NCBI RefSeq assembly: GCF_003206615.1 | Contig: NZ_PZJW01000004.1 | Coordinates: 186,001-250,000, forward strand | Direction of reading: 5' to 3' | Source of the DNA: Salinicola acroporae | Lineage (GTDB): Bacteria > Pseudomonadota > Gammaproteobacteria > Pseudomonadales > Halomonadaceae | Length of the DNA: 64,000 nucleotides | Part shown: positions 1-64,000 of the stretch, one piece after another | Numbering within the stretch: position 1 is the first letter of the stretch | Layout of the letters: every line of letters begins with the position of its first letter | Program-made: the position numbers and the translations under genes | The notes under the pieces: model-generated | What the model was told of the DNA's origin: nothing | Database searches by the model: none | The model's input: the letters and a program-made list of their open reading frames with translations, nothing else

Positions 1-2371
1 TCGCAACCAGAACCTGGGGCCGTTCATCGCCCATGAGATGAACCGCTGCATTACCTGCTATCGCTGCACGCGCTTCTACCAGGACTACGCCGGTGGCGAG
101 GACCTGGGGGCCTTCGGCGCCCACGACAACGTCTACTTCGGCCGCGTCACCGACGGCACGCTGGAGAGCGAGTTTTCCGGCAACCTGACCGAGGTCTGTC
201 CGACCGGCGTGTTCACCGACCAGACCCACTCGGCTCACTACACCCGCAAGTGGGACCTGCAGTTTGCGCCGAGCATCTGCCACCAGTGCGCCAGCGGCTG
301 CAACATCAGCCCCGGCGAGCGCTACGGCGACATTCGCCGGATCGAGAACCGCTACAACGGCGACGTCAACGGCTATTTTCTCTGCGACCGCGGGCGGTTC
401 GGCTACGGATACGTCAACCGCAAGGATCGGCCGACACGCCCCGAGTGCCGGGAGAGCGGTGGTGAAGCTCGGGCAATGGAAATCGACGAGGCGCTCGATC
501 TTGCCGCGGATCGCCTGCGTGGCGCCAAGCGGATCATCGGCATCGGCTCACCCCGGGCCAGCCTGGAGAGCAACCATCGGCTGCGTCAGTTGGTCGGCGC
601 GGCCAACTTCTCCACCGGTATCGAGGCCGGAGAGCTGGCGCGGATCCGGCGGATGGAAGCACTCAACCGCGAGGCTGGGCTGGCCACGCCGAGCCTGCGC
701 GAGATCGAACAGTGCGACGCGATCCTGGTGCTCGGTGAAGACCTCATCCAGAGCGCCGCCCGTGTCGCGTTGTCGGTGCGCCAGGCGGTGCGTGGCAAGG
801 GCACCGAGCTGGGCGCCGAGCGCGGCATCCCCGAGTGGAACGCCGAAGCGGTCAAGACCGTCGCCCAGGATGCCGGCCATCCGCTGTTCCTGGCCACGCC
901 GGACGCGACCAAGCTCGACGGCATCGCCGCCCATGCCGGGCGACTCGCGCCTGATGATATCGCTCGGCTCGGGTTCGCCGTGGCGCACGCCCTCGATTCC
1001 ACCGCGCCGGTCGTCGACGGCCTCGACGAAGAGACGTCGCGACTGGCCGAGCGCATCGCCGATGCCTTGCTGGCGGCGGAGAAGCCGCTGGTCATCGCCG
1101 GCGAGTCGCTGGGTTCGATGGCGATCCTGGAAGCGGCCGGCAACATCGCTCGGGCGCTCGGACGGCGCCAGCGTCCGGACGCCGGCCTGACCCTCGTTCG
1201 CCGCGAGGCCAATAGCGTCGGGCTCGGGTTGCTGGGTGGCGAATCCCTCGATTGGGCGATGGCCCAGCTTGAGCAGGGTGACGCCGATGGTGTGGTGATC
1301 CTGGAGAACGATCTCTATGTGCGGCTGCCGGCGGCGAAGGTCGACGCCGCGCTGGACCGGGCCAGTGCGCTGGTGGTGATCGACCACCAGCGTACGCCGA
1401 CCTGGGAGCGCGCCGACGTCGGCTTGCCGGCAGGCACCTTCGCCGAGAGCGACGGCACCCTGGTCAGCCTCGAAGGTCGTGCCCAGCGGTTCTACCAGGT
1501 CTTCGACCCCAGCTACCTGCGCCCGGATACCCGGATTCGCGAGAGCTGGCGCTGGCTGCATGCGCTTCACGCCACGCTGGAGCGCCAGCCGATGGAGACC
1601 ATCCTGCTCGACGACCTGACCCAGGCCGTTGCCGAGGATGCTCCCGCCTTGGCGCCGCTGCACCAGAACACGCCGGAGGCGATGTTTCGCATCCACGGCC
1701 TGAAGCTGGCCCGCGAGCCCCACCGCTACAGTGGCCGTACTGCCATGCGTGCCAATCTCAACGTCAACGAGCCGCGAGCGCCGGTGGACCTCGATACGCC
1801 GTTCGCCTTTTCGATGGAAGGCTATGCCGGCTATCGCGAGCCGCGCCGAGAGGTCGCCTTCGCCTGGGCGCCGGGCTGGAACTCCCCGCAGGCCTGGAAC
1901 AAGTTCCAGGACGAGGTCGGCGGTCATCTGCGCGCCGGCGATCCAGGCAAGCGACTGTTCACCGCGGCCGCCGCCGGTGGCGACTATTGCAGCGAGATCC
2001 CCGACGCGTTCGAACCGCGCGAGGGCCACTGGCAGGTGATCGATCTGCCCCAGCTGTTCGGCGGCGACGAGATGTCGCGCCGTGCCGAACCGATCCGCGA
2101 GCGCATGGCGCCGCCACAGGCGACGTTGAATGACACCGATGCGGCTCGGCTCGGCCTCGCAGCCGGGGAGCGGGTGACGATCTCGGTTGGCGACACCGTC
2201 TTCACCCTGACGGCGCGCCTGAGCAAGGGCCTGCCGCCGGGGCTGGTCGGCCTGCCCAGCGGCGCGATCGAGGAAGTCACCGGAGGGCTGACGCCAAGTG
2301 TCCTGCGCTGGGGACAGGTCGCGAAAGCGGAGCACGATAGCCAGGCGCCAGCCGGGGAGGCGCGCCCATGA
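1..2371 (+). CDS. nuoG: NADH-quinone oxidoreductase subunit G, 5'-truncated by window edge
   Basis: This is the large Fe-S subunit of respiratory complex I, in the peripheral arm, passing electrons from the NuoEF module to the quinone site. The reading frame is open from base 2, so the true start lies outside; about 789 residues are visible of a family length near 900. Early in the fragment [10 protein letters not shown] and EVCPTG supply cluster ligands. Counting from the Met at 38, C81, C84, C88 and C116 ([10 protein letters not shown] ... FLCDRG) form the extra N7 4Fe-4S site and open the molybdopterin-oxidoreductase-like domain. The stop overlaps the nuoH start (ATGA at 2368), showing translational coupling within the nuo operon. 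Confidence 0.96.
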
Positions 2372-3351
2372 GCTGGTGGACGCCGCAAGTCGAGGCGACG
2401 TTGATCGCCATGGTTCAGGCCGTGGTCATTCTGCTGGTCGTGGTCGTTTCCGGGGCGCTGTTGAGCATGATCGAGCGGCGCCTGCTGGCGCTATGGCAGG
2501 ATCGCTACGGCCCCAACCGGGTCGGGCCTTTCGGGCTGCTGCAGATCGCCGCCGACATGCTCAAGATCTTCTTCAAGGAAGACTGGATCCCGCCGTTCGC
2601 CGACCGTACCTTCTTCGTGCTGGCGCCGGCGATCGCCATGGCTTCGCTGCTGCTGTCGTTCATGGTGATCCCGATCACGCCCGGCTGGGGGGTGGCGGAT
2701 CTCAACATCGGCATCCTGTTCTTCTTCGCCATGGCCGGTATCAACGTTTATGCGGTGCTGTTCGCCGGCTGGGCCAGCAGCAACAAGTATGCGCTCCTCG
2801 GTGCCCTGCGTGCCTCCGCCCAGACGCTCTCCTACGAGGTCTTCATGGGCCTGGCGGTCATGGGCATCGTCGCCATGACCGGCTCGTTCAACATGCGCGA
2901 CATCGTCAACGCCCAGGAGAACGTCTGGTTCATCGTGCCGCAGTTCTTCGGCTTCTGCACCTTCATCATCGCCGGTATCGCGGTGACCCACCGCCATCCA
3001 TTCGACCAGCCGGAGGCGGAGCAGGAGTTGGCCGACGGCTACCACATCGAATATTCCGGGATGAAATGGGGCATGTTCTTCGTCGGCGAGTACATCGGCA
3101 TCGTGCTGATCTCGGCGCTGCTGGTGACGCTGTTCTTTGGCGGCTGGCATGGGCCGCTGCTGCCGCCGATCGTCTGGTTCCTGCTCAAGACGGTGTTCTT
3201 CGTCATCCTGTTCGTGCTGCTGCGGGCGGCGTTGCCGCGGCCGCGCTACGACAAGGTGATGAGCTTCGGCTGGAAGGTGTGTCTACCGCTGACACTCGTC
3301 AATCTATTGATCACCGGGGCGATGATTCTGCTCATCGACCCGGGCGTGTAA
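2368..3351 (+). CDS. nuoH: NADH-quinone oxidoreductase subunit H
   Basis: This membrane subunit of complex I (327 residues) forms part of the quinone-binding chamber at the junction with the peripheral arm. It is strongly hydrophobic, with about eight membrane helices. The N-terminal stretch [19 protein letters not shown] and the cytoplasmic loop with [19 protein letters not shown] are family signatures lining the quinone tunnel. Length equals the E. coli protein within a few residues. The start is the ATG overlapping the nuoG stop by four bases. nuoI follows after 12 bases. Confidence 0.97.
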
Positions 3352-3363
3352 GGGAGAGCGACC

Positions 3364-3912
3364 ATGCTGAGTCAGATCCGGAAGATCGTGTCCGGCACCG
3401 GCACGCAACTGCGCACGCTGTGGATGGTGTTTTCGCACGCCTGGCGCAAGCGCGAGACGCTGCAGTATCCGGAGGAGCAGGTCTACCTGCCGCCGCGCTA
3501 TCGCGGGCGAATCGTGCTGACCCGCGACCCGGACGGCGAGGAGCGCTGCGTGGCCTGCAACCTGTGCGCGGTGGCCTGTCCGGTGGCGTGCATCTCGTTG
3601 CAGAAGGGTGAGAAGGAGGATGGCCGCTGGTATCCGGAATTCTTTCGCATCAACTTCTCGCGCTGCATCTTCTGCGGGATGTGCGAGGAGGCGTGCCCGA
3701 CCTCGGCGATCCAGTTGACGCCGGACTTCGAGATGAGCGAGTTCCGAAGACAGGAGCTCGTCTACGAGAAGCAGGACCTGCTGATCGATGGCCCGGGCAA
3801 GGACCACAACACCAACTTCTATCGCGTGGCCGGCCTGTCGATTGCCGGCAAGGACAAGGGCGAGGCGCAGAACGAGGCCGAACCCATCGACGTCAAGTCG
3901 TTGATGCCATGA
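3364..3912 (+). CDS. nuoI: NADH-quinone oxidoreductase subunit I
   Basis: This is the ferredoxin-like subunit of complex I (182 residues), holding the N6a and N6b 4Fe-4S clusters that lead to N2 and quinone. Two CxxCxxCxxxCP motifs are visible: [12 protein letters not shown] and [12 protein letters not shown]. The start ATG has the purine-rich leader AGGGAGAGCGACC. Although nuoI is normally followed closely by nuoJ, here 253 bases separate its stop from the nuoJ start. Confidence 0.97.
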
Positions 3913-4165
3913 GAATCCGTCTACGATCCGCCGCGCGTCGGCCGAACTTGGCTGGAAACACTTTCGGCGTGCGCATTTACCCCCAGGTGAACTCGCACGC
4001 GAGCCAGGTCCTCTCCTCGAATGCTTTCGCCTCGCGACCCACGTGGAGGCGGCAATTGCGCTGGCCCGAAGGGCGCGGGCCTGGCCTTGGCTCTGGCCCG
4101 CGAGACCGTCAACGGATTCCAGGTCGTGTCGGGGGTGGTGTGCTGACCAGAGCAGGGAGAGAGAT

Positions 4166-4777
4166 ATGCAAATCGCGTTTTACTTGAGTGGCCTGGTCGC
4201 GATTCTCGCCACCCTCCGCGTGGTGACAGGCACCCATCCGGTCCATGCGCTGCTCTATCTGATCGTGTCGCTGATCGCGGTGGCGATGGTGTTCTTCGCC
4301 CTCGGCGCCCCCTTCGCCGGGGCGCTGGAGATCATCGTCTATGCCGGCGCGATCATGGTGCTGTTCGTGTTCGTGGTAATGATGCTCAACTTGGGCGAGT
4401 CGGCGGTGGAACAGGAGCGGGCCTGGCTCCAGCCCAGAGCGTGGATGGGCCCGGCGATCCTGACGGCGGTCCTGCTGGTCGTGATGGTGGTGACGCTGGC
4501 CAGCGGCGACTATGACGGCACCATCAGCGGCGAGACGCTGACGGCCAAGATGGTCGGCATATCGCTGTTCGGCCCCTATCTGGTGATCGTCGAACTGGCG
4601 GCAATGCTGTTGCTGGCGGCGCTGGTGGCGGCGTCTCACCTGGGGCGCAGTGAAGCGCACGATGAAGCCGACCTCGCCCGCGAGCGCCAGCGTGAGCTGA
4701 ACGACCAGGCGTCGACCAGCGAGACATCGAACCCCACTCGCGAGGCGCGTCGCGATGCGCAGGAGGGCAAGGCATGA
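4166..4777 (+). CDS. nuoJ: NADH-quinone oxidoreductase subunit J
   Basis: This is a small membrane subunit of complex I (203 residues from the chosen start) between NuoH and the antiporter-like subunits. It has five predicted helices, and the E/G-rich helix with [18 protein letters not shown] is typical. The open frame extends upstream to 4043, but that extra sequence is not hydrophobic and not NuoJ-like. The ATG at 4166 is preceded by AGGGAGAGAG and gives the normal [10 protein letters not shown] start. The C-terminus carries a charged tail of about 40 residues. It overlaps nuoK by ATGA. Confidence 0.94.
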
Positions 4778-5082
4778 CGGGCATTCCGGTAGAGCACGGC
4801 CTGTGGCTGGCGGCGATTCTGTTCGTGCTGGGGCTGGCAGGACTAATGACGCGGCGCAACATGCTGTTCGTGCTGATGAGCCTGGAGATCATGATGAACG
4901 CCGCCGGCCTGGCGTTCATTGTCGGCGGGACCCACTGGCAGCAGGCCGATGGTCAGGTCATGTTCCTGATGATCATCACCTTGGCGGCGGCAGAGGCGAG
5001 CGTGGGTCTGGCGCTGCTGATGCAGCTCTACCGGCGCTTCAAGACTCTCGATATCGATGCGGCTAGCAGGTTGCGCGGATGA
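4774..5082 (+). CDS. nuoK: NADH-quinone oxidoreductase subunit K
   Basis: This is a three-helix membrane subunit of complex I (102 residues), an MrpC-like part of the proton path. Conserved glutamates within helices are visible ([14 protein letters not shown] and [12 protein letters not shown]). The start overlaps the nuoJ stop (ATGA) and its own stop overlaps the nuoL start, so nuoJ, nuoK and nuoL are translationally coupled. Confidence 0.97.
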
Positions 5083-6944
5083 CCACTTTTCACGATGTCT
5101 TGCTGACACTCACGTTCGTCTTTCCTTTACTGGGATCGCTGATCCTGGCGCTGTCGTACGGGCGTCTCTCCGAGCGAGCCAGCGCGACCGTCGGCGTCGC
5201 CTCCATCGGCCTGGCGGCACTGTGCACGCTGTGGGTCGGCATCGATTTCTACGACCAGGGCAAGTCGGCGCAGACGTTGACCCTGTGGCACTGGATCAGC
5301 GTGGGCGATTTCCAGCCGACCGTGGGGTTGATGCTGGATGGCCTGTCGCTGACCCTGCTCGGCGTGATTACCGGCGTCGGTTTCTTCATCCACCTGTTCG
5401 CGGCCTGGTACATGCGTGGCGAGGATGGCGTGACCCGCTTCTTCTGTCACATGAACCTGTTCGTGTTCAGCATGATCCTGCTGGTGCTGGGGGACAACCT
5501 GCTGCTGCTCTACTTCGGCTGGGAAGGGGTGGGGCTCTGCAGCTACCTGTTGATCGGCTACTACTACCGCACGCCGGCCAACGGCTGGGCGGCGTTCAAG
5601 GCGTTCGTCATCACCCGTACCGGCGATGTCTTCCTCGCCATCGGCATGTTCCTGCTCTACCTCGAGCTCGGCTCGCTCAACCTGCAGACGCTGTTGGCGC
5701 GGGCACCGGAGATCTGGGCCGAGGGCGGTCTGATGCCGCAGCTCGCGGCGCTGATGCTGCTCGGTGGCGCGGTGGGCAAGTCGGCACAGCTGCCGCTGCA
5801 CACCTGGCTGGCGGACGCCATGGCGGGCCCGACGCCGGTGTCGGCATTGATCCACGCGGCGACCATGGTCACGGCGGGTGTCTACCTGATCGCGCGGATG
5901 AACGGCATCTTCCTGATGGCGCCGGACGTACTGCTGCTGGTAGGGGTGGTCGGTGCGCTGACCCTGCTGGTGGCAGGCTTCGCGGCGCTGGCGCAGACCG
6001 ACATCAAGCGGGTGCTCGCCTACTCGACCATGAGCCAGATCGGCTACATGTTCCTGGCGCTGGGCGTCGGCGCGTTCGATGCGGCGATCTTCCATCTGAT
6101 GATCCACGCCTTCTTCAAGGCGCTGCTGTTCCTCTCCGCCGGCTCGGTGATCATCTGCACCCATCACGAGCAGGACATGCGCCGTCTCGGTGGGCTGTGG
6201 CGCAAGCTGCCACTGACCTACGCCGGGTTCATCGTCGGCGGGGCGGCGCTGGCGGCCCTGCCGCTGGTGACGGCGGGCTTCTACAGCAAGGATGCCATCC
6301 TCGTCTCGGCACTCGCTTCCGGCCATGGCGTGCTGATGCTCGCCGGGCTGCTCGGCGCGCTGCTGACATCGATCTATACCGTTCGCCTGATCCTCGGTAC
6401 CTTCCACGGCAAGCCCAAGAGCGACAACGCCCGCAGTGCCCACGCTGGCAAGGGGCTGGTGCATGGCATACCGCTGGTGGTGCTGATCGTGATGTCGACG
6501 GCCATCGGCGCGCAGCTGACCCCGCCGCTGGACGAGGTGCTGCCACCCGGTCCGGTGGCCGAGGGCCTGGGAGTCCATATCCTCGAATTCACCGCCATGA
6601 TCGTGGCCGTCGGCGGCGTACTGATCGCGGGCTGGCTGTTCAAGCGCCGACGCGATCTGATTCGCCGTGGCATGGCGGACCCGCGCGGCGCCCGGCTGTG
6701 GACGTTCTGGCACAACGCCTGGGGCTTCGACGCGCTCTACGACTGGCTGTTCGTGCGTCCCTACCAGGGTGTGGTCCGGGTCAACCGGGGCGACTGGATC
6801 AACTCGCTGTGCAACATTCTGCCGTGGCTGGCCCGGGCTTCCCATCAGGGGCTGCGCACGACGCAGACGGGCCTGATGCGTCACTATGCCGTATCGATGG
6901 TGCTGGGAGCGACGCTGCTGCTCGTCTTCCTGCTGGTGGGCTGA
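5079..6944 (+). CDS. nuoL: NADH-quinone oxidoreductase subunit L
   Basis: This is the distal antiporter-like proton pump of complex I (621 residues; the E. coli protein has 613). Mrp-type motifs are visible: [17 protein letters not shown] near residue 150, [20 protein letters not shown] near 230, and [12 protein letters not shown] with the conserved His. The long C-terminal lateral helix region is present after residue about 500. The start overlaps the nuoK stop. A 93-base spacer without its own gene separates it from nuoM. Confidence 0.97.
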
Positions 6945-7037
6945 CGAGATGCGCGCAGACAGGTTACACGGCGTCGAGGCCCCGATGACCCCAGCTCGGG
7001 CGCCAACGGAATTCACTCTATCGCGGATGGCTGATTC

Positions 7038-8564
7038 ATGACTCTGGTCTGGCTGATACTGATCCCCTTCATTGGCGGCCTGCTCTGTTGGCAGGCGGAA
7101 CGCTTTGGCGACCAGGCGCCTCGCTGGATCGCACTGGGCACCATGCTGCTGGAATTGGCGCTGGTGCTGGGGCTCTGGGTCAGCAGCGACTTTCAGCTGC
7201 CGGCGGAGGGCGCCGCCAGCGTCTGGACGCTGGAGTGGCAGGCGGACTGGATCCCGCGCTTCGGCATTCAACTGCATCTGGCGATCGACGGCCTGTCGCT
7301 GCTGATGATCGCGTTGACCGGCCTGCTCGGTGCCATGGCGGTGGTCTGCTCCTGGAAGGAGATCGTCCGTCGGGTCGGGTTCTTCCACCTCAACCTGCTG
7401 TGGATCCTGGGCGGGGTGGTCGGGGTCTTTCTCGCCATCGACCTGTTCCTGTTCTTCCTGTTCTGGGAAATGATGCTGGTGCCGATGTACTTCCTGATCG
7501 CGCTGTGGGGGCACAGCGGCTCCCAGGGCAGTTCGCGCATCGGCGCCGCGACCAAGTTCTTCATCTACACCCAGGCCAGCGGCCTGCTGATGCTGATCGC
7601 CATCCTGGGCCTGGTGTTCGCGCATCACGGGGCGACTGGCGAATACACCTTCGCCTATGCGGATCTGTTGAACACGCCGCTATCGGAGACCACGGCCTGG
7701 TGGCTGATGCTCGGCTTCTTCGTCGCCTTCGCGGTCAAGTTGCCGGTGGTGCCGCTGCACGGCTGGCTGCCGGATGCCCACGCCCAGGCACCGACGGCCG
7801 GTAGTGTCGACCTCGCCGGTATCCTGCTCAAGACGGCGGCCTACGGGATGCTGCGTTTCGCGCTGCCGCTGTTTCCGGAGGCCTCCCAGGCGTTCGCGCC
7901 GGTGGCGATGACGCTGGGCCTGATCGGTATCTTCTACGGCGCCATCCTGGCCTGCGGCCAGCAGGATCTGAAACGCCTGATCGCCTACACCAGCATCTCC
8001 CACATGGGCTTCGTCCTGATCGGTATCTATGCCGGTACCGAACTGGCGCTGCAGGGCGTGGTGGCGCTGATGGTGGCGCACGCCTTCTCCGCCGCCGGAC
8101 TGTTCATCCTCTCCGGGCAGCTCTACGAGCGACTGCACACTCGCGACATGCGCCAGATGGGGGGGCTGTGGGGACGTATCCGCGGCCTGCCGGGGTTCGC
8201 GCTGGTGTTCGTGGCAGCGTCGCTGGGCCTGCCCGGCACCGCCAACTTCGTCGGTGAGTTCATGGTGATGTTCGGTGCCTTCGGCGTGGCACCCTGGGTG
8301 GTGGTGATCGCCAGCGCCGGCCTGATCCTGGCCGCCGTCTACTCGCTGTTCATCATGCAGCGGGTCTACTACGGGCCGCCGGTGGAGGAGACGCCGCTGG
8401 CCGGCCTCGATCGTCGCGAGACGATACTGCTGTTCGGCATCGTCGCGCTGGTGGTGTTCTTCGGGGTCTATCCCCAGCCACTGCTGGATACCTCGGCCGG
8501 CGCCATGCAGGTGGTACAGCAGAGCGTTCAGCAAGCCGCGGCGATGACGGGAGGTGTCCAATGA
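7038..8564 (+). CDS. nuoM: NADH-quinone oxidoreductase subunit M
   Basis: This is the middle antiporter-like proton pump of complex I (508 residues). The proton-antiporter domain shows FWEMMLVPMYFLIALWG with the conserved Glu and KLPVVPLHGWLPDAHAQAPT with the conserved Lys/His. About 14 membrane helices are expected and its length matches the family. The ATG at 7038 begins MTLVWLILIPFIG. Its stop overlaps the nuoN start by ATGA. Confidence 0.97.
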   Translation: MTLVWLILIPFIGGLLCWQAERFGDQAPRWIALGTMLLELALVLGLWVSSDFQLPAEGAASVWTLEWQADWIPRFGIQLHLAIDGLSLLMIALTGLLGAMAVVCSWKEIVRRVGFFHLNLLWILGGVVGVFLAIDLFLFFLFWEMMLVPMYFLIALWGHSGSQGSSRIGAATKFFIYTQASGLLMLIAILGLVFAHHGATGEYTFAYADLLNTPLSETTAWWLMLGFFVAFAVKLPVVPLHGWLPDAHAQAPTAGSVDLAGILLKTAAYGMLRFALPLFPEASQAFAPVAMTLGLIGIFYGAILACGQQDLKRLIAYTSISHMGFVLIGIYAGTELALQGVVALMVAHAFSAAGLFILSGQLYERLHTRDMRQMGGLWGRIRGLPGFALVFVAASLGLPGTANFVGEFMVMFGAFGVAPWVVVIASAGLILAAVYSLFIMQRVYYGPPVEETPLAGLDRRETILLFGIVALVVFFGVYPQPLLDTSAGAMQVVQQSVQQAAAMTGGVQ

Positions 8565-10030
8565 GCGATGTCGCCAATCATGGTGTCCTGACGACCCTGC
8601 TCGCCATTTCCCCGCTGATTCTGGTCTGCCTGACCGTGATCGTGGTGATGCTCTCGATCGCCTGGAAGCGCAATCACGCCTTGAGCGCGATTCTCACTGC
8701 CGTCGGTCTCAATGCGGCACTGCTGGCGCTGCTGTTCGGCTGGACGCTGGGTTCGGTCGACGTCACTTCGGTCCTGGTGGTCGACGATCTTTCCCGCTTC
8801 GGCGGCGTGCTGGTGCTGATGTCGACGCTGGCCTGCGTCACGCTGGCTCACCACTACCTCGAAGGCTACGAAGGTCCACGGGACGAGTTCTATCTGCTGC
8901 TGACGAGCGCCGCCGCCGGCGGCTTGGTGCTGGTCTCGGCGCGTCACATGACGACGCTGTTCTTCGGTATCGAGCTGCTGTCGATGCCGCTGTTCGGGAT
9001 GCTCGCCTACACCTTCCGGGACCGTGGTGCGCTGGAGAGCGGCATCAAGTACATGGTGCTGTCGGCCGCGGCGACCGCATTCCTGCTGTTCGGCATGGCG
9101 CTGCTCTATGCGGTGACGGGCACGCTGGACTTCGCCGAACTGGGGGCGGCGCTATCGGCTCGCGGCAGCGACCCCTGGCTGCTGGCCGGTGCCGGCCTGC
9201 TGCTGGTGGGACTGGCGTTCAAGCTCTCCATCGTCCCCTTTCACCTGTGGACACCGGATGTCTACCAGGGTGGCCCCGGGCCGGCGACGACGTTTCTCGC
9301 GACCGCCAGCAAGGTGGCGGTGTTCCTGGTGCTGCTGCGACTGTTCCAATCGACGCTGGCCTTCCACGAGAACTGGTGGCACGACCTGCTCGGCTTCATC
9401 GCCGTGATCACCATGCTGGTGGGCAACCTGCTGGCGCTGACCCAGAACGACCTCAAGCGCCTGCTGGGCTACTCGTCGATCGCCCATTTCGGCTATCTGC
9501 TGGTGGCGCTGGTGGTCAACCAGGGCCTGGCGGTCGAGACCGTCGGCATCTACCTGGTCACCTACGTTCTCACCACGCTCGGCGCGTTCGGCGTCGTCAC
9601 CCTGGTGTCGAGCCCCTACATCGCCACCGGCGGCACGGCGGATGCCAGCCCGCTGCACCACTACCGTGGCCTGTTCTGGCGGCGGCCCTACCTCACGGCG
9701 GTGATGACGGTATCGATGCTGTCGCTGGCGGGGATTCCGTTCACTGCCGGCTTCATCGGCAAGTTCTACATCATCGGGGTCGGGGTCGAGGCGCATCGCT
9801 GGTGGCTGGTCGGCAGCGTGGTGGTCGGCAGTGCCATCGGGCTCTACTACTACCTGCGGGTGATGGTGACCCTATTCCTGCATGAGCCCGGCATGCAGCG
9901 CCGCGATGCGACCCACGACTGGGCCGAGCGCGCCGGCGGGATGGTGGTGCTGGGCGTCGCCACCCTGGTGATCCTGCTGGGGCTCTACCCGACACCGATG
10001 ATCAATTGGGTCAACTGGGTCGCGGGGTGA
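8561..10030 (+). CDS. nuoN: NADH-quinone oxidoreductase subunit N
   Basis: This is the third antiporter-like membrane subunit of complex I (489 residues), adjacent to NuoK and NuoM, and the last gene of the operon. Characteristic stretches are LFFGIELLSMPLFGMLAY with the conserved Glu, KLSIVPFHLWTPDVYQGGP with the conserved Lys, and DLKRLLGYSSIAHFGYLLV. The start overlaps nuoM by ATGA. An intrinsic terminator follows 46 bases after the stop, which fits the end of the transcript. Confidence 0.97.
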   Translation: MSDVANHGVLTTLLAISPLILVCLTVIVVMLSIAWKRNHALSAILTAVGLNAALLALLFGWTLGSVDVTSVLVVDDLSRFGGVLVLMSTLACVTLAHHYLEGYEGPRDEFYLLLTSAAAGGLVLVSARHMTTLFFGIELLSMPLFGMLAYTFRDRGALESGIKYMVLSAAATAFLLFGMALLYAVTGTLDFAELGAALSARGSDPWLLAGAGLLLVGLAFKLSIVPFHLWTPDVYQGGPGPATTFLATASKVAVFLVLLRLFQSTLAFHENWWHDLLGFIAVITMLVGNLLALTQNDLKRLLGYSSIAHFGYLLVALVVNQGLAVETVGIYLVTYVLTTLGAFGVVTLVSSPYIATGGTADASPLHHYRGLFWRRPYLTAVMTVSMLSLAGIPFTAGFIGKFYIIGVGVEAHRWWLVGSVVVGSAIGLYYYLRVMVTLFLHEPGMQRRDATHDWAERAGGMVVLGVATLVILLGLYPTPMINWVNWVAG

Positions 10031-10075
10031 CGGTGACGATCGCCAGCCGTCGAGCGCCTCCCATCGACGCCCGAG

Positions 10076-10101
10076 AAAGCGCCCGCCACAGGGCGCTTTT
10101 T
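10076..10101 (+). terminator. Intrinsic terminator of the nuo operon
   Basis: AAAGCGCCC and GGGCGCTTT form a perfect 9-bp stem around a 6-base loop (GCCACA), followed by further Ts. It sits directly after nuoN and before the convergent hydrolase gene. The A-tract on the other side may let it also serve the minus strand. Confidence 0.88.
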
Positions 10102-10105
10102 CGTG

Positions 10106-10915
10106 TCAGGCGCCGGTGGCGAGGCCGATGCTGCGGCGGCAGCCGGCCGGCAGATGGATGTCCACGGCGATGGGGAGATGATCCGAGAACATCGCTTCCA
10201 GCACGCGCGGTTGCTCGGCCTTGAGCGATGCGGAGAGCAGGATGTGGTCCAGCGCGCGGCGGGGTTGCCAGGCAGGATAGCTGAGCTGCGACTTGAGCGG
10301 ATTGAGATCCAGGGCCTTGCAGAACCGGGGGTGTGCCAGCAACTGCTCCGGCGTGCAGTTGAGATCGCCCATGACCACCACATGTTGCAGCGGCTCGACG
10401 ATCTCGCCGAGATAGTCCAACTGGCGCCAGCGACCACGCTGGCTGAGTGCCAGGTGAGCGACGAAGACGTGCAGTGCATCCGGCCCTTCGCCGTAGCGGG
10501 CGTGGATCGCGCCGCGCCCGCGCATGCCGGGCAGGCGGTGCTCGTCCACCTGGCTGGGCGTCAGGCGCGAGAGCAGCCCGTTGCTGTGCTGGGCGACGCG
10601 ACCGAGGTTGCGGTTGAGCTGCTGGAAGTGAAAATCGAACGCCGAGCGATGGGCGAGATACTCGACCTGGTTGACGTGACTGGAGCGGAAACTGCCGCCA
10701 TCGACCTCCTGCAGGCCGACGATATCGTAGGCCGACAGGGTACTGGCGACGATATCCAGTCGCGAGCTGCGTTTGGGATGGGGCAGCAGGTGCTGCCAGC
10801 TCCGCGTGAAATAGTGATGATAGGCCGAAGTGTGAATGCCGACCTGCAGGTTGCAGGTCAGCAGTTTCAACGTCGACGCGATCTCGCTGGCGGGTGTCGA
10901 GACGGCTAGAGACAT
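10106..10915 (-). CDS. Endonuclease/exonuclease/phosphatase (EEP) family protein
   Basis: This 269-residue protein belongs to the EEP superfamily of metal-dependent phosphodiesterases, which includes exonuclease III and sphingomyelinase-like enzymes. The visible motifs are LTCNLQVG (Asn) near residue 20, LQEVDGG (metal-ligand Glu) near 68, GDLNCTPEQL (catalytic Asp/Asn) near 175, LDHILLS and the terminal SDHLPIAVDI His. It resembles the YafD-type conserved hypothetical group. No signal peptide is evident, and the substrate is unknown. It starts 4 bases after the dsbA stop on the same strand, so it is probably co-transcribed with dsbA. Confidence 0.85.
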   Translation of the reverse strand: MSLAVSTPASEIASTLKLLTCNLQVGIHTSAYHHYFTRSWQHLLPHPKRSSRLDIVASTLSAYDIVGLQEVDGGSFRSSHVNQVEYLAHRSAFDFHFQQLNRNLGRVAQHSNGLLSRLTPSQVDEHRLPGMRGRGAIHARYGEGPDALHVFVAHLALSQRGRWRQLDYLGEIVEPLQHVVVMGDLNCTPEQLLAHPRFCKALDLNPLKSQLSYPAWQPRRALDHILLSASLKAEQPRVLEAMFSDHLPIAVDIHLPAGCRRSIGLATGA

Positions 10916-10919
10916 GGCG

Positions 10920-11558
10920 TCACTCGCTCTCGGTGCGTTCCTCGCGGACTTTCTCGATCAAGGCGCTGGCAATCTTCGGCATGTTTTCCAGCGAGCCGGC
11001 GGAGTCGGGCGTGACCACATAGCGGCCATCGACGATCAGGTCCGGCACGCCCATCAACTGGTAGCCACGCATCTTGGCCGAAGCCTGCTGGATCTCGCTC
11101 TTGACGCCGAAGGAGTCGAGCGCCTTGAGGGCTTCCTCCTTGCTGACGCCATAATGGGTGAAGAATTCGGCGATGTCGTCCTTGTCGGTCAGCCGCTTGC
11201 CCTGCTTGTGGATGGCGTCCATGAAGTCCTGACGCATCTCGTCCTCGATGCCGAGCTGACGGGCTGCGTAGAACGCGATGGCGTGCTGCTCCCAGACCCG
11301 ACCCAGCGGCGCTGCCATGCGATCGAAGGTAACGTCGTCCGGCAGTTGGGCAACCCACTCGTTGAGCGGCTTCTCCAGCGCGTAGCAGTGCGGGCAGCCG
11401 TACCAGAACACTTCGGTGACTTCGATCTGGTCCGCCGGCACCTCGGTTTTCATCGGTTCGTCGACGACTTGATAGTCCTGGCCCTCGACGATGTCCGCCG
11501 CCATCACCGCGCCCGAGAACGTCAGCCCGGCCAATAGCGCCACGAAAGACTTGATCAT
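10920..11558 (-). CDS. dsbA: Thiol:disulfide interchange protein DsbA
   Basis: This periplasmic thiol oxidase introduces disulfides into exported proteins and is reoxidised by DsbB. It has 212 residues with a cleavable signal peptide (MIKSFVALLAGLTFSGAVMA, cleavage likely after residue 20). The active site CPHC lies at residues 55-58 in FWYGCPHCY. The cis-Pro region appears as MGVPDLIVDGRYVV. The gene is first in a two-gene unit with the EEP hydrolase and is divergent from engB. Confidence 0.95.
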   Translation of the reverse strand: MIKSFVALLAGLTFSGAVMAADIVEGQDYQVVDEPMKTEVPADQIEVTEVFWYGCPHCYALEKPLNEWVAQLPDDVTFDRMAAPLGRVWEQHAIAFYAARQLGIEDEMRQDFMDAIHKQGKRLTDKDDIAEFFTHYGVSKEEALKALDSFGVKSEIQQASAKMRGYQLMGVPDLIVDGRYVVTPDSAGSLENMPKIASALIEKVREERTESE

Positions 11559-11875
11559 GCGTTACTGCTCCTGAAGGTCGATAAGTTGTTGTGAAACAGG
11601 TTTCAAGGAAATCACTGCCAGGCGACGGGGCCTCGGCTCGGTTGATGACGCGCCACGCCTGTTGGAGCCTCAGAGGGCCGCGAGGTTCCCTCGCTAGCCT
11701 GCTACCGATCACTTTCCCATAGCCTGACAGAAATGGCCGGAAAAGCGTAGGGCATCCAATGCCCGCCGCCGGGAGACAGCGGCAGCGGACCGGGGGATGA
11801 CGTTGGCGCTCAGCCGATGGCGAGTACGCGTGATACACTGCGCGGCGCCAACGCCTCAAGATGATCGAGCCCACC
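11559..11875. promoter_or_regulatory. Divergent dsbA/engB intergenic region
   Basis: No gene is seen in this stretch of about 317 bases. Two elements stand out. One is a small palindrome TGAAAC-AG-GTTTCA at 11592-11605, about 35 bases upstream of dsbA and possibly an operator or leader hairpin. The other is an extended -10-like TGATACACT at 11831-11839 facing engB, without a convincing -35. Both are weak, sequence-only calls. Confidence 0.35.
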
Positions 11876-12493
11876 ATGACCGCCACGCCCGAGCGCCGCA
11901 ATTACCAGACCGCGACTTTCCTGATCAGCGCGCCGGCGCTGGCCAAGTGCCCGTCGGATCGCGGGGTCGAGATCGCCTTCGCCGGCCGCTCCAACGCGGG
12001 CAAGTCCAGTGCGATCAATGCACTGACCCAGCAGCGGGCGTTGGCACGGACCTCAAAGACGCCGGGGCGCACGCAGTTGATCAACTTCTTCACCCTGCAG
12101 AACGACGAACAGCTCAGGTTGGTCGACCTGCCGGGCTACGGTTACGCCAAGGTGCCGGAGGCGATGAAGAAGGAGTGGCAGGCCCATCTCGCCGATTATC
12201 TGCAGCACCGCCGCTCGCTGGCCGGCCTGATCCTGCTGATGGACGTGCGTCATCCGCTCAGCGATTTCGATATCCAGCTGCTGGAGATGGCGGACGACCG
12301 CGCGTTGCCGGTGCACATTCTGCTGACCAAGGCCGATAAGCTGAAACAGGGGCCGGCCAAGGCCTCGCTGCAGCAGGTCAAGCAGCGCCTGGCCGAATGG
12401 GAGGACCTGGTCAGCGTGCAGCTGTTCTCCGCGCTCAAGCGCCAGGGGCTGGATCAGGCTTATTCCGTGATGGATCGGTGGTTGGCCCGTTGA
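11876..12493 (+). CDS. engB: Ribosome biogenesis GTP-binding protein EngB/YihA
   Basis: This is an essential small GTPase (205 residues) acting in large-subunit ribosome assembly. The G motifs are G1 [10 protein letters not shown]3 DLPGYGYAK and G4 TKADK, with the SALKRQG region as G5-like. An in-frame ATG 15 bases upstream (11861) is also possible. I prefer 11876 because it leaves a more reasonable leader after the putative extended -10 and starts close to the conserved [12 protein letters not shown] segment. The gene stands alone between dsbA and the yigB operon. Confidence 0.93.
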
Positions 12494-12829
12494 AGCTCCC
12501 TCGGGTTGGCGACTCATTTGAATTTCCCACTTACCACTGACCGAGTACTGGCCACCCTTTTGCTCGTTGATGCGAGGGGCAAGCCCCTCGCACTCCCCTT
12601 TTTGACGCCCAGGGCGGCGAAACCCTTCGCGCGCCATCGCTGAGCTCGGGTCGGCGCGAAAGGGCATCCTGCCCAACGCACCTCTTGCATCATCCATGAT
12701 GCAAGACCCGGCTCATCGATTCCGCGCGTAGCGCCGCCCTGAACAGGCGTCGAATGGTGGCCAATTCCAGCAATGTCGTGAGTCAGGTGCCGTTGACCCC
12801 GCCATCGGGGAGGCACTGGGGAGGCGCTA
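12494..12829. repeat. Intergenic region with two perfect inverted repeats
   Basis: No gene is supported here. Two hairpins are visible. TGCGAGGGGC-AA-GCCCCTCGCA at 12571-12592 is followed by a pyrimidine run ending in five Ts, and probably acts as the engB terminator. TTGCATCAT-CC-ATGATGCAA lies at 12685-12704. Together they suggest a dispersed REP-like element or a relic insertion between convergent genes, but repetition elsewhere cannot be tested here. Confidence 0.5.
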
Positions 12830-13564
12830 TCAGCGCGGTTGTTCGTCCAGCCGGGCAACGATCTCCGGCAACTCTCTCACATGCGTCACGCGATGCACTC
12901 GCGGCGGCAGTTCGCGCTCGCCCTCGTTCTTGGCATCGATCCACACCGCATGCATGCCGAGACGCTGGGCCGCCATCACGTCCTCCTCCCAGTTGTCACC
13001 CACGTGCAGGGCGCGATAGGGCTGGGTGCCGAGCGAGGCCACGGCGGACAGGAAGGGGCGTGAGTCGGGCTTGGGAGCGTGCATCTCGCCAGCCAGAATG
13101 ATTACGTCGAAATGATGATCCAGCGCCAGCCGGCGCACGTCGACATTGCCGTTGGTGATGATGCCGAGCCGATAGCGGCGCGCCCAGGCGTCGAACATCG
13201 GTACGACCTCCGGGTAGAGCGAGACGTCGTGACGCAGTGTCATGAAGTGCTCGAATCCCGCTCTCGCCCAGCGCTGCGCGTCCGCGAGTGGCAGACCATG
13301 CTCGAGCAGCAGCTCGACCATGGCGCGTTCGCGAATCCAGCTATGATCCCCGCGGCTCATGGGATAACGCTGCATCAGCGATGCGCGCAGGGACTGGTAG
13401 GCTTCAAGCGGAAAGGCTTCGGCCAGCGGCGTTGCGGTCGGGCCACGATGGGCGTCGATCTGTTCGGCAAACCATCGATAATGGGTCGGCTCGGCGTGGG
13501 CCATGACCGGGCCGTTGTGCCACAGCGTGTCGTCGAGGTCGAAGGTGATGGCGTCCAGCGGCAT
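12830..13564 (-). CDS. yigB: HAD-superfamily phosphatase YigB
   Basis: This is a 244-residue haloacid-dehalogenase-type hydrolase. Motif I ITFDLDDTLW carries the nucleophile Asp at the N-terminus, motif II is the IITNGN stretch, the motif III Lys is in HAPKPDSRPF, and motif IV is HVGDNWEEDVM. In E. coli the equivalent gene next to xerC acts on FMN and on the riboflavin precursor phosphate, and the same order dapF-DUF484-xerC-yigB supports that assignment. It starts 12 bases after xerC and is last in the operon. Confidence 0.88.
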   Translation of the reverse strand: MPLDAITFDLDDTLWHNGPVMAHAEPTHYRWFAEQIDAHRGPTATPLAEAFPLEAYQSLRASLMQRYPMSRGDHSWIRERAMVELLLEHGLPLADAQRWARAGFEHFMTLRHDVSLYPEVVPMFDAWARRYRLGIITNGNVDVRRLALDHHFDVIILAGEMHAPKPDSRPFLSAVASLGTQPYRALHVGDNWEEDVMAAQRLGMHAVWIDAKNEGERELPPRVHRVTHVRELPEIVARLDEQPR

Positions 13565-13576
13565 GGCGAGTGGTCC

Positions 13577-14491
13577 CTAGCGGTTGTCTGAACTCTCGTC
13601 CGAGGAGGCAGCCGGCCTGCGCCGTGCGCGAGGGTGGGCCTTGTCGTAGACCTCGGCGAGCTGCTGCCAGTCCAGCCTCGTGTAGATCTGCGTGGTGGAG
13701 AGATTGGCGTGGCCGAGAAGCTCCTGTACCGCGCGCAGATCCTGACTCGATTCCAGCAGATGGCTGGCGAAGGAGTGGCGTAGCCGGTGCGGATGGAGGT
13801 GTTCCGGCAGGCCACGCTTGCGGGCGGTGTCGGCCAGGCGGGCCTGGATCGAGCGATGACCCAGGCGACCGCCGTGCTGGGCGATGAACAGCGCGGTCTC
13901 GCCCTCTCCCGCCAGTGCGCTGCGAAACCCGAGCCACGCTCGGATGGCGTCGCTCGCGCGGCTGCCCAGCGGTACCTGGCGCGGTTTGCCGCCCTTGCCG
14001 ACGACCCGCACGTGACGTTCGTCGAGGCTGGAGAGTTCGAGCGCCGCCAGCTCGGCCAGGCGTAGCCCGCAGGAGTAGAACAGCTCCAGCATGGCCTGGT
14101 CGCGTACCTCGAGCGGGTCGCCGTCGTGAGGCGTATCCAGAAATCGGCCGAGCAGGTCGACGTCCACCGGGCTCGGCAGATGGCGCGGCTGTCTGGGCGC
14201 TTGGGTCAGCTGTACCGGGTTGTGATCCAGCTCGCCCCGCCTGACCAGCTCATCGGCGAAACGGGACAGCGCGGCGCGCCGCCTCGCCAGGGTCCTGGGC
14301 GCCATGCCACGGGTGCGTTCGTGGGCCAGGTAGCGGCGCAGCAACGTCACGTCGAGCTGGTGCCAGGCGTGCACGTCCTGGGTTTCGAGATAACCGATCA
14401 GGCCGCCGATATCGCGGCGATAGGCATCCACCGTCGCCGGACTGGCGCGCTGCGCCAGCCGCTTCAGGAAGGCGTCAAGTGCGGCTTGCAC
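13577..14491 (-). CDS. xerC: Tyrosine recombinase XerC
   Basis: This recombinase acts with XerD at dif to resolve chromosome dimers. The N-terminal SAM-like core-binding domain (VQAALDAFLKRLAQ onward) is followed by the catalytic domain with Arg in CGLRLAELAAL, His/Arg in HPHRLRHSFASHLL, His in LLGHANLSTTQ and the nucleophile Tyr in IYTRL. No ATG gives a full-length protein. GTG at 14491, six bases after CGAGG, gives 304 residues, the normal length. A second GTG at 14506 is possible. It overlaps the end of the DUF484 gene by 17 bases. Confidence 0.9.
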   Translation of the reverse strand: MQAALDAFLKRLAQRASPATVDAYRRDIGGLIGYLETQDVHAWHQLDVTLLRRYLAHERTRGMAPRTLARRRAALSRFADELVRRGELDHNPVQLTQAPRQPRHLPSPVDVDLLGRFLDTPHDGDPLEVRDQAMLELFYSCGLRLAELAALELSSLDERHVRVVGKGGKPRQVPLGSRASDAIRAWLGFRSALAGEGETALFIAQHGGRLGHRSIQARLADTARKRGLPEHLHPHRLRHSFASHLLESSQDLRAVQELLGHANLSTTQIYTRLDWQQLAEVYDKAHPRARRRPAASSDESSDNR

Positions 14492-15215
14492 GGGAGGCCT
14501 CGGCACGCCGCAACAGTCGGCTGACCACTTCTCCCAGGTACTCCGTGAACAGCGTATCCAGGGTGGCCCGGAAGTGCTCGCCATCGTGGCTGGCCAGCAG
14601 CAGGAAGCCCAGCGACTCCCCCTGGGTCAGGCGGGTGATGGCGCAGGAGCCGGATTCCGGCGGGGCGGTGCAGTGCGGCAGCAAGGCCTCCCAGTCTTCC
14701 CGGTCAAGCGTGGTGCAGCGGCTGGTCTGTTCATTGAGCAGCAGTTCCAGACGCTGACGCGCAGCGTCGGTCAAGGCGAACCGGGGCGGCTGCCAGGCGT
14801 TGGTATCCCGGGGCGTGGCGTGGCAGGCTGGCGGCGCTTCCAGCCACAGCCCGATGCCTTGGGTACGGAAGCGCTCGGCCAGTTGTGTCGACAGCGCCTC
14901 GGCCAGGGCATCGGCGCTCTCGGCCTCGATCAGGCCCAGCACCAGTTCGCGGGTACGGCGATACTGCGCCTCGTTGTAGCGCGCCGACTCGAGCAGGTTC
15001 TCGAGCCGCCACTCCGCGTCCTCGGCTCGGTGGCGCAGGTCGTGCACCAGCCGCTCCAGTAGGGATACGGCGCCTGGAATGTGGGGGTGAGGCACCTTGA
15101 GTTGCTGTAGCAGTCCCTCTCGGCCGACGAAAAAATCGGTATGTTGCGCCAGCCATTCGGCAACCCGATCGGGATCCAGTGTCTGGCGAGGCTCGGGGAC
15201 CTGGGCGCGTGACAT
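14475..15215 (-). CDS. DUF484 family protein
   Basis: This is a conserved protein of unknown function (246 residues) always found beside xerC in gammaproteobacteria. The N-terminus has the typical DPDRVAEWLAQHTDFF segment, a coiled helix follows, and the C-terminal part is GAF-like with GFLLLASHDGEHF. The open frame extends upstream, but the ATG at 15215 has AGGAGA ten bases before it and starts MSRAQVPEP. It is translationally overlapped with xerC, which suggests a related role, although none is established. Confidence 0.88.
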   Translation of the reverse strand: MSRAQVPEPRQTLDPDRVAEWLAQHTDFFVGREGLLQQLKVPHPHIPGAVSLLERLVHDLRHRAEDAEWRLENLLESARYNEAQYRRTRELVLGLIEAESADALAEALSTQLAERFRTQGIGLWLEAPPACHATPRDTNAWQPPRFALTDAARQRLELLLNEQTSRCTTLDREDWEALLPHCTAPPESGSCAITRLTQGESLGFLLLASHDGEHFRATLDTLFTEYLGEVVSRLLRRAEASRASRT

Positions 15216-15274
15216 GCGTTGGTTCTCCTGTGAATCCCTGACGAGACAGCAGCCTGTCCCGCCGTATCTTTTTA

Positions 15275-16108
15275 TTAGTTCAAGGCAACGCGCCCTTCGA
15301 AGACGCGTTCGGCAGGGCCGGTCATGACGATGGGCGTTTCGCCACCTTTCCACTCGAGCGTCAAGCGGCCGCCGCGCAGTTCGACGTCGACGGGGCTCTG
15401 CAGCACACCTCGGCGAATACCGCAGGCCACCGCCGCGCAGGCGCCGGTACCACAGGCCAGCGTTTCGCCGACGCCGCGCTCGTAGACGCGCAGGCGGATG
15501 GCGTGAGGGGAAACGATCTGCATGAATCCGATATTGGCCTGGCGCGGAAAGCTGGGGTGCCGCTGCAACTTCGGCCCCAGTTCACCGACCGGGGCGGCGT
15601 CGACGTCGTCGACTTGCAACACGGCATGCGGGTTGCCCATCGAGGCGACGTTGAACGTGACGGTCCGGCCGTCGATATCGAGATGGTGCGATGTCTCGTC
15701 GCGATCGGCGACGAAGGGTATATCCGCCGGCGCGAAACGTGGCGTGCCCATGTCGACCCGCACCCGGCCGTCGTCGTCGACCTTCAGCGACAACGGGCCG
15801 CCCAGGGTCTCGACCTGGAACTCGCGCTTGTGGGTCAGGCGCTGGTCGATGACGAAGCGGGCGAAGCAGCGGGCACCGTTGCCGCAGTTCTCCACCTCGC
15901 CGCCGTCGGCGTTGAAGATCCGGTAACGGAAATCCATGTCCGGCTTGCGTGGCGGCTCCACCAGCAACAACTGGTCGAACCCGATGCCGAAGTGACGGTC
16001 GGCCAATTGACGAATCTGGTCGTCCCGCAGGTAGGCCCGCTGGGTGATCAGGTCCACCACCATGAAGTCGTTGCCCAGGCCGTGCATCTTGGTGAAGTTC
16101 AGCAGCAT
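15275..16108 (-). CDS. dapF: Diaminopimelate epimerase
   Basis: DapF interconverts LL- and meso-diaminopimelate, feeding lysine and peptidoglycan synthesis. It is a 277-residue cofactor-independent epimerase with the two catalytic cysteines in [10 protein letters not shown] and [11 protein letters not shown], and the start [15 protein letters not shown]. The ATG shares one base with the lysA stop (TGATG), so LysA and DapF are translationally coupled. A longer open frame upstream is inside lysA. Confidence 0.96.
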
Positions 16109-17370
16109 CAGCTCTCCCCCGGCAGCCGTGACTCCAGCGCCCACAGCGAGTCGAGGCTCTCGCGACGACGGACCAGATGACTTCGATCGCTGTCGACCAG
16201 GACTTCGGCAGGACGGCCGCGGCTGTTGTAGTTGGATGCCATGGCGAAGCCATAGGCGCCGGCCGAACGCACCGCCAGCAGATCCCCTTCGGCGATCGCC
16301 AGTTCGCGCTCCTGGCCGAGAAAGTCGCCGCTTTCACAGATCGGGCCGACCACGTCGTAGATGGCGCTTGGCCGCGAAGGACGGGTATCGACGCGTTCGA
16401 TGCGTTGCCACGCCTGGTACAGCGATGGCCGGATCAGATCGTTCATGCCGGCATCCACGATGGCGAAGTTCTTGGTCTCGCCGGGCTTGAGATACTCGAC
16501 TCGGGTCAGCATCACGCCGGCGTTGGCGGCGATGGAGCGGCCCGGCTCGAGCAGTAAGGCCAGTTCACGACCTCGCAGGCGTTCTCGCACCGCGTGGACG
16601 AAATCGCCAGCCGCCGGCGGACGCTCATCCTGATAGGTGACGCCCAGCCCGCCACCGATGTCCAGGTGCTCGATCACGATACCGTGATCGGCGAGTCGGT
16701 CGATCAACGCGAGTAGACGATCCAACGCATCGAGATAGGGCGAGAGTTCGGTCAACTGCGAGCCGATATGGCAATCGAGCCCAACGACCTTGAGGTTCGG
16801 CCGTTCGGCGGCCCAGGCGTAGAGGTCGAACACCTCCTCCGCGGCCACGCCGAACTTGTTGGCCTTGAGCCCGGTGGAAATGTAGGGATGGGTCTTGGCA
16901 TCGACGTCCGGATTGACCCGGATCGAGATGTTGGCGACCTGGCCGCGCTCGGCGGCGACGCGATCGAGGCGCTCGAGTTCCGGCCGCGATTCGACGTTGA
17001 AGCACTTGATGCCGACTTCCAGGGCGCGTGCCATCTCGTCGGCCTGCTTGGCGACTCCGGAGAAGACCACCTTGGCCGGATCGCCACCGGCTGCCAGGAC
17101 GCGCTCCAGCTCGCCCACCGAGACGATGTCGAAGCCGGCACCGAGACGGGCGAGCACGTCGAGTACGGCAAGGTTGGAGTTGGCCTTGAGCGCATAGCAG
17201 ACCAGATGTGGCATGTCGCCCAGGGCGTCGCTGTAGGCTCGAAAGTGCCGGGTCAGGGCGGCCCGGGAGTAGACGTAGCAAGGCGTGCCGTACTGCTCGG
17301 CCAGTTGATCCAGCGCAATACCCTCGGCATGCAGCACGCCATCGCGGACGGGGAAGTTGTCGGGGGTCAC
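16108..17370 (-). CDS. lysA: Diaminopimelate decarboxylase
   Basis: This PLP enzyme performs the last step of lysine synthesis, meso-DAP to L-lysine. It has 420 residues. PLP-lysine is in CYALKANSN, the barrel His in LDCHIGSQL, the GGGLGV phosphate-binding loop follows, and the C-terminal active-site Cys lies in [10 protein letters not shown]. The start is GTG at 17370: it overlaps the lptM stop (GTGA) and has GAGGAGCTGCC just before it. The open frame continues 200 bases further up, but that is lptM sequence in another frame. Confidence 0.94.
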
Positions 17371-17636
17371 GGCAGCTCCTCGGCGGTCGGCGAGGTGGCT
17401 GCCGGCGCCGGGCTTGCCTGGGGCGCTGCCGGCTGACGAGACGATGCGTCGGGGTCGCGCTTCGCGGGCGTCTGCCTGGAGGAGGCTGGCTGCGACGGTT
17501 CGTAATCCCCTTGCGGGTCGTAGGTCTTCGAAGCCTCGCTGTCGCCGGGCAGGTAGAGCGGGCCTTTCTGGCCGCAACCGGCCAGCGCCAGCAGCATCGT
17601 GGCCAGGACGATGGCGAGTGCGGCGTTACGCGACAT
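17367..17636 (-). CDS. lptM: LPS translocon maturation chaperone LptM (YifL) lipoprotein
   Basis: This is a small outer-membrane lipoprotein (89 residues) that in E. coli assists oxidative maturation of LptD. The N-terminus has a lipoprotein signal with lipobox LALAGC, followed by the LptM signature GQKGPLYLP. The rest is Pro/Ser/Ala-rich and disordered. The ATG at 17636 has AGGAG upstream. It overlaps the argH end by 11 bases and lysA by four, in the widely conserved argH/lysA neighbourhood. Confidence 0.88.
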
Positions 17637-19038
17637 GACGGCTCTCCTGCAACGTGGCGAGCGCATCGCGGGCGCGCTGGGCGGCGGCGCGAACCTGGTC
17701 GGGCGCGGTCCCGCCGATATGGTTGCGGGCGGCGACCGACCCTTCCAGCGTCAGCACCTCGAATACGTCATCAAAGATCACATCGGAGAAGCGCTTGAGC
17801 TCGTCGAGGGACATCTCGGAGAGATCCTTGCCCTGCTCGATGCCGTAGGCGACCGCCTTGCCGACGATCTCGTGGGCATCGCGAAACGCGACACCGGCCC
17901 TGACCAGATAGTCGGCGAGATCGGTAGCGGTCGAGAAGCCCCGGCGCGCCGCCTCGAGCATGTTGTCCGGCTTGGCTACCAGCGCCGGTGCCATGTCGGC
18001 GAAGGCGCGCAGACAGCCCTTGACCGTGTCGAGGGTGTCGAACAGCGGCTCCTTGTCTTCCTGGTTGTCCTTGTTGTACGCCAGCGGTTGGGACTTCATC
18101 AGCGTCAACAGGCTCATCAGGTGGCCGTAGACCCGGCCGGTCTTGCCGCGTACCAGTTCCGGCACGTCAGGATTCTTCTTCTGCGGCATGATCGACGAGC
18201 CGGTGCAGAAACGGTCCGGTAGATCGACGAAATCGAACTGGGCACTGGCCCATAGCACCATCTCTTCGCTCATCCGCGATAGATGCATCAACAGGATGCT
18301 GGCGAAGGCGGTGAACTCGATGGCGAAATCGCGATCGCTCACCGCATCCAGCGAGTTCTCCGCCGGCCGGTCGAAGCCCAGCAGTTCGGCGGTGACGTGG
18401 CGGTCGATGGGGTAGGTGGTGCCGGCCAGCGCCGCCGCGCCCAGCGGCAGCACGTTGACCCGTTTGCGACAGTCGAGCAGGCGCTCGTGATCCCGTGTCA
18501 GCATCTCCTGCCACGCCAGCAGATGGTGGCCGAAGGTCACCGGCTGCGCCGTCTGCAGGTGGGTAAACCCGGGCATGATGGTATCCGCCTCGCGGTCGGC
18601 CAGCTCGATCAGGCCACTGCGCAGGCGCGCGAGTTCGGCGGCCACGGCGTCGATCTCGTCGCGCAGGTAGAGCCGGATATCGGTGGCGATCTGGTCGTTG
18701 CGCGAGCGTCCGGTATGCAGCTTCTTGCCAGTGATGCCGATCTTGTCGGTCAGCCGCGCTTCAATGTTCATGTGGATGTCTTCGAGGGCGATCGACCACT
18801 CGACGTCGCCGCGTTCGATCTCCGCCTCGATGGCGTTGAGCCCATCGACGATACGGTCCCGCTCGTCGTCGGTCAGGACGCCGACCCGGGCCAGCATGGT
18901 GGCGTGGGCGATCGAACCGCGAATATCGTGGTGATAGAGACGCTTGTCGAACGGGATCGAAGCGGTGAAGGCGGCGACGAATGCATCGGTGGGCTCGCTG
19001 AAACGTCCGCCCCAGGATTGGTTGGTTGCCTGCGTCAT
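17626..19038 (-). CDS. argH: Argininosuccinate lyase
   Basis: This enzyme performs the last step of arginine synthesis, cleaving argininosuccinate to arginine and fumarate. It has 470 residues. The fumarase/lyase signature [12 protein letters not shown] is visible near residue 280, with HTGRSRNDQ near 110 and [10 protein letters not shown] near 160. The chosen ATG at 19038 gives [20 protein letters not shown], the normal N-terminus; the open frame begins 78 bases earlier. It is the first gene of the seven-gene operon ending in yigB. Confidence 0.96.
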
Positions 19039-19182
19039 CGAAAATCGAGCTCTGCGTGGTCTACGGGTGAAAACTGCGAAACGATTGCCCGAGTGTATCA
19101 GAGACAGCGTCGGCATAGGACGCTGAAACTTGCGGTCGAAGAGCGGGATGCACGGTCTGCCGCGCGGCTTCCGGTAGCCGTT

Positions 19183-19210
19183 TTTACTCGGTGGGTGACT
19201 GCTTTATCAT
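19183..19210 (+). promoter_or_regulatory. Candidate sigma-70 promoter for hemC
   Basis: TTTACT at 19183-19188 and TATCAT at 19205-19210, spaced 16 bases apart, precede hemC by about 100 bases in the argH/hemC divergent region. The -10 matches consensus at five of six positions and the -35 at four of six. Confidence 0.4.
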
Positions 19211-19308
19211 GGGCCAATGAGGTTCGCGCAGACGAACACCCACTTGATGACGAATCCCGAAGCGCCTGCCCAGGCGTTTCGGGGCGTCCATCCCACTCGG
19301 AGAATGGC

Positions 19309-20259
19309 GTGCTCGACGCTAACAGATTGAGAATCGCAACCCGCAAGAGCGCCCTGGCGCTATGGCAGGCCGAACACGTCAAGGCGCTGCTCGAACACCA
19401 TCATCCGCACCTGACCATCGAGCTGGTACCGCTCTCCACCCGCGGCGATCAGATCCTCGATATGCCACTGGCCAAGGTCGGCGGCAAGGCGCTGTTCGTC
19501 AAGGAGCTCGAGGAGGCGATGCTCGACGGTCGGGCGGACCTGGCCGTTCACTCGATGAAAGACGTGCCGATGCAGTTCCCCGAGGGACTCGGACTCTCGG
19601 TGATCCTGGAAAGTGGAGCGCCCACCGACGCCTTCGTCTCCAACGCCTACGCCAGCGTCGATGCGCTGCCCCAGGGCGCGCGGGTAGGCACCTCAAGCCT
19701 GCGCCGCGGCCTGCAGGTCAGCGCGCGTCGGCCAGACCTGGAGGTGCTCTCGCTGCGGGGCAACGTCCAGACGCGCCTGGGCAAGCTCGACGCTGGCGAT
19801 TTCGAGGCGATCATCCTCGCCACGGCGGGGCTGGAACGGCTCCGGCTCGCCGACCGGATTACCGCGGAGCTCACGCCGGAGGAGAGCCTGCCAGCCTGCG
19901 GCCAGGGGGCGCTGGGCATCGAGTGTCGTCATGACGATGCCGAGCTGGTCTCCCTGCTGGCGCCGCTGGACCACACTGCGACGGCAACCCGGGTGCGTGC
20001 CGAACGGGCGCTCAATACGCGCCTGGATGGCGGCTGCCAGGTGCCGATCGGTGGCTACGCCATGCTCGAGAACGATGGCGATACGCTCTGGCTGCGTGGA
20101 CTGGTGGGGCATCCGGACGGCTCAACCGTCCTGCGCGCCGAGGGCCGAGGGTCGGCCATGGAGCCCGAGTCGCTGGGAATTCGGGTGGCGGAAGAGCTGC
20201 TGGCCCAGGGGGCCGGCGAGATCCTCGCCGAAGTCTACGGGGGCGCTGGCAGCGAGTGA
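19309..20259 (+). CDS. hemC: Hydroxymethylbilane synthase (porphobilinogen deaminase)
   Basis: HemC polymerises four porphobilinogens into hydroxymethylbilane for heme and siroheme. From GTG 19309 it has 316 residues. [18 protein letters not shown] is at the start, the substrate-binding [11 protein letters not shown] and [11 protein letters not shown] are visible, and the dipyrromethane-cofactor Cys is in [11 protein letters not shown] near residue 243. The GTG is preceded by CGGAGA at a good distance; a TTG six codons later is the alternative. The stop overlaps the hemD start. Confidence 0.95.
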
Positions 20260-21047
20260 TGGCGGGCCGCGTACTGCTGACGCGTCCCGGCGAGCGTGGC
20301 GAGGTACTGGCGCGAACGCTGGAACGGAGCGGCCTGGTCACGGCCGCGCTCGACATCCTGCGCCTGGAGCCCGTGGCGCTGTCGGACAGCGGCCGGGCGG
20401 CAATACTCGATCTGGATCAATTCCACGGCATCATCGTGGTCAGCCCGCAGGCGGCGACGTGTCTTGCCGAGGCCATTGCGTCATACTGGCCGCAGTTGCC
20501 GCAGGGGCTGCGTTTCTACGCCGTCGGCGAAGCTACCGCGGAGCGGCTCCACGCGGAGCTGGGCGTGCCGGCGGTCCTTCCTCCACGGGCCAGCGGCGAG
20601 CACAGCGAAGCGCTGCTGGAAGTGGCGTCGCTCAAGGCGGTGGCGGGCAAGCGCATGCTGCTGGCACGCGGCGAGTCGGGCCGGGAACTACTGCCGGAAC
20701 GGCTGCGAGAGCGGGGAGCCGATGTCGAGGTCCTGGTGCTCTACCGGCGCCATTACCGAGCGCCTTCGCCGCCTGCCAAGGGGTGGCTCGAACATGGCGA
20801 TTTCGCCGCATTGGTGGTGACCAGCGGGGAAATATTGCAACATTTGGTCACGTGGTGTGGCCCGGTTGCGTTGAACCAACCGCTAATCGTCTCGAGTCCG
20901 CGGTTGGCTACACTGGCGGGGAAATTGGGATTCGGCTCGCTTCATGTGGCGTCGGGTGCCTCTCCCGCGGCATTGAACGCAGAGATTCGCGCGGTGCTCG
21001 GTCCACAGGGCGCCACCTTCGATCAGGGTGATCACGGAAAAGGCTAG
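20259..21047 (+). CDS. hemD: Uroporphyrinogen-III synthase
   Basis: HemD closes hydroxymethylbilane to uroporphyrinogen III. It has 262 residues and begins [14 protein letters not shown], typical of the family. A two-domain alternating architecture is suggested by VVSPQAATCLAEAI and VVTSGEILQHLV. The family is poorly conserved, so position after hemC (TGATG overlap) and before hemX/hemY is important support. A GTG one codon earlier (20256) is possible. Confidence 0.92.
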   Translation: MAGRVLLTRPGERGEVLARTLERSGLVTAALDILRLEPVALSDSGRAAILDLDQFHGIIVVSPQAATCLAEAIASYWPQLPQGLRFYAVGEATAERLHAELGVPAVLPPRASGEHSEALLEVASLKAVAGKRMLLARGESGRELLPERLRERGADVEVLVLYRRHYRAPSPPAKGWLEHGDFAALVVTSGEILQHLVTWCGPVALNQPLIVSSPRLATLAGKLGFGSLHVASGASPAALNAEIRAVLGPQGATFDQGDHGKG

Positions 21048-21053
21048 CGATAG

Positions 21054-22643
21054 ATGAGCAAGCAGAGCAAAGATCAGCAACCGCAGTCGGCTCCGGCCTC
21101 CGATGGCGAGAAGGCGCCGGACGGCCAGGCCAAGCCGACTGGGCAGGGGTCGAAGGCAGAGGCGTCCGAGACAGCGAACACCGGCAATGACCGGGCGCCA
21201 TCATCCGCCGATTCAGCCGACAAGGCGGGGGCGACCGACCCGATCAAGCCCGATGTCGCCCAGCCGGTTGCCGCCGACGATGCGACCGGCAAGCCGGGAA
21301 CCGCGAGCGATGTGACGAGCGCGTCCAGCGCCTCCACCGACGCAACCGACAAGCCCGCTCCCGCTACCGGCAGCAAGTCGAAATCGGCAGGCAAGTCCAA
21401 GGCAGGGGCTGGTCGAGGGGCCGGGACCCCGACATCGAGCGCTACTCCTCCGGCGACATCCGCCGCCCAGTCCAAGCCCACCAGCAATTCCTCCAGCCCT
21501 GCCGGCAAGGCCGCTTCGGGTGGCGGCCAGCCACCTCCCGGCAGTGGCGCGAGCTCGGGAGGCGGCAAGCGCGGCACTGGAGGCAAACTGGGCTTGCTGG
21601 CCCTGATCCTGGTGATCCTGCTGGCGGTCGTCGTGGCGTTCGTCGGTTACCGGGGGTGGCAGAAACTGCAGGCACAGCAGGCGCAGTTGAGCCAGATCGG
21701 CACCAACAGCACGACCCTCGATCAACTCGAATCGAAGGTCGGCGAGCTTGACCAGAGCCGCCAGCAGAACCTGAAGATGATGCGTGGCGAGTTCGATCAG
21801 TATCGTCAGAGTCTCGACAACACGCTGGACAAGGTGCTCAAGGAGTTGGCCCAGCAGCAGCAGGCCGATCCGCGCGAGTGGCTGCACGCCGAGGCCGAAT
21901 ATCTGCTACGTCTGGCCAACCAGCGGCTTCAGCTCGAGCGCGACGTCAAGGGCGCCAAGGCGCTGTTGAAGGCGGCGGATGATCGACTCCGTGACGCCGA
22001 CAACCCGGCTCTGGTGCCGGTTCGTCGCGCCATTCAGTCCGAGCTTGCCTCCCTCGACTCGGTGCCGGTGATCGACCGTACCGGTCTCTATCTCGCCTTG
22101 ATGGCGCAGCAGGAGCAACTGGCGCGGCTGCCGCTCAAGCAAGACATCGAGGAGATCGCCGCCGGCAAGGGCGACGCCAAGCCCAGCGGCGGCTGGCGCC
22201 AGCAGTTGGCGACGCTGGGGCGCGAACTCAAGGATCTGGTGACCGTGCGGCGCCACGATCAGCCGCTGGAAGCCTTGATCACGCCGGAACAGGAATCCTA
22301 CCTGCGCCAGAACGTACGTCTGCTGCTGGAGCAGGCGCAACTGGCACTGCTGAAGTCCGAGCCCGAGCTCTATCAGGCCAGCCTCGACAAGGCGACCGAG
22401 CTGGTCCAGGGCTACTACGCCACCGATAACGACGGCGTCGCCAAATCGATCGACAAGCTCAAAAGCCTGCGTGACCAGGATGTGCGTCCGGAGCTGCCGG
22501 ACATCAGCGAATCCTCGCAGCTGCTCAAGCGTTTCATCGAGCAACGCTTCGGCAATGGCGGGGGGGCGCAGGGCGGCTCCCAGGGCAGCGACTCGCAAAG
22601 CGGTAGCGCGAACCAGGGATCGGCACAGGGAGAGGGCGCATGA
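21054..22643 (+). CDS. hemX: HemX-like membrane protein
   Basis: This is a 529-residue protein of the HemX family encoded after hemD in many gammaproteobacteria. Residues 1 to about 175 are a long low-complexity tract rich in Ser, Ala, Pro, Lys, Thr and Gly. One membrane helix (LGLLALILVILLAVVVAFVG, about 181-200) follows, and then a coiled-coil and helical periplasmic domain with Gln-rich segments and ADPREWLHAEAEYLLRLAN. The N-terminal tract is longer than I expect for the family. The methyltransferase activity once proposed is not supported by any motif here. The end overlaps hemY by ATGA. Confidence 0.9.
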   Translation: MSKQSKDQQPQSAPASDGEKAPDGQAKPTGQGSKAEASETANTGNDRAPSSADSADKAGATDPIKPDVAQPVAADDATGKPGTASDVTSASSASTDATDKPAPATGSKSKSAGKSKAGAGRGAGTPTSSATPPATSAAQSKPTSNSSSPAGKAASGGGQPPPGSGASSGGGKRGTGGKLGLLALILVILLAVVVAFVGYRGWQKLQAQQAQLSQIGTNSTTLDQLESKVGELDQSRQQNLKMMRGEFDQYRQSLDNTLDKVLKELAQQQQADPREWLHAEAEYLLRLANQRLQLERDVKGAKALLKAADDRLRDADNPALVPVRRAIQSELASLDSVPVIDRTGLYLALMAQQEQLARLPLKQDIEEIAAGKGDAKPSGGWRQQLATLGRELKDLVTVRRHDQPLEALITPEQESYLRQNVRLLLEQAQLALLKSEPELYQASLDKATELVQGYYATDNDGVAKSIDKLKSLRDQDVRPELPDISESSQLLKRFIEQRFGNGGGAQGGSQGSDSQSGSANQGSAQGEGA

Positions 22644-23863
22644 GAAAGCTGATCCTGCTGATCGTCTTCGGTCTGGCGGTCGGCGCGCTATTCGGGCAGT
22701 TGATGCAGTCGCTGCCGGGTTACTGGTTCATTCGCGTTGGCGATACGTCGGTCCAGACCTCGTTCTGGTTCGGCTGCGTCCTGCTGCTCGCTTCCTTCCT
22801 GATACTGCATTTCCTGCTGCGGGCGCTGATGCGTCTGCGTCGCCCGGTCAGCCGGCTCAAGGTGTGGAATAGCCGCACGCGTCACCGCACGGCGATGAAG
22901 CGTACCGTTCGAGGACTGGTGGCGCTGGCGGAGGGACGCTGGAAACGGGCCGAGAAGTCACTGACCAAGGCGGCCGACGACTCCGGCACGCCGCTGGTCA
23001 ATTATCTCTCCGCAGCGCTGGCGGCCCATTACCAGGGGCGCTACGAACAGGCTGACGTTCTGCTCAAGCGGGCGCATCACAGCACCGAGGGCGCCGACAC
23101 CGCGGTCGGTCTGGTGCAGGCGCAGTTGATGCTGGATCGACAGCAGTTCGAGGAGGCGCTGGCGACACTGACGCGCCTCGAACAGCAACTGCCGGAACAC
23201 CCGCAGGTACTCAAGCTGCTCAAGCAGGCCTATCTGAGTGTCAACGACTGGGACGGCATGCGCCGGCTACTGCCGCGTCTCGACAAGCACCGCCTGATCA
23301 CCGAAGACGAGCGCCAGGCACTCGATCAGCGCGTCTATCGGGAACTGCTGGTCCAGGCTGCGCAACAGGAGGGCAACCTGCCCCGGGTCCGCTCGCTGTG
23401 GGCGGACATGCCGGATAATCTGCGCGGCGACGTCGAGCTGGTGGGGCTCTATGCCGAAGCGTTGATCAAGGGCGGTGAAGAGGGAGACGCCGAGCGCCTG
23501 TTGCGGAATGCGCTCAAGGAGCACTGGGATACGCGATTGGTGCTGCGTTACGGTCTGCTCAATGTCGATGCGGCGCGCCAGTTGGTCTACGCCGAGAAGT
23601 GGCTGCAGGAGCGGCCCAATGACCCCGATCTGTTGCTGACGCTCGGCCGTCTGTCGCTGCGCAATGCCTATTGGGGCAAGGCACAGGAGTACTTCGAAGC
23701 GAGCCAGCGCCAGCGTCCGAGTGGCGTCGTCTGCGCCGAGCTGGCAAGGCTGTACGCCAACCTCGGCGATCACAGCAAGAGCCAGCTCTATTATCGCCAG
23801 AGCGTGACGCTGCTGGACAAGTCGCTACCCGCACTGCCGCAGCCTAGCGACATGACACGCTGA
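22640..23863 (+). CDS. hemY: HemY-like TPR membrane protein
   Basis: This is a 407-residue inner-membrane protein of the proteobacterial HemY (HemY_N) family, unrelated in sequence to protoporphyrinogen oxidase. Two membrane helices lie in the first 65 residues (LILLIVFGLAVGALFGQL and a second near 40-60), followed by a domain of TPR-like helical repeats. Its function in heme synthesis is inferred from context. It overlaps hemX by four bases and ends the hemCDXY operon; a terminator follows 30 bases later. Confidence 0.92.
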   Translation: MRKLILLIVFGLAVGALFGQLMQSLPGYWFIRVGDTSVQTSFWFGCVLLLASFLILHFLLRALMRLRRPVSRLKVWNSRTRHRTAMKRTVRGLVALAEGRWKRAEKSLTKAADDSGTPLVNYLSAALAAHYQGRYEQADVLLKRAHHSTEGADTAVGLVQAQLMLDRQQFEEALATLTRLEQQLPEHPQVLKLLKQAYLSVNDWDGMRRLLPRLDKHRLITEDERQALDQRVYRELLVQAAQQEGNLPRVRSLWADMPDNLRGDVELVGLYAEALIKGGEEGDAERLLRNALKEHWDTRLVLRYGLLNVDAARQLVYAEKWLQERPNDPDLLLTLGRLSLRNAYWGKAQEYFEASQRQRPSGVVCAELARLYANLGDHSKSQLYYRQSVTLLDKSLPALPQPSDMTR

Positions 23864-23892
23864 CTTTCGGCCTCCGACCGATTGCTCTCCTC

Positions 23893-23914
23893 GGCGCCTG
23901 CGGGCGCCTTTTTT
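23893..23914 (+). terminator. Intrinsic terminator of hemCDXY
   Basis: GGCGCC-TGCG-GGCGCC forms a 6-bp GC stem with a tetraloop, followed directly by six Ts. It lies 30 bases after the hemY stop and 70 bases before the ROK kinase start. Confidence 0.9.
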
Positions 23915-23984
23915 GTGGCCATGGGCTGGTGGGATTTTTCCGTCCGCCCGAGCGAAACGGTATCTTCACGAGGAGCAAGATCCC

Positions 23985-24914
23985 ATGCACTACGGTATCG
24001 ATGTCGGTGGAACGAAGACCGAGATCGCGATCTATGACCGGAACTGGGCATGTCTCGATCACTGGCGTGAACCGACGCCGTCCGACGATGCCAAGGCCTT
24101 TCTGTCGATGCTGGCCACGATGGTGCGGGAGGCCGACCGACGCTGCGCTGGCCGGGGTACGCTGGGATTCGGGTTCCCGGGCGTGCTCGATGAGCGCGGT
24201 CACCTGATCACGGCGAATCTGCCTGGACTGCGTCCGCTGGTGCTCGAGACGGCGCTGGCCGCGGTCCTCGATCGAGCCTTCGTGATCGAGAACGACAGCC
24301 GCTGTTTCATGGTATCGGAAGTCGGTCCCGGTGGGGCGGCGGAGGGGGCGAGGCACGCTTTCGGCGCGATCCTGGGGACGGGCGCTGGGGGCGGCGCCAT
24401 CGTCGATGGCCGACTTCTCAGCGGTGCAGGCCGGTTCGCCGGCGAATGGGGGCATCTGCCGCTATCCGCCGCCTTGGCGAGACGTTACGACCTGCCGTGC
24501 ATCGCCTGCGGCTGCGGCCTGGCGGGTTGCCTGGAGACCTATGTCGCCGGGCCCGGCCTGGTAAGGTTGCATCGTCATTTTGGTGGGGCTTCGGAGTCCG
24601 CCGAAGAGTGGCACGCGGCCTGGGAGGTGGGCGAGGAAGCGGCGCAGCGCGCCCGGGAGTGTCACCTCGATCTGCTGGGTGGCGCCCTGGCCAACGTGGT
24701 CAAGCTGCTGTCGCCGCAGGTGATCGTGATGGGGGGCGGCCTGGCGACCGTGGAGGGACTGTTGACGGCGCTGCCGGCGGCGATATCGATGCACCTGTTC
24801 CCGGGCGTCGAGACGCCGGAAGTCGTCGGCTCTCGGCTGGGTGCCTCGAGCGGCGTGCGTGGCGCGGCGATGCTGGGCGCCGCTTCAGCGGATGCCGGAG
24901 ACGAACGGATATAA
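23985..24914 (+). CDS. ROK family sugar kinase (NagK/fructokinase-like)
   Basis: This is a 309-residue ATP-dependent hexose kinase of the ROK family. The N-terminal phosphate-1 motif is IDVGGTKTE (residues 5-13), the catalytic Asp is D104 in IENDSRCF, and the zinc site is H157 in EWGHLPL plus C175, C177 and C182 in ACGCGLAGCLETY. There is no N-terminal HTH, so it is a kinase and not a ROK repressor. Sequence style is close to N-acetylglucosamine kinase or manno(fructo)kinase, but the substrate cannot be fixed. The ATG 23985 has GAGGAG upstream; the open frame begins 72 bases earlier. It is a single-gene unit. Confidence 0.85.
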   Translation: MHYGIDVGGTKTEIAIYDRNWACLDHWREPTPSDDAKAFLSMLATMVREADRRCAGRGTLGFGFPGVLDERGHLITANLPGLRPLVLETALAAVLDRAFVIENDSRCFMVSEVGPGGAAEGARHAFGAILGTGAGGGAIVDGRLLSGAGRFAGEWGHLPLSAALARRYDLPCIACGCGLAGCLETYVAGPGLVRLHRHFGGASESAEEWHAAWEVGEEAAQRARECHLDLLGGALANVVKLLSPQVIVMGGGLATVEGLLTALPAAISMHLFPGVETPEVVGSRLGASSGVRGAAMLGAASADAGDERI

Positions 24915-24936
24915 AAAAGGCCGCCCGCGGGCGGCC
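24913..24936 (-). terminator. Terminator between ROK kinase and mscS-type gene
   Basis: The 18-base perfect palindrome GGCCGCCCGCGGGCGGCC (24919-24936) is flanked by A-runs on the plus strand. Read on the minus strand it ends in six Ts, so it terminates the MscS-family gene, and it may also stop the kinase transcript. Confidence 0.85.
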
Positions 24937-24958
24937 TGAAAAAACGGGCAGGATCGAC

Positions 24959-27442
24959 TCAGCGAGGATCTTCGGCCTCGTCACCATCGACATCGTCGTC
25001 GGTAGGCTTGCGGTGCGTGCGATCCTTGGCCTCCTGGTCCGGTGTCGACTTCGACTGGCTTTCACCCTCGATTGCTGCAGGCGCCCCGGTCTGGTGAGAC
25101 TTGGGCTGGCCGGCAGCGCTTCCGTCGATCGTGAAGTCTTCCTGCATGATGCGCAGGTTGGCGGGCGGTGCCGAGCCGGTGCGATCCTGGCCGAAGTAGA
25201 GCGTGGTGTGCGGGAACGGGATCTCGATACCGGCCTTGTCGAAGTAGAGCTTGACCAAGCGGTTGAAGGCCCGGCCGACGCCCCACTGGTCGCCAGGCGT
25301 GGTCTTGATCACCACGCGGATGTTGACAGAGCTGTCGGCGAGTGCAACGACACCGGCGACGGTCATCGGCGCCAGCAGCTTGTGGCCATGTTCCTCGCTG
25401 GCCTGAAGGTCGTCGAACGCCGCCTGCAGCTGCTCAATGGCGTAATCGATGTTCTCGCGATAGGCGATACCGTACTCGCCGACGTGATTACCGAATTCGC
25501 GCATGTAGTTGGAGACCGTGTCGACCGATGAGAACGGCACGATATGGTAGGTGCCCGACAGGTCGCGGATCGCCACCGAGCGGATGCTGACGCGTTCGGC
25601 GGTACCGGTGACCCCGCCCACGGTGACCACGTCGCCCGTGTTCATGGCGTTCTCGAGCTGAATGAAGACGCCGGTGATGACATCCTGCACCAGCTTCTGA
25701 GCCCCGAAACCAATGGCCAGACCCAGCACCCCGGCGCCGGCGATGAGCGGCCCGATGTTGATGCCGATCTGCGACAGCACGATCATCACGGTCATGATGA
25801 TCAGGGTGATGGCCAGGGCGTTGCGGAACAGGCTCATCAAGGTCTTGGCGCGCGCGGTGGGGGCGCCGCCACCGGTGTCCGGGTTGAGATAGTTCTCGAT
25901 CAGGCTGGCCAGGCCGATCCAGACGACGGCGGCCATGATCAGGATCAGGATCACCTGAATCACCGTCGCGACGGCGTGCGCCCCCGAGTCGCTGGCGTAC
26001 CAGGCGGCGAGATCGAACGCCTTCCAGGCATCGAGCGTGTACATCACCACGGCGATCAGGATGATGGCGCGGATGATCTTCAGCAGCGTCGGGATGTAGG
26101 AGTTCAGGCGAGCCTCGAGCAGGGGGAGACGGGCACGCATGTTCTCGCCGAGGTCGATACGTCGGCCGATGAGCTGGGTCAGCAGGCCGGACACCAGCAT
26201 GCCGATACCGATGTAGACAATCGTCTTGAGCGTCGCGATCAGCACGAATGGCAGCGCTGTCTCGGGATGCAGCAGGGTAACGGCGAACACCATGATGGCG
26301 TAGAGCAGCGCGAGAACGTGCCAGACTCGGGCGAACAGGCGCAGCGCCACGCGGGAGGCGGACATCTGTGCCGCATCGGCCTTGGCGATGATCATGTCAC
26401 GGACGCCGGTACGATGACGGAGGATCACGCCTATCGCCCAGATCAGCGCGATCAGCATGATCAACACGCTCACGGCCTTACCGAACGCGAGCGAGATGTT
26501 GGCGTTCAGAATCGGCACGGCGACCAGCATGCCGTAGCCGATGAACCCGGCCAGCGTTGCCAGGAAGCGGTTGCAGCGCTTCGCTTGGGCGGCGTCGATC
26601 GATACCAGCCGCAGTCCTTCGTGATGCGACGAAAAGAGGACGCGTAGCGCGCACTTGAACAGCTCGATCATGAGGAAGGCGTTGAGGAACAGCGAGAACC
26701 GGGTGTTGAGGCTGCCGCTCTCGCCGACAAGAAAGGTCGCGACCAGATTGCCGGCCACGTAGGCAAGCACCACGACGATGACATCGACAATGGCGGCCAG
26801 TACCACGCCGACGATGACGCGCAGCAGGTGGCTACGACCGTCCCCATGCATGGCCCATTGGCTGAACTTCGAGAACAGCGGGCTCGCGATCCGGCGCAGA
26901 ATCAGGAAGGCGGCCACGGTCGCGATGATGACCAGCGCGAGATCGATCGCCGCGCTGAGGAAGTCGTTCATGTTGAACGAGGGGCCACTGCTGGCCGCCG
27001 CGTCGCCACTGGTGAAGAAGCCGCCGATCATGGCCGCGAGGCTGGTGAATTGTCCGCCGATATCGCCCGCGATATCGCTGGTCATCTGCGCCATCCTGCG
27101 CGGGAAGGAATCCGTGGCGGAAGCGCCTTTGTCGCTGTCGTTCGAGGCCGTCGATTCCTGGTCGCTTGCGGAGGCTTCCGTGGTGCCACCGCCAGCGTCA
27201 TTCGCGCCGGATTCCTGGGTATTGCCGGACTCCTGCTGAGCGGCCAGTTGCCGCAACTGATCGATCAGCGCCTGCCGCGACTGGGAGTCCTCGAGCAAGT
27301 CCGCCATGGTGGAATAAGCCGGGCCATCCTGAGCACTCTGCCCTTCGGAGCCACTTTCCTGAGCCAGTGTCGGGCCAGCGAATATCAAAAGTAATAACAA
27401 CAGCCAGCGACTGAGCCAGCGATCGGGGCGAAGGACTATCAA
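24959..27442 (-). CDS. Large MscS-family mechanosensitive channel (YbiO-like)
   Basis: This is an 827-residue inner-membrane channel that should relieve turgor on hypo-osmotic shock. Residues 1-27 form a signal peptide ending PTLAQ. A low-complexity periplasmic segment follows (to about 130), then about ten membrane helices, and the conserved MscS pore/beta domain with GLAIGFGAQKLVQD, GVFIQLENAMNTGDVVTVGG and RDLSGTYHIVPFSSVDTVSN. The charged C-terminal tail is Asp/Glu-rich. It is far longer than MscS (286) and closest in layout to YbiO. The start is TTG, supported by a perfect SD (next entry). It fits a halophile that meets osmotic downshifts. Confidence 0.92.
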   Translation of the reverse strand: MIVLRPDRWLSRWLLLLLLIFAGPTLAQESGSEGQSAQDGPAYSTMADLLEDSQSRQALIDQLRQLAAQQESGNTQESGANDAGGGTTEASASDQESTASNDSDKGASATDSFPRRMAQMTSDIAGDIGGQFTSLAAMIGGFFTSGDAAASSGPSFNMNDFLSAAIDLALVIIATVAAFLILRRIASPLFSKFSQWAMHGDGRSHLLRVIVGVVLAAIVDVIVVVLAYVAGNLVATFLVGESGSLNTRFSLFLNAFLMIELFKCALRVLFSSHHEGLRLVSIDAAQAKRCNRFLATLAGFIGYGMLVAVPILNANISLAFGKAVSVLIMLIALIWAIGVILRHRTGVRDMIIAKADAAQMSASRVALRLFARVWHVLALLYAIMVFAVTLLHPETALPFVLIATLKTIVYIGIGMLVSGLLTQLIGRRIDLGENMRARLPLLEARLNSYIPTLLKIIRAIILIAVVMYTLDAWKAFDLAAWYASDSGAHAVATVIQVILILIMAAVVWIGLASLIENYLNPDTGGGAPTARAKTLMSLFRNALAITLIIMTVMIVLSQIGINIGPLIAGAGVLGLAIGFGAQKLVQDVITGVFIQLENAMNTGDVVTVGGVTGTAERVSIRSVAIRDLSGTYHIVPFSSVDTVSNYMREFGNHVGEYGIAYRENIDYAIEQLQAAFDDLQASEEHGHKLLAPMTVAGVVALADSSVNIRVVIKTTPGDQWGVGRAFNRLVKLYFDKAGIEIPFPHTTLYFGQDRTGSAPPANLRIMQEDFTIDGSAAGQPKSHQTGAPAAIEGESQSKSTPDQEAKDRTHRKPTDDDVDGDEAEDPR

Positions 27443-27449
27443 GCTCCAA

Positions 27450-27455
27450 CCTCCT
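27450..27455 (-). promoter_or_regulatory. Shine-Dalgarno AGGAGG fixing a TTG start
   Basis: A perfect AGGAGG lies seven bases before TTG at 27442, in frame with the signal peptide of the channel. No ATG near this point gives an intact signal peptide, so the rare TTG start is well supported. Confidence 0.8.
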
Positions 27456-27888
27456 GTCTAGTGATCGAATCGTTCCCTGGGGCGTCTTGGTATCGCTCGA
27501 CGACCCCTAACCATTTTTAGGATAACACTTTATCGCGACCGACAAATCGACGTGTCGGACGTGAATCCGGGTGTCTTGTGAGGCTAGCCGATCTAGACGT
27601 GTTTGCCAGAATCGCAGGCGTCGAACTCGGCTTTTCATACGGCATTGAGGTCGTGTCCCGCCGATCCTCGGCGCCAATCACCGCTGATTCCCTCTTGAGG
27701 AGACGTTGTCATCGATGATCTCGCCACGCTGACAAATTTCATGCTCGACGGGCGATGTCGGGTCAGATTCGCGCTGGGATATAGTGACGATCAATCGAGA
27801 GGACAGTGCGGCACACTGTGCTTCGTTTCGACGTCTTGAACGACGTCTTCCGCTCGCCATCTTCCGTTGCCAATCACCAGGGACTGTC
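27456..27888. other. Gene-free interval before the AlgX-like gene
   Basis: About 430 bases lie between divergent genes without a supported ORF or RNA. A -10-like GATATAGTGA is present at 27779-27788, but no acceptable -35 is found at 16-18 bases. Promoters for both neighbours must lie here. Confidence 0.4.
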
Positions 27889-29655
27889 ATGAGTTCAACA
27901 TCCTTCGCCGAGCGCATCGAGCAGGTACCCGAGCTGGTTGTCCAAGCCGAAGCGCGGCTGGGAGATCATGATTTCAGTGGTGCCATCGCGCTGCTGGAGC
28001 CAGCGTTTCGGGCCGGCATCGACAGTCTGGATCTTTCCTCTGCGCTGATGCAGGCCTACGAGGGCGCCGGTGACACGGCCAGGCAGGAAGCGCTGATGGC
28101 GGTCGTGCTGCAAAAGTCCCCCCAGCCGCCGCTCAAGCTGAGCATCGCCTATGCCGAGGCGGCGATGAGGCGCAGCGACTGGTCCAGCGCAGTCCAGCGG
28201 TGGCAATCGATACTCGATCACCAACCAAGCTTTCCTCCTCAGGTCTATCTGCGTCAGGCCCGTGCCCTGCTCGCGGCGAAGCAATTCACGGCGGCGCTCG
28301 GCGTGGTGGACCTGGCGCTGGAGGCACGCCCCGATGACCCGGTGCTGGTAGACCTCAAGAGCGTCATTGCCAGTCATAAGGCCAAGAAGTACCAAGTGGT
28401 AGTCCAGCCGCTGCAGACCGCCCCCCGGCTGCACTGGGAGGTCGTCGACGGCCAGCGGCAGATTGCGGCTTTGGAGACCTTTCGCCGTTATCGGGTGAGA
28501 GGGTGGGTCGATGCGCCCGCGGATCAGCAGCCCGAACTGATCGCCATCTACCCCGAGGGTGAATCTTCTCTGACCCTCGAGCGAGAGCCGCAAACGGGGA
28601 TGGATGCCGGCACCTGGCGGTTCGAGCACTCGCTGGATGTTGCCGCGGGAGTGACCCTTGGCGTCCGCAGCGGGAGTGATGAGTTGCAGCCGTGCGCAAG
28701 GCTGTCGGTGACGCCGGTGATGGAGGTGGTCGAGGGGCGGGAAGGCTGGCTGTTCCTCGCCAACGACACCAACGCGAGCGTCGACCAGTTCACGGGTCGG
28801 AAGCGCCTGAGTGACGAGGAAAGGTCGCAGTGGCGGTTTTTCGCCGCGGGGCTCGGGCCGTTACAACGGCAGCGTTCCCTGTTGTTCTTGATCGCCAACT
28901 CCAAGGAGATGGTCAGGCCAGAGTATTATCCATACGCGAGAGCTGACGTTACCATCACGGAGCAGGTATCGACGCTGTTGGAGGAGGGCGGGATAGAGTA
29001 CTGCAACCCCGTCACCGCGATGCAGGCGGAAGCGGATAGCTACTACCCCACGGACACCCACTGGAGCGGTCGCGGTGCCTACATTGCCTTTGCCGCCTGC
29101 ATGCGCCACTTCGGATTCGACGATGACTTCGAGTCGCAGTACGTCTTCGAGAAACGGGACGTGGTGGGCGATCTGGGATCGAAGAGTGAGCCGCCGGCCA
29201 AATCCTCGTCCACCGTCGCGGTCTTCCGGGAAAAGAGCGGCGTATTCTGTCGTTTTTCCAACTATCTGCCGGGGACCGGCAACATCACGATTTTCGAGAA
29301 CACCCACCCTGTCCACGCCCGAACCCTGGTCATCTTCGGGGGATCATCGGCGGGTGCGGGTGGCTTCGCGACGCTGTTTGCCAACGTCTTCCGGCGGGTC
29401 GTCGTGGTCAATCTGCCGGGCAGTTACGTGCACGAGATCGTTGATCGCGAAGCCGCGGACCATGTGATCCTGCAGACCAACGAGCGTTATCTGGCAACAC
29501 CCGGGCGGATCGTGAAGACGCTGGCCGAGGCTGAACTCGAGCGGGTGACTCGGGCGATGCCGGCGGGCGGGCGAGTCAAGCTGATGGAGAGGATGAGCCG
29601 ATTCGAATCCTGCGAACCCTATCACGACTTCATGAAGAGACTGTTGGCGGGGTGA
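27889..29655 (+). CDS. TPR protein with AlgX/AlgJ-like SGNH acetyltransferase domain
   Basis: This is a 588-residue protein. Residues about 1-165 are alanine-rich helical repeats of the TPR type (FSGAIALLEPAF, AAKQFTAALGVVDLALEA). A beta-rich linker follows, and after residue about 280 an AlgX/AlgJ-type domain: VVEGREGWLFLANDTN, then the catalytic-like YYPTDTHWSGRGAYIAF (Asp-Thr-His-Trp) and VIFGGSSAGAGGFATLF in the nucleophile region. Such domains O-acetylate exopolysaccharides. No signal peptide, polysaccharide synthase or MBOAT partner is seen nearby, so the substrate is unknown and a cytoplasmic or orphan role is possible. The ATG at 27889 follows CCAGGGA. It is the last chromosomal gene before the prophage scar. 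Confidence 0.7.
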   Translation: MSSTSFAERIEQVPELVVQAEARLGDHDFSGAIALLEPAFRAGIDSLDLSSALMQAYEGAGDTARQEALMAVVLQKSPQPPLKLSIAYAEAAMRRSDWSSAVQRWQSILDHQPSFPPQVYLRQARALLAAKQFTAALGVVDLALEARPDDPVLVDLKSVIASHKAKKYQVVVQPLQTAPRLHWEVVDGQRQIAALETFRRYRVRGWVDAPADQQPELIAIYPEGESSLTLEREPQTGMDAGTWRFEHSLDVAAGVTLGVRSGSDELQPCARLSVTPVMEVVEGREGWLFLANDTNASVDQFTGRKRLSDEERSQWRFFAAGLGPLQRQRSLLFLIANSKEMVRPEYYPYARADVTITEQVSTLLEEGGIEYCNPVTAMQAEADSYYPTDTHWSGRGAYIAFAACMRHFGFDDDFESQYVFEKRDVVGDLGSKSEPPAKSSSTVAVFREKSGVFCRFSNYLPGTGNITIFENTHPVHARTLVIFGGSSAGAGGFATLFANVFRRVVVVNLPGSYVHEIVDREAADHVILQTNERYLATPGRIVKTLAEAELERVTRAMPAGGRVKLMERMSRFESCEPYHDFMKRLLAG

Positions 29656-29696
29656 GGTCGCCCGGTCCACTGCCGGGATGTCTGGGCTCAGGCCAC

Positions 29697-29724
29697 AAAA
29701 AAAGCACCCGTCCGGGTGTTTTTT
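29697..29724 (+). terminator. Bidirectional intrinsic terminator
   Basis: CACCCG-TC-CGGGTG is flanked by an A-run on the left and six Ts on the right, just after the AlgX-like gene. The prophage remnant begins within ten bases of it, so it marks the left limit of the island. Confidence 0.85.
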
Positions 29725-29730
29725 GCTGTT

Positions 29731-30353
29731 TGGTGGCACGATCTGAGCCTGAGCGACCTGGTGGCCACCATCGCCATCAAATAAGGTTTGTCCCCACGGG
29801 TGACGGAGTCTCTGGCCGACGTACCTGTCATGCACCTGGACCAAACCGAGGAATCCTATCTACATTTGCTGATCCGCCTAGTACGGGAGCACGGCGCCGT
29901 GGCCAAGCCCGTGGCTCGTGCCTAGGGGCGAGGCTAAGGCAGGAGACCTGCCCACCATCCCCATCACTGCCACGGACGCCAGCCGGCACCGGATGACCCA
30001 GACAGCGCGCGGCAAATACCAGGCGGTGCGCGCCTGGTGGCACGACCCGAACGGCGCGGATCGAGTGCCGGTGCTGGTGGGAGATGGCAAACCGATCTAC
30101 ACTTTGCGCCACCCCTATTCGGACGCCGAGGCGGCAACCCGCGCTGCCACAGTCAAGTTGGAACCCCTGCGCCGCGGCAACGCCATCCTGTCGCCGACCC
30201 TGATCGGCAATCCGGCGCTGCAGGTTGAGTGCAAGATTCGGCTGACTGGGCTGCGCGACCCGGTGGACAGAGTGGTTGCTCCAGCGGGTCGAACACCAAC
30301 TCGATGGCCGAGGTTTCATCACCTGCATCGAAGTCGAAACCCCCAACCGCTGA
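29731..30353 (+). pseudogene. Decayed phage late control protein D (P2 gpD-like) gene fragment
   Basis: Translation pieces across three frames read as one P2 gpD-like tail protein: LSLSDLVATIA, then a stop, then VMHLDQTEESYLHLLIRL and REHGAVAKP. After a frameshift near 29905-29918 come GEAKAGDLPTIPITATD, GKYQAVRAWWHDP and YTLRHPYSDAEAATRAA. After a second shift near 30270 comes LLQRVEHQLDGRGFITCIEV, with TGA at 30351. The N-terminal half of the gene is missing. The wild-type protein is a hub/spike component of contractile tails. Assignment rests on recalled family patterns. Confidence 0.75.
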
Positions 30354-30373
30354 TTCCAACAGCGATCCAATCT

Positions 30374-30405
30374 GACGGCCGCCATCGGGCGGTCGTTGTG
30401 TTTTT
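30374..30405 (+). terminator. Possible phage terminator hairpin
   Basis: ACGGCCGCC and GGCGGTCGT pair (one G-U) around a 4-base loop and are followed by TGTGTTTTT. It lies between the gpD and holin remnants. Confidence 0.4.
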
Positions 30406-30415
30406 GGGAGGGGCT

Positions 30416-30659
30416 ATGGCGCCACAGGAAATAGGTAGATGGCCTGCGCGCCTCGGTGTGCCCGGTGATCACCTAAGCCTTCTTCCAGCTCTTCACCGCC
30501 GTGAAACTCAGCGCCCTGTAAGTGCTGATGGCCAACCAGGGACCCGCCTTCGTGGTGACTCTGCCGCAGATTTGGGATTCGGAGACCCAGGCACTGTTCG
30601 CGGCCGTGATGAGCTTCTGGTTTGGCCAGCGCGCCCTGGCCAAGGCGCTAGGGCAGTGA
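30416..30659 (+). pseudogene. Decayed phage holin (3TM type) remnant
   Basis: A short ATG-started frame quickly loses homology. In another frame the 3' half reads AFFQLFTAVKLSAL, a stop, then MANQGPAFVVTLPQIWD and ALFAAVMSFWFGQRALAK. The FWFGxRAL ending is typical of three-helix phage or gene-transfer-agent holins. Internal stops and a frame change show it is dead. It sits between tail gene D and lysozyme as in P2-like lysis cassettes. Confidence 0.6.
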
Positions 30660-30660
30660 G

Positions 30661-31103
30661 ATGCGGCATATCACCCAAGACGGGCTGGACCTGATCAAGC
30701 GCTTCGAAGGCTTCAGCCCGACCATCTAAATTTGCCCGGCGGGGTATCCGACCATCGGCTACGGCCATCTGGTTCGGGATCATGAGCGGGACCGGTACGG
30801 GCAGGGCGTCACCGAGCCAGAGGACCTGCTGCGCCGGGATGTCCAGGCGGCCGAACGCGCCGTCCTGCGGCTGATCGACGGGCCCCTGACCGATGGCCAG
30901 TACGATGCGCTGGTGTCGTTCACTTTCAACCTGGGGGCCGGGCCGGGGCGCTGCAGCGGTCCACATTGCGGAGGAAGGTGAATCGGGAGGCGCATGCTGA
31001 GGTGCCTCCTCAATTCAGACGATGGGTGTGGGCTGGAGGTAAGCGGTTGAGGGGCTTGGTAAAAAGGCGTACTGCTGAGTCGGGGATGTACCTAAGGCCC
31101 TGA
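30661..31103 (+). pseudogene. Decayed phage lysozyme (GH24 endolysin) gene
   Basis: The start MRHITQDGLDLIKRFEGFSP carries the GH24 Glu, but TAA at 30727 replaces the codon before the next conserved part. The same frame continues ICPAGYPTIGYGHLV (catalytic Asp/Thr region) and DGQYDALVSFTFNLG. A frameshift near 30937-30950 then moves to LQRSTLRRKVNREAHAEV and FRRWVWAGGKRLRGLV, ending at TGA 31101. All parts of an endolysin of about 147 residues are therefore present, but broken twice. Confidence 0.8.
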
Positions 31104-31166
31104 ATCTATTGTTTTATCAACGGATAAGATCGTCTATTATTGCACCCGAGGGGGCACAAGGAAACC

Positions 31167-32153
31167 ATGGCTACAGCTGAGCAAATAAAAGCGTTACTTA
31201 AGAGCCACGCTGATCGCGACGATCAGCGGTTCTATTCTATTGCTTTGCAGGTGGCAGCAAAAGAAGCACGTCAGGGGCACCATAAACTGGCGAGCGACAT
31301 AAAAACGATGGTCGAGAGGTCTCAAAAGGGTGTAAAGAATATGGGGCTTGCGGCCGCCAAGCCTACCCCTTTGATTCAGCAACCGAAAGGCGACCTTAAA
31401 GGGCTTCTTGAGCTAACGCATTCTACGGCTCGCGGCAGCGAGCTGGTGTTGTCTAGTGAAGTTAGCGAACGTCTTGAGCAAGTTCTCTTGGAACAACGCC
31501 AAAAGGACCGGCTTGCTCAGTTCGGGCTTTTTCCTCGACGTAAGCTGTTGTTCACGGGGTCTCCAGGTACAGGTAAGACGATGTCAGCCGCAGTTTTGGC
31601 TACCGAACTGAAATTGCCTTTGTACACCATCGTTCTCGATAACTTGATTACCCGGTTTATGGGGGAAACAGCGGCCAAGCTTAGGTTGATATTTGATCAC
31701 ATAAAACAAACCCGTGCTGTGTATCTCTTTGATGAGTTTGATGCCATTGGAACACAGCGTGGTGCTCAGAATGATGTTGGGGAAATCCGCAGGGTTTTGA
31801 ACTCATTTCTGTTGTTTGTAGAGCAGGATGCTTCCGAAAGCATCATAGTGGCTGCTACCAATCATCCCGAGTTGCTTGATAAAGCACTCTATCGGCGGTT
31901 TGACGATATCATCCGATTTGAAAAGCCAGGACAAGATCAAATCAGAAAGCTCATCGAAAATCGCTTGGCTGTATTTGATACCAATTCATTGGCGTGGGCC
32001 GATATCACTGATGCAGCGGATGGATTGAGTTCGGCGGAGGTAACCCGCGCCTGTGAAGACGCTGCGAAAGAAGCCGTTTTGCATCACAACACTAATATTA
32101 CTACAGCGTTGATCACGAAAGCGATTAAACGCCGTCAGTCTGGAAAACAATAA
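31167..32153 (+). CDS. ietA: AAA+ ATPase of an IetAS-like defence pair
   Basis: This is a 328-residue AAA+ protein. The helical N-terminal domain (1-95) is followed by the ATPase core: Walker A GSPGTGKT (131-138), Walker B VYLFDEFDAIG (185-195), sensor-1 Asn in AATNHPE (N232) and arginine finger pair RR (243-244). A small C-terminal lid has GLSSAEVTRACEDA. The start ATG follows AAGGAAACC. Only eight bases separate it from a subtilisin-like protease gene, the two-gene layout of the IetAS antiphage system; the ATPase probably recruits or unfolds substrates, or gates the protease. The gene is much AT-richer than the chromosome around it, which indicates recent acquisition. Confidence 0.82.
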   Translation: MATAEQIKALLKSHADRDDQRFYSIALQVAAKEARQGHHKLASDIKTMVERSQKGVKNMGLAAAKPTPLIQQPKGDLKGLLELTHSTARGSELVLSSEVSERLEQVLLEQRQKDRLAQFGLFPRRKLLFTGSPGTGKTMSAAVLATELKLPLYTIVLDNLITRFMGETAAKLRLIFDHIKQTRAVYLFDEFDAIGTQRGAQNDVGEIRRVLNSFLLFVEQDASESIIVAATNHPELLDKALYRRFDDIIRFEKPGQDQIRKLIENRLAVFDTNSLAWADITDAADGLSSAEVTRACEDAAKEAVLHHNTNITTALITKAIKRRQSGKQ

Positions 32154-32161
32154 GAGGTCCA

Positions 32162-34696
32162 ATGGCGGAACGGAAGCCACATATCCTGCTAGACGGGTTC
32201 GCAAGCCATGAGGCTTTTCGATCACGTCGTACCGGTCGTAATCCCGTCATTCCTCCACAAGACCGTAATTCACATGGTCGATCCTTATCTCACCGATATT
32301 CAGGTGTGCTCTCTCAGTTTCAAAGTCAAAGAGAGCAGGCACCTGAGCCTGTCACAGAAGATATAGGCATCTATGTTGAGATCATAGGGGCGCCAGGTTG
32401 CGACCTGCCGCTGGACAGTCTGGATACCAGTCGTGATTTTAAGCTTCGATCATGTCGTAAGGTTGATGGTCGTGAAGTGGCCGTTGTCTTTATTCCTGAA
32501 TCGCGACGGGACGTATTTCAGCGAAAAATTGACCAATATTTGGACCCTGATAAGGATGGGAAGGGTGGCCCCAGAAATCACAATCTGATTGATAGCATCT
32601 TCGAGATCAAGCTTGCAGATTTACGATCATTCTGGACGGATGATGTGTCACTCTATCCAGCTGATCCACAGCAGCAGGTGTGGTGGGAGCTCTGGTTAAA
32701 GAAACGACCCGAAGACGAGGACCCTATTCAGATCGCGCATCAATTGGCTGAGCGGATTGGAGCTCAGTTGGGCAATACCTCTCTCAGTTTCTTTGACAGC
32801 GTAGTAATTCTGATCAAAGTTTCTGCCCATCAGCTCGAGAGAGCACCGGAATTGATCGCCAACCTCGAAGAACTCAGGCCGGCCAAGGAAACGCCGAATG
32901 TCCTTATTGCGTTATCGCCCAAAGAACAGCATGAGTGGGCTGAGGACCTGAAAGGACGGCTTCATCTCGGCGAGACTGCATCGGCCGTCGTGACGATTTT
33001 GGACACAGGCGTCAACTACAACCATCCTCTTCTTGGTGAGATATTCACGGAGCAACAGGCGGAACGATGGCACCCGGATTGGCCGGGATATGATGACTTT
33101 AACCCGACGAATCCCCTTGCTCCGTTTAATGACCATGGGTCTCGGCAAGCTGGATTGGCAGCGTTCGGTGACTTGCATGCGGCCTTGGTGAGTAGTGAGC
33201 CAATAATGCTGAATCATCGAATCGAATCAGCACGAATTTTACCCCCTGCCGGTAACAACGATCCCGAACTGTACGGAGCCATTACTGTAGGCACGGCAGC
33301 AAAGCTGGAAGTAGGCATGCCGGATTGCTCTCGTGTGTACTCGCTCGCAGTAACTGCTGCGCCGGAGAGAGAAGGCGGACAGCCGTCTTCTTGGTCTGCT
33401 GAAATTGATCAGTTTTCCTCAGGTATGGAAGACGGTAAACAGCGACTTTTTGTGATTTCAGCGGGTAACAATGGAGACATCTCACCGGATCTGGATTGCT
33501 GGGAGCAAGTCCACCTTGCTCAGATAGAGGACCCTGCCCAGGCGTGGAATGCTCTCACGGTCGGTGCTTATACTGAAAAGACCACTAATGACGATCCAAG
33601 CTTCAATGGATGGTCACCTTTGGCAGAATCGGGTGATGTCGCGCCTGCAACTCGTTCCGCAGTTAACTGGGCCTGGAGGAAGCATGCGCCCTATAAGCCG
33701 GATGTAGTTGCAGAGGGCGGTAATCGGCTGCTCTCACCAGATGCTACGGAAGTTTCGAACGCTGACGTTATTTCGTTGTTAACAACATCTGGCAGAACTA
33801 CAGGGCAGCTGTTCGAGACCACTGCCGATACCAGTGCTGCGTGTGCTTTGGTTTCAAGGCAAGCTGCGATACTCATGGCTGAATATCCGGAATATTGGCC
33901 TGAAACAATTCGTGCACTTATAGCGCATTCGGCCGAGTGGACGCCCAAAATGTGGGAACGCTTCGGGCTCTTGCACCAGCAACACAGCCCAAAGCTGTCC
34001 AAGGAGACCATGCTCAGGTGTGTTGGCTACGGGGTGCCCGATCTCGAGCGTGCCAGATACAGCGCCAGTCATGCCTTGACGCTCATTGCTCAGGACAGTT
34101 TGCAGCCCTTTGCCAAAGATGCTGATGCTTCGAACTCAGATGATCCCAAGCTGAATGAGATGCAGCTCTACCAGTTGCCATGGCCTATTGAGGTATTACA
34201 GCAATTATCGCCTGAGTTGGAGGTGAAGCTCCGGGTAACGTTGTCCTACTTTATTGAGCCCAATCCAGGGCGCCGAGGGTATCGTCGACGTTACAGCTAC
34301 CAGTCTCACGGGCTTCGCTTCGAGGTTATCCGTCCTGGCCAGTCGCTGGAAAATTTCCGGGCATCAATCAATCAAAAGGCGAATGAAGAAACTGAAGATT
34401 ACAGTGGTCCAGAAGGAGCCAATGATGGTTGGCAACTTGGGCTTCAGTTGCGCACCCGGGGTGCATTGCATTCCGATATCTGGACAGGCGCGGCTGCGGA
34501 CTTGGCCGATATGCACACCACAGCTGTGTATCCAGTGGGCGGTTGGTGGAAATATCGGACTGCTCAGGATCGGTGGCAAAACTCCGTGCGCTACAGCCTG
34601 ATTGTCAGTGTTGACGTGCCCGACGAGAGTATCGACATATATTCCGTTGTTGAGAACCTGGTTGAGACTGCGGTTGAAGTCAGTACGGAAATATAG
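32162..34696 (+). CDS. ietS: Subtilisin-like (S8) serine protease of an IetAS-like pair
   Basis: This is an 844-residue protein without signal peptide, so it is probably cytoplasmic. The N-terminal 270 residues have no family I recognise. The S8 domain has the triad Asp281 in VVTILDTGVNYNHP, His325 in FNDHGSRQAG and Ser558 in ADTSAACALVSRQAA, with the oxyanion Asn in ISAGNNGD (436/437). The Ser block departs from the usual GTSMAAP. The C-terminal 200 residues are beta-rich. It is translated right after the AAA+ gene and shares its low GC. Such pairs confer phage resistance in published screens; the host target is not known to me. Its stop is 21 bases from the convergent helicase stop. Confidence 0.84.
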   Translation: MAERKPHILLDGFASHEAFRSRRTGRNPVIPPQDRNSHGRSLSHRYSGVLSQFQSQREQAPEPVTEDIGIYVEIIGAPGCDLPLDSLDTSRDFKLRSCRKVDGREVAVVFIPESRRDVFQRKIDQYLDPDKDGKGGPRNHNLIDSIFEIKLADLRSFWTDDVSLYPADPQQQVWWELWLKKRPEDEDPIQIAHQLAERIGAQLGNTSLSFFDSVVILIKVSAHQLERAPELIANLEELRPAKETPNVLIALSPKEQHEWAEDLKGRLHLGETASAVVTILDTGVNYNHPLLGEIFTEQQAERWHPDWPGYDDFNPTNPLAPFNDHGSRQAGLAAFGDLHAALVSSEPIMLNHRIESARILPPAGNNDPELYGAITVGTAAKLEVGMPDCSRVYSLAVTAAPEREGGQPSSWSAEIDQFSSGMEDGKQRLFVISAGNNGDISPDLDCWEQVHLAQIEDPAQAWNALTVGAYTEKTTNDDPSFNGWSPLAESGDVAPATRSAVNWAWRKHAPYKPDVVAEGGNRLLSPDATEVSNADVISLLTTSGRTTGQLFETTADTSAACALVSRQAAILMAEYPEYWPETIRALIAHSAEWTPKMWERFGLLHQQHSPKLSKETMLRCVGYGVPDLERARYSASHALTLIAQDSLQPFAKDADASNSDDPKLNEMQLYQLPWPIEVLQQLSPELEVKLRVTLSYFIEPNPGRRGYRRRYSYQSHGLRFEVIRPGQSLENFRASINQKANEETEDYSGPEGANDGWQLGLQLRTRGALHSDIWTGAAADLADMHTTAVYPVGGWWKYRTAQDRWQNSVRYSLIVSVDVPDESIDIYSVVENLVETAVEVSTEI

Positions 34697-34717
34697 CCGA
34701 TGAATCTCCTCGGATGT

Positions 34718-37462
34718 TTAGCGGCTTGCTCCCCACCCAGTGCTCATAAATTGCGCAAAATCCCTTCGTGACAGAACATCAGAACAATCCCTCCAGTCCT
34801 TTTCAGAGGGCTGCATGGTCGTGGTGTAGCGGAGGTCAAATCCGGTTGCTTCTTTCTGAGCGTTGATATATTCATCCATCTTCTCGCCCAGGGTTTCGAT
34901 GTCATCAATCCATTCGTCCTTGATGGTATCCGGCAGTGAGCCGAACAAGTTGTAGCGATCACGCATTCGTTCCGAGAGTCGTTCATATACCGTCTCGTCT
35001 ACGGTTTTTTCGTTGACAAGATTGAGCATATCGACTTTCTCGCGCACTTGGCCAAAACGCTTGATACGACCAATGCGTTGTTCCAGGCGGGTGGGGTTCC
35101 ATGGCAGGTCGATGTTAATCAGAGTTCCCAGTGTTTGTAGGTTGAGGCCTTCACAGGCGGCATCCGTAGCTACCATGATTCGGATCTCATGCTCCGCAAC
35201 CATCTTCTTCAATATTTCGCGTTCGCTGAAGACGCTGTCACCTTTTTGATAGAGGCGGCTGCGTCCAGCACCGGCATATAAGCCGATGGCTTCATCCGGG
35301 TAACGGTCCGCGAGTGCGTCGGCGACCCACTTGGCGGTGTCATAGTACTGGCTGAAGATGATGACGCCGTGGTCGAGCCACTTTTCGCGCTCCAGGTAAT
35401 GAATCACAGCGCTGAGCTTGGGGTCTTTTTCAATACGCTCCAAGCGATCGATCAGACGCTGCAGCACCGTGCGCTCCTCCCCCGTTTCCAAGGTCAGGTC
35501 TACTTCTTGCTCGTCTTCCTCTTCATGTACGGTGCGACCTTCCAATAGCATGCGTGCAGTACTGAGCCCAGCGGCGATACTGGAGCAAATACGCTGCTCC
35601 ATCAGGTTTTTCATAAAGCCGCCACCTTTACCGCGCTTTGTCAAGGCCTTGCCGAAATTGCGCGCCTCGATATAGGCCTGGCGGAAGTCCTCGCTGGTAC
35701 GCAGCGCCTTACCTTCGAACAGGGCGTTGAACAGATGAATTTCCTTGGCCAGGCTGGAATCCGGATGAACATCCACGCCTACTTTGGTTAGCAGGCCAGC
35801 GTCTTCCAGTGTTGTCCGTTTCCGCAGCACGATATGACGCACGAGCGGATTTTCCCGTTGAAAAAAGGTCGCACCGGCCATCTCGCGGTGGAGTTCATCT
35901 TCCAGTACTTCGCGCGCGTCCTCGGTCAAATCAGTGAATGGCTTTGCCGTCTGCCAATCATCGCTTGTGAGCCCAAGATCCTGTCGGATGGCACTGTATA
36001 AGCGCCGAGCCCGTGGTTCTTGCGTTGAGTCCACAACCGGGAGTGGTGAACGAAGGAGTTCCCAGGAAAACGAGGGTTCAATAACTTCTTGCTCTCCAGC
36101 CAGTATGGGTAGCACCTCCCGCGGGCGGTGCCATTTGGCGAAATCGTTGCCCAGAACAAACTGACCCTTGCCTTGATGGAGAATGCCCATCAGGTCCCAT
36201 AGGTCTTCTGAACGGGTCTGGATCGGGGTGGCTGTACCCAACAAAACGTGATCTGCCCTTGCGGAGATCTCTCGCATAAACGCAAGCAGCTCGTTGGGAG
36301 TGCCCGCATCGCGACCAAATCCCTGGCGGCTGCGGGCCTTATGGGCCTCGTCGAGAATGACCAGGCCGTAACGCAAACCCAGTAAATGTTGTTTTTCCAG
36401 GGAATCACGCGTCATTAAACCAGTGGAGACAATCCCAATGCGCAACGGGCACTTGGCGATTTGCTCGCGGCCTGCGGCGGATATTGTGCGGCCATCATAG
36501 TCCAGCCAGACTTTTTTCTGGGTATCCCAACGGGCACCGGGGATGCCGAGTTTATCAGTCATCTCCGTCTGCCACTGCTCACAGAGTGTCGCCGGAGCGA
36601 AGATCACTACCGGCCGGCGCGCTTTCTGTTCCTTGTCGCTGAGAAGGCACAACGCCAGTGCGGCAACACCCAGAGAAAGTGTCTTGCCCAGCCCCACTTC
36701 ATCCGCCAATAACAAGCGCACGATAGTGTGATTGTGATAGTGGCGCAGACATTCGGTGACAAACCCTTGCTGCCAGGGCTGAAGGAACAGGCCTTCCCGA
36801 TAAAGAGGTGATTCCACCAGCGCCGCCGGTGCCAAATCCTCGTCATCGCCTATCTCGTCAAACAGCACTTCCCGGCGATAGCCACGCCTGCGCACTTCAC
36901 GGATCACTGCCTCAGGAAGCGGTCGGGCGGCATTCCAAAGGAAGTCAAACTCCTCTTCGATCCACGCCACCCCTTTGGCTGATTCATCCTCCCAAAGAAT
37001 TTCGTAGTGGCGTTGCCACCCGTTACGGGTTTCGTTCATCGAACCGATAAAGCCAAGCTTGCGTCCATCAGCCAGTTCGATGACGCCAGCCTTGCCGTGC
37101 AGAAAACCGCAGATGCTATCCGGCGCCACACGCACCGCTTGGCCATGCTGCACCAGGAAGGCATCCAGGCGGCGATAGCGTTCACGGTTGAGCAGCGCTT
37201 CAGCCTCCAGCCCCTGTTCGTTCCAGCGGCCAATCATCTTGGATTCGCGCAACTGGGCGACTTTGAGGTCGTCCGGGTGGATGTCTACATTGGAGACAAT
37301 CTTGACCTCAGGGATCGCCTCCAATAGTTCATTGGCGACTTCAAACAGTGAGCTGGTGAAATAGCCTGCGATGCGTTTATAGCTGCGCGCGCCCTTGAGG
37401 TGCTCCAGCAGGAATGAGCTATCCAGCCGATGGGTGCGGGAGGAAAACCGGCGTATGGTCAT
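34718..37462 (-). CDS. SNF2/DEAH helicase with N-terminal PLD nuclease-like domain
   Basis: This is a 914-residue protein and the last gene of the methylase defence operon. Residues 1-165 form a phospholipase-D-like domain with one HxK motif (H122-x-K124, in GFLHGKAGVIEL) and the matching FIGSMNET. The superfamily-2 helicase core follows: Walker A ADEVGLGKT (253-261), DEAH box VILDEAHKAR (368-377) and motif VI RLEQRIGRIKRFGQ (792-805). It probably translocates on DNA and may cut or remodel it. Similar PLD-helicases occur in DISARM-like and helicase-methylase-ATPase (Hma) systems. GC is below the flanking chromosome. Confidence 0.88.
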   Translation of the reverse strand: MTIRRFSSRTHRLDSSFLLEHLKGARSYKRIAGYFTSSLFEVANELLEAIPEVKIVSNVDIHPDDLKVAQLRESKMIGRWNEQGLEAEALLNRERYRRLDAFLVQHGQAVRVAPDSICGFLHGKAGVIELADGRKLGFIGSMNETRNGWQRHYEILWEDESAKGVAWIEEEFDFLWNAARPLPEAVIREVRRRGYRREVLFDEIGDDEDLAPAALVESPLYREGLFLQPWQQGFVTECLRHYHNHTIVRLLLADEVGLGKTLSLGVAALALCLLSDKEQKARRPVVIFAPATLCEQWQTEMTDKLGIPGARWDTQKKVWLDYDGRTISAAGREQIAKCPLRIGIVSTGLMTRDSLEKQHLLGLRYGLVILDEAHKARSRQGFGRDAGTPNELLAFMREISARADHVLLGTATPIQTRSEDLWDLMGILHQGKGQFVLGNDFAKWHRPREVLPILAGEQEVIEPSFSWELLRSPLPVVDSTQEPRARRLYSAIRQDLGLTSDDWQTAKPFTDLTEDAREVLEDELHREMAGATFFQRENPLVRHIVLRKRTTLEDAGLLTKVGVDVHPDSSLAKEIHLFNALFEGKALRTSEDFRQAYIEARNFGKALTKRGKGGGFMKNLMEQRICSSIAAGLSTARMLLEGRTVHEEEDEQEVDLTLETGEERTVLQRLIDRLERIEKDPKLSAVIHYLEREKWLDHGVIIFSQYYDTAKWVADALADRYPDEAIGLYAGAGRSRLYQKGDSVFSEREILKKMVAEHEIRIMVATDAACEGLNLQTLGTLINIDLPWNPTRLEQRIGRIKRFGQVREKVDMLNLVNEKTVDETVYERLSERMRDRYNLFGSLPDTIKDEWIDDIETLGEKMDEYINAQKEATGFDLRYTTTMQPSEKDWRDCSDVLSRRDFAQFMSTGWGASR

Positions 37463-37485
37463 GGGTTAGCATCCATCCATTGACA

Positions 37486-40400
37486 TTACTGTCCCAGTGC
37501 CCTCAGGTTTTTAAGTCGAGCACCGAGTACTTCGGCGGCTTCACGGACCGTTGCTTCCGGAGCTTTTCTCTCCATAAGCCCGAGCATGTCAATCAGTAGC
37601 GGGCGAACCTCCATAAAGTCCGGCATATCTTGCTGAAACTGCTGAATCACCGCTTGTGGCTCGATTTCTGCCAGCAACTGTTGTAGGCCAATAATCAGAT
37701 GGCCCAACCAGGTAGGACCGATTTCAGTGCCGTCCGTGAGTTCTCTTGAGGTGAACTCGGTCACCCGCTTGAGGCGAGCCGCGTTGGCTTTCATGTCACC
37801 CATGACCCTGGCGTAGTCCTGTACCCGGAAGGCCTTGGCGAAGTTCTGATAGTTATCCAGTTTGGACGCGCCAGTGGTTTCCATATCCATCATGCGTAGG
37901 TAAAAGCGCTGGATGCCGGACAGCCGAGCCCAGGTCTCAGCGCCTAACCCCTCTGGCACCAGCAGGCTATTGGCTGCCTCGGCTGCCTGCTGCACAATTT
38001 CATCGACCACTGTAACCTCGCCCTTGTTGCGCGGACGCAGAGCAAAGCTGGTGACATCCTCGCCGCCGATGGTGGTGTAGGCTGTCAGCACCTTCAGTGC
38101 GGCAGCGTAACCTGCCATTTGCAAGTCGGAGTCGTTGAATACCGGCTCACCGTGTTTATCCTTAATCTCTTCATTGAGATGCATCATGGATTCGATCTGA
38201 CGCTGCACCTCGGCGCGCACGGCGGGCAGAATGCTTTGCTTGAAGCCAGCCCGATCACCCTCAGGGCGCTTCCTAAGCATCAAGATCACAGTGCCCTGAA
38301 CATAGCCACCTTTCTTGAGCTCTGAAGTGGTCTCGGTGGCGATGTACCAAGCGGCCACAACTTGAAGGCCCGCCGCCCAGAAGATGCTGACCATATCGGC
38401 CCAGACGCCGGTGTCCTGATGGGTGAACATGACACATTGCATGCCGTTTTCTGGCATGTGCTCGGCCATAGCCCGGTAGGCGTCGACCATGCCCCGCCTG
38501 AAATCGTCGTCTGATCCCTTGATCGCTAGAGTGCGTCGTGAATCCCACACCCAATCATCGAACGGCTTGGGCGGGTTCATGCGTAGCCACGCAATGAAAA
38601 ACTCGGTAATTTCGTGGTAGTTGATGGCATCGGCGTAGGGCGGGTCGGTAATGAAGATGTCGCAATCTTGCGAGATTTGACTGGCGGGAACACACTCTTG
38701 GCTGAAGCTAGCGTGAGTAGGCAAGACTGAGCCTCGAACATCGGCATAGAGTGAGTCGAGAAGATAGACAGACGCTCGACATCCATAATTGAAGAGGACG
38801 TTCAAAGCCTGATTGTCAAATACCTGTTTTGTTCCACCACTTCGACCTGGGCCGTCACCGACGGTCCAGCGCGTTAGGCGAGCGCTTGTATTGATTACCT
38901 GGCAAAGTCGAAGCGCGAGCGTGGGGCTGATGTGCTTCATCAGCTCTGCGTATAGAAGCAGTTGCCGGGGATTGAACAAGTGATGCCAGTGGCTCCACCC
39001 ACGCGTTCGTATCGGCTCGTCTGTCTTGTCGCCGGGCTCGATAGCCATGTTAGGCACTAGACCTTCTTTCTGCCAAGTAGGCAGGTTCTGCTCAACAATC
39101 TGATGTACATGACGCTCTCTCTCAAGATCCGCGTCGGTGGGTGCCGCGAAGTAGGTCTTTGGTCTGCCGTCGTTCTCTGTTCCTTTCAAAATCCAGTGTA
39201 TCGCGTAGAGCCGCTCCTGATACACATCATCGGGCTTGGCAATGAAATCCTCTTTCCCCCACTTGCGAAGGCGGTTACCTGTACTGCCTTCAGGAGTGCG
39301 ATATTCCCCACGCAGAGTTCTAATTGAAATGCGGTAGCTTTTTCCATCTAGCTCGTACTGCAGTTCACCGCCTCTCACTGTGCCCAGGCTGGCTTCTCGC
39401 ATTTCCTTTGTGGTAGCGCCGTTCTTGATGCGAATTTCGAACCGCTTCTCGTTGTGATTCGGAACCAGTTTCGCGATGACATTGTCGTTCTTTGATATCA
39501 CCCAACTTGGCGACATGGGCACTAGCCAGCCAGACTCGGGGCATCGAGTCTCCAAGCAATACAGAAACGCTTTTGCGCGATTCCCCTTTTCGTCCTTCTC
39601 AATCGAAAGCTCGTCTACCGCTGACTGGACCGTTCTGGCGACACGACGGTACTCTTCTTCGATCTCGCTTCGTGCCTTCGAGTCCTTGCCGACAATGTTG
39701 AATGCGCCCCACGTTAACATGCAGGCTATAGGGTTCAGGTCGGAGGCATATGCATCACAGCCTGTGCGTGCGGCTTCAAAAGGAATGGAGCCGCCACCTG
39801 AGAAGGTGTCACCGACACGTGGCCGACGCCCAAAACGCAACATGCCCATTTGCTCCACGAGCTCCGGCAATGATTCAACCTTGATCCCCCACTGGGCGTA
39901 GTGGTCGTTCACCGCGGGCCAGACCGGGGCATAGAGCCAAGTCTGATCAACTTCTTCAGGCCGCTTGCAGAAGCTGGCTTTCTCTTCGTAGGTCGAGAAT
40001 GTTCCCAGCGCCCGCTCTATGAGCTGAAGCTTGGCCTCATCCGAAGTGTCCCGATCCCAACGGAGCGAGATGCCTTCCTCCTCCGCGTCGAACGGGCACT
40101 CAAGGTTCAGAAGGCGGTCATCTGCGGAGAGCTCATCGCGCCCCGTTAACGTGAAGTAGTCCCATGGGTTCGAAAGCGAGATACGCGAAGCGATGTGCTT
40201 CGGCTTGAGATCGTTCTGAACAAAAGCACGGCGTGCGAGACCGTGGTCGTCAAAGGCCATCAACTTCTCGAAGATCTCGAGGTCCTTCTCGCTGTCGCCG
40301 GTCTTCGGCAGTAGTGAGCCGAGTACGATGGCGCGCACCAGAATGAGTGGCTTGCGTCCCTTCCAATACGAACCGAGCCCTGTCAGCGTCTGAGCTGCGA

Positions 40401-40533
40401 CCGCCTTGCGCTCGGACTGCGCTTCGAATGACACCTTCTGCGCGGGGAAAACAGTTTCGATGAGCGCCGGGGCGTTCTCAAGTGCGAATGCTGTCAGGGC
40501 CTTGGTTTTTGTTTCAGCTACGACTTCCATCAT
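37486..40533 (-). CDS. DUF1156-type DNA methyltransferase
   Basis: This is a 1015-residue amino-methyltransferase (N6-adenine or N4-cytosine class). An N-terminal DUF1156-like segment (APALIETVFPAQKVSFEAQS, about 21-40) precedes the SAM motif GDTFSGGGSIPFEAA (241-255) and the catalytic motif DPPYADAINYHE (630-641). Their order, SAM site before DPPY with about 380 residues between, is typical of DUF1156 enzymes. It probably marks host DNA as self for the PLD-helicase and the DUF499 ATPase. Two consecutive ATGs (40533 and 40530) are possible starts; the gene begins three bases after the DUF3780 stop. Confidence 0.86.
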   Translation of the reverse strand: MMEVVAETKTKALTAFALENAPALIETVFPAQKVSFEAQSERKAVAAQTLTGLGSYWKGRKPLILVRAIVLGSLLPKTGDSEKDLEIFEKLMAFDDHGLARRAFVQNDLKPKHIASRISLSNPWDYFTLTGRDELSADDRLLNLECPFDAEEEGISLRWDRDTSDEAKLQLIERALGTFSTYEEKASFCKRPEEVDQTWLYAPVWPAVNDHYAQWGIKVESLPELVEQMGMLRFGRRPRVGDTFSGGGSIPFEAARTGCDAYASDLNPIACMLTWGAFNIVGKDSKARSEIEEEYRRVARTVQSAVDELSIEKDEKGNRAKAFLYCLETRCPESGWLVPMSPSWVISKNDNVIAKLVPNHNEKRFEIRIKNGATTKEMREASLGTVRGGELQYELDGKSYRISIRTLRGEYRTPEGSTGNRLRKWGKEDFIAKPDDVYQERLYAIHWILKGTENDGRPKTYFAAPTDADLERERHVHQIVEQNLPTWQKEGLVPNMAIEPGDKTDEPIRTRGWSHWHHLFNPRQLLLYAELMKHISPTLALRLCQVINTSARLTRWTVGDGPGRSGGTKQVFDNQALNVLFNYGCRASVYLLDSLYADVRGSVLPTHASFSQECVPASQISQDCDIFITDPPYADAINYHEITEFFIAWLRMNPPKPFDDWVWDSRRTLAIKGSDDDFRRGMVDAYRAMAEHMPENGMQCVMFTHQDTGVWADMVSIFWAAGLQVVAAWYIATETTSELKKGGYVQGTVILMLRKRPEGDRAGFKQSILPAVRAEVQRQIESMMHLNEEIKDKHGEPVFNDSDLQMAGYAAALKVLTAYTTIGGEDVTSFALRPRNKGEVTVVDEIVQQAAEAANSLLVPEGLGAETWARLSGIQRFYLRMMDMETTGASKLDNYQNFAKAFRVQDYARVMGDMKANAARLKRVTEFTSRELTDGTEIGPTWLGHLIIGLQQLLAEIEPQAVIQQFQQDMPDFMEVRPLLIDMLGLMERKAPEATVREAAEVLGARLKNLRALGQ

Positions 40534-40536
40534 GGG

Positions 40537-41169
40537 TTACTCACTATCGAACAGGTCTAAATCTAGACCTTGTCGGGAAATTTCCTTACGGGCCTGGGGC
40601 TGAAGCAGCTCGCTCTGGGCCACGTCCCCCAGAGCATGGCGCAGAGCCAACCGCCAACCTTTGTAGCCGTCTTTGACGCCGCCTGTGCTCATGGCGGTCA
40701 TGCCGAATAGCCACCAGCGCTCCTCCGGCCGCAAGGCGAGCCAGTTGCGCACGGCCACAGGGATCTTGTCCATATCCATCCCTTCCACCGCCCATGCCAG
40801 TACGCAGAGCTCCTTGCCCAGCAGACGATCCACCGGGTTTTCCCCCGCCTTCCAAGCGGATGCCTTGAGGTTATGTGTTTTAAGCCGGGCGTTGAAGGCG
40901 CGTTGTACTTCGGCACGGATGGCGGTCCAGCGCGGACGTTCCAGCAGCACACGATCAATCACTGCGAGTTCCGCGCTCTGGGTTTGTAGCCCCAGGTATT
41001 CGCTGATTTGTACCCGGCCGGTGTTGGCTTTGGGGATAATGACCTTAAAGTGGTGCGGGTCGGAGGTGGCGGGCACGCCGAAACCCAGCGTCTGGGGTGA
41101 TCCCTGACGCCGGGTTTTGTCGTTGCTCGGTCTGCCATGAGGGCTGCGACTGGCGCGCGCTGTGGGCAT
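40537..41169 (-). CDS. DUF3780 family protein
   Basis: This is a 210-residue protein of unknown function found with DUF499 and DUF1156 genes. The N-terminal 30 residues are basic and disordered (RASRSPHGRPSNDKTRRQ); the rest is compact with AEVQRAFNARLKTHNLKA, DRLLGKELCVLAWAVEGM and LALRPEERWWLFGMTAMSTG. No catalytic motif is recognised. ATG 41169 is preceded by AGGAGG; an earlier ATG (41193) would overlap the DUF499 gene. Tight packing (4 bases after DUF499, 3 before the methyltransferase) implies a stoichiometric partner, perhaps an adaptor. Confidence 0.82.
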   Translation of the reverse strand: MPTARASRSPHGRPSNDKTRRQGSPQTLGFGVPATSDPHHFKVIIPKANTGRVQISEYLGLQTQSAELAVIDRVLLERPRWTAIRAEVQRAFNARLKTHNLKASAWKAGENPVDRLLGKELCVLAWAVEGMDMDKIPVAVRNWLALRPEERWWLFGMTAMSTGGVKDGYKGWRLALRHALGDVAQSELLQPQARKEISRQGLDLDLFDSE

Positions 41170-41173
41170 TGTG

Positions 41174-44100
41174 CTATTCCTCCTGGGCGACATCGCCTGG
41201 ACGCAGTTCCATGCCGGCTATCTTGGCGAACTCCTTGGCCTCGAAGCCGCTTTCGAACTGGATACCATCCGAGACCGTAATGGCCACCGGTGCTTGGTCC
41301 TCCTTCAGCACGCCTCTCATACTGTTGACGGTGCCTTCGATCATAGCGGCCGTGATCTCCCGCTCCTGGAAGCGTACGGTCACGGTATTTTCACCTTCCC
41401 CGATCTCAATCCGTACTCCCTTGAACTGGGTACCCGCTTGGTCCCGGAAACGATTGATAACCCCAAAAACACGGTCTGTCGTATCCAGGGCTACACGTTT
41501 CCCGCTACCCAGACGCGCTGGCTTGGTGTCGTCGATCTGGACCCGCTTGTCACCGCTGGCGGGAATCTGGAAATCGGCGTTTTTTGTCGCCTCGCCGGCT
41601 TTGGCGTGGACCAGTAGTCGCGCCGCCTGGGGGCCGATTTCGAAAGGCTCCTCGTAGAACTTGCCGTCCTTGGGATTGGAGCCATCGAGGGTGTAGTGCA
41701 TCTCGGCGATGGGGGTGCACTGCAGAGTAACAGTACGTTTATCGCCAGCGGGGGACAGCTGATGGCGAATTTTCAAATCCGCCAACCAGCGCGCCGGTGT
41801 GCCGACGTCATATTTGCCGGTGGGGTCTTTGACCAAAAAATAGAGCGTGCCCTCGGCGGTGTGGAGGTTTTCCAAGTCATCCACCTGCGGGTCGCTTTCG
41901 GAAAAGTCGGGCTTGGTGGAGTAATACACCACCGGGCTTTCGCCTGCGTGGCGTGGCGTCAGGCTGAGGATGGATTCCCCCGTCTCAGGGAGGGTGCTCA
42001 CAAGAGAAACGTTGACGCTGGTTTTCTCTTTTGGGAAGGGGCCTTTCTCGATGTAGCCATCTTCGCCCAACCGCCAGCGACCTTGCTTGAGAGCCTCCGC
42101 TTTAAGGGTGTCCATACCACTAGCACCCGGCATACATGGCCAGGCAGGATTACTTTTTGCACGAGAAACTACGTCCTTCCACGGAGTACGACGGTTTTCC
42201 TTGCCCGCAGGCCAGAGGTATTCCTCGGCCATGGCAAAGTACTGGCTAAAGTCTTCGGTCAGGTCCATCGCCAGCTTGTAGTTGGCGCGCGGGCTCGCTA
42301 GCAGGGATTCAATTTGTGCTTCGGCGGATTGGTCGCCTTCGCCCAGTTTTAAGCCGTTATCAATGGTGACGGGCGCCAGAAACTCGCGACCGTCAATCTC
42401 GTCGACGCTGGGGAAATAAACGCGGTTGTAAGCCGCGGAGAGCGCCTTGTTGAATCGATCCTCGGCCTCTTCCATACGATCGCGGGCTTCTTCGTACAGG
42501 GTGTCTCCCGGTTTGAGCCGCTTATTGATCTGCTCGATGGCGTAGAGCTCACGCAAGCGGTCCTCGACGGCATCGGTGAGATGGCTGTCCTGCCCGGTGA
42601 GTACCAGCAAGTTGTTTTTCTCCTGCTGATAGTCGAAGAAGTTTTGCAGCTCGCTGGGCGGCACCTTGCCATCTGGCTTGATGACGATCAGCACGCGAGG
42701 GCCGCTCAGTTTTAGTTCGTCCAGCTGTGGTAGCACCTGTACGTCCTGATAGGCCTTCTTGCGCATCGGCTGCAGAATGCCGATCAGCCGATTGATCAGC
42801 GCCTGATCGATTTTGGGCTGAGGCACCTCTTTGGCGTTGCGCTCGATCTGGCGCGAGAGGTTCTCAGTCTCTTTAATGAATAGCCGCTGTTCTTCACGAT
42901 GCAGGTACCATGCCTGTTCCCGTAGCCGCTGCAAGGCGTCGAGAAAGGCGTCCGCTTTGCGGTTTGGCGCAGCCAGAAACTCGATGACCTCGCTTTCGGA
43001 TAGTCCGATGCGTCCGCCTACTGCGCGAGACAGGGACGATGCCAGCAGCAAAGTCATGACTTGCTGCGCCGCATCTTCCCCGAGCTCGTTATCAATCATT
43101 TCTGCGATCGAGTCGCCATCATCGGCAATATCATGAGTGATCGCAGGTATCAGGTTAGGAGCGATGCGCTCGATTTCATCTTTGACTTGAGCGTCGTTGA
43201 AGTCGAGGTGCTGGGTGCCCACCAGGAACACATCATCGGTCTCCCGCTGATCGACACTCTTGAGCAGTCGTGCAGTGAACTGCATCAGACCGCGGGTCTG
43301 GCGGAAGCCTTCATTTTCTTTGAATAGGGCGACCAGGTGCTTGAACGAGGGGTGGAAGGGGTAAGTTTCTCGCACCTGCTCGGCGATTTGTTCGATACTG
43401 GCCGCGACGATATAGCCGCCATCCTCGGCCTTCTTGACTTGCTGTGCATATTCTTCCGCAATTTCCGCAATGGTGCCTTCATCGGGGAGCTCGTCGATCA
43501 GGCGCTTCTTGAGGATCTCGTAGATTTCATTGCCGGCCAGCTGCACCGGCGTGATGGTCATGGCCTGGCGGCGAGCTTCCTGCTGGAGATTGTCTACGGC
43601 TTCGGCCAGTGCCTTGGTCTGTGCCTTGTAGCTGCCGGAAAGGTTGGCGATGACGATACAGCAGTTCGGCAGCTCCAGGGCGGCGCTCATCAGTGCACTC
43701 AAGCTATAGACCGCCATATCTGCCAGAGTGCCGTTGCCGAACATCTGGGTTGAGGCATTTTGTAGGTAGGGCGGAAGCTCATCGAGAAGGATCAAGGTGG
43801 GCTGGTTGCCGATGATTTCCTTCCACATGCGCTGGTCCACGGCCTTGGGGCCATTGACCCAGTAGGGCTTGATCGCTTCCTCTTCACCAAGCTGGGACGC
43901 AATTTCACCCCAGATGTAGTTGTCCGGATTGTTTCGGCCATTGAAAGCAGCGATGCGTGCGTTGCCGAACTCGACGCGTTCATTCAGCTCCGCCGGCAAG
44001 ACCTCGGGGCGCAGGTGTGCATGCCTAGCCAGCAAACCGAGGGCGATCATCATATGGGTTTTACCGCCACCCATGGCCTGGGTGAGTTCGAACACCGCCT

Positions 44101-44299
44101 GATCGGACTTGCCGGATAGGCGGAGCATGCCCTCGCGGAACAGTTGTTCCATGCCGTGAGTGATGAAGTTTCTGGAGAAGAATTCGCGACCATCCCCGGC
44201 GTCGTTAATCAGGTCCGTCAGGTTCTCGATCCCGGAACTCATCCGATAATCCTGAATGACCGGATTAAAGCGGCAGGCCTGTTTAACTGTCTTGATCAT
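41174..44299 (-). CDS. DUF499 family ATPase
   Basis: This is a 1041-residue P-loop ATPase. The Walker A variant is TQAMGGGKTHMM (K80-T81), the usual form for DUF499 although it lacks the canonical first Gly, and Walker B is LILLDELPPYL (D173-E174). Long helical regions follow, and the C-terminal about 300 residues are beta-rich with LTPRHAGESPVVYYST and CTPIAEMHYTLDGSNPKDG, probably a chitobiase-like or Ig-like module. It is the likely motor or sensor of the methylase-helicase system. The start overlaps the stop of the upstream RHH gene (ATGA), so the two are coupled. Confidence 0.87.
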   Translation of the reverse strand: MIKTVKQACRFNPVIQDYRMSSGIENLTDLINDAGDGREFFSRNFITHGMEQLFREGMLRLSGKSDQAVFELTQAMGGGKTHMMIALGLLARHAHLRPEVLPAELNERVEFGNARIAAFNGRNNPDNYIWGEIASQLGEEEAIKPYWVNGPKAVDQRMWKEIIGNQPTLILLDELPPYLQNASTQMFGNGTLADMAVYSLSALMSAALELPNCCIVIANLSGSYKAQTKALAEAVDNLQQEARRQAMTITPVQLAGNEIYEILKKRLIDELPDEGTIAEIAEEYAQQVKKAEDGGYIVAASIEQIAEQVRETYPFHPSFKHLVALFKENEGFRQTRGLMQFTARLLKSVDQRETDDVFLVGTQHLDFNDAQVKDEIERIAPNLIPAITHDIADDGDSIAEMIDNELGEDAAQQVMTLLLASSLSRAVGGRIGLSESEVIEFLAAPNRKADAFLDALQRLREQAWYLHREEQRLFIKETENLSRQIERNAKEVPQPKIDQALINRLIGILQPMRKKAYQDVQVLPQLDELKLSGPRVLIVIKPDGKVPPSELQNFFDYQQEKNNLLVLTGQDSHLTDAVEDRLRELYAIEQINKRLKPGDTLYEEARDRMEEAEDRFNKALSAAYNRVYFPSVDEIDGREFLAPVTIDNGLKLGEGDQSAEAQIESLLASPRANYKLAMDLTEDFSQYFAMAEEYLWPAGKENRRTPWKDVVSRAKSNPAWPCMPGASGMDTLKAEALKQGRWRLGEDGYIEKGPFPKEKTSVNVSLVSTLPETGESILSLTPRHAGESPVVYYSTKPDFSESDPQVDDLENLHTAEGTLYFLVKDPTGKYDVGTPARWLADLKIRHQLSPAGDKRTVTLQCTPIAEMHYTLDGSNPKDGKFYEEPFEIGPQAARLLVHAKAGEATKNADFQIPASGDKRVQIDDTKPARLGSGKRVALDTTDRVFGVINRFRDQAGTQFKGVRIEIGEGENTVTVRFQEREITAAMIEGTVNSMRGVLKEDQAPVAITVSDGIQFESGFEAKEFAKIAGMELRPGDVAQEE

Positions 44300-44493
44300 G
44301 CTGAATGCTCCCCACTGTTGTCGGTCTCTCCAGGGCTTTCGACGGTGATACCATGCCGCTCGCAGTAATCCCGAATCAGCACTTCCACCATGTTGGCGAT
44401 GGAGCGGTGTTCCTGGTGAGCAGCGATGCGCAAAGCCTCCTTCAGACTTGGGTCGATTCGAAAGGTCAGCGTTGCGGTTTTAGTAGTGGCCAT
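44296..44493 (-). CDS. Small ribbon-helix-helix protein heading the defence operon
   Basis: This is a 65-residue protein with an RHH pattern: beta strand TATLTFRIDPSLKEALRIAA, then helix HRSIANMVEVLIRDYCERHG, as in Arc/CopG/CTM1-type repressors. The open frame reaches further up, but ATG 44493 has GGAGAGGGAT directly before it. It is the first gene of the operon and overlaps DUF499 by four bases. Autoregulation of the operon is the simplest role; a structural part in the complex is the alternative. A toxin partner is absent. Confidence 0.8.
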   Translation of the reverse strand: MATTKTATLTFRIDPSLKEALRIAAHQEHRSIANMVEVLIRDYCERHGITVESPGETDNSGEHSA

Positions 44494-44526
44494 ATCCCTC
44501 TCCAGGAGACCCTGCAAATGTACTGC

Positions 44527-44555
44527 AATATACTTTATCGGAGTGCCCAGCACAA
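44527..44555 (-). promoter_or_regulatory. Promoter of the RHH-DUF499-DUF3780-MTase-helicase operon
   Basis: On the minus strand TTGTGC (44555-44550) and TATATT (44532-44527) are spaced exactly 17 bases, about 35 bases upstream of the RHH start. The -10 matches five of six positions. On the plus strand GCAAATGTACT and GCAATATACT overlap the -10 and the start region in tandem, which could be operator half-sites for the RHH protein. Confidence 0.55.
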
Positions 44556-45118
44556 TCGGAAGGCAATGAGGGCTGCACCTGAAGGTACTTTGTAAACAAG
44601 TGCTTGGAGAGTTGGGGAGGGTGTGCATCAGCAGCGCCTTAACAGCCTTGGCTGTGTATTAACCACTCTGCGTGATGTCCTCCCCCGAGTGCCTTAACGG
44701 GGCGAGCCCCAAGTGCGGCTATATCTGCTGACTATACTAGGGTGATCGCTACCATCTGAAACCTCGCGTCTAGGGTGCGTGGACCTATGAACGCTCATCT
44801 GTAAAAAGATAGCAAGATCATTGCCTTGTGGTCCCCGGGCCAGAGCAGGTGGGGCGACGGATAGGGCTGAGGGCGCGAGCCCTGTTTCCTTCGCCCAACC
44901 AGTTTCCTAATCACACCTTTCGCTAGATGTGTAGATAAGTAATTGGTTATAAATTTTTTGGCATTCTCTGGTCACCAACTTCGCCCATTTCGGCCGATGA
45001 GGGTGCCGGAGAATATCCGGCTGGAGAGAGCGGATTCTGATGCTGGATACGTTGGGTGGCCATTCTGTGCAGTCTGAGACGGTTCCTGAAGCCCGAGCAG
45101 ATACGCAGTCCCAGAAAT
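44556..45118. other. Gene-poor junction between defence operon and ssrA
   Basis: About 560 bases hold no gene that I can support, although short open frames exist on the minus strand (to 44907). No integrase, transposase motif or att duplication was recognised. This is the side of ssrA where an integrase would be expected, so the stretch may be the worn end of an element. Confidence 0.4.
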
Positions 45119-45148
45119 GAAAAACCCCAACCGAGAAGGGTTGGGGTT
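45119..45148 (-). terminator. ssrA terminator
   Basis: On the minus strand AACCCCAACC-CTTCTC-GGTTGGGGTT forms a 10-bp perfect stem and ends in TTTTTC, seven bases past the tmRNA 3' end. It is intact, so any integration happened beyond it or restored it. Confidence 0.88.
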
Positions 45149-45155
45149 TGGGTAT

Positions 45156-45535
45156 TGGTGGAGGCGGGGGGAATTGAACCCCCGTCCGCCGGCACTCGCC
45201 CATCAGCTCTACATGCTTAGTTCCGTCTTTTGATTTAACTCAGTGCACTCCGACGGGCAGGATGGCACCTTGCGATCTCTCTAAGGTTTAACGAATGTCA
45301 GGAGAGCGCTGACATCCGCGGTCCCATCAGCTTTAGCTCGTATCCCCGCCGCGATGAATGGGCACATCGCTTTGGGGCCAGGCTAACAACTAGCAGTTTT
45401 TACGCTGCCAGTGCGCCTTGAGCGTAGTTTTCGTCGTTTGCGACTATTCAATTGCAACGTTGGATTTACGAGATACGTTACACTCTCGGCATGCACCTCA
45501 GGGATTGTCACCGGCGTCGAAGCCATGTCGCCCCC
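45156..45535 (-). ncRNA. ssrA: Transfer-messenger RNA (tmRNA)
   Basis: This is a tmRNA of about 380 nt that rescues stalled ribosomes with SmpB. Read on the minus strand, the 5' end is GGGGGCGACATGGCTTCGACG and the 3' end pairs as GGCGGGGGTTCAATTCCCCC followed by GCCTCCACCA, giving the tRNA-Ala-like acceptor and T arm with encoded CCA. The tag frame lies inside. The gene lies 76 bases downstream of smpB on the same strand. The 3' end faces the accessory island, consistent with ssrA as an integration target. Confidence 0.95.
45400..45441 (-). other. tmRNA proteolysis tag reading frame
   Basis: The resume codon region reads GCA AAC GAC GAA AAC TAC and so on, encoding ANDENYAQGALAA followed by TAA. 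It ends in the ALAA degron recognised by ClpXP-type proteases. E. coli uses ANDENYALAA; the insertion of three residues before ALAA is within known variation. Confidence 0.9.
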
Positions 45536-45611
45536 TTACAACTCGTACAGTCTAACAGATGGCGACGAGCCCACGCCATATCAAGTGCTGTCTCAAGTAT
45601 TTAGCGTCGTT

Positions 45612-46091
45612 TCAGGCATGGTCCCTCATGACCCGGGCCTTCTCGCGGTTCCAGTCGCGCTCTTTCTCGGTGGCGCGCTTGTCGTGCAATTGCTTGCCGC
45701 GCACCAAGGCCAGCTCGCACTTGACCAGATTCTGCTTCCAGTAGAGCTTGAGCGGCACACAGGTGTGCCCCTTCTCCTGGGTTCTGGAGAATATTCTGGC
45801 GATCTCCTTGCGATGCAAGAGCAGCTTGCGCGTCCGGGTCGGGTCCGCAAGCACGTGAGTGCTGGCCGTGTTGAGCGGCATGATATGACTGCCCAGCAGC
45901 CACGCTTCGCCGTTCTTGACCAGAATGTAGGTGTCGGTCAACTGGGCCTTGCCTGCGCGAAGGCTCTTCACCTCCCAGCCAGCCAGTGAAAGGCCTGCCT
46001 CGAAGGTCTCGTCGATGTGATATTCGAACCGAGCCTTCTTGTTCTGGGCGATCGTGTTGCTGCTAGGCGCGTTGCCTTTTTTCTTACCCAT
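45612..46091 (-). CDS. smpB: SsrA-binding protein SmpB
   Basis: This is the RNA-binding partner of tmRNA in trans-translation (159 residues). The OB-fold core is visible with [20 protein letters not shown] and [20 protein letters not shown], and the basic C-terminal tail [18 protein letters not shown] mimics the codon-anticodon helix. The ATG at 46091 has AAGAGGTGTC before it, while the open frame begins 51 bases earlier. It lies directly upstream of ssrA and is divergent from ratA. Confidence 0.96.
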
Positions 46092-46315
46092 GACACCTCT
46101 TTGCGGCGTTATCCGGTATGCCCCACTGCCGATGCATTCCATGACCTGCGGTCCGGCGCGCCGTGCGCTATGTTCATCACATCATGCGCCGCGAGGGTTC
46201 ATGCGCAAGGCATCGTGTGAAGTCTAGTTATGAGGGCAGCCGTGATACCATTCAAGCCATTGAAAACGATGCCCCATGATACGCATGTCGTGGCGATAAA
46301 TCAGTGGAGACCCCT

Positions 46316-46750
46316 ATGCCCAGCGTGAATCGGTCCGCATTCGTTCGGCATACACCGGAACAGATGTTTGAGCTGGTCAATGATTTCGAGCGTTATCCCG
46401 AATTTCTGCCCGGATGTCGACGGGCCAGCATCGTCGAGCAGGGAGACGGCTATCTGATTGGTCGAATGACGTTGGCCAAGGGCGGCGTGGAGCAGAGCGT
46501 GACGACACGCAACGACCTCGAGCGGCCCCAGCGAATCGATCTGTCGCTCGTCGATGGCCCGTTCAAGCGGCTGAGCGGACAGTGGCATTTTCGCGCCATG
46601 GGAGAAGACGCCTGCAAGATCGAACTCGAGATGAGTTTCGAATTCAGCAATCGCCTGCTGGGCATGGCGTTCGGCCGACTGTTCCAACAGGTAGCGGGCC
46701 AGTTGGTCGACGCCTTCACGCGCCGCGCCGACCAGGTCTACGGACGCTAG
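46316..46750 (+). CDS. ratA: RatA-like ubiquinone-binding/START family protein
   Basis: This is a 144-residue COQ10/START-domain protein beginning MPSVNRSAFVRHTPEQMF with FERYPEFLPGC. Homologues bind quinone. E. coli RatA was described as a toxin blocking 70S assembly, though the respiratory role is better conserved. The start chosen is ATG 46316 with TGGAG before it; GTG at 46304 is an alternative. It is followed six bases later by ratB, and the smpB/ratAB arrangement is common. Confidence 0.9.
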   Translation: MPSVNRSAFVRHTPEQMFELVNDFERYPEFLPGCRRASIVEQGDGYLIGRMTLAKGGVEQSVTTRNDLERPQRIDLSLVDGPFKRLSGQWHFRAMGEDACKIELEMSFEFSNRLLGMAFGRLFQQVAGQLVDAFTRRADQVYGR

Positions 46751-46755
46751 CGGTT

Positions 46756-47055
46756 ATGCCGATGGGTGCTATCGAAGTCGCCTTCGCCACGCCCGCCTAC
46801 CAGGCAATCGTGCGCTTGACGCTCGAGCCCGGCATCAACGCCCGGCAGGCTGTCATGCTGGCGGAACTGCCGAGCCGACACCCGAGTTGGGCGGAGATCG
46901 ATTTCACCCAGGCACCGTTGGGGATCTTCGGCGAGCGTCTGACCTCTCCGGAGACGTACCAGCCGATGGCTGGCGATCGCATCGAAGTCTACCGGCCACT
47001 GGAACTCGATCCCAAGCAGGCCCGGCGTGAACGGGTAGCCAACGCCTCGCGTTGA
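46756..47055 (+). CDS. ratB: RatB/RnfH family protein (UPF0125)
   Basis: This is a 99-residue ubiquitin-like-fold protein starting IEVAFATPAYQAIVRLTL, with the family stretch GIFGERLTSPETYQPMAGDRIEVYRPL. Its biochemical function is unknown. It is encoded immediately after ratA. A second ATG two codons in (46762) is equally possible. Confidence 0.88.
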   Translation: MPMGAIEVAFATPAYQAIVRLTLEPGINARQAVMLAELPSRHPSWAEIDFTQAPLGIFGERLTSPETYQPMAGDRIEVYRPLELDPKQARRERVANASR

Positions 47056-47086
47056 ACTGCCCACCCGGCCGTGAGCTAGGCGGGGT

Positions 47087-47509
47087 CTAGATGCCGCTGG
47101 GGCCGATCTGCGGAACCGACGTGCCCTCGCCGGCGCCTTCTACGGCAGGTCCGGGCCCGCCGTCCTGATTCAGTTCGACATCCGAGTCCATGTCGCCGGA
47201 TTTGGCGATGTCGACCAACTGGTCGTCCTGGAAAGTCAGTGTCAGGCGCTTTTCCACCGTACCGCCGTAAGCTTTGTCGAGATAGAAGACGTAATCCCAC
47301 TGGTCCGATGAGAAGGGCGCTTCCATCAGCGGCGTGCCCATGATGTAGGCCACCTGCGAACGGCTCATGCCGGGATGAAGCTGGGACACCATGTCCTGGG
47401 TGATGAGGTTGCCTTGCGGGATGTCCCTTTTATAGACGCCGAAGTAGCTGCAGCCGGCGATGAGCGAGACTGCAATAAGGAGTACGACCGTTCTGATCAG
47501 ATTTTGCAT
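47087..47509 (-). CDS. bamE: Outer membrane assembly lipoprotein BamE
   Basis: BamE (SmpA/OmlA) is a lipoprotein of the BAM complex that inserts outer-membrane proteins. It has 140 residues. The signal ends in lipobox LIAGC, followed by the BamE domain with GNLITQDMVSQLHPGMSRSQ and YIMGTPLMEAPF. A Gly/Pro/acidic tail of about 35 residues follows the domain. The ATG at 47509 is chosen; the open frame begins 48 bases earlier but would bury the signal peptide. It is divergent from fur across 72 bases, a common arrangement. Confidence 0.93.
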   Translation of the reverse strand: MQNLIRTVVLLIAVSLIAGCSYFGVYKRDIPQGNLITQDMVSQLHPGMSRSQVAYIMGTPLMEAPFSSDQWDYVFYLDKAYGGTVEKRLTLTFQDDQLVDIAKSGDMDSDVELNQDGGPGPAVEGAGEGTSVPQIGPSGI

Positions 47510-47581
47510 TTGAGTCCGTCTTTCACTATCGTTGCGTGGATTGATCATACCCGACACGAGACGCTACTGCGAAGAGCGACC

Positions 47582-48031
47582 ATGGCCGACGAAAACCAAG
47601 AATTGCGTAAGGCGGGGCTGAAGGTCACTCTGCCGCGCGTCAAGATTCTGCAGATCCTCGAAGCGACTCGTATGGAAGAAGAGCTCCACATGAGTGCCGA
47701 GGACGTCTACAAGGCGCTGCTGGAGTCTGGAGAGGATGTCGGGTTGGCCACGGTCTATCGCGTATTGACCCAGTTCGAAGCGGCAGGGCTGGTCGTCCGG
47801 CACAACTTCGACGGCGGGCACGCGGTCTTCGAGATGTCCCAGGAAGAGCACCATGATCACATGGTGGACCTCGAATCCGGCGAGATCGTCGAGTTCTACG
47901 ACGAGGAGATCGAGCGCCGGCAGCGGGAGATCGTCGAAGAGCACGGCTACGAGCTGGTCGAGCACGCGTTGGTACTCTACGTGCGCCCCCGTGGCTCAAA
48001 GGCCACGCGCCAGGATGGCATCAAGAAGTAA
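47582..48031 (+). CDS. fur: Ferric uptake regulator Fur
   Basis: This is a 149-residue iron-responsive repressor. The N-terminal winged helix (KAGLKVTLPRVKILQILE; DVGLATVYRVLTQFEAAG) is followed by the metal and dimer domain with H90, H91, D92 and H93. The protein contains no cysteine at all, so the structural Cys4 zinc site of E. coli Fur is absent; as I recall, Pseudomonas Fur also lacks the CxxC at this place. The ATG at 47582 follows GAAGAGCGACC. It is divergent from bamE and ends before a terminator. Confidence 0.94.
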   Translation: MADENQELRKAGLKVTLPRVKILQILEATRMEEELHMSAEDVYKALLESGEDVGLATVYRVLTQFEAAGLVVRHNFDGGHAVFEMSQEEHHDHMVDLESGEIVEFYDEEIERRQREIVEEHGYELVEHALVLYVRPRGSKATRQDGIKK

Positions 48032-48070
48032 GCCCGCGCAGCGCCCGCTGGAGCGCGACAGAATACCAAG

Positions 48071-48096
48071 ACGCCGACCCTCGGGTCGGCGTTTCT
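48071..48096 (+). terminator. fur terminator
   Basis: ACGCCGACCC-TC-GGGTCGGCGT is a perfect 10-bp stem with a 2-base loop followed by TTCTC. The T-run is short, so efficiency is uncertain. It lies between convergent fur and recN. Confidence 0.7.
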
Positions 48097-48114
48097 CGTC
48101 TGAAGGGCTTTCAA

Positions 48115-49788
48115 TCAGTGGGCCGAACGCTGACTGGCCGCCAGCATCTCGCGCGCATGAGCCAGTGTGCGATTGGAAAGCTTGACGCCACCCAGCATCC
48201 TCGCCAGTTCGCGTACTCGCCCGGCTTCGTCCAGTTGAGACATCAGCGTGCGGGTCGCATCGTCGCTGGAGTGCTTCTCGATATGCAGGTGCTGATGCGC
48301 CTGCGCGGCCACTTGCGGCAGGTGGGTCACGGTCATGACCTGGGCATTGCTGCCCAGCCGGCGCAGCAGTTGCCCGACGATCTCGGCGGTAGCGCCGGAA
48401 ATGCCGACGTCGACCTCGTCGAAGACCAGCGTCGCCAGGGTGCTGTGGCTGGCGGCAACGACCTGAATCGCCAGGCTGACGCGAGAGAGTTCGCCGCCCG
48501 AGGCGACCTTGGCCAGCGGCCGGGTCGGTTGGCCCGGGTTGGCGCTGATCTGCAGGCTGACCCGGTCCAGGCCGTGGGGCTGGGGCGTCTCCAGCGGCGA
48601 GACATCGACGGCGAAGCGCGCCTTGTCCATTCCCAAAAACGCCAGCTGCTCCTGAACCTGGCGGGCGAAGACCTTGGCGGTGCGCTGTCGCGTTTCGCTG
48701 ATCTCCCTGGCGCTGTTGCGGTATTGCTGGCGTAGGTCGTCGAGCCGGGCCCTCAGCGTCTCGAGGTCATTGTCACCGCCGTCGAGCGCTTCCAGCTCTT
48801 CCCGCAGCCGGCGATGCAGCCCACTCAACTCCTCCGGCATGACGTGATGCTTGCGCGCGATACGGTGAATCTCGCCGAGGCGTTCCTCGACCCAGGCCAG
48901 CCGCTGCGGATCGAGCTCCGTCGACTCGACGAAATGGTGCAGTTCACGGGCCGCTTCCTCGATCTGGATCTGGGCATCGTTGAGCATGCCCAGTGCCTCC
49001 GACAGCGCACCGCGGTCGCTGCCCGGCACCCTGGACAGCCGCTGGGTCGCCTGTGACAGCAGCGTCGACGCGCCATGTTCGTCGTGGTCGCAGCTGTCCG
49101 CCGCGAACTGTGCCTCGCGCAGGCTCTCCTCGAGGTGAGCCAGGGTCTCCTGCTCCTGTTCCAGGCCGGCGAGTTCGTCGGCCTGGAGATCGAGTTGATC
49201 CAGCTCCTCGACCTGATAGCGCAGCAACTGGCGCTTGGCTTGGCGCTCCTCGTCATTCTCGCTGCGTTGGCGATACTGCCGACGCAATGCATGCCACTGC
49301 CGATGAAGATCGCCAAGCTCGGCGACTGCCTTGTGATGACCGGCGGCGTCGTCGAGCAGGCGACGGTGGGTATCCTCGTTGAGCAGCGCTTGGTGCGCAT
49401 GCTGGCTGTGCACGTCGATCAGGCACTCGCCCAGTTCACGCAGGTCGGCGATGGTGCAGGGCTGGCCGTTGATCCACGCCTTGGAGCGTCCGTTGGCGGT
49501 GACGACGCGGCGAAGCAGACAGTCGTCCGTCGCCAGTTCGCGGGCGGCCAGCCACGCCCTGGCGTCTTCTCGCTCGGCGATGTCGAAGCGCGCGCTCAGA
49601 TCGGCGCGGTCGGCGCCGTGGCGCACGCCGCCGGCATCGGCCCGCTCTCCCAGGCAGAGGCCCAGCGCGCCGAGCAGGATCGACTTGCCGGCTCCGGTCT
49701 CGCCGGTGATGGCGGTCATGCCGGCCTGAAACTCCAGGTCCAGCGTGTCGACGATAGCGAAGTCACGAATGGCGAGTTGGATCAGCAT
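48115..49788 (-). CDS. recN: DNA repair protein RecN
   Basis: This is an SMC-like ATPase (557 residues; E. coli 553) acting in double-strand break repair. Walker A is GETGAGKS at residues about 29-36. The long central coiled coil includes LLRYQVEELDQLDLQADEL, and the C-terminal half has the signature region ASGGELSRVSLAIQVV and Walker B LVFDEVDVGISG. A LexA box overlaps its promoter (49856-49871), as expected for an SOS gene. Confidence 0.95.
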   Translation of the reverse strand: MLIQLAIRDFAIVDTLDLEFQAGMTAITGETGAGKSILLGALGLCLGERADAGGVRHGADRADLSARFDIAEREDARAWLAARELATDDCLLRRVVTANGRSKAWINGQPCTIADLRELGECLIDVHSQHAHQALLNEDTHRRLLDDAAGHHKAVAELGDLHRQWHALRRQYRQRSENDEERQAKRQLLRYQVEELDQLDLQADELAGLEQEQETLAHLEESLREAQFAADSCDHDEHGASTLLSQATQRLSRVPGSDRGALSEALGMLNDAQIQIEEAARELHHFVESTELDPQRLAWVEERLGEIHRIARKHHVMPEELSGLHRRLREELEALDGGDNDLETLRARLDDLRQQYRNSAREISETRQRTAKVFARQVQEQLAFLGMDKARFAVDVSPLETPQPHGLDRVSLQISANPGQPTRPLAKVASGGELSRVSLAIQVVAASHSTLATLVFDEVDVGISGATAEIVGQLLRRLGSNAQVMTVTHLPQVAAQAHQHLHIEKHSSDDATRTLMSQLDEAGRVRELARMLGGVKLSNRTLAHAREMLAASQRSAH

Positions 49789-49855
49789 GCGGCCTCCTGC
49801 GGGGCGATGGCGGCGATACGGTCAGCGGGCGGTGGATGATCGGTCATTCAGGTTT

Positions 49856-49891
49856 CTGGTTGTTTATACAGTAGTCGAAAATGGCCTTCAA
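49856..49891 (-). promoter_or_regulatory. recN promoter with LexA (SOS) box
   Basis: On the minus strand TTGAAG (49891-49886) and TATAAA (49868-49863) are spaced 17 bases. The 16-base CTGTATAAACAACCAG (49871-49856) covers the -10 and matches the LexA consensus CTGT-N8-ACAG except for one outer base. Repression of recN until DNA damage is the inferred behaviour. Confidence 0.75.
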
Positions 49892-49921
49892 CGGCTGTCG
49901 TGATGGTGTGGTGACGAAACG

Positions 49922-49949
49922 CTTGAGATCTGAATCGATAGCCCCATAT
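49922..49949 (+). promoter_or_regulatory. Sigma-32 heat-shock promoter of grpE
   Basis: CTTGAGA (49922-49928), a 13-base spacer and CCCCATAT (49942-49949) match the sigma-32 consensus CTTGAAA/CCCCATNT closely, about 60 bases before grpE. Confidence 0.85.
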
Positions 49950-50009
49950 AGGCAGACAACTTCCGACGCTTGTCGAATCGCTGTCACAACACCTTGCCAG
50001 GAGAGATTC

Positions 50010-50642
50010 ATGGCTAGAGATCCGCAGAACCCCGTAGACGAAGAACTCGAGCGCGCCGAACGCGACGGCGAGCCCCAGCACCAGTCCACCAACGAGACGT
50101 TGGACGGCGATCTGGAGCAGTTCGCGGAGTCGCTCGAACACGAGGCGGATGACCTCGAGGGGGAGGCCAACCCCGAGGCCGAGGTTCTGGCCGCCCGAGT
50201 CGAGGAGCTCGAGCAGGCGCTGGCGGATGCCAAGGATCAGTCGATGCGCGCCGCTGCCGAGGCGCAGAACGCGCGTCGTCGCGCCGAGCAGGACGCCGAC
50301 AAGGCGAAGAAGTTCGCGCTCGAGAAGTTCGTCAAGGAGCTGCTGCCGGTGGTCGACAGCCTGGAGAAGGGGCTGGAGAGCATGCAGGAGGTCGACGAGA
50401 CCCACCGCGAAGGTGTCTCGATGACGCTCCGCATGCAGCTCGACGTACTGGGCAAGTTCGGTGTCGAGCAGCTCGATCCGCAGGGTGAGCCGTTCGATCC
50501 GCAGTTCCACGAAGCCATGACCATGGTTCCCAATCCGGAACTGGAACCCAATACCGTGATGGACGTCATGCAGAAGGGCTACACCCTCAACGGCCGGCTG
50601 ATTCGGCCGGCGATGGTCGTGGTCAGCAAGGCGGCGGGGTAG
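50010..50642 (+). CDS. grpE: Nucleotide exchange factor GrpE
   Basis: This is the DnaK co-chaperone releasing ADP (210 residues). An acidic N-terminal tail precedes the long coiled coil ([20 protein letters not shown]). The beta-domain follows, with [16 protein letters not shown] and [20 protein letters not shown]. The open frame extends upstream, but ATG 50010 has CCAGGAGAGATTC before it. It is the first of grpE-dnaK-dnaJ, with its own sigma-32 promoter. Confidence 0.96.
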
Positions 50643-50694
50643 AGGGCCGGGCGCCGCGGCCGGGCCGATACTGCAACTGAGTGTCGGTGGGGAC

Positions 50695-50722
50695 TTGAAA
50701 GGCGCCGGCCAGCCCCCACATA
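50695..50722 (+). promoter_or_regulatory. Sigma-32 heat-shock promoter of dnaK
   Basis: CTTGAAA (50695-50701), a 13-base spacer and CCCCACAT (50715-50722) form a near-consensus sigma-32 promoter in the 153-base grpE-dnaK gap, so dnaK can be induced independently of grpE. Confidence 0.85.
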
Positions 50723-50795
50723 GCAAGCAATCGCGCAGCAAGCGCCGTCATCCAAACGAATTGAGTCGTCAACGAATAGTTAGAGGTGAGGAATT

Positions 50796-52736
50796 ATGGG
50801 ACGCATCATTGGCATCGACCTGGGTACGACCAACTCCTGTGTCGCCGTACTCGATGGTGACAAGACTCGTGTGATCGAGAACGCCGAAGGTGGCCGCACG
50901 ACGCCTTCCATCATCGCGTATACCGATGACGGCGAAACACTGGTCGGTCAGGCGGCCAAGCGTCAGGCGGTCACCAACCCGACCAACACGCTCTACGCCA
51001 TCAAGCGTCTGGTCGGCCGCAAGTTCAAGGACGATGTCGTCCAGAAAGACATCAAGATGGTGCCTTACGAGATCGTCGAAGCCGACAACGGCGACGCCTG
51101 GGTCAAGGTCAACGACAACAAGTTGGCTCCGCCGCAGGTCAGCGCCGAAGTGCTGAAAAAGATGAAGAAGACCGCCGAGGACTATCTCGGTGAAGAAGTC
51201 ACCGAAGCGGTCATCACCGTGCCGGCCTACTTCAACGACTCCCAGCGTCAGGCGACCAAGGATGCCGGTCGCATCGCCGGTCTCGAGGTCAAGCGCATCA
51301 TCAACGAGCCGACCGCGGCCGCGCTGGCCTACGGCATGGACCGCTCCACCGGCGACCGCACCATCGCGGTCTATGACCTGGGTGGCGGGACCTTCGACAT
51401 CTCGATCATCGAAGTGGCCGACGTCGATGGCGAGAAGCAGTTCGAGGTGCTGGCGACCAACGGTGATACCTTCCTGGGTGGCGAGGACTTCGACCTCAAG
51501 CTGATCGACTATCTCGTCCAGCAGTTCAAGAGCGACTCCGGCATCGATCTGTCCGGCGACAGCCTTGCCATGCAGCGTCTGAAGGAAGCTGCCGAGAAGG
51601 CCAAGATCGAGCTCTCCTCTGCCCAGCAGACCGAAGTCAACCTGCCCTACATCACGGCAGACAACACCGGTCCCAAGCACCTGGCGATCAAGGTCACTCG
51701 CGCCAAGCTGGAATCACTGGTCGAGGATCTGGTCCAGCGTTCGCTCGGGCCGTGCAAGACTGCGATGGAAGACGCCGGTCTCTCCAACAGCGAGATTCAC
51801 GACGTGATCCTGGTCGGTGGCCAGACCCGCATGCCGATGGTGCAGCAGAAGGTCGCCGAGTTCTTCGGCAAGGAAGCGCGCAAGGACGTCAATCCGGACG
51901 AAGCCGTGGCCATGGGCGCCGCGATCCAGGGTGGCGTACTCGGCGGTGACGTCAAGGACGTGCTGCTGCTCGACGTCACGCCGTTGACGCTGGGTATCGA
52001 GACGTTGGGTGGCGTGATGACCCCGCTGATCGAGAAGAACACCACGATCCCGACCAAGAAGACCCAGACCTTCTCCACTGCGGAAGACAACCAGACGGCG
52101 GTGACCATTCACGCGCTGCAGGGTGAGCGCAAGCAGGCTGGCCAGAACAAGTCGCTGGGCCGTTTCGACCTTGCCGACATTCCGCCGGCGCCGCGTGGTG
52201 TGCCGCAGATCGAGGTTGCCTTCGATCTCGACGCCAACGGTATTCTCAACATCACGGCCAAGGACAAGGCGACCGGCAAGGAACAGTCGATCGTGATCAA
52301 GTCCTCCAGCGGTCTCTCCGACGAGGAGATCGACCAGATGGTCAAGGATGCCGAGGCCCACGAAGCCGAGGACAAGAAGTTCGAGGAACTGGTCCAACTG
52401 CGCAACCAGGCCGACGGCATGATCCACGCCTCGCGCAAGACGCTGGAAGAGGCTGGCGACAAGGTCGACGCCGACGAAAAGAGCAAGATCGAGACCGCCA
52501 TCGGCGAGCTCGAGGAAGCGCTCAAGGGCGACGACAAGGATGCCATCCAGGCCAAGCTCGACGCGCTCACCGAAGCGTCCGGCAACCTGGCGCAGAAGAT
52601 GTATGCCGAGCAGGGTGAAGGTGCCGGCGCGCAGGCCGAGCAGCCGAGCGACGACACCCAGGCCAGCGGCAAGAAAGAGGATGACGTGGTTGACGCCGAG
52701 TTCGAAGAAGTCAACGACGATCAGAAAAAGCAATAA
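50796..52736 (+). CDS. dnaK: Chaperone protein DnaK (Hsp70)
   Basis: This is the ATP-dependent Hsp70 (646 residues). Nucleotide-binding domain motifs are [29 protein letters not shown] and [11 protein letters not shown]; the linker [19 protein letters not shown] and the substrate-binding domain follow. The C-terminus is Gly/Gln/Asp-rich and acidic, ending in an EEVND-containing tail as in proteobacterial DnaK. AGAGGTGAGGAATT precedes the ATG. Confidence 0.98.
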
Positions 52737-52765
52737 CCACGACGTCTGACGCCGTGTGATCGGCA

Positions 52766-52798
52766 GTAGCGCGGGAGCCAGGACGACTCCCGCGTTGC
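52766..52798 (+). terminator. Hairpin in the dnaK-dnaJ gap
   Basis: CGCGGGAG and CTCCCGCG pair over an interior loop of nine bases, extended by weaker pairs. No T-run follows, so it is more likely an attenuating or mRNA-stabilising hairpin that sets the DnaK:DnaJ ratio than a full terminator. Confidence 0.45.
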
Positions 52799-52834
52799 TG
52801 TTTGCACGGCACCGACACGGAGGCGGACTCAGTA

Positions 52835-53980
52835 ATGTCCCAACGTGACTACTACGAAGTATTGGGCGTCGACAAGGGCGCCGACGGCAAGGACATCAAG
52901 AAAGCCTATCGTCGGCTGGCGCAGAAGTACCATCCGGATCGCAATCCGGAAGATCAGCAGGCAGCGGAGAAATTCCGAGAGGTTTCCGATGCCTACGAAG
53001 TGCTCTCCGACGATCAGAAGCGCGCGGCCTACGACCAGTTCGGTCATGCCGGCGTCGACGGCCAGGCCGGCGGATTTGGCGGCGGCGGTTTCGGCGGCGC
53101 CGGAGCCGGTGGCTTCAGCGATATCTTCGGTGATGTCTTCGGCGACATCTTCGGGGGCGGCGGCGGCCGCCGCAATCCCAATGCGCCGCAACGCGGCAGC
53201 GACCTGCGCTACAACCTCGAGCTCGACCTCGAGAACGCTGTGTTCGGCACCACCGTCGACATTCGCGTGCCGCGTCACGTCGAGTGCGGGCACTGCGACG
53301 GCAATGGCGCCGAGCCGGGGTCGAGCAAGGAGACCTGCCCGACCTGCCACGGCCAGGGTCAGGTGCGGATGCAGCAGGGTTTCTTTGCCGTCCAGCAGAC
53401 CTGTCCGACCTGTCACGGCAGCGGCCAGAGCATCAAGGTGCCTTGCCGCAAGTGTCATGGCGAAGGCCGCGTCCGCGAGACCCGCACGCTATCGGTGAAG
53501 ATCCCGGCCGGAGTGGATACCGGCGATCGCATCCGGCTCAATGCCGAAGGCGAATCCGGGCTCAACGGCGGCCCCGCGGGGGATCTCTACGTCCAGGTCG
53601 AGATCAAGCCGCACCCGATCTTCGAGCGCGACGGCCGGCATCTGCACTGCGAAGTGCCGATCAACTTCGTCGATGCGGCGCTGGGTGGCGAGCTCGAGGT
53701 GCCGACGCTGGAGGGCCGCGTCAAGCTCAAGATCCCGCCCGAGACCCAAACCGGCAAGCTGTTCCGGCTGCGCGGCAAGGGCGTCAAGCCCGTGCGCGGC
53801 GGCCCGGCCGGCGATCTGCTGTGCAAGGTGGTGACCGAAACCCCGGTCAACCTCAACGAAGAGCAGAAAGATCTGCTGCGCAAGTTCCAGGACAGCCTGG
53901 GCAGCGCCAGCCGACACTCGCCCAAGAAAGAGGGCTGGTTCGATGGCGTGAAGCGTTTCTTCGAGGACATGAAGCCCTGA
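52835..53980 (+). CDS. dnaJ: Chaperone protein DnaJ (Hsp40)
   Basis: This is a DnaK co-chaperone (381 residues). The J domain carries HPD in [10 protein letters not shown]; a Gly/Phe-rich region [12 protein letters not shown] follows. Four CxxCxGxG-type zinc motifs begin at [24 protein letters not shown] and CRKCHGEG. The C-terminal substrate domains follow. The ATG at 52835 lies after GGAGG; an earlier in-frame start would add non-J sequence. Confidence 0.97.
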
Positions 53981-54001
53981 CATCGTCGCCGTTCAGTTGA
54001 C

Positions 54002-54040
54002 AAAGCCCCGCCCGGGTTCGCCTGAGCGGGGCTGTGTCTT
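54002..54040 (+). terminator. Terminator after dnaJ
   Basis: AGCCCCGC and GCGGGGCT form an 8-bp stem with a 14-base loop, followed by the modest T-rich GTGTCTTTG. It is in the position expected for the end of the heat-shock operon. Confidence 0.6.
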
Positions 54041-54091
54041 TGTGATGGTGCGCGCTACAGTCGAAGGTCTCGCTCTGGAGATGTCATCATC

Positions 54092-54715
54092 ATGGATCTG
54101 CTGACCTTCGCCCTGGCCGCTTTGGGCTTCGCCTACTTGCCCGGTCCGGCCATGCTCTATACCGCCGCGCAGACCCTGGGGCGCGGCAAGCGAGCCGGCT
54201 GGTTCGCGGTACTGGGCGTGCATCTTGGCTGCTACGTGCATGTGGTGGCAGCGACGCTGGGGCTGGCGGCGCTGTTCGCGGCGGTGCCCCCGGCCTATGT
54301 GGCGATGAAAGTGATCGGCGGGGTGTATCTGCTCTGGGCGGGCGTGCGACTGTGGCGTCAGGGCCTGGGGGGCGAGGCGCCGCCGCTTGGATCACGTGCC
54401 TCCGCACGGCGAGTGCTGCGCGACAGCTTCCTGGTCGAGGTGCTCAACCCCAAGACCGCGCTGTTCTTCGTCGCCTTCCTGCCGCAGTTCGTGCAGCCCC
54501 AGGCCGATCTCGCCATGACCTGGCAACTGCTCGGCCTGGGCGTGGCCACCAACCTGATCTTCTCCTCCGCCGACGTGGTCACGGTACTGCTGGCCGCACC
54601 GCTGCGGCGCTGGTTCACCGCCGGCAGTAGCCGAGGCTCGCGCTGGCTGCAGCGCCTCGGCGGTGGTGTGCTGGGCGGGCTGGGCGTCAATACCCTGGTC
54701 CATGCCAGCCGCTAG
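54092..54715 (+). CDS. LysE/RhtB family amino acid exporter
   Basis: This is a 207-residue membrane protein of the LysE superfamily with about six helices. Signatures are FAYLPGPAMLYTAAQTLGRG at the N-terminus and FLVEVLNPKTALFFVAFLPQF in the middle. Such carriers export homoserine, threonine or other amino acids; the substrate here is unknown. Its TAG stop shares bases with the convergent fdsD stop (CTAG at 54712-54715). Confidence 0.9.
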   Translation: MDLLTFALAALGFAYLPGPAMLYTAAQTLGRGKRAGWFAVLGVHLGCYVHVVAATLGLAALFAAVPPAYVAMKVIGGVYLLWAGVRLWRQGLGGEAPPLGSRASARRVLRDSFLVEVLNPKTALFFVAFLPQFVQPQADLAMTWQLLGLGVATNLIFSSADVVTVLLAAPLRRWFTAGSSRGSRWLQRLGGGVLGGLGVNTLVHASR

Positions 54716-55005
54716 CCCGCGTCGGAGGTCTCTTCCCAGTCCTTGACGGTCGACGACATGGTCTTCAGCTGGGCGATCGCGAGACGCGATACCGGGCTCA
54801 ACTCGCTGCCATCCGCGTCGGCGTAGGCGATGATGTCGCGCTTCATGGGGCGTGCCCAGAACTTCTTGAGGTGCGTGGCGACCCGTTCGGCCGCCTGGGT
54901 GTCATCACCATGGTGCAGATTGTTGGCGCTGATCTGGTTGACCATCTTGATCAGCGGCGCGGTGGGTCCGCCATGGCTCGAATCATTCATGCTCGAATCG
55001 CTCAT
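54712..55005 (-). CDS. fdsD: Formate dehydrogenase delta subunit
   Basis: This is a small subunit of NAD-dependent formate dehydrogenase (97 residues from the chosen start), thought to assist assembly or stability. The core LIKMVNQISANN and RVATHLKKFWARPMKRDI is typical of FdsD. ATG 55005 has AGGGAG before it. A longer form from ATG 55047 would overlap the fdsA stop by four bases and add 14 residues. It is last of the fdsGBAD operon. Confidence 0.86.
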   Translation of the reverse strand: MSDSSMNDSSHGGPTAPLIKMVNQISANNLHHGDDTQAAERVATHLKKFWARPMKRDIIAYADADGSELSPVSRLAIAQLKTMSSTVKDWEETSDAG

Positions 55006-55043
55006 CTCGCGCTCCCTGGCACCGGAAGAGTGGCCGGCAGCGC

Positions 55044-57923
55044 TCATTTGAGCGCCACCTCTGCGGATTCCAGATAACGCTGCTGGCGTTCGTCGAAACG
55101 CTGGAAATGCTGCTGCCAGGACGAAGGCTGAGAGACCTTCTCCACCTGCACCGCCGTCACCTTGTACTCCGGGCAGTTGGTGGCCCAGTCGGAGTTGTCG
55201 GTGGTGATCACGTTGGCCCCGCTGCCGGGATGGTGGAAGGTGGTGTAGACCACCCCCGGCGCCATGCGATCGCTGACCCGGCAGCGCAGCACCGTGCGTC
55301 CGACACGGCTGCTGATGCCCAGCCAGTCGCCGTCGTACAGGCCACGGACCTCGGCATCCGAGGGATGAATCTCCAGTACGTCCTCGGCGTGCCAGGCGCT
55401 GTTGGCAGTGCGCCGGGTCTGGGCCCCCACGTTGTACTGGCTGAGAATGCGGCCGGTGGTCAGCAGCAGCGGGTAGCGTCGGCTGGCGCGCTCCTCGGTG
55501 GCGACGTACTCGGTGATCGCGAAGTTGCCCTTGCCGATGGGGAAGTCCAGCGCATGCATGGTCGGCGTGCCGTCGGGGAAGGCGTCGTTGCACGGCCACT
55601 GGATGCTGCCGAGTTTTTCCAGCTTGGCGTAGCTGACCCCGGTGAAGGTCGGCGTGAGGCTGGCGATCTCGTCCATGATCTCGGACGGATGGGTATAGTG
55701 CATCGGATAGCCCAGGGCGTTGGCCAGGTCCTGGGTGACCTCCCAGTCCTCCTTGCCGGCCACCGGCGGCATCACCCGGCGCACCCGGTTGATACGCCGC
55801 TCGGCGTTGGTGAAGGTGCCGTTCTTCTCGAGGAAGGTGGCCCCCGGCAGCAGCACGTGGGCGTACTTGGCGGTCTCGTTGAGGAAGATGTCCTGCACGA
55901 TCAGGCAGTCCAGCGCGCGCAGGGCCGACTCCACGTGCTGGGTGTTGGGGTCCGACTGGGCGATATCCTCGCCCTGCACGTAGAGCGCCTTGAAGGTGCC
56001 GGCGATCGCAGCGTCGAACATGTTGGGGATGCGCAGCCCCGGCTCGTCGTCCAGCGGGGTGTGCCAGACCGCCTCGAACTTCTCGCGCACCGCCGGGTCG
56101 GCGACGTGCTGGTAGCCGGGCAGCTCATGCGGGAAGGAGCCCATGTCGCAGGAGCCCTGGACGTTGTTCTGACCGCGCAGCGGGTTGACGCCGACCCCTT
56201 CGCGGCCGATGTTGCCGGTGGCCATGGCGAGGTTGGCGATGCCCATCACCATGGTCGAGCCCTGGCTGTGCTCGGTCACGCCGAGACCGTAGTAGATCGC
56301 CCCGTTGCCGGCGGTGGCATAGGCGCGAGCGGCTTCGCGGACCGTGGCCGCCGGCACGCCGGTCTCGGCTTCCAGCGCCTCGGGGGCATTGCGCGGCTCG
56401 CTGATGAAGGCGCGCCACTGCTGGTAGGCGTCGCCTTCGCAGCGTCGTGCGATGAAGTCGTGATCCTCCAGCCCCTCGGTGACCACCACGTGGGCCAGGG
56501 CATTGACCAGCGCCACGTTGGTGCCGGGCTTGAGCGGCAGGTGCAGGCTCTTGCCGCCGTGGGGTGTCTTGAGCAGGTCGATCCGCCGCGGGTCGGCGAC
56601 GATCAGGGTCGCCCCCTGACGCAGGCGGCGCTTCATCTGCGAGGCGAACACCGGGTGGGCGTCGGTGGGGTTGGCGCCGATCACCAGGATGGTGTCGGCC
56701 TTCATCACCGAATCGAAGGTCTGGGTACCGGCGGATTCGCCCAGAGTGGTCTTCAGCCCGTAGCCGGTGGGCGAGTGGCACACCCGCGCACAGGTATCGG
56801 TGTTGTTGTTGCCGAAGGCGGCGCGGATCAGCTTCTGCACCAGATAAGTCTCCTCGTTGGTGCAGCGCGAGGAGGTGATGCCGCCGACGCTTTCGCGCCC
56901 GTACTGGGTCTGGATCTCGCGCAGACGCCGGGCGGCGAAGCCGAGCGCCTCTTCCCACGAGACCGCACGCCACGGCTGATCGATCGAGTCGCGGATCATC
57001 GGCTCCTTGATGCGATCCTTGTGGGTGGCGTAGCCGAAGGCGAAGCGCCCCTTGACGCAGGAGTGGCCGTGGTTCGCGTCGCCGCCCTTGTAGGGCACCA
57101 TGCGCACCAGCTGGTCGCCCTTCATCTGCGCCTCGAACGAGCAGCCGACGCCGCAGTAGGCGCAGGTGGTGACCACGCTGTGCTCGGGCACGCCCTGCTC
57201 GATCACGCTCTTTTCCATCAGCGTCGAGGTGGGGCAGGCCTGCACGCAGGCGCCGCAGGAGACGCACTCGGAGTCCATGAACGGCTCGTTCTGCCCGGCG
57301 GCGACCTTGGAGTCGAAGCCGCGCCCCTCGATGGTCAGGGCGAAGGTGCCCTGGACCTCGTTGCAGGCGCGCACGCAGCGCGAGCAGACGATGCACTTGC
57401 TGGGGTCGAAGCTGAAGTAGGGGTTGGAGGCGTCGGTCTCGGCGTCGAGATGGTTGGCCCCCTCGAAGCCGTAGCGCACCTCGCGCAGGCCCACCGCGCC
57501 GGCCATGTCCTGCAGCTCGCAGTCACCGTTGGCGGGGCAGGTCAGACAGTCCAGCGGGTGATCGGAGATATAGAGCTCCATCACGTTGCGCCGCAGCTTG
57601 GCCAGCCGGGCGTTCTGGGTGGTGACTGCCATGCCCTCGCTGACCGGCGTGGTGCAGGAGGCCGGCAGACCGCGGCGGCCCTCGATCTCCACCGCGCACA
57701 GGCGGCACGAGCCGAACGCTTCGAGGTTGTCCGAGGCGCACAGCTTGGGAATGGTGATGCCGGCGAGCGCCGCGGCGCGCAGCACCGAGGTGCCTTCGGG
57801 CACGCTGATGCTGTGGCCGTCGATGGTCAGTGCCACCTGGGTCTCGGAGAAACGCGCCGGGGTACCCAGGTCGCGGGCGAACTGGGCGGCGTGGGATGCG
57901 TCGGGTTCGAAATATTGCAACAT
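55044..57923 (-). CDS. fdsA: NAD-dependent formate dehydrogenase alpha (molybdenum) subunit
   Basis: This is the catalytic subunit (959 residues) oxidising formate to CO2. The N-terminal 2Fe-2S domain (C62, C73, C76, C90) is followed by a NuoG-like 4Fe-4S region (HPLDCLTCPANGDC), two ferredoxin clusters (CIVCSRCVRAC, CVSCGACVQAC) and one more 4Fe-4S at CAYCGVGC. The bis-MGD domain then carries Mo-ligand Cys382 followed by His383 in RVCHSPTGYG. Cys in place of Sec and the 2Fe-2S domain place it in the oxygen-tolerant soluble FDH class. It lies two bases after fdsB. Confidence 0.94.
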   Translation of the reverse strand: MLQYFEPDASHAAQFARDLGTPARFSETQVALTIDGHSISVPEGTSVLRAAALAGITIPKLCASDNLEAFGSCRLCAVEIEGRRGLPASCTTPVSEGMAVTTQNARLAKLRRNVMELYISDHPLDCLTCPANGDCELQDMAGAVGLREVRYGFEGANHLDAETDASNPYFSFDPSKCIVCSRCVRACNEVQGTFALTIEGRGFDSKVAAGQNEPFMDSECVSCGACVQACPTSTLMEKSVIEQGVPEHSVVTTCAYCGVGCSFEAQMKGDQLVRMVPYKGGDANHGHSCVKGRFAFGYATHKDRIKEPMIRDSIDQPWRAVSWEEALGFAARRLREIQTQYGRESVGGITSSRCTNEETYLVQKLIRAAFGNNNTDTCARVCHSPTGYGLKTTLGESAGTQTFDSVMKADTILVIGANPTDAHPVFASQMKRRLRQGATLIVADPRRIDLLKTPHGGKSLHLPLKPGTNVALVNALAHVVVTEGLEDHDFIARRCEGDAYQQWRAFISEPRNAPEALEAETGVPAATVREAARAYATAGNGAIYYGLGVTEHSQGSTMVMGIANLAMATGNIGREGVGVNPLRGQNNVQGSCDMGSFPHELPGYQHVADPAVREKFEAVWHTPLDDEPGLRIPNMFDAAIAGTFKALYVQGEDIAQSDPNTQHVESALRALDCLIVQDIFLNETAKYAHVLLPGATFLEKNGTFTNAERRINRVRRVMPPVAGKEDWEVTQDLANALGYPMHYTHPSEIMDEIASLTPTFTGVSYAKLEKLGSIQWPCNDAFPDGTPTMHALDFPIGKGNFAITEYVATEERASRRYPLLLTTGRILSQYNVGAQTRRTANSAWHAEDVLEIHPSDAEVRGLYDGDWLGISSRVGRTVLRCRVSDRMAPGVVYTTFHHPGSGANVITTDNSDWATNCPEYKVTAVQVEKVSQPSSWQQHFQRFDERQQRYLESAEVALK

Positions 57924-57925
57924 GC

Positions 57926-59482
57926 TTACCTCCCGCCTTCGGCCTGGGGCCGGGTCAGGTCATCGGGAAAGTGCTTCATCACGCTCTGCACCGGGAAGGG
58001 GGTCATGCCCCCCATGGCACACAGCGAACCGTCCACCATGGTCTCGCACAGGTCGGCGAGCAGCACCAGATTGTCGTCGGCGGCGTCGCCGGCACGGATA
58101 CGGTCGATCACCTCGACGCCGCGCACGGCGCCGATCCGGCACGGGGTGCACTTGCCGCAGGACTCCACCGCGCAGAACTCCATGGCGAAGCGCGCCTGGG
58201 CGCCCATGTCGACGCTGTCGTCGAACATCACCACGCCGCCGTGGCCGACCACACCACCGAAGGCGGCGAAGGCTTCATAGTCGAGCGGGGTATCCCACTG
58301 GCTCTCCGGCAGATAGGCGCCCAGCGGGCCGCCCACCTGCACCGCCTTGAGCGGGCGGCCGCTGCGCGTGCCGCCGCCGAAGCTCTCCATCAGCTCGCGC
58401 AGAGTGGTGCCGAACGCCAGCTCGACCAGCCCGCCGCGGGCGACGTTGCCGGCCAGCTGCAGCGCCAGGGTGCCGCGGGACTTGCCCATGCCGTAGTCGG
58501 CGTAGGCCTGGCCGCCCTGGTCGAGGATGAACGGCACCGCGGCCAGCGAGAGCACGTTGTTGACCACGGTGGGCTGGCCGAACAGACCCTCGATCGCCGG
58601 TAGCGGCGGTTTGGCGCGTACCAGCCCGCGCTTACCCTCCAGGCTCTCCAGCAGCGAGGTCTCCTCGCCGCAGATATAGGCCCCGGCGCCCAGGCGGACT
58701 TCGAGGTGGAAGGCGTGGCCGCTGTCGAGGATGTTCTCACCCAGGTAGCCGGCGGCCTCGGCGCGGGCGATCGCCTCGTCGAGCATCGCCTGGGCCAGCG
58801 GATATTCCGAGCGCAGATAGATGTAGCCCTGGGTGGCACCCACGGCGAGCCCGGCGATGGTCATGCCCTCGATCAGCATGAAGGGGTCGCACTCCATCAC
58901 CAGGCGGTCGGCGAAGGTGCCGGAGTCGCCCTCGTCGGCGTTGCACACGATGTACTTCTGCGCCGCCGGGGTGTCGTGCACGGTCTGCCACTTGATGCCG
59001 GTGGGGAAGGCCGCGCCGCCACGTCCGCGCAGCCCCGAGGCCTTGACCTCGTCGACGATAGCCTGGGGCGTCAGCGCCAGCGCCTGTTTCAGGCCGGCGA
59101 AGCCCTGCCGTGCGGTGTAATCCTCGAGCGAGAGCGGGTCGGTCAGACCGATGCGCGAGAAGGTCAGGCGCTGCTGGCGTGCCAGATAGGGATGGGCTTC
59201 GATGTCGCCGAGGGCCAGCGCGTGCTCCTGCCGGCCCTCGAACAGGCCGGCGTCGACCAGGGCGTCGACGTCGGTGGGGGCGACCGGACCATAGGCCACC
59301 CGGCCCGCCGCGGTCTCCACCTCCACCAGCGGCTCCAGCCAGAACAGCCCGCGGGAGCCGTTGCGCTTGAGCTGGATCGCCACGCCCAGGCGTTCGGCGG
59401 CGCGTGTCAGGCGCGCCGCCACAGCGTCGGCGCCGAGCGAGCGGGCGGTGGTGTCACAGGGCACATAGATCGTGGTCGTCAT
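57926..59482 (-). CDS. fdsB: NAD-dependent formate dehydrogenase beta (flavin/NAD) subunit
   Basis: This is a NuoF-like subunit (518 residues) that passes electrons from clusters through FMN to NAD+. A short thioredoxin-like N-terminal region precedes the FMN/NAD fold with RGRGGAAFPTGIKW and GEETSLLESLEGKRG; the 4Fe-4S motif ESCGKCTPCRIG is near the C-terminus. The start is ATG 59482, overlapping the fdsG stop (TGATG) with GGAGG before it. Confidence 0.94.
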   Translation of the reverse strand: MTTTIYVPCDTTARSLGADAVAARLTRAAERLGVAIQLKRNGSRGLFWLEPLVEVETAAGRVAYGPVAPTDVDALVDAGLFEGRQEHALALGDIEAHPYLARQQRLTFSRIGLTDPLSLEDYTARQGFAGLKQALALTPQAIVDEVKASGLRGRGGAAFPTGIKWQTVHDTPAAQKYIVCNADEGDSGTFADRLVMECDPFMLIEGMTIAGLAVGATQGYIYLRSEYPLAQAMLDEAIARAEAAGYLGENILDSGHAFHLEVRLGAGAYICGEETSLLESLEGKRGLVRAKPPLPAIEGLFGQPTVVNNVLSLAAVPFILDQGGQAYADYGMGKSRGTLALQLAGNVARGGLVELAFGTTLRELMESFGGGTRSGRPLKAVQVGGPLGAYLPESQWDTPLDYEAFAAFGGVVGHGGVVMFDDSVDMGAQARFAMEFCAVESCGKCTPCRIGAVRGVEVIDRIRAGDAADDNLVLLADLCETMVDGSLCAMGGMTPFPVQSVMKHFPDDLTRPQAEGGR

Positions 59483-59988
59483 CACTTCACCTCCACCACG
59501 GTGGCGCTCAGCTGCGCCGCCAGCCGATCGAAGCCGGCGGCGTCCACGCGCCCGTGGATCTCGTCGTCGACCCGCAGCGACGGCCCGCAGGCGCAGTTGC
59601 CGAGGCAGTAGACCGGCTCCAGGGTGAACTCGCGATCCGCCGTGGTCTCATGATAGTCGACCCCCAGCGCGGACTTGACGTGGGCTTCCAGCGCCCGCGC
59701 GCCCACCGCCTGACACGCCTCGGCGCGGCACACCTGGATCACGTGGCGCCCCGGGGGATGGGTGCGGAAGTGGTGGTAGAAGCTGATGATGCCGTGCACT
59801 TCGGCGCGGGTATGGCGCAGCGCCTCGGCGATCATGGGTACGGCGGCGTCGGGGATATAGCCGTGCTGCGCCTGGATGGCGTGCAACAATGGCAGCATGG
59901 CCCCGGGGCGCGCGGCGTGCTGGTCGATCACGGCCTGGAGCTGCGCCGCCAGCGCCGTGTCGGCGGGCTGCGGAGTGGGGTGTGACAT
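59482..59988 (-). CDS. fdsG: NAD-dependent formate dehydrogenase gamma subunit
   Basis: This is a NuoE-like 2Fe-2S subunit (168 residues). The helical N-terminus with PLLHAIQAQHGYIPDAAV is followed by a thioredoxin-like fold with cluster ligands in QVCRAEACQ and YCLGNCACGPS. ATG 59988 is chosen; an upstream ATG at 60027 would add 13 residues. It is the first gene of fdsGBAD and divergent from the HTH/PBP regulator. Confidence 0.92.
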   Translation of the reverse strand: MSHPTPQPADTALAAQLQAVIDQHAARPGAMLPLLHAIQAQHGYIPDAAVPMIAEALRHTRAEVHGIISFYHHFRTHPPGRHVIQVCRAEACQAVGARALEAHVKSALGVDYHETTADREFTLEPVYCLGNCACGPSLRVDDEIHGRVDAAGFDRLAAQLSATVVEVK

Positions 59989-60076
59989 GGCCTGTTTCTC
60001 ATCGAGTCGGTGGCTGGTCGTGTACATGGCCTGCCGCGATCGGGTTTGTCAGGAGCCCGCGTCAGTCCATCGTCTT

Positions 60077-60096
60077 ATATGAAATATTGTTCTTAA
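60077..60096. promoter_or_regulatory. Shared motif ATATGAA-N8-CTTA, site 1 (fdsG side)
   Basis: ATATGAA at 60077, eight bases, then CTTA at 60092-60095, in the AT-rich divergent region about 90 bases upstream of fdsG. It agrees with site 3 at 15 of 20 positions. Inferred operator of the adjacent regulator. Confidence 0.45.
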
Positions 60097-60152
60097 CTGA
60101 TTTAAGTGGATGCCGCTGAAGCCCAAACTAGCACTCCCATCGAGCGCGCAAA

Positions 60153-60172
60153 ATATGAACGAAAATGCTTAG
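60153..60172. promoter_or_regulatory. Shared motif ATATGAA-N8-CTTA, site 2 (regulator start)
   Basis: ATATGAA at 60153, eight bases, then CTTA at 60168-60171. The site covers the regulator ATG at 60165, so binding here would give autorepression. Confidence 0.4.
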
Positions 60173-61238
60173 AAAAAAGTTGAATATCACCCCCGCGTGG
60201 CTGTTTCGCAGCGACGAGGGCGAGCTGCTCGATCCGGTACTGTTCGCGCTGCTGGCGAATCTGCGCGAGAGCGGCAAGCTGACCCATGCGGCCCAAGCCG
60301 CGGGGATCTCCTACCGCCACGCCTGGAATCTGCTCAATCGCGCCGAAAACTTTTTCGGCATGGCACTGGTGGACATGCGCAAGGGTCACGGCACCTGGCT
60401 GTCGCCGCTGGGCGAGACGCTGTCGTGGTCCGAGCAGCGGGTCAAGGCGCGTCTGGGGCCGCAGATCGACAGTATGGCCTCGGAGCTCAACAACCAGTTG
60501 CAGCAGCTGCTGGCGGGCGCCCACCCGGTGCTGCGGCTGCACGCCACCCACGGTTACGCGGTGGCGCTGCTGCCGGGGAGCTGCAGTGAGCTCGACCTGC
60601 GTTACTGCCATCCCGAGGAAGCGTTGAACGCCATGGAGCGCGGCGAGTGCGACCTGGCCAGCTTTCATCTTCCCACCTGCCCGCGACTGGCGATGCGGGT
60701 GATGCAGGTCTACCGGCGGCAATTGGGGCGCCAGAAGTTGCGCGTGATCCGGTTCGTGACCCGGCGTCAGGGGTTGATCCTGCGCGCAGCGGATCGCGAT
60801 CGCATCGGGGGGCTGAGCGATCTCACCCGACCCGGGGTGCGCTTCATCAATCGCGACGAGCACTCCGGCACGCGGATCCTGTTCAATCTGCTGCTGGAGG
60901 AGGAAGGGATCGGCGAGGCCCAGATCCAGGGCGCCGAACGGGAGGAGTTCACGCATACCGCGGTGGCGGCCTACGTCGCTTCGGGCATGGCCGATGTCGG
61001 GTTTGGTCTGGAAGCGGCGGCGGCGCAGTTCGGGCTCGATTTCGAGCCGCTCTCCACCGAACACTACCTGCTGGTCTGCCCCGAGGATCGACTGCGACAG
61101 CCCAAGGTCCAGGAGCTGCTGGCGTTCATGGGATCCCGGGAATTTCTCGCCCAGCTCGAGTCACTGACCGGCTACGCGGCGGATCGGTGTGGCGAGGTGG
61201 AGACGTTCGAGGCGCTACTGGCGGGAGATCGCGGGTAG
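60165..61238 (+). CDS. ModE-type HTH plus substrate-binding-like regulator
   Basis: This is a 357-residue transcription factor. A ModE/LysR-like winged HTH occupies residues 1-95 (GKLTHAAQAAGISYRHAWNL; LVDMRKGHGTWLSPLGE). A periplasmic-binding-protein-like effector domain follows (LHATHGYAVALLP; RFINRDEHSGTRILFNLLL; VASGMADVGFGLEAAA), of the type otherwise seen in molybdate or formate regulators. It probably senses formate or molybdate and controls the adjacent fds operon and carrier; the effector is not shown by sequence. No clear SD precedes the ATG. Confidence 0.84.
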   Translation: MLRKKLNITPAWLFRSDEGELLDPVLFALLANLRESGKLTHAAQAAGISYRHAWNLLNRAENFFGMALVDMRKGHGTWLSPLGETLSWSEQRVKARLGPQIDSMASELNNQLQQLLAGAHPVLRLHATHGYAVALLPGSCSELDLRYCHPEEALNAMERGECDLASFHLPTCPRLAMRVMQVYRRQLGRQKLRVIRFVTRRQGLILRAADRDRIGGLSDLTRPGVRFINRDEHSGTRILFNLLLEEEGIGEAQIQGAEREEFTHTAVAAYVASGMADVGFGLEAAAAQFGLDFEPLSTEHYLLVCPEDRLRQPKVQELLAFMGSREFLAQLESLTGYAADRCGEVETFEALLAGDRG

Positions 61239-61240
61239 CG

Positions 61241-61264
61241 GGCCGGACACGATCGTGTCCGGCC
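61241..61264. terminator. 24-base perfect palindrome between convergent genes
   Basis: GGCCGGACACGA and its exact reverse complement meet without a loop, two bases after the regulator stop. No T-run follows. It probably acts as a bidirectional transcription barrier between the regulator and the MFS gene. Confidence 0.5.
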
Positions 61265-61289
61265 ATCGTTCAAGGGTGGTGCGCCGGAA

Positions 61290-62945
61290 TCAGAACAGCG
61301 CAGCCGCCTTGGCCAGGGCGATGTAGAGGCCGATCAGGAACGGTACGCCCACGCCGAGCCAGGCCAGAACGCCGCCGATACCGAAGCTGCCGCGAGCCGC
61401 GGTCTCGGCATTGGAGGAGACACTATCTTCCTTCTGCAGCGCGCGCTCGCGGGCCAGTTCCTCTTCGCTCATCTGCTGCTCCGGCTTGACCGGCTTGACC
61501 AGGGCGTTGCAGATCAGGCCCAGGAACAGCAGGCCGGCCATGATGTAGAGCGTGCGATCGTAGACCAGGCTGGGCTCGACGCCAGCATCGAGCTGGGCCT
61601 GGCGCAGGGCGGCGATGATCAGCGGGCCGACCAGGCCGGCAGCGGTCCAGGCGGTGAGCAGGCGGCCGTGGATGGCGCCGACCATCTGGGTGCCGAAGAT
61701 ATCGGCGAGATAGGCCGGCACCGTGGCGAAGCCGCCGCCGTACATGCTCAGGATGACGCAGATCGAGATCACGAACAGCCCGGCCATGCCCAGGTGGCCC
61801 CACATCGGTAGCAGGCAGTACATCACGATGCCGATCGCGAAGAAGCAGTAGTAGGTGTTCTTGCGTCCGATCTTGTCCGACAGCGAGGCCCAGAACAGGC
61901 GGCCGACGCTGTTGAACAAGCTGATCAGGCCGACCAGGCCGGCCGCGGCGGCCACCACGGCGGCTTGCTGCGCGGCGCTGAGCACCGCGTCGCGGTCATC
62001 CAGACCCACCAGGGCGCCGCCGAAGACATCCTGCAGCATCGGGCTTGCCATCGAGATCACCGCGATCCCGGCGGTCACGTTGAGGAACAGCACGCCCCAG
62101 ATCAGCCAGAACTGCTTGGTCTTCCAGGCGGTGTTCAGGTGCACGTGACCGTGAGCGATCATGGCGTTGGCACTGGCTTTCTTCGGCGCCGTCCAGCCGG
62201 CCGGCTTCCAGCCGTTGGGCGGTACGCGGAAGCCGATGGCGCCGCAGGCCATGACGATGGCGTAGATCACACCCATGGTGATCAGGGTCATGGCCACGCC
62301 GGTGCCGCCGTTCGTGGAGTAGTGGTTCATCAGCACCACCGCCAGCGGTGCGCCGACCATGGCGCCGCCGCCATAGCCCATGATGGCGAAGCCGGTGGCC
62401 ATGCCGCGGCGATCCGGGAACCACTTGATCAGGGTCGAGACCGGGGTGATGTAGCCCAGTCCCTGGCCGATACCGCCGAGCACGCCACAGCCGAGATAGA
62501 CCAGCCACAGCTGATGCTGCATGACCCCGATGCCGCCGACGATCAGGCCGCCGCCCCAGCACAGCGCGGCGATACAGCCGGCCTTGCGCGGGCCGGCGTG
62601 CTCGAGCCAGGCGCCCCAGATCGCCGCGGAGACGCCGAGCATGGCGATGAAGATACCGAAGACATAGGTGACCTGGGCCACGCTCCAGTTACAGCTGGTG
62701 GTGGTCAGTGCCTGCAACAGGCCGAGATTGCTGCAACTGGCCGGGGCGTCGACGATCTGCTGGCTCATCGGCAGCCAGAATACCGAGAAACCGTAGGCCA
62801 TGCCGATACACAGGTGAATGGCCAGCGCCGCGGTCGGCACCAGCCAGCGGTTGAAGTTGGGTCCCGCTACCGTTCTCTCGCGGGAGAAAAATCCCGCCGA
62901 TGTGTTGCCGCCGGTCTCCAGCGCGGCCTGATTGATCCCACTCAT
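61290..62945 (-). CDS. Oxalate/formate antiporter-family MFS transporter
   Basis: This is a 551-residue MFS carrier of the OFA family with twelve predicted helices. MFS signatures are GIGQGLGYITPVSTLIKWFP and LFWASLSDKIGRKN. A charged linker and a thirteenth C-terminal helix (GVLAWLGVGVPFLIGLYIAL) resemble the small membrane subunit that is a separate protein in related systems, so this may be a fusion. Next to formate dehydrogenase, formate uptake or exchange is the likely job. ATG 62945 follows AGAGGG. Motif site 3 lies about 106 bases upstream. Confidence 0.88.
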   Translation of the reverse strand: MSGINQAALETGGNTSAGFFSRERTVAGPNFNRWLVPTAALAIHLCIGMAYGFSVFWLPMSQQIVDAPASCSNLGLLQALTTTSCNWSVAQVTYVFGIFIAMLGVSAAIWGAWLEHAGPRKAGCIAALCWGGGLIVGGIGVMQHQLWLVYLGCGVLGGIGQGLGYITPVSTLIKWFPDRRGMATGFAIMGYGGGAMVGAPLAVVLMNHYSTNGGTGVAMTLITMGVIYAIVMACGAIGFRVPPNGWKPAGWTAPKKASANAMIAHGHVHLNTAWKTKQFWLIWGVLFLNVTAGIAVISMASPMLQDVFGGALVGLDDRDAVLSAAQQAAVVAAAAGLVGLISLFNSVGRLFWASLSDKIGRKNTYYCFFAIGIVMYCLLPMWGHLGMAGLFVISICVILSMYGGGFATVPAYLADIFGTQMVGAIHGRLLTAWTAAGLVGPLIIAALRQAQLDAGVEPSLVYDRTLYIMAGLLFLGLICNALVKPVKPEQQMSEEELARERALQKEDSVSSNAETAARGSFGIGGVLAWLGVGVPFLIGLYIALAKAAALF

Positions 62946-63248
62946 CCTGAACCCTCTTCTTGATTATCGTGTCGATGGCGCTGCCGGCGCTACCGGGAAG
63001 ACACTGCGTGCTCTACATCGGCAGGAGCGCCCTTGGGCTTGAGCGAAGAATATATGAACAGTTTTTCTTATTGTTGCCGTGTTCATCCACGAGAGTCGGC
63101 AGGATCGAATCCGCGGGTGGAAATGACAACTAGCGGAAATCATTATGCTTGGCCGTGCATAGGTGAAGGCTAGAAGAGGGCGTGAAAGTCGAAGAGTGAT
63201 GGGCGGGGAAGTCGGCCCCCGTGCTGAAAATGGTCATGTGTGCCGGCG
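62946..63248. other. Upstream region of the carrier gene
   Basis: These 303 bases contain no gene. The AT-rich part carries the third copy of ATATGAA-N8-CTTA at 63052-63071 and a -10-like ATATATG. The rest shows nothing recognisable. Confidence 0.45.
63052..63071. promoter_or_regulatory. Shared motif ATATGAA-N8-CTTA, site 3 (carrier)
   Basis: ATATGAA at 63052, eight bases, then CTTA at 63067-63070, about 106 bases before the carrier start. With sites 1 and 2 it ties the carrier to the fds regulator. Confidence 0.45.
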
Positions 63249-64000
63249 TCACGACGTCGCCGTATCGGGTTCGGTAACGGCAAAGCAGGTCAGCAGGGTA
63301 CGTTGCATCAGGCTGAAGTTGTCATCACTGACCATCAGGTAGCGGTGATGACCGATGCGCGTCAGGCCTTCGAAATTGTCCAGCGACCAGCCATCGCCGT
63401 TGGAGAGTCTGGCCAGTTCGGTGATTTCGACGCTGCCATCGTCGGCGAGATGGACGCGGCGCAGCCGGATCACCAGCGAGGCTGGCGGCGTGTAGGCGCG
63501 CTCCAGCGCCAGCAGGTCGTCATCCAGCGTTTCGAGGGCGGTCAGGGCGCTGTTGGCATTGGCCGCCAGCGGGTAACGCCACTCCCGGGAACCGTCCAGG
63601 GTGAAAAGCCGGGTCATCTTCGCCGGCCAGCCTTTCGGCGGCTGCTCGATGCCGCCAACCAAGCCGTAGCCGGGCAGCATTGCGATCGATTCCAGGCCGC
63701 CGTTGGAATCGCTATCCGAGAGGCCAGCCGGACGCCGTGCCGGTTCGCTGGCGATACCCGACGGTAGAAAGCGCTGCCAGCGGGCGTCGCTTCCCGGCGC
63801 TCCCTCGAACCCGATGATCAGTTGGGTGTTGCCGCGCAGACCGTCGTCGGCGTTCTCCAGCGTCAGCGCCTCGGCGTCGCTGCTGGCATGCGCCAGAATG
63901 GCGCCATCCTCGGCCCGCAACGGATAGGTATCCAGCGGTTCGTAGTCGCGCAACTCGCCGCTGCCGCTGAACGTCAGTCGCGCCCGATGCAGCCAGCCGC
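63249..64000 (-). CDS. Phytase-like esterase domain protein, 5' end outside window
   Basis: The C-terminal about 250 residues of a beta-propeller-like protein with the esterase-like-activity-of-phytase fold (DUF4424/PF13449 type): GGLESIAMLPGYGLVGG, FTLDGSREWRYPL, NFEGLTRIGHHRYLMVSDDN. The frame is open to the window edge (no stop from 63953 to 64000), so the start and any signal peptide are outside. Such proteins are usually exported; the substrate is unknown. It stands apart from the formate genes. Confidence 0.75.
   Translation of the reverse strand, partial: GWLHRARLTFSGSGELRDYEPLDTYPLRAEDGAILAHASSDAEALTLENADDGLRGNTQLIIGFEGAPGSDARWQRFLPSGIASEPARRPAGLSDSDSNGGLESIAMLPGYGLVGGIEQPPKGWPAKMTRLFTLDGSREWRYPLAANANSALTALETLDDDLLALERAYTPPASLVIRLRRVHLADDGSVEITELARLSNGDGWSLDNFEGLTRIGHHRYLMVSDDNFSLMQRTLLTCFAVTEPDTATS

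Follow-up and report, generated by a model that had tools for sequence, protein, structure and literature searches.

A Type-2 BREX-related operon in Salinicola acroporae headed by a predicted ribbon-helix-helix autorepressor whose family also precedes other restriction-type genes

A DUF499-DUF3780-DUF1156-PLD anti-phage gene set was reportedly tested by Gao et al. in 2020. Type-2 BREX-related (BR) systems were named in 2026 by Rakesh and Krishnan (PMC12839542), according to whom DUF3780 is a defining gene, found in 98% of taxa, and is accompanied as a standalone protein by a DUF499 ATPase with an Fn3-like stretch, a DUF1156 N6-methyltransferase and an HKD/PLD-SNF2 helicase without Tudor. The main text of PMC12839542 makes no mention of an RHH protein, MetJ, autoregulation, a promoter or a transcription factor. 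The locus described here is alike in all four large proteins and unlike in that it adds a ribbon-helix-helix (RHH) controller and an operator, both predicted. The four-gene system is already catalogued; a control role for such a first gene, its operator and their sharing among systems were not found in the literature searched. Small regulators that head immune operons and bind their own promoters include the C proteins of Type II restriction-modification (R-M), BrxR (WYL) of BREX and CapW of CBASS, all of which are HTH or WYL proteins, and C proteins are textbook controllers of some Type II R-M systems. To our knowledge, little has been settled on what holds Type I and Type III R-M, BREX-related and DISARM operons at a safe level and lets them become established in a new host; the characterised RHH repressors known to us act on toxin-antitoxin genes, phage genes or the control of plasmid copy number, not on restriction systems. 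The RHH protein resembles C proteins, BrxR and CapW in position and, by prediction, in action, but is of an RHH family that precedes several types of R-M.

The window, which is the whole 64,000-nucleotide stretch of Salinicola acroporae DNA analysed, contains five minus-strand genes at 34718-44493 that are intact and tightly packed. These genes and the elements upstream of them are:

44550-44555, minus strand: predicted operon promoter, -35-like hexamer TTGTGC, from sequence
44527-44532, minus strand: TATATT, -10-like hexamer, spaced 17 bp from the -35
44512-44537, minus strand: predicted RHH operator TAAAGTATATTGCAGTACATTTGCAG, tandem 10/11-bp repeats AGTATATTGC-AGTACATTTGC-AG, overlapping the -10 box
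44296-44493, minus strand: 65-aa RHH protein encoded by the leading gene of the operon, ATG at 44493, predicted autorepressor
41174-44299, minus strand: DUF499 AAA+ ATPase, 1041 aa, Fn3-associated stretch at 857-888
40537-41193, minus strand: DUF3780 protein, 218 aa from the first ATG
37486-40533, minus strand: DUF1156 N6-adenine-type DNA methyltransferase, 1015 aa
34718-37462, minus strand: PLD-nuclease/SNF2 helicase, 914 aa, predicted effector

The tight packing noted in an earlier, sequence-only reading of this DNA holds for the ATGA at 44296-44299, which is both the RHH stop and the DUF499 start, and for the gaps of 3 nt (DUF3780 to methyltransferase) and 23 nt (methyltransferase to helicase). 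Its 4-base gap before DUF3780 applies only from an in-frame ATG eight codons downstream (M9, position 41169), since from the first ATG this gene overlaps DUF499 by 20 nt. Gene order and content recur in relatives, so the arrangement is not due to chance. The open reading frame list also holds a longer version of the RHH frame, beginning at 44628.

The family assignments made in that reading were right for the four large proteins, each of which exceeds the NCBIfam equivalog cut-off for the "anti-phage" set that PADLOC also models: DUF499 (NF042962, 1538.5 bits, cut-off 1200), DUF3780 (NF042961, 282.3 bits, cut-off 200), the DUF1156 methyltransferase (NF042963, 1362.6 bits, cut-off 1000) and the PLD helicase (NF042964, 1221 bits, cut-off 1100). 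The DUF3780 protein also matches PF12635 (261.5 bits), and its structure model has a mean pLDDT of 79.1. The ATPase has Walker motifs A (GGGKT) and B (LILLDE) and an Fn3_assoc match in Pfam (31.2 bits), and the methyltransferase has DUF1156 at 28-90 (65.6 bits) together with DTFSGGG and DPPY motifs. Pfam resolves the helicase into PLDc_2 (19-176), SNF2 (238-446) and Helicase_C (683-804), with HGK...GSMN and helicase motifs and with no Tudor model among its five Pfam hits. The D of its HxKxxxxD motif is replaced by E in the window, and across 48 full-length copies this position is E in 26, T in 17, D in 3, K in 1 and unmatched in 1. The four gene features of Type-2 BR are therefore present, including the HKD/PLD nuclease N-terminal to SNF2, and by gene content the operon is an intact copy of this catalogued, RM-like system, with a predicted anti-phage function.

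The RHH and DUF3780 genes did need explaining, as the sequence-only reading held. Its RHH call agrees with the predicted fold, but the Pfam match is below threshold (RHH_5, 24.1 bits against a cut-off of 26), and at the limits used the protein, unlike its four neighbours, has no PADLOC or NCBIfam model match. The AlphaFold model consists of a ribbon followed by helices at 15-28 and 32-47, and Foldseek aligned it with Arc, CopG and CopASO at probabilities of 0.90-0.99, but with E > 0.1 (short chain). Residues M1, K5, T8, R12, K18, A25, R30 and S31 are invariant in 50 aligned homologues. The first gene is thus predicted to have a ribbon-helix-helix fold and not the XRE-type HTH fold of an R-M C protein. 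It would share fold, repeated operators and autorepression with CopG, Arc and Omega, the last described as an RHH repressor in PMC3874152, but differs from them in heading restriction-type genes.

Co-occurrence of the two small genes with the others, whose absence the sequence-only reading had named among the things that would speak against it, was found: DUF3780 is a defining gene of Type-2 BR according to PMC12839542, and among 65 assessable close relatives 49 have RHH immediately before DUF499, in a sample picked for closeness to the DUF3780 of the window (the best 80 of 113 DUF3780 loci; the 15 not assessable include 3 with RHH). The 4-nt overlap of RHH and DUF499 recurs in 43 of these 49. 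RHH is missing from more distant DUF3780 loci: in an even class draw it precedes DUF499 in one (G609) of six other DUF3780 genomes, and no RHH match at E <= 10 was found in the regions of the other five or of G305. A different small gene occupies the place in some RHH-less loci: RHH-like in Pseudomonas (L060, L061, L064 and L090), AlpA-like by eye in L058, and annotated as XRE-type on an Acinetobacter plasmid (L089); nothing obvious stands there in the remainder.

What lies upstream of the RHH gene looks like its own conserved binding site. The proposed -35/-10 register was the best of 50 tried in 35 non-redundant relatives (on average 6.26 of 12 consensus positions matched, against 5.06 in the runner-up), and a generic promoter scan did not list a promoter at 44527-44555. 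Across 35 non-redundant loci, the 26 columns of the putative operator carry 34.0 bits of information, whereas a stretch of the same length farther upstream carries 2.5 bits. The 26-bp site was found upstream of all 54 scored RHH starts (leave-one-out scores of at least 21.0 bits), control windows (n = 2031) gave at most 8.0 bits, and an E. coli locus outside the training of the matrix scored 41.5 bits. In the host genome the exact 15-base operator core occurs once, with three other places at two mismatches versus one for a reversed control. Repeated sites at the protein's own promoter, as in RHH repressors, are thus present at the level of sequence.

The same RHH family stands before other restriction systems. 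Searches with RHH only covered 369 genomes of the class and 311 of one order, the latter chosen around a genome carrying an RHH-headed BR operon. Close family-1 places (E <= 1e-8) head R-M-type genes in 15 of 17 cases in the class draw, 15 of 16 in the order draw and 30 of 33 assessable overall; the genes headed by these 30 are Type I (16), Type-2 BR (7), Type III (2), Type-3 BR-like (2), Hma/Type-1 BR (1), Type II (1) and the DISARM-type helicase DrmD (1). The 30 include a locus whose RHH and Type II gene are 0.8 kb apart (L140), two with a stop in RHH (L189, L204) and three with a damaged or atypical RHH (L200, L202, L152). The remaining three of the 33 (L154, L203, L199) fail the rule for heading R-M genes; in L154, which was scored as a miss, the next frame reads by eye like an N6-methyltransferase fragment, with no Pfam hit. 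A sister clade whose strand residue 10 is N heads R-M-type genes in 1 of 11, against 30 of 33 (p = 1.2e-6), and an alternative count, with L140 out and L147 in (its third ORF is HsdM-like), gives 29 of 33 against 2 of 11 (p = 4.5e-5); both p values are optimistic because the loci are related. Among the examined non-N10 places with E > 1e-8, L205, L206 and L207 head R-M genes and L208, L209 and L210 do not. The class draw covered 29 of 38 non-window places (left out were G612:C3, G558, G775, G679, G546, G095, G503, G534 and G702), L187 ended at a contig edge, and L181 and L183 of the order draw appear to duplicate the contigs of L021 and L017. For loci without a PADLOC or Pfam scan, the first neighbour was classed by phmmer to scanned relatives.

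At 33 non-BR2 family-1 loci of all similarity levels, the core CAGTACATT (at most one mismatch, within 90 nt upstream) was found in 15, and in 11 of these a second copy (at most two mismatches) lies 10-11 bp away. The rule failed in 18, several with a decayed or mis-started RHH; for L153, L204 and L206 the scripted start codon is visibly wrong and a core-like stretch lies upstream, although they remain scored as failures. L141, with an intact RHH, is a counter-example.

We consider it probable that the window holds an intact Type-2 BR operon run by an RHH autorepressor, and that this RHH is an interchangeable control cassette across DNA-methylation-based immune systems. Gene content, operator conservation, co-occurrence of RHH and operator, joint change of strand residue 10 and site, and use common to several systems are seen in the sequences; from them we infer binding, repression, methylation, cleavage and defence. 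By family, the methyltransferase would mark host DNA, recognition of unmarked DNA would be aided by the DUF499 ATPase and DUF3780, and translocation along that DNA and its cleavage would fall to the PLD-SNF2 protein. Bound to the tandem 10/11-bp repeats, which overlap the -10 box, an RHH dimer would repress the whole operon, its own gene included, keeping methyltransferase and nuclease low and balanced; once RHH is lost, or where it is absent because the operon has just entered a new host, both would rise quickly. The family with half-site CAGTACATT would serve Type I, II and III R-M operons and BR types 1-3 alike, and a DISARM-type operon probably has the same cassette.

More tentatively, and with somewhat less confidence than doubt, methylation-based bacterial immunity may be under the general control of one RHH family with one operator code, and the promoter, repeats and RHH gene would form a mobile cassette swapped among all these operons. 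Systems in one cell would then cross-repress, since they have the half-site in common; a resident system could set the level of an incoming one, either co-operating with it or excluding it, and by acting on a single regulator a phage might in principle silence more than one of them. The question of cross-regulation is raised by G898 and G935 in the order draw, which have two family-1 RHH places each, some decayed. A 65-aa protein with a clearly defined predicted operator, standing before many of these operons, opens the control level and new-host establishment of Type I/III R-M, BREX-related and DISARM operons to direct testing, and offers a new marker for finding restriction operons.

A C-protein-like role, with RHH both activating and repressing so that restriction waits for methylation to be completed, is an unlikely alternative. 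Such a protein would match in position and role the C genes of Type II R-M, described as controllers in PMC3874152, and tandem repeats permit graded binding; however, methyltransferase and nuclease share one operon behind one promoter, which offers no simple way to delay one relative to the other, and a site on the -10 box fits repression. We regard as very unlikely that RHH instead belongs to the restriction complex as a structural subunit that targets DNA, the part proposed for DndE with DndD. RHH is translationally coupled to DUF499 in most RHH-bearing loci, and DndE has two RHH domains and works with an ATPase according to PMC10853773, but the family also precedes HsdM, HsdR, Type III Mod, the Hma helicase and DrmD, with no partner common to all, and a strong putative site lies just upstream of RHH.

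The autorepressor reading also draws support from strand position 10, which is T in 40, N in 7 and S in 3 of the 50 aligned rows. In the N10 clade (support 100/97) all 11 loci examined have the motif CGTTACATT or CGTTACAAT, so residue and upstream site change together. The 26-bp element overlaps the promoter and predicted mRNA start, as would a host-factor site or mRNA-leader element with which RHH merely travels, but this joint change, its occurrence in many different hosts and its absence from all 16 assessable RHH-less loci (scores of at most 1.7 bits) make that explanation highly improbable. Equally little weight falls on a type II antitoxin whose toxin would be DUF499 or another operon protein: in 2 of 17 genomes RefSeq names the E. 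coli homologue an antitoxin, but no small toxin gene adjoins RHH in the window, where the next gene, overlapping by 4 nt, encodes the 1041-aa ATPase, and other loci have large, non-homologous enzymes as downstream partners.

The sequence-only reading was correct in seeing an RM-like defence operon akin to Hma, with ATPase, methyltransferase and SNF2 helicase of common ancestry, but its equation of the operon with Hma is scarcely credible, as PADLOC HmaC, HmaB and HmaA score 168, 68 and 129 bits, about one ninth or less of the DUF499 (1502), DUF1156_MTase (1428) and PLD_Helicase (1417) models, and as Hma, according to PMC12839542, has neither DUF3780 nor the N-terminal PLD nuclease, which belong to the Type-2 BR definition. 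By these family matches the operon is a relative of Hma (Type-1 BR), and one Hma locus, L139, is itself headed by the RHH family of the window.

As the sequence-only reading had proposed, the five genes form a tightly packed operon, the minus-strand block running unbroken from 44493 down to 34718. G+C content is 0.49-0.60 per kb over 31-45 kb, against mostly 0.62-0.70 before 31 kb and beyond 48 kb. The block is flanked on one side by the tmRNA and smpB genes and on the other by a convergent AAA-ATPase/subtilase pair; these features and the predicted control elements are located as follows.

45612-46142, smpB, same flank of the five-gene block as tmRNA
45156-45535, tmRNA gene, one flank of the five-gene block
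44555-44550, minus strand, predicted -35 box TTGTGC
44537-44512, minus strand, predicted operator
44532-44527, minus strand, predicted -10 box TATATT
31140-34696, plus strand, AAA ATPase and subtilase pair (ATPase likely from ATG 31167), convergent with the operon

The ATPase/subtilase pair resembles the IetA/IetS defence pair, with PADLOC scores of 257 and 107 bits and NCBIfam scores far under the cut-offs. Marinobacter lutaoensis (L002), the nearest DUF3780 relative at 88% identity in the contig search (best 80 of 113 loci), has two minus-strand frames at the matching place, and its ATPase N-terminus is by eye nearly identical to that of the window. By eye, a phage-lysozyme-like stretch (KRFEGFSPTI, 30660-31010) lies on the left border of the low-G+C block and seems broken.

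The four large proteins all score above the NCBIfam equivalog cut-offs of the 'anti-phage-associated' set, and the PADLOC models of this set score roughly nine times as high as those for Hma, or higher, which sets aside the earlier match to Hma. A 2026 BREX diversity survey (PMC12839542) defines a Type-2 BREX-related (BR) system with a DUF499 ATPase, an N6-methyltransferase with DUF1156 and an HKD-SNF2 helicase without Tudor; DUF3780, present in 98% of taxa, is proposed there as a DNA-modification reader. Since the window operon has the Type-2 BR architectural features that were checked, its system is Type-2 BR and hence already known, the operon being one more example of a kind described before. 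Walker A is present in 68 of 69 full-length DUF499 frames and Walker B in all 69, and motifs are intact in 60/60 methyltransferase copies and 48/48 full-length helicase copies. The HKD site of the window reads HGKxxxxE, the last position being E in 26 of the 48 copies, T in 17, D in 3, K in 1 and unmatched in 1. The distribution of Type-2 BR is patchy: the system occurs in 1/97 relatives (the window's genome only), in 2/398 phylum and 7/369 class genomes (the window's own included in each) and on 20 of 72,556 plasmid records, while among 5,426 complete genomes of E. coli, 17 contain 80% or more of the RHH-DUF499-DUF3780 stretch.

Repressors with the RHH fold are already well established, and the AlphaFold model of the 65-residue first gene product comprises a ribbon and two helices, with CopASO, Arc and CopG among its top PDB matches; residues M1, K5, T8, R12, K18, A25, R30 and S31 are invariant in an alignment of 50 homologues. 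Its association with the operon, for which the sequence-only reading had suggested a co-occurrence survey, held among close relatives but not across the class. Among the best 80 of 113 DUF3780 loci, all sharing 62% or more best-segment identity with the DUF3780 of the window, 65 retain enough sequence to show what precedes DUF499, and RHH does so in 49 and is absent in 16. Its stop overlaps the DUF499 start by 4 nt in 43 of the 49 (2-nt gap in 4, 1-nt overlap in 1, and a duplicated head in L037), and an RHH or antitoxin label stands before DUF499 in 17/17 E. coli loci. In the even class draw, RHH precedes DUF499 in one of the six other DUF3780 genomes (G609), and no RHH match was found in the regions of the five remaining genomes or of G305. 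Because only G609 has it, RHH marks a single branch of Type-2 BR rather than the whole system. Where a Type-2 BR locus lacks this RHH, a different small gene often stands 5' of DUF499 (L060, L061, L064, L090, L089, L058, L059), by eye RHH-like in Pseudomonas and AlpA-like or excisionase-like elsewhere, and annotated as XRE-type on an Acinetobacter plasmid. Apparent remnants of the RHH C-terminal part stand 5' of DUF499 in L023 (1319-1441) and L075, by eye, both counted as RHH-less. L037 (1138-3939) has a tandem duplication of RHH, predicted operator and DUF499 start, the two copies being some 2.4 kb apart.

A conserved block with consensus TACTGTAaagTGCAGTACATTTGCAG accompanies the RHH starts and lies 18 bp ahead of the start in the window. 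Across its 26 columns this predicted operator carries 34.0 bits in 35 loci, selected so that no two exceed 60% similarity over the preceding 48 nt, versus 2.5 bits in a 26-column stretch farther upstream. Leave-one-out scores, with look-alike rows also dropped, are at least 21.0 bits at all 54 RHH-start sites (52 loci, the second L037 copy and the window), and the E. coli site, though left out of matrix building, reaches 41.5 bits. In the 16 assessable RHH-less loci, no site in the 600 nt upstream of DUF499 scores above 1.7 bits, and 2031 control windows score at most 8.0. The 15-base core occurs exactly once in the host genome, with three other places at two mismatches; searching the reversed pattern as a control gave one. 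Of 50 registers tried, the best has a -35/-10 pair spaced by 17 bp, the predicted operator covering the -10 box and expected start. The operator repeats AGTATATTGC / AGTACATTTGC / AG are spaced 10 and 11 bp, one helical turn, as is expected in general of neighbouring dimers of this fold.

Strand position 10 sets apart a sister RHH clade (support 100/97): the residue is N in the 7 aligned rows of this clade and T (40) or S (3) in the other 43, and CGTTACATT or CGTTACAAT lies upstream in 11/11 loci of this N10 kind examined. Because residue 10 and site change together, a change seen directly in the sequences, as are gene order, site and co-occurrence, the comparison supports RHH as the putative binder of the predicted operator. 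One of the 11 N10 loci directly heads an R-M-type gene (L151, HsdR) and in L147 the third ORF is HsdM-like; other copies precede Cas9 (L191), HipA (L193), a response regulator, a peptidase, a TonB receptor or unclassified genes. In L147 and L194 an unknown gene of 84 aa overlaps the RHH stop.

RHH-only searches returned 39 places in 38 of 369 class genomes, and 25 places in 22 of 311 genomes of the order of G609, which was picked because G609 holds an RHH-headed BR operon; the examination covered 29 of the other 38 class places and each of the 22 new order places. At E ≤1e-8 and with the N10 clade excluded, RHH heads an R-M-type gene at 15/17 class places and 15/16 assessable order places. These 30 comprise Type I (16), Type-2 BR (7), Type III (2), Type-3 BR-like (2), Hma/Type-1 BR (1), Type II (1, L140, with RHH about 0.8 kb away) and DrmD of DISARM (1). 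The Type-3 BR-like labels were set against section 33 of PMC12839542: L087 (genome G710) has a marginal DUF499, a sub-threshold DUF1156, an SNF2 helicase and a protein of 331 aa, PglZ-like by eye only and lacking a Pfam match, and L136 is labelled through phmmer to L087. Fisher's test on R-M heading gives 1.2e-6 for 30/33 versus 1/11 N10 loci and 4.5e-5 for the less favourable 29/33 versus 2/11, the loci not being independent. By rule, the core lies within 90 nt with at most one mismatch in 15/33 loci of RHH relatives outside the N10 clade and outside Type-2 BR, and the half-site is in tandem at several of these promoters, for example CAGTACATTACAGTACATT in L137 and L142 alike. L141 has no site upstream despite an intact RHH, and among the 30 loci above, RHH copies are damaged or atypical in L152, L189, L200, L202 and L204. 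Type-2 BR copies form no clade apart from those of other systems in the RHH tree (few columns, most forks open), a mixing that fits, without proving, swapping among systems. A divergent gene (MARHYST...FRQ.PNALLARYF) shares the RHH upstream region in L137 (335-1552, minus strand), L150 and L186, with a fragment in L138; neither Pfam nor PADLOC matched the L137 copy. In the searchable literature we found no description of this RHH controller and operator or of its sharing among unrelated restriction systems, and the portion cited of a 2013 review of R-M regulation (PMC3874152) names RHH for toxin-antitoxin systems only.

As a whole, the locus is quite probably best explained as a Type-2 BR operon under an RHH autorepressor that serves as a shared control cassette, our confidence being slightly lower because the class draw gave RHH in 1/6. 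We infer that RHH dimers would occupy the tandem repeats that overlap the -10 box, keeping the operon low. Since the RHH gene comes first in the operon and is translationally coupled, the result would be a simple negative loop. Such a loop may serve to let the operon become established quickly in a new host and to hold a potentially self-cutting nuclease at a low steady level. Judged from its protein families, the operon would act in restriction, with the methyltransferase protecting, DUF499 and DUF3780 sensing and the PLD-SNF2 protein cutting.

Several relatives carry additional genes. Genes for a DarT toxin and for a DarG-like macrodomain protein lie between DUF3780 and the methyltransferase in L011 (8532-9179) and L027 (11251-12306), with similar starts in L034 and L036; neither DarT nor DarG is named in the PMC12839542 main text. 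L035, L048, L053 and L081 have two additional genes between methyltransferase and helicase, the first in L035 matching the PADLOC candidate PDC-M28B (603 bits). In E. coli L086, DUF3780 has a C-terminal DUF4357 (17365-18465) and an annotated restriction endonuclease follows the PLD helicase (24416-25285). A Proteus phage record (L088, KY420199) contains a DUF499 C-terminus (gp5) and a DUF3780 (gp4), both shortened; gp4 by eye nearly equals the E. coli sequence, and the pair may represent a captured fragment, a decoy or an assembly artefact.
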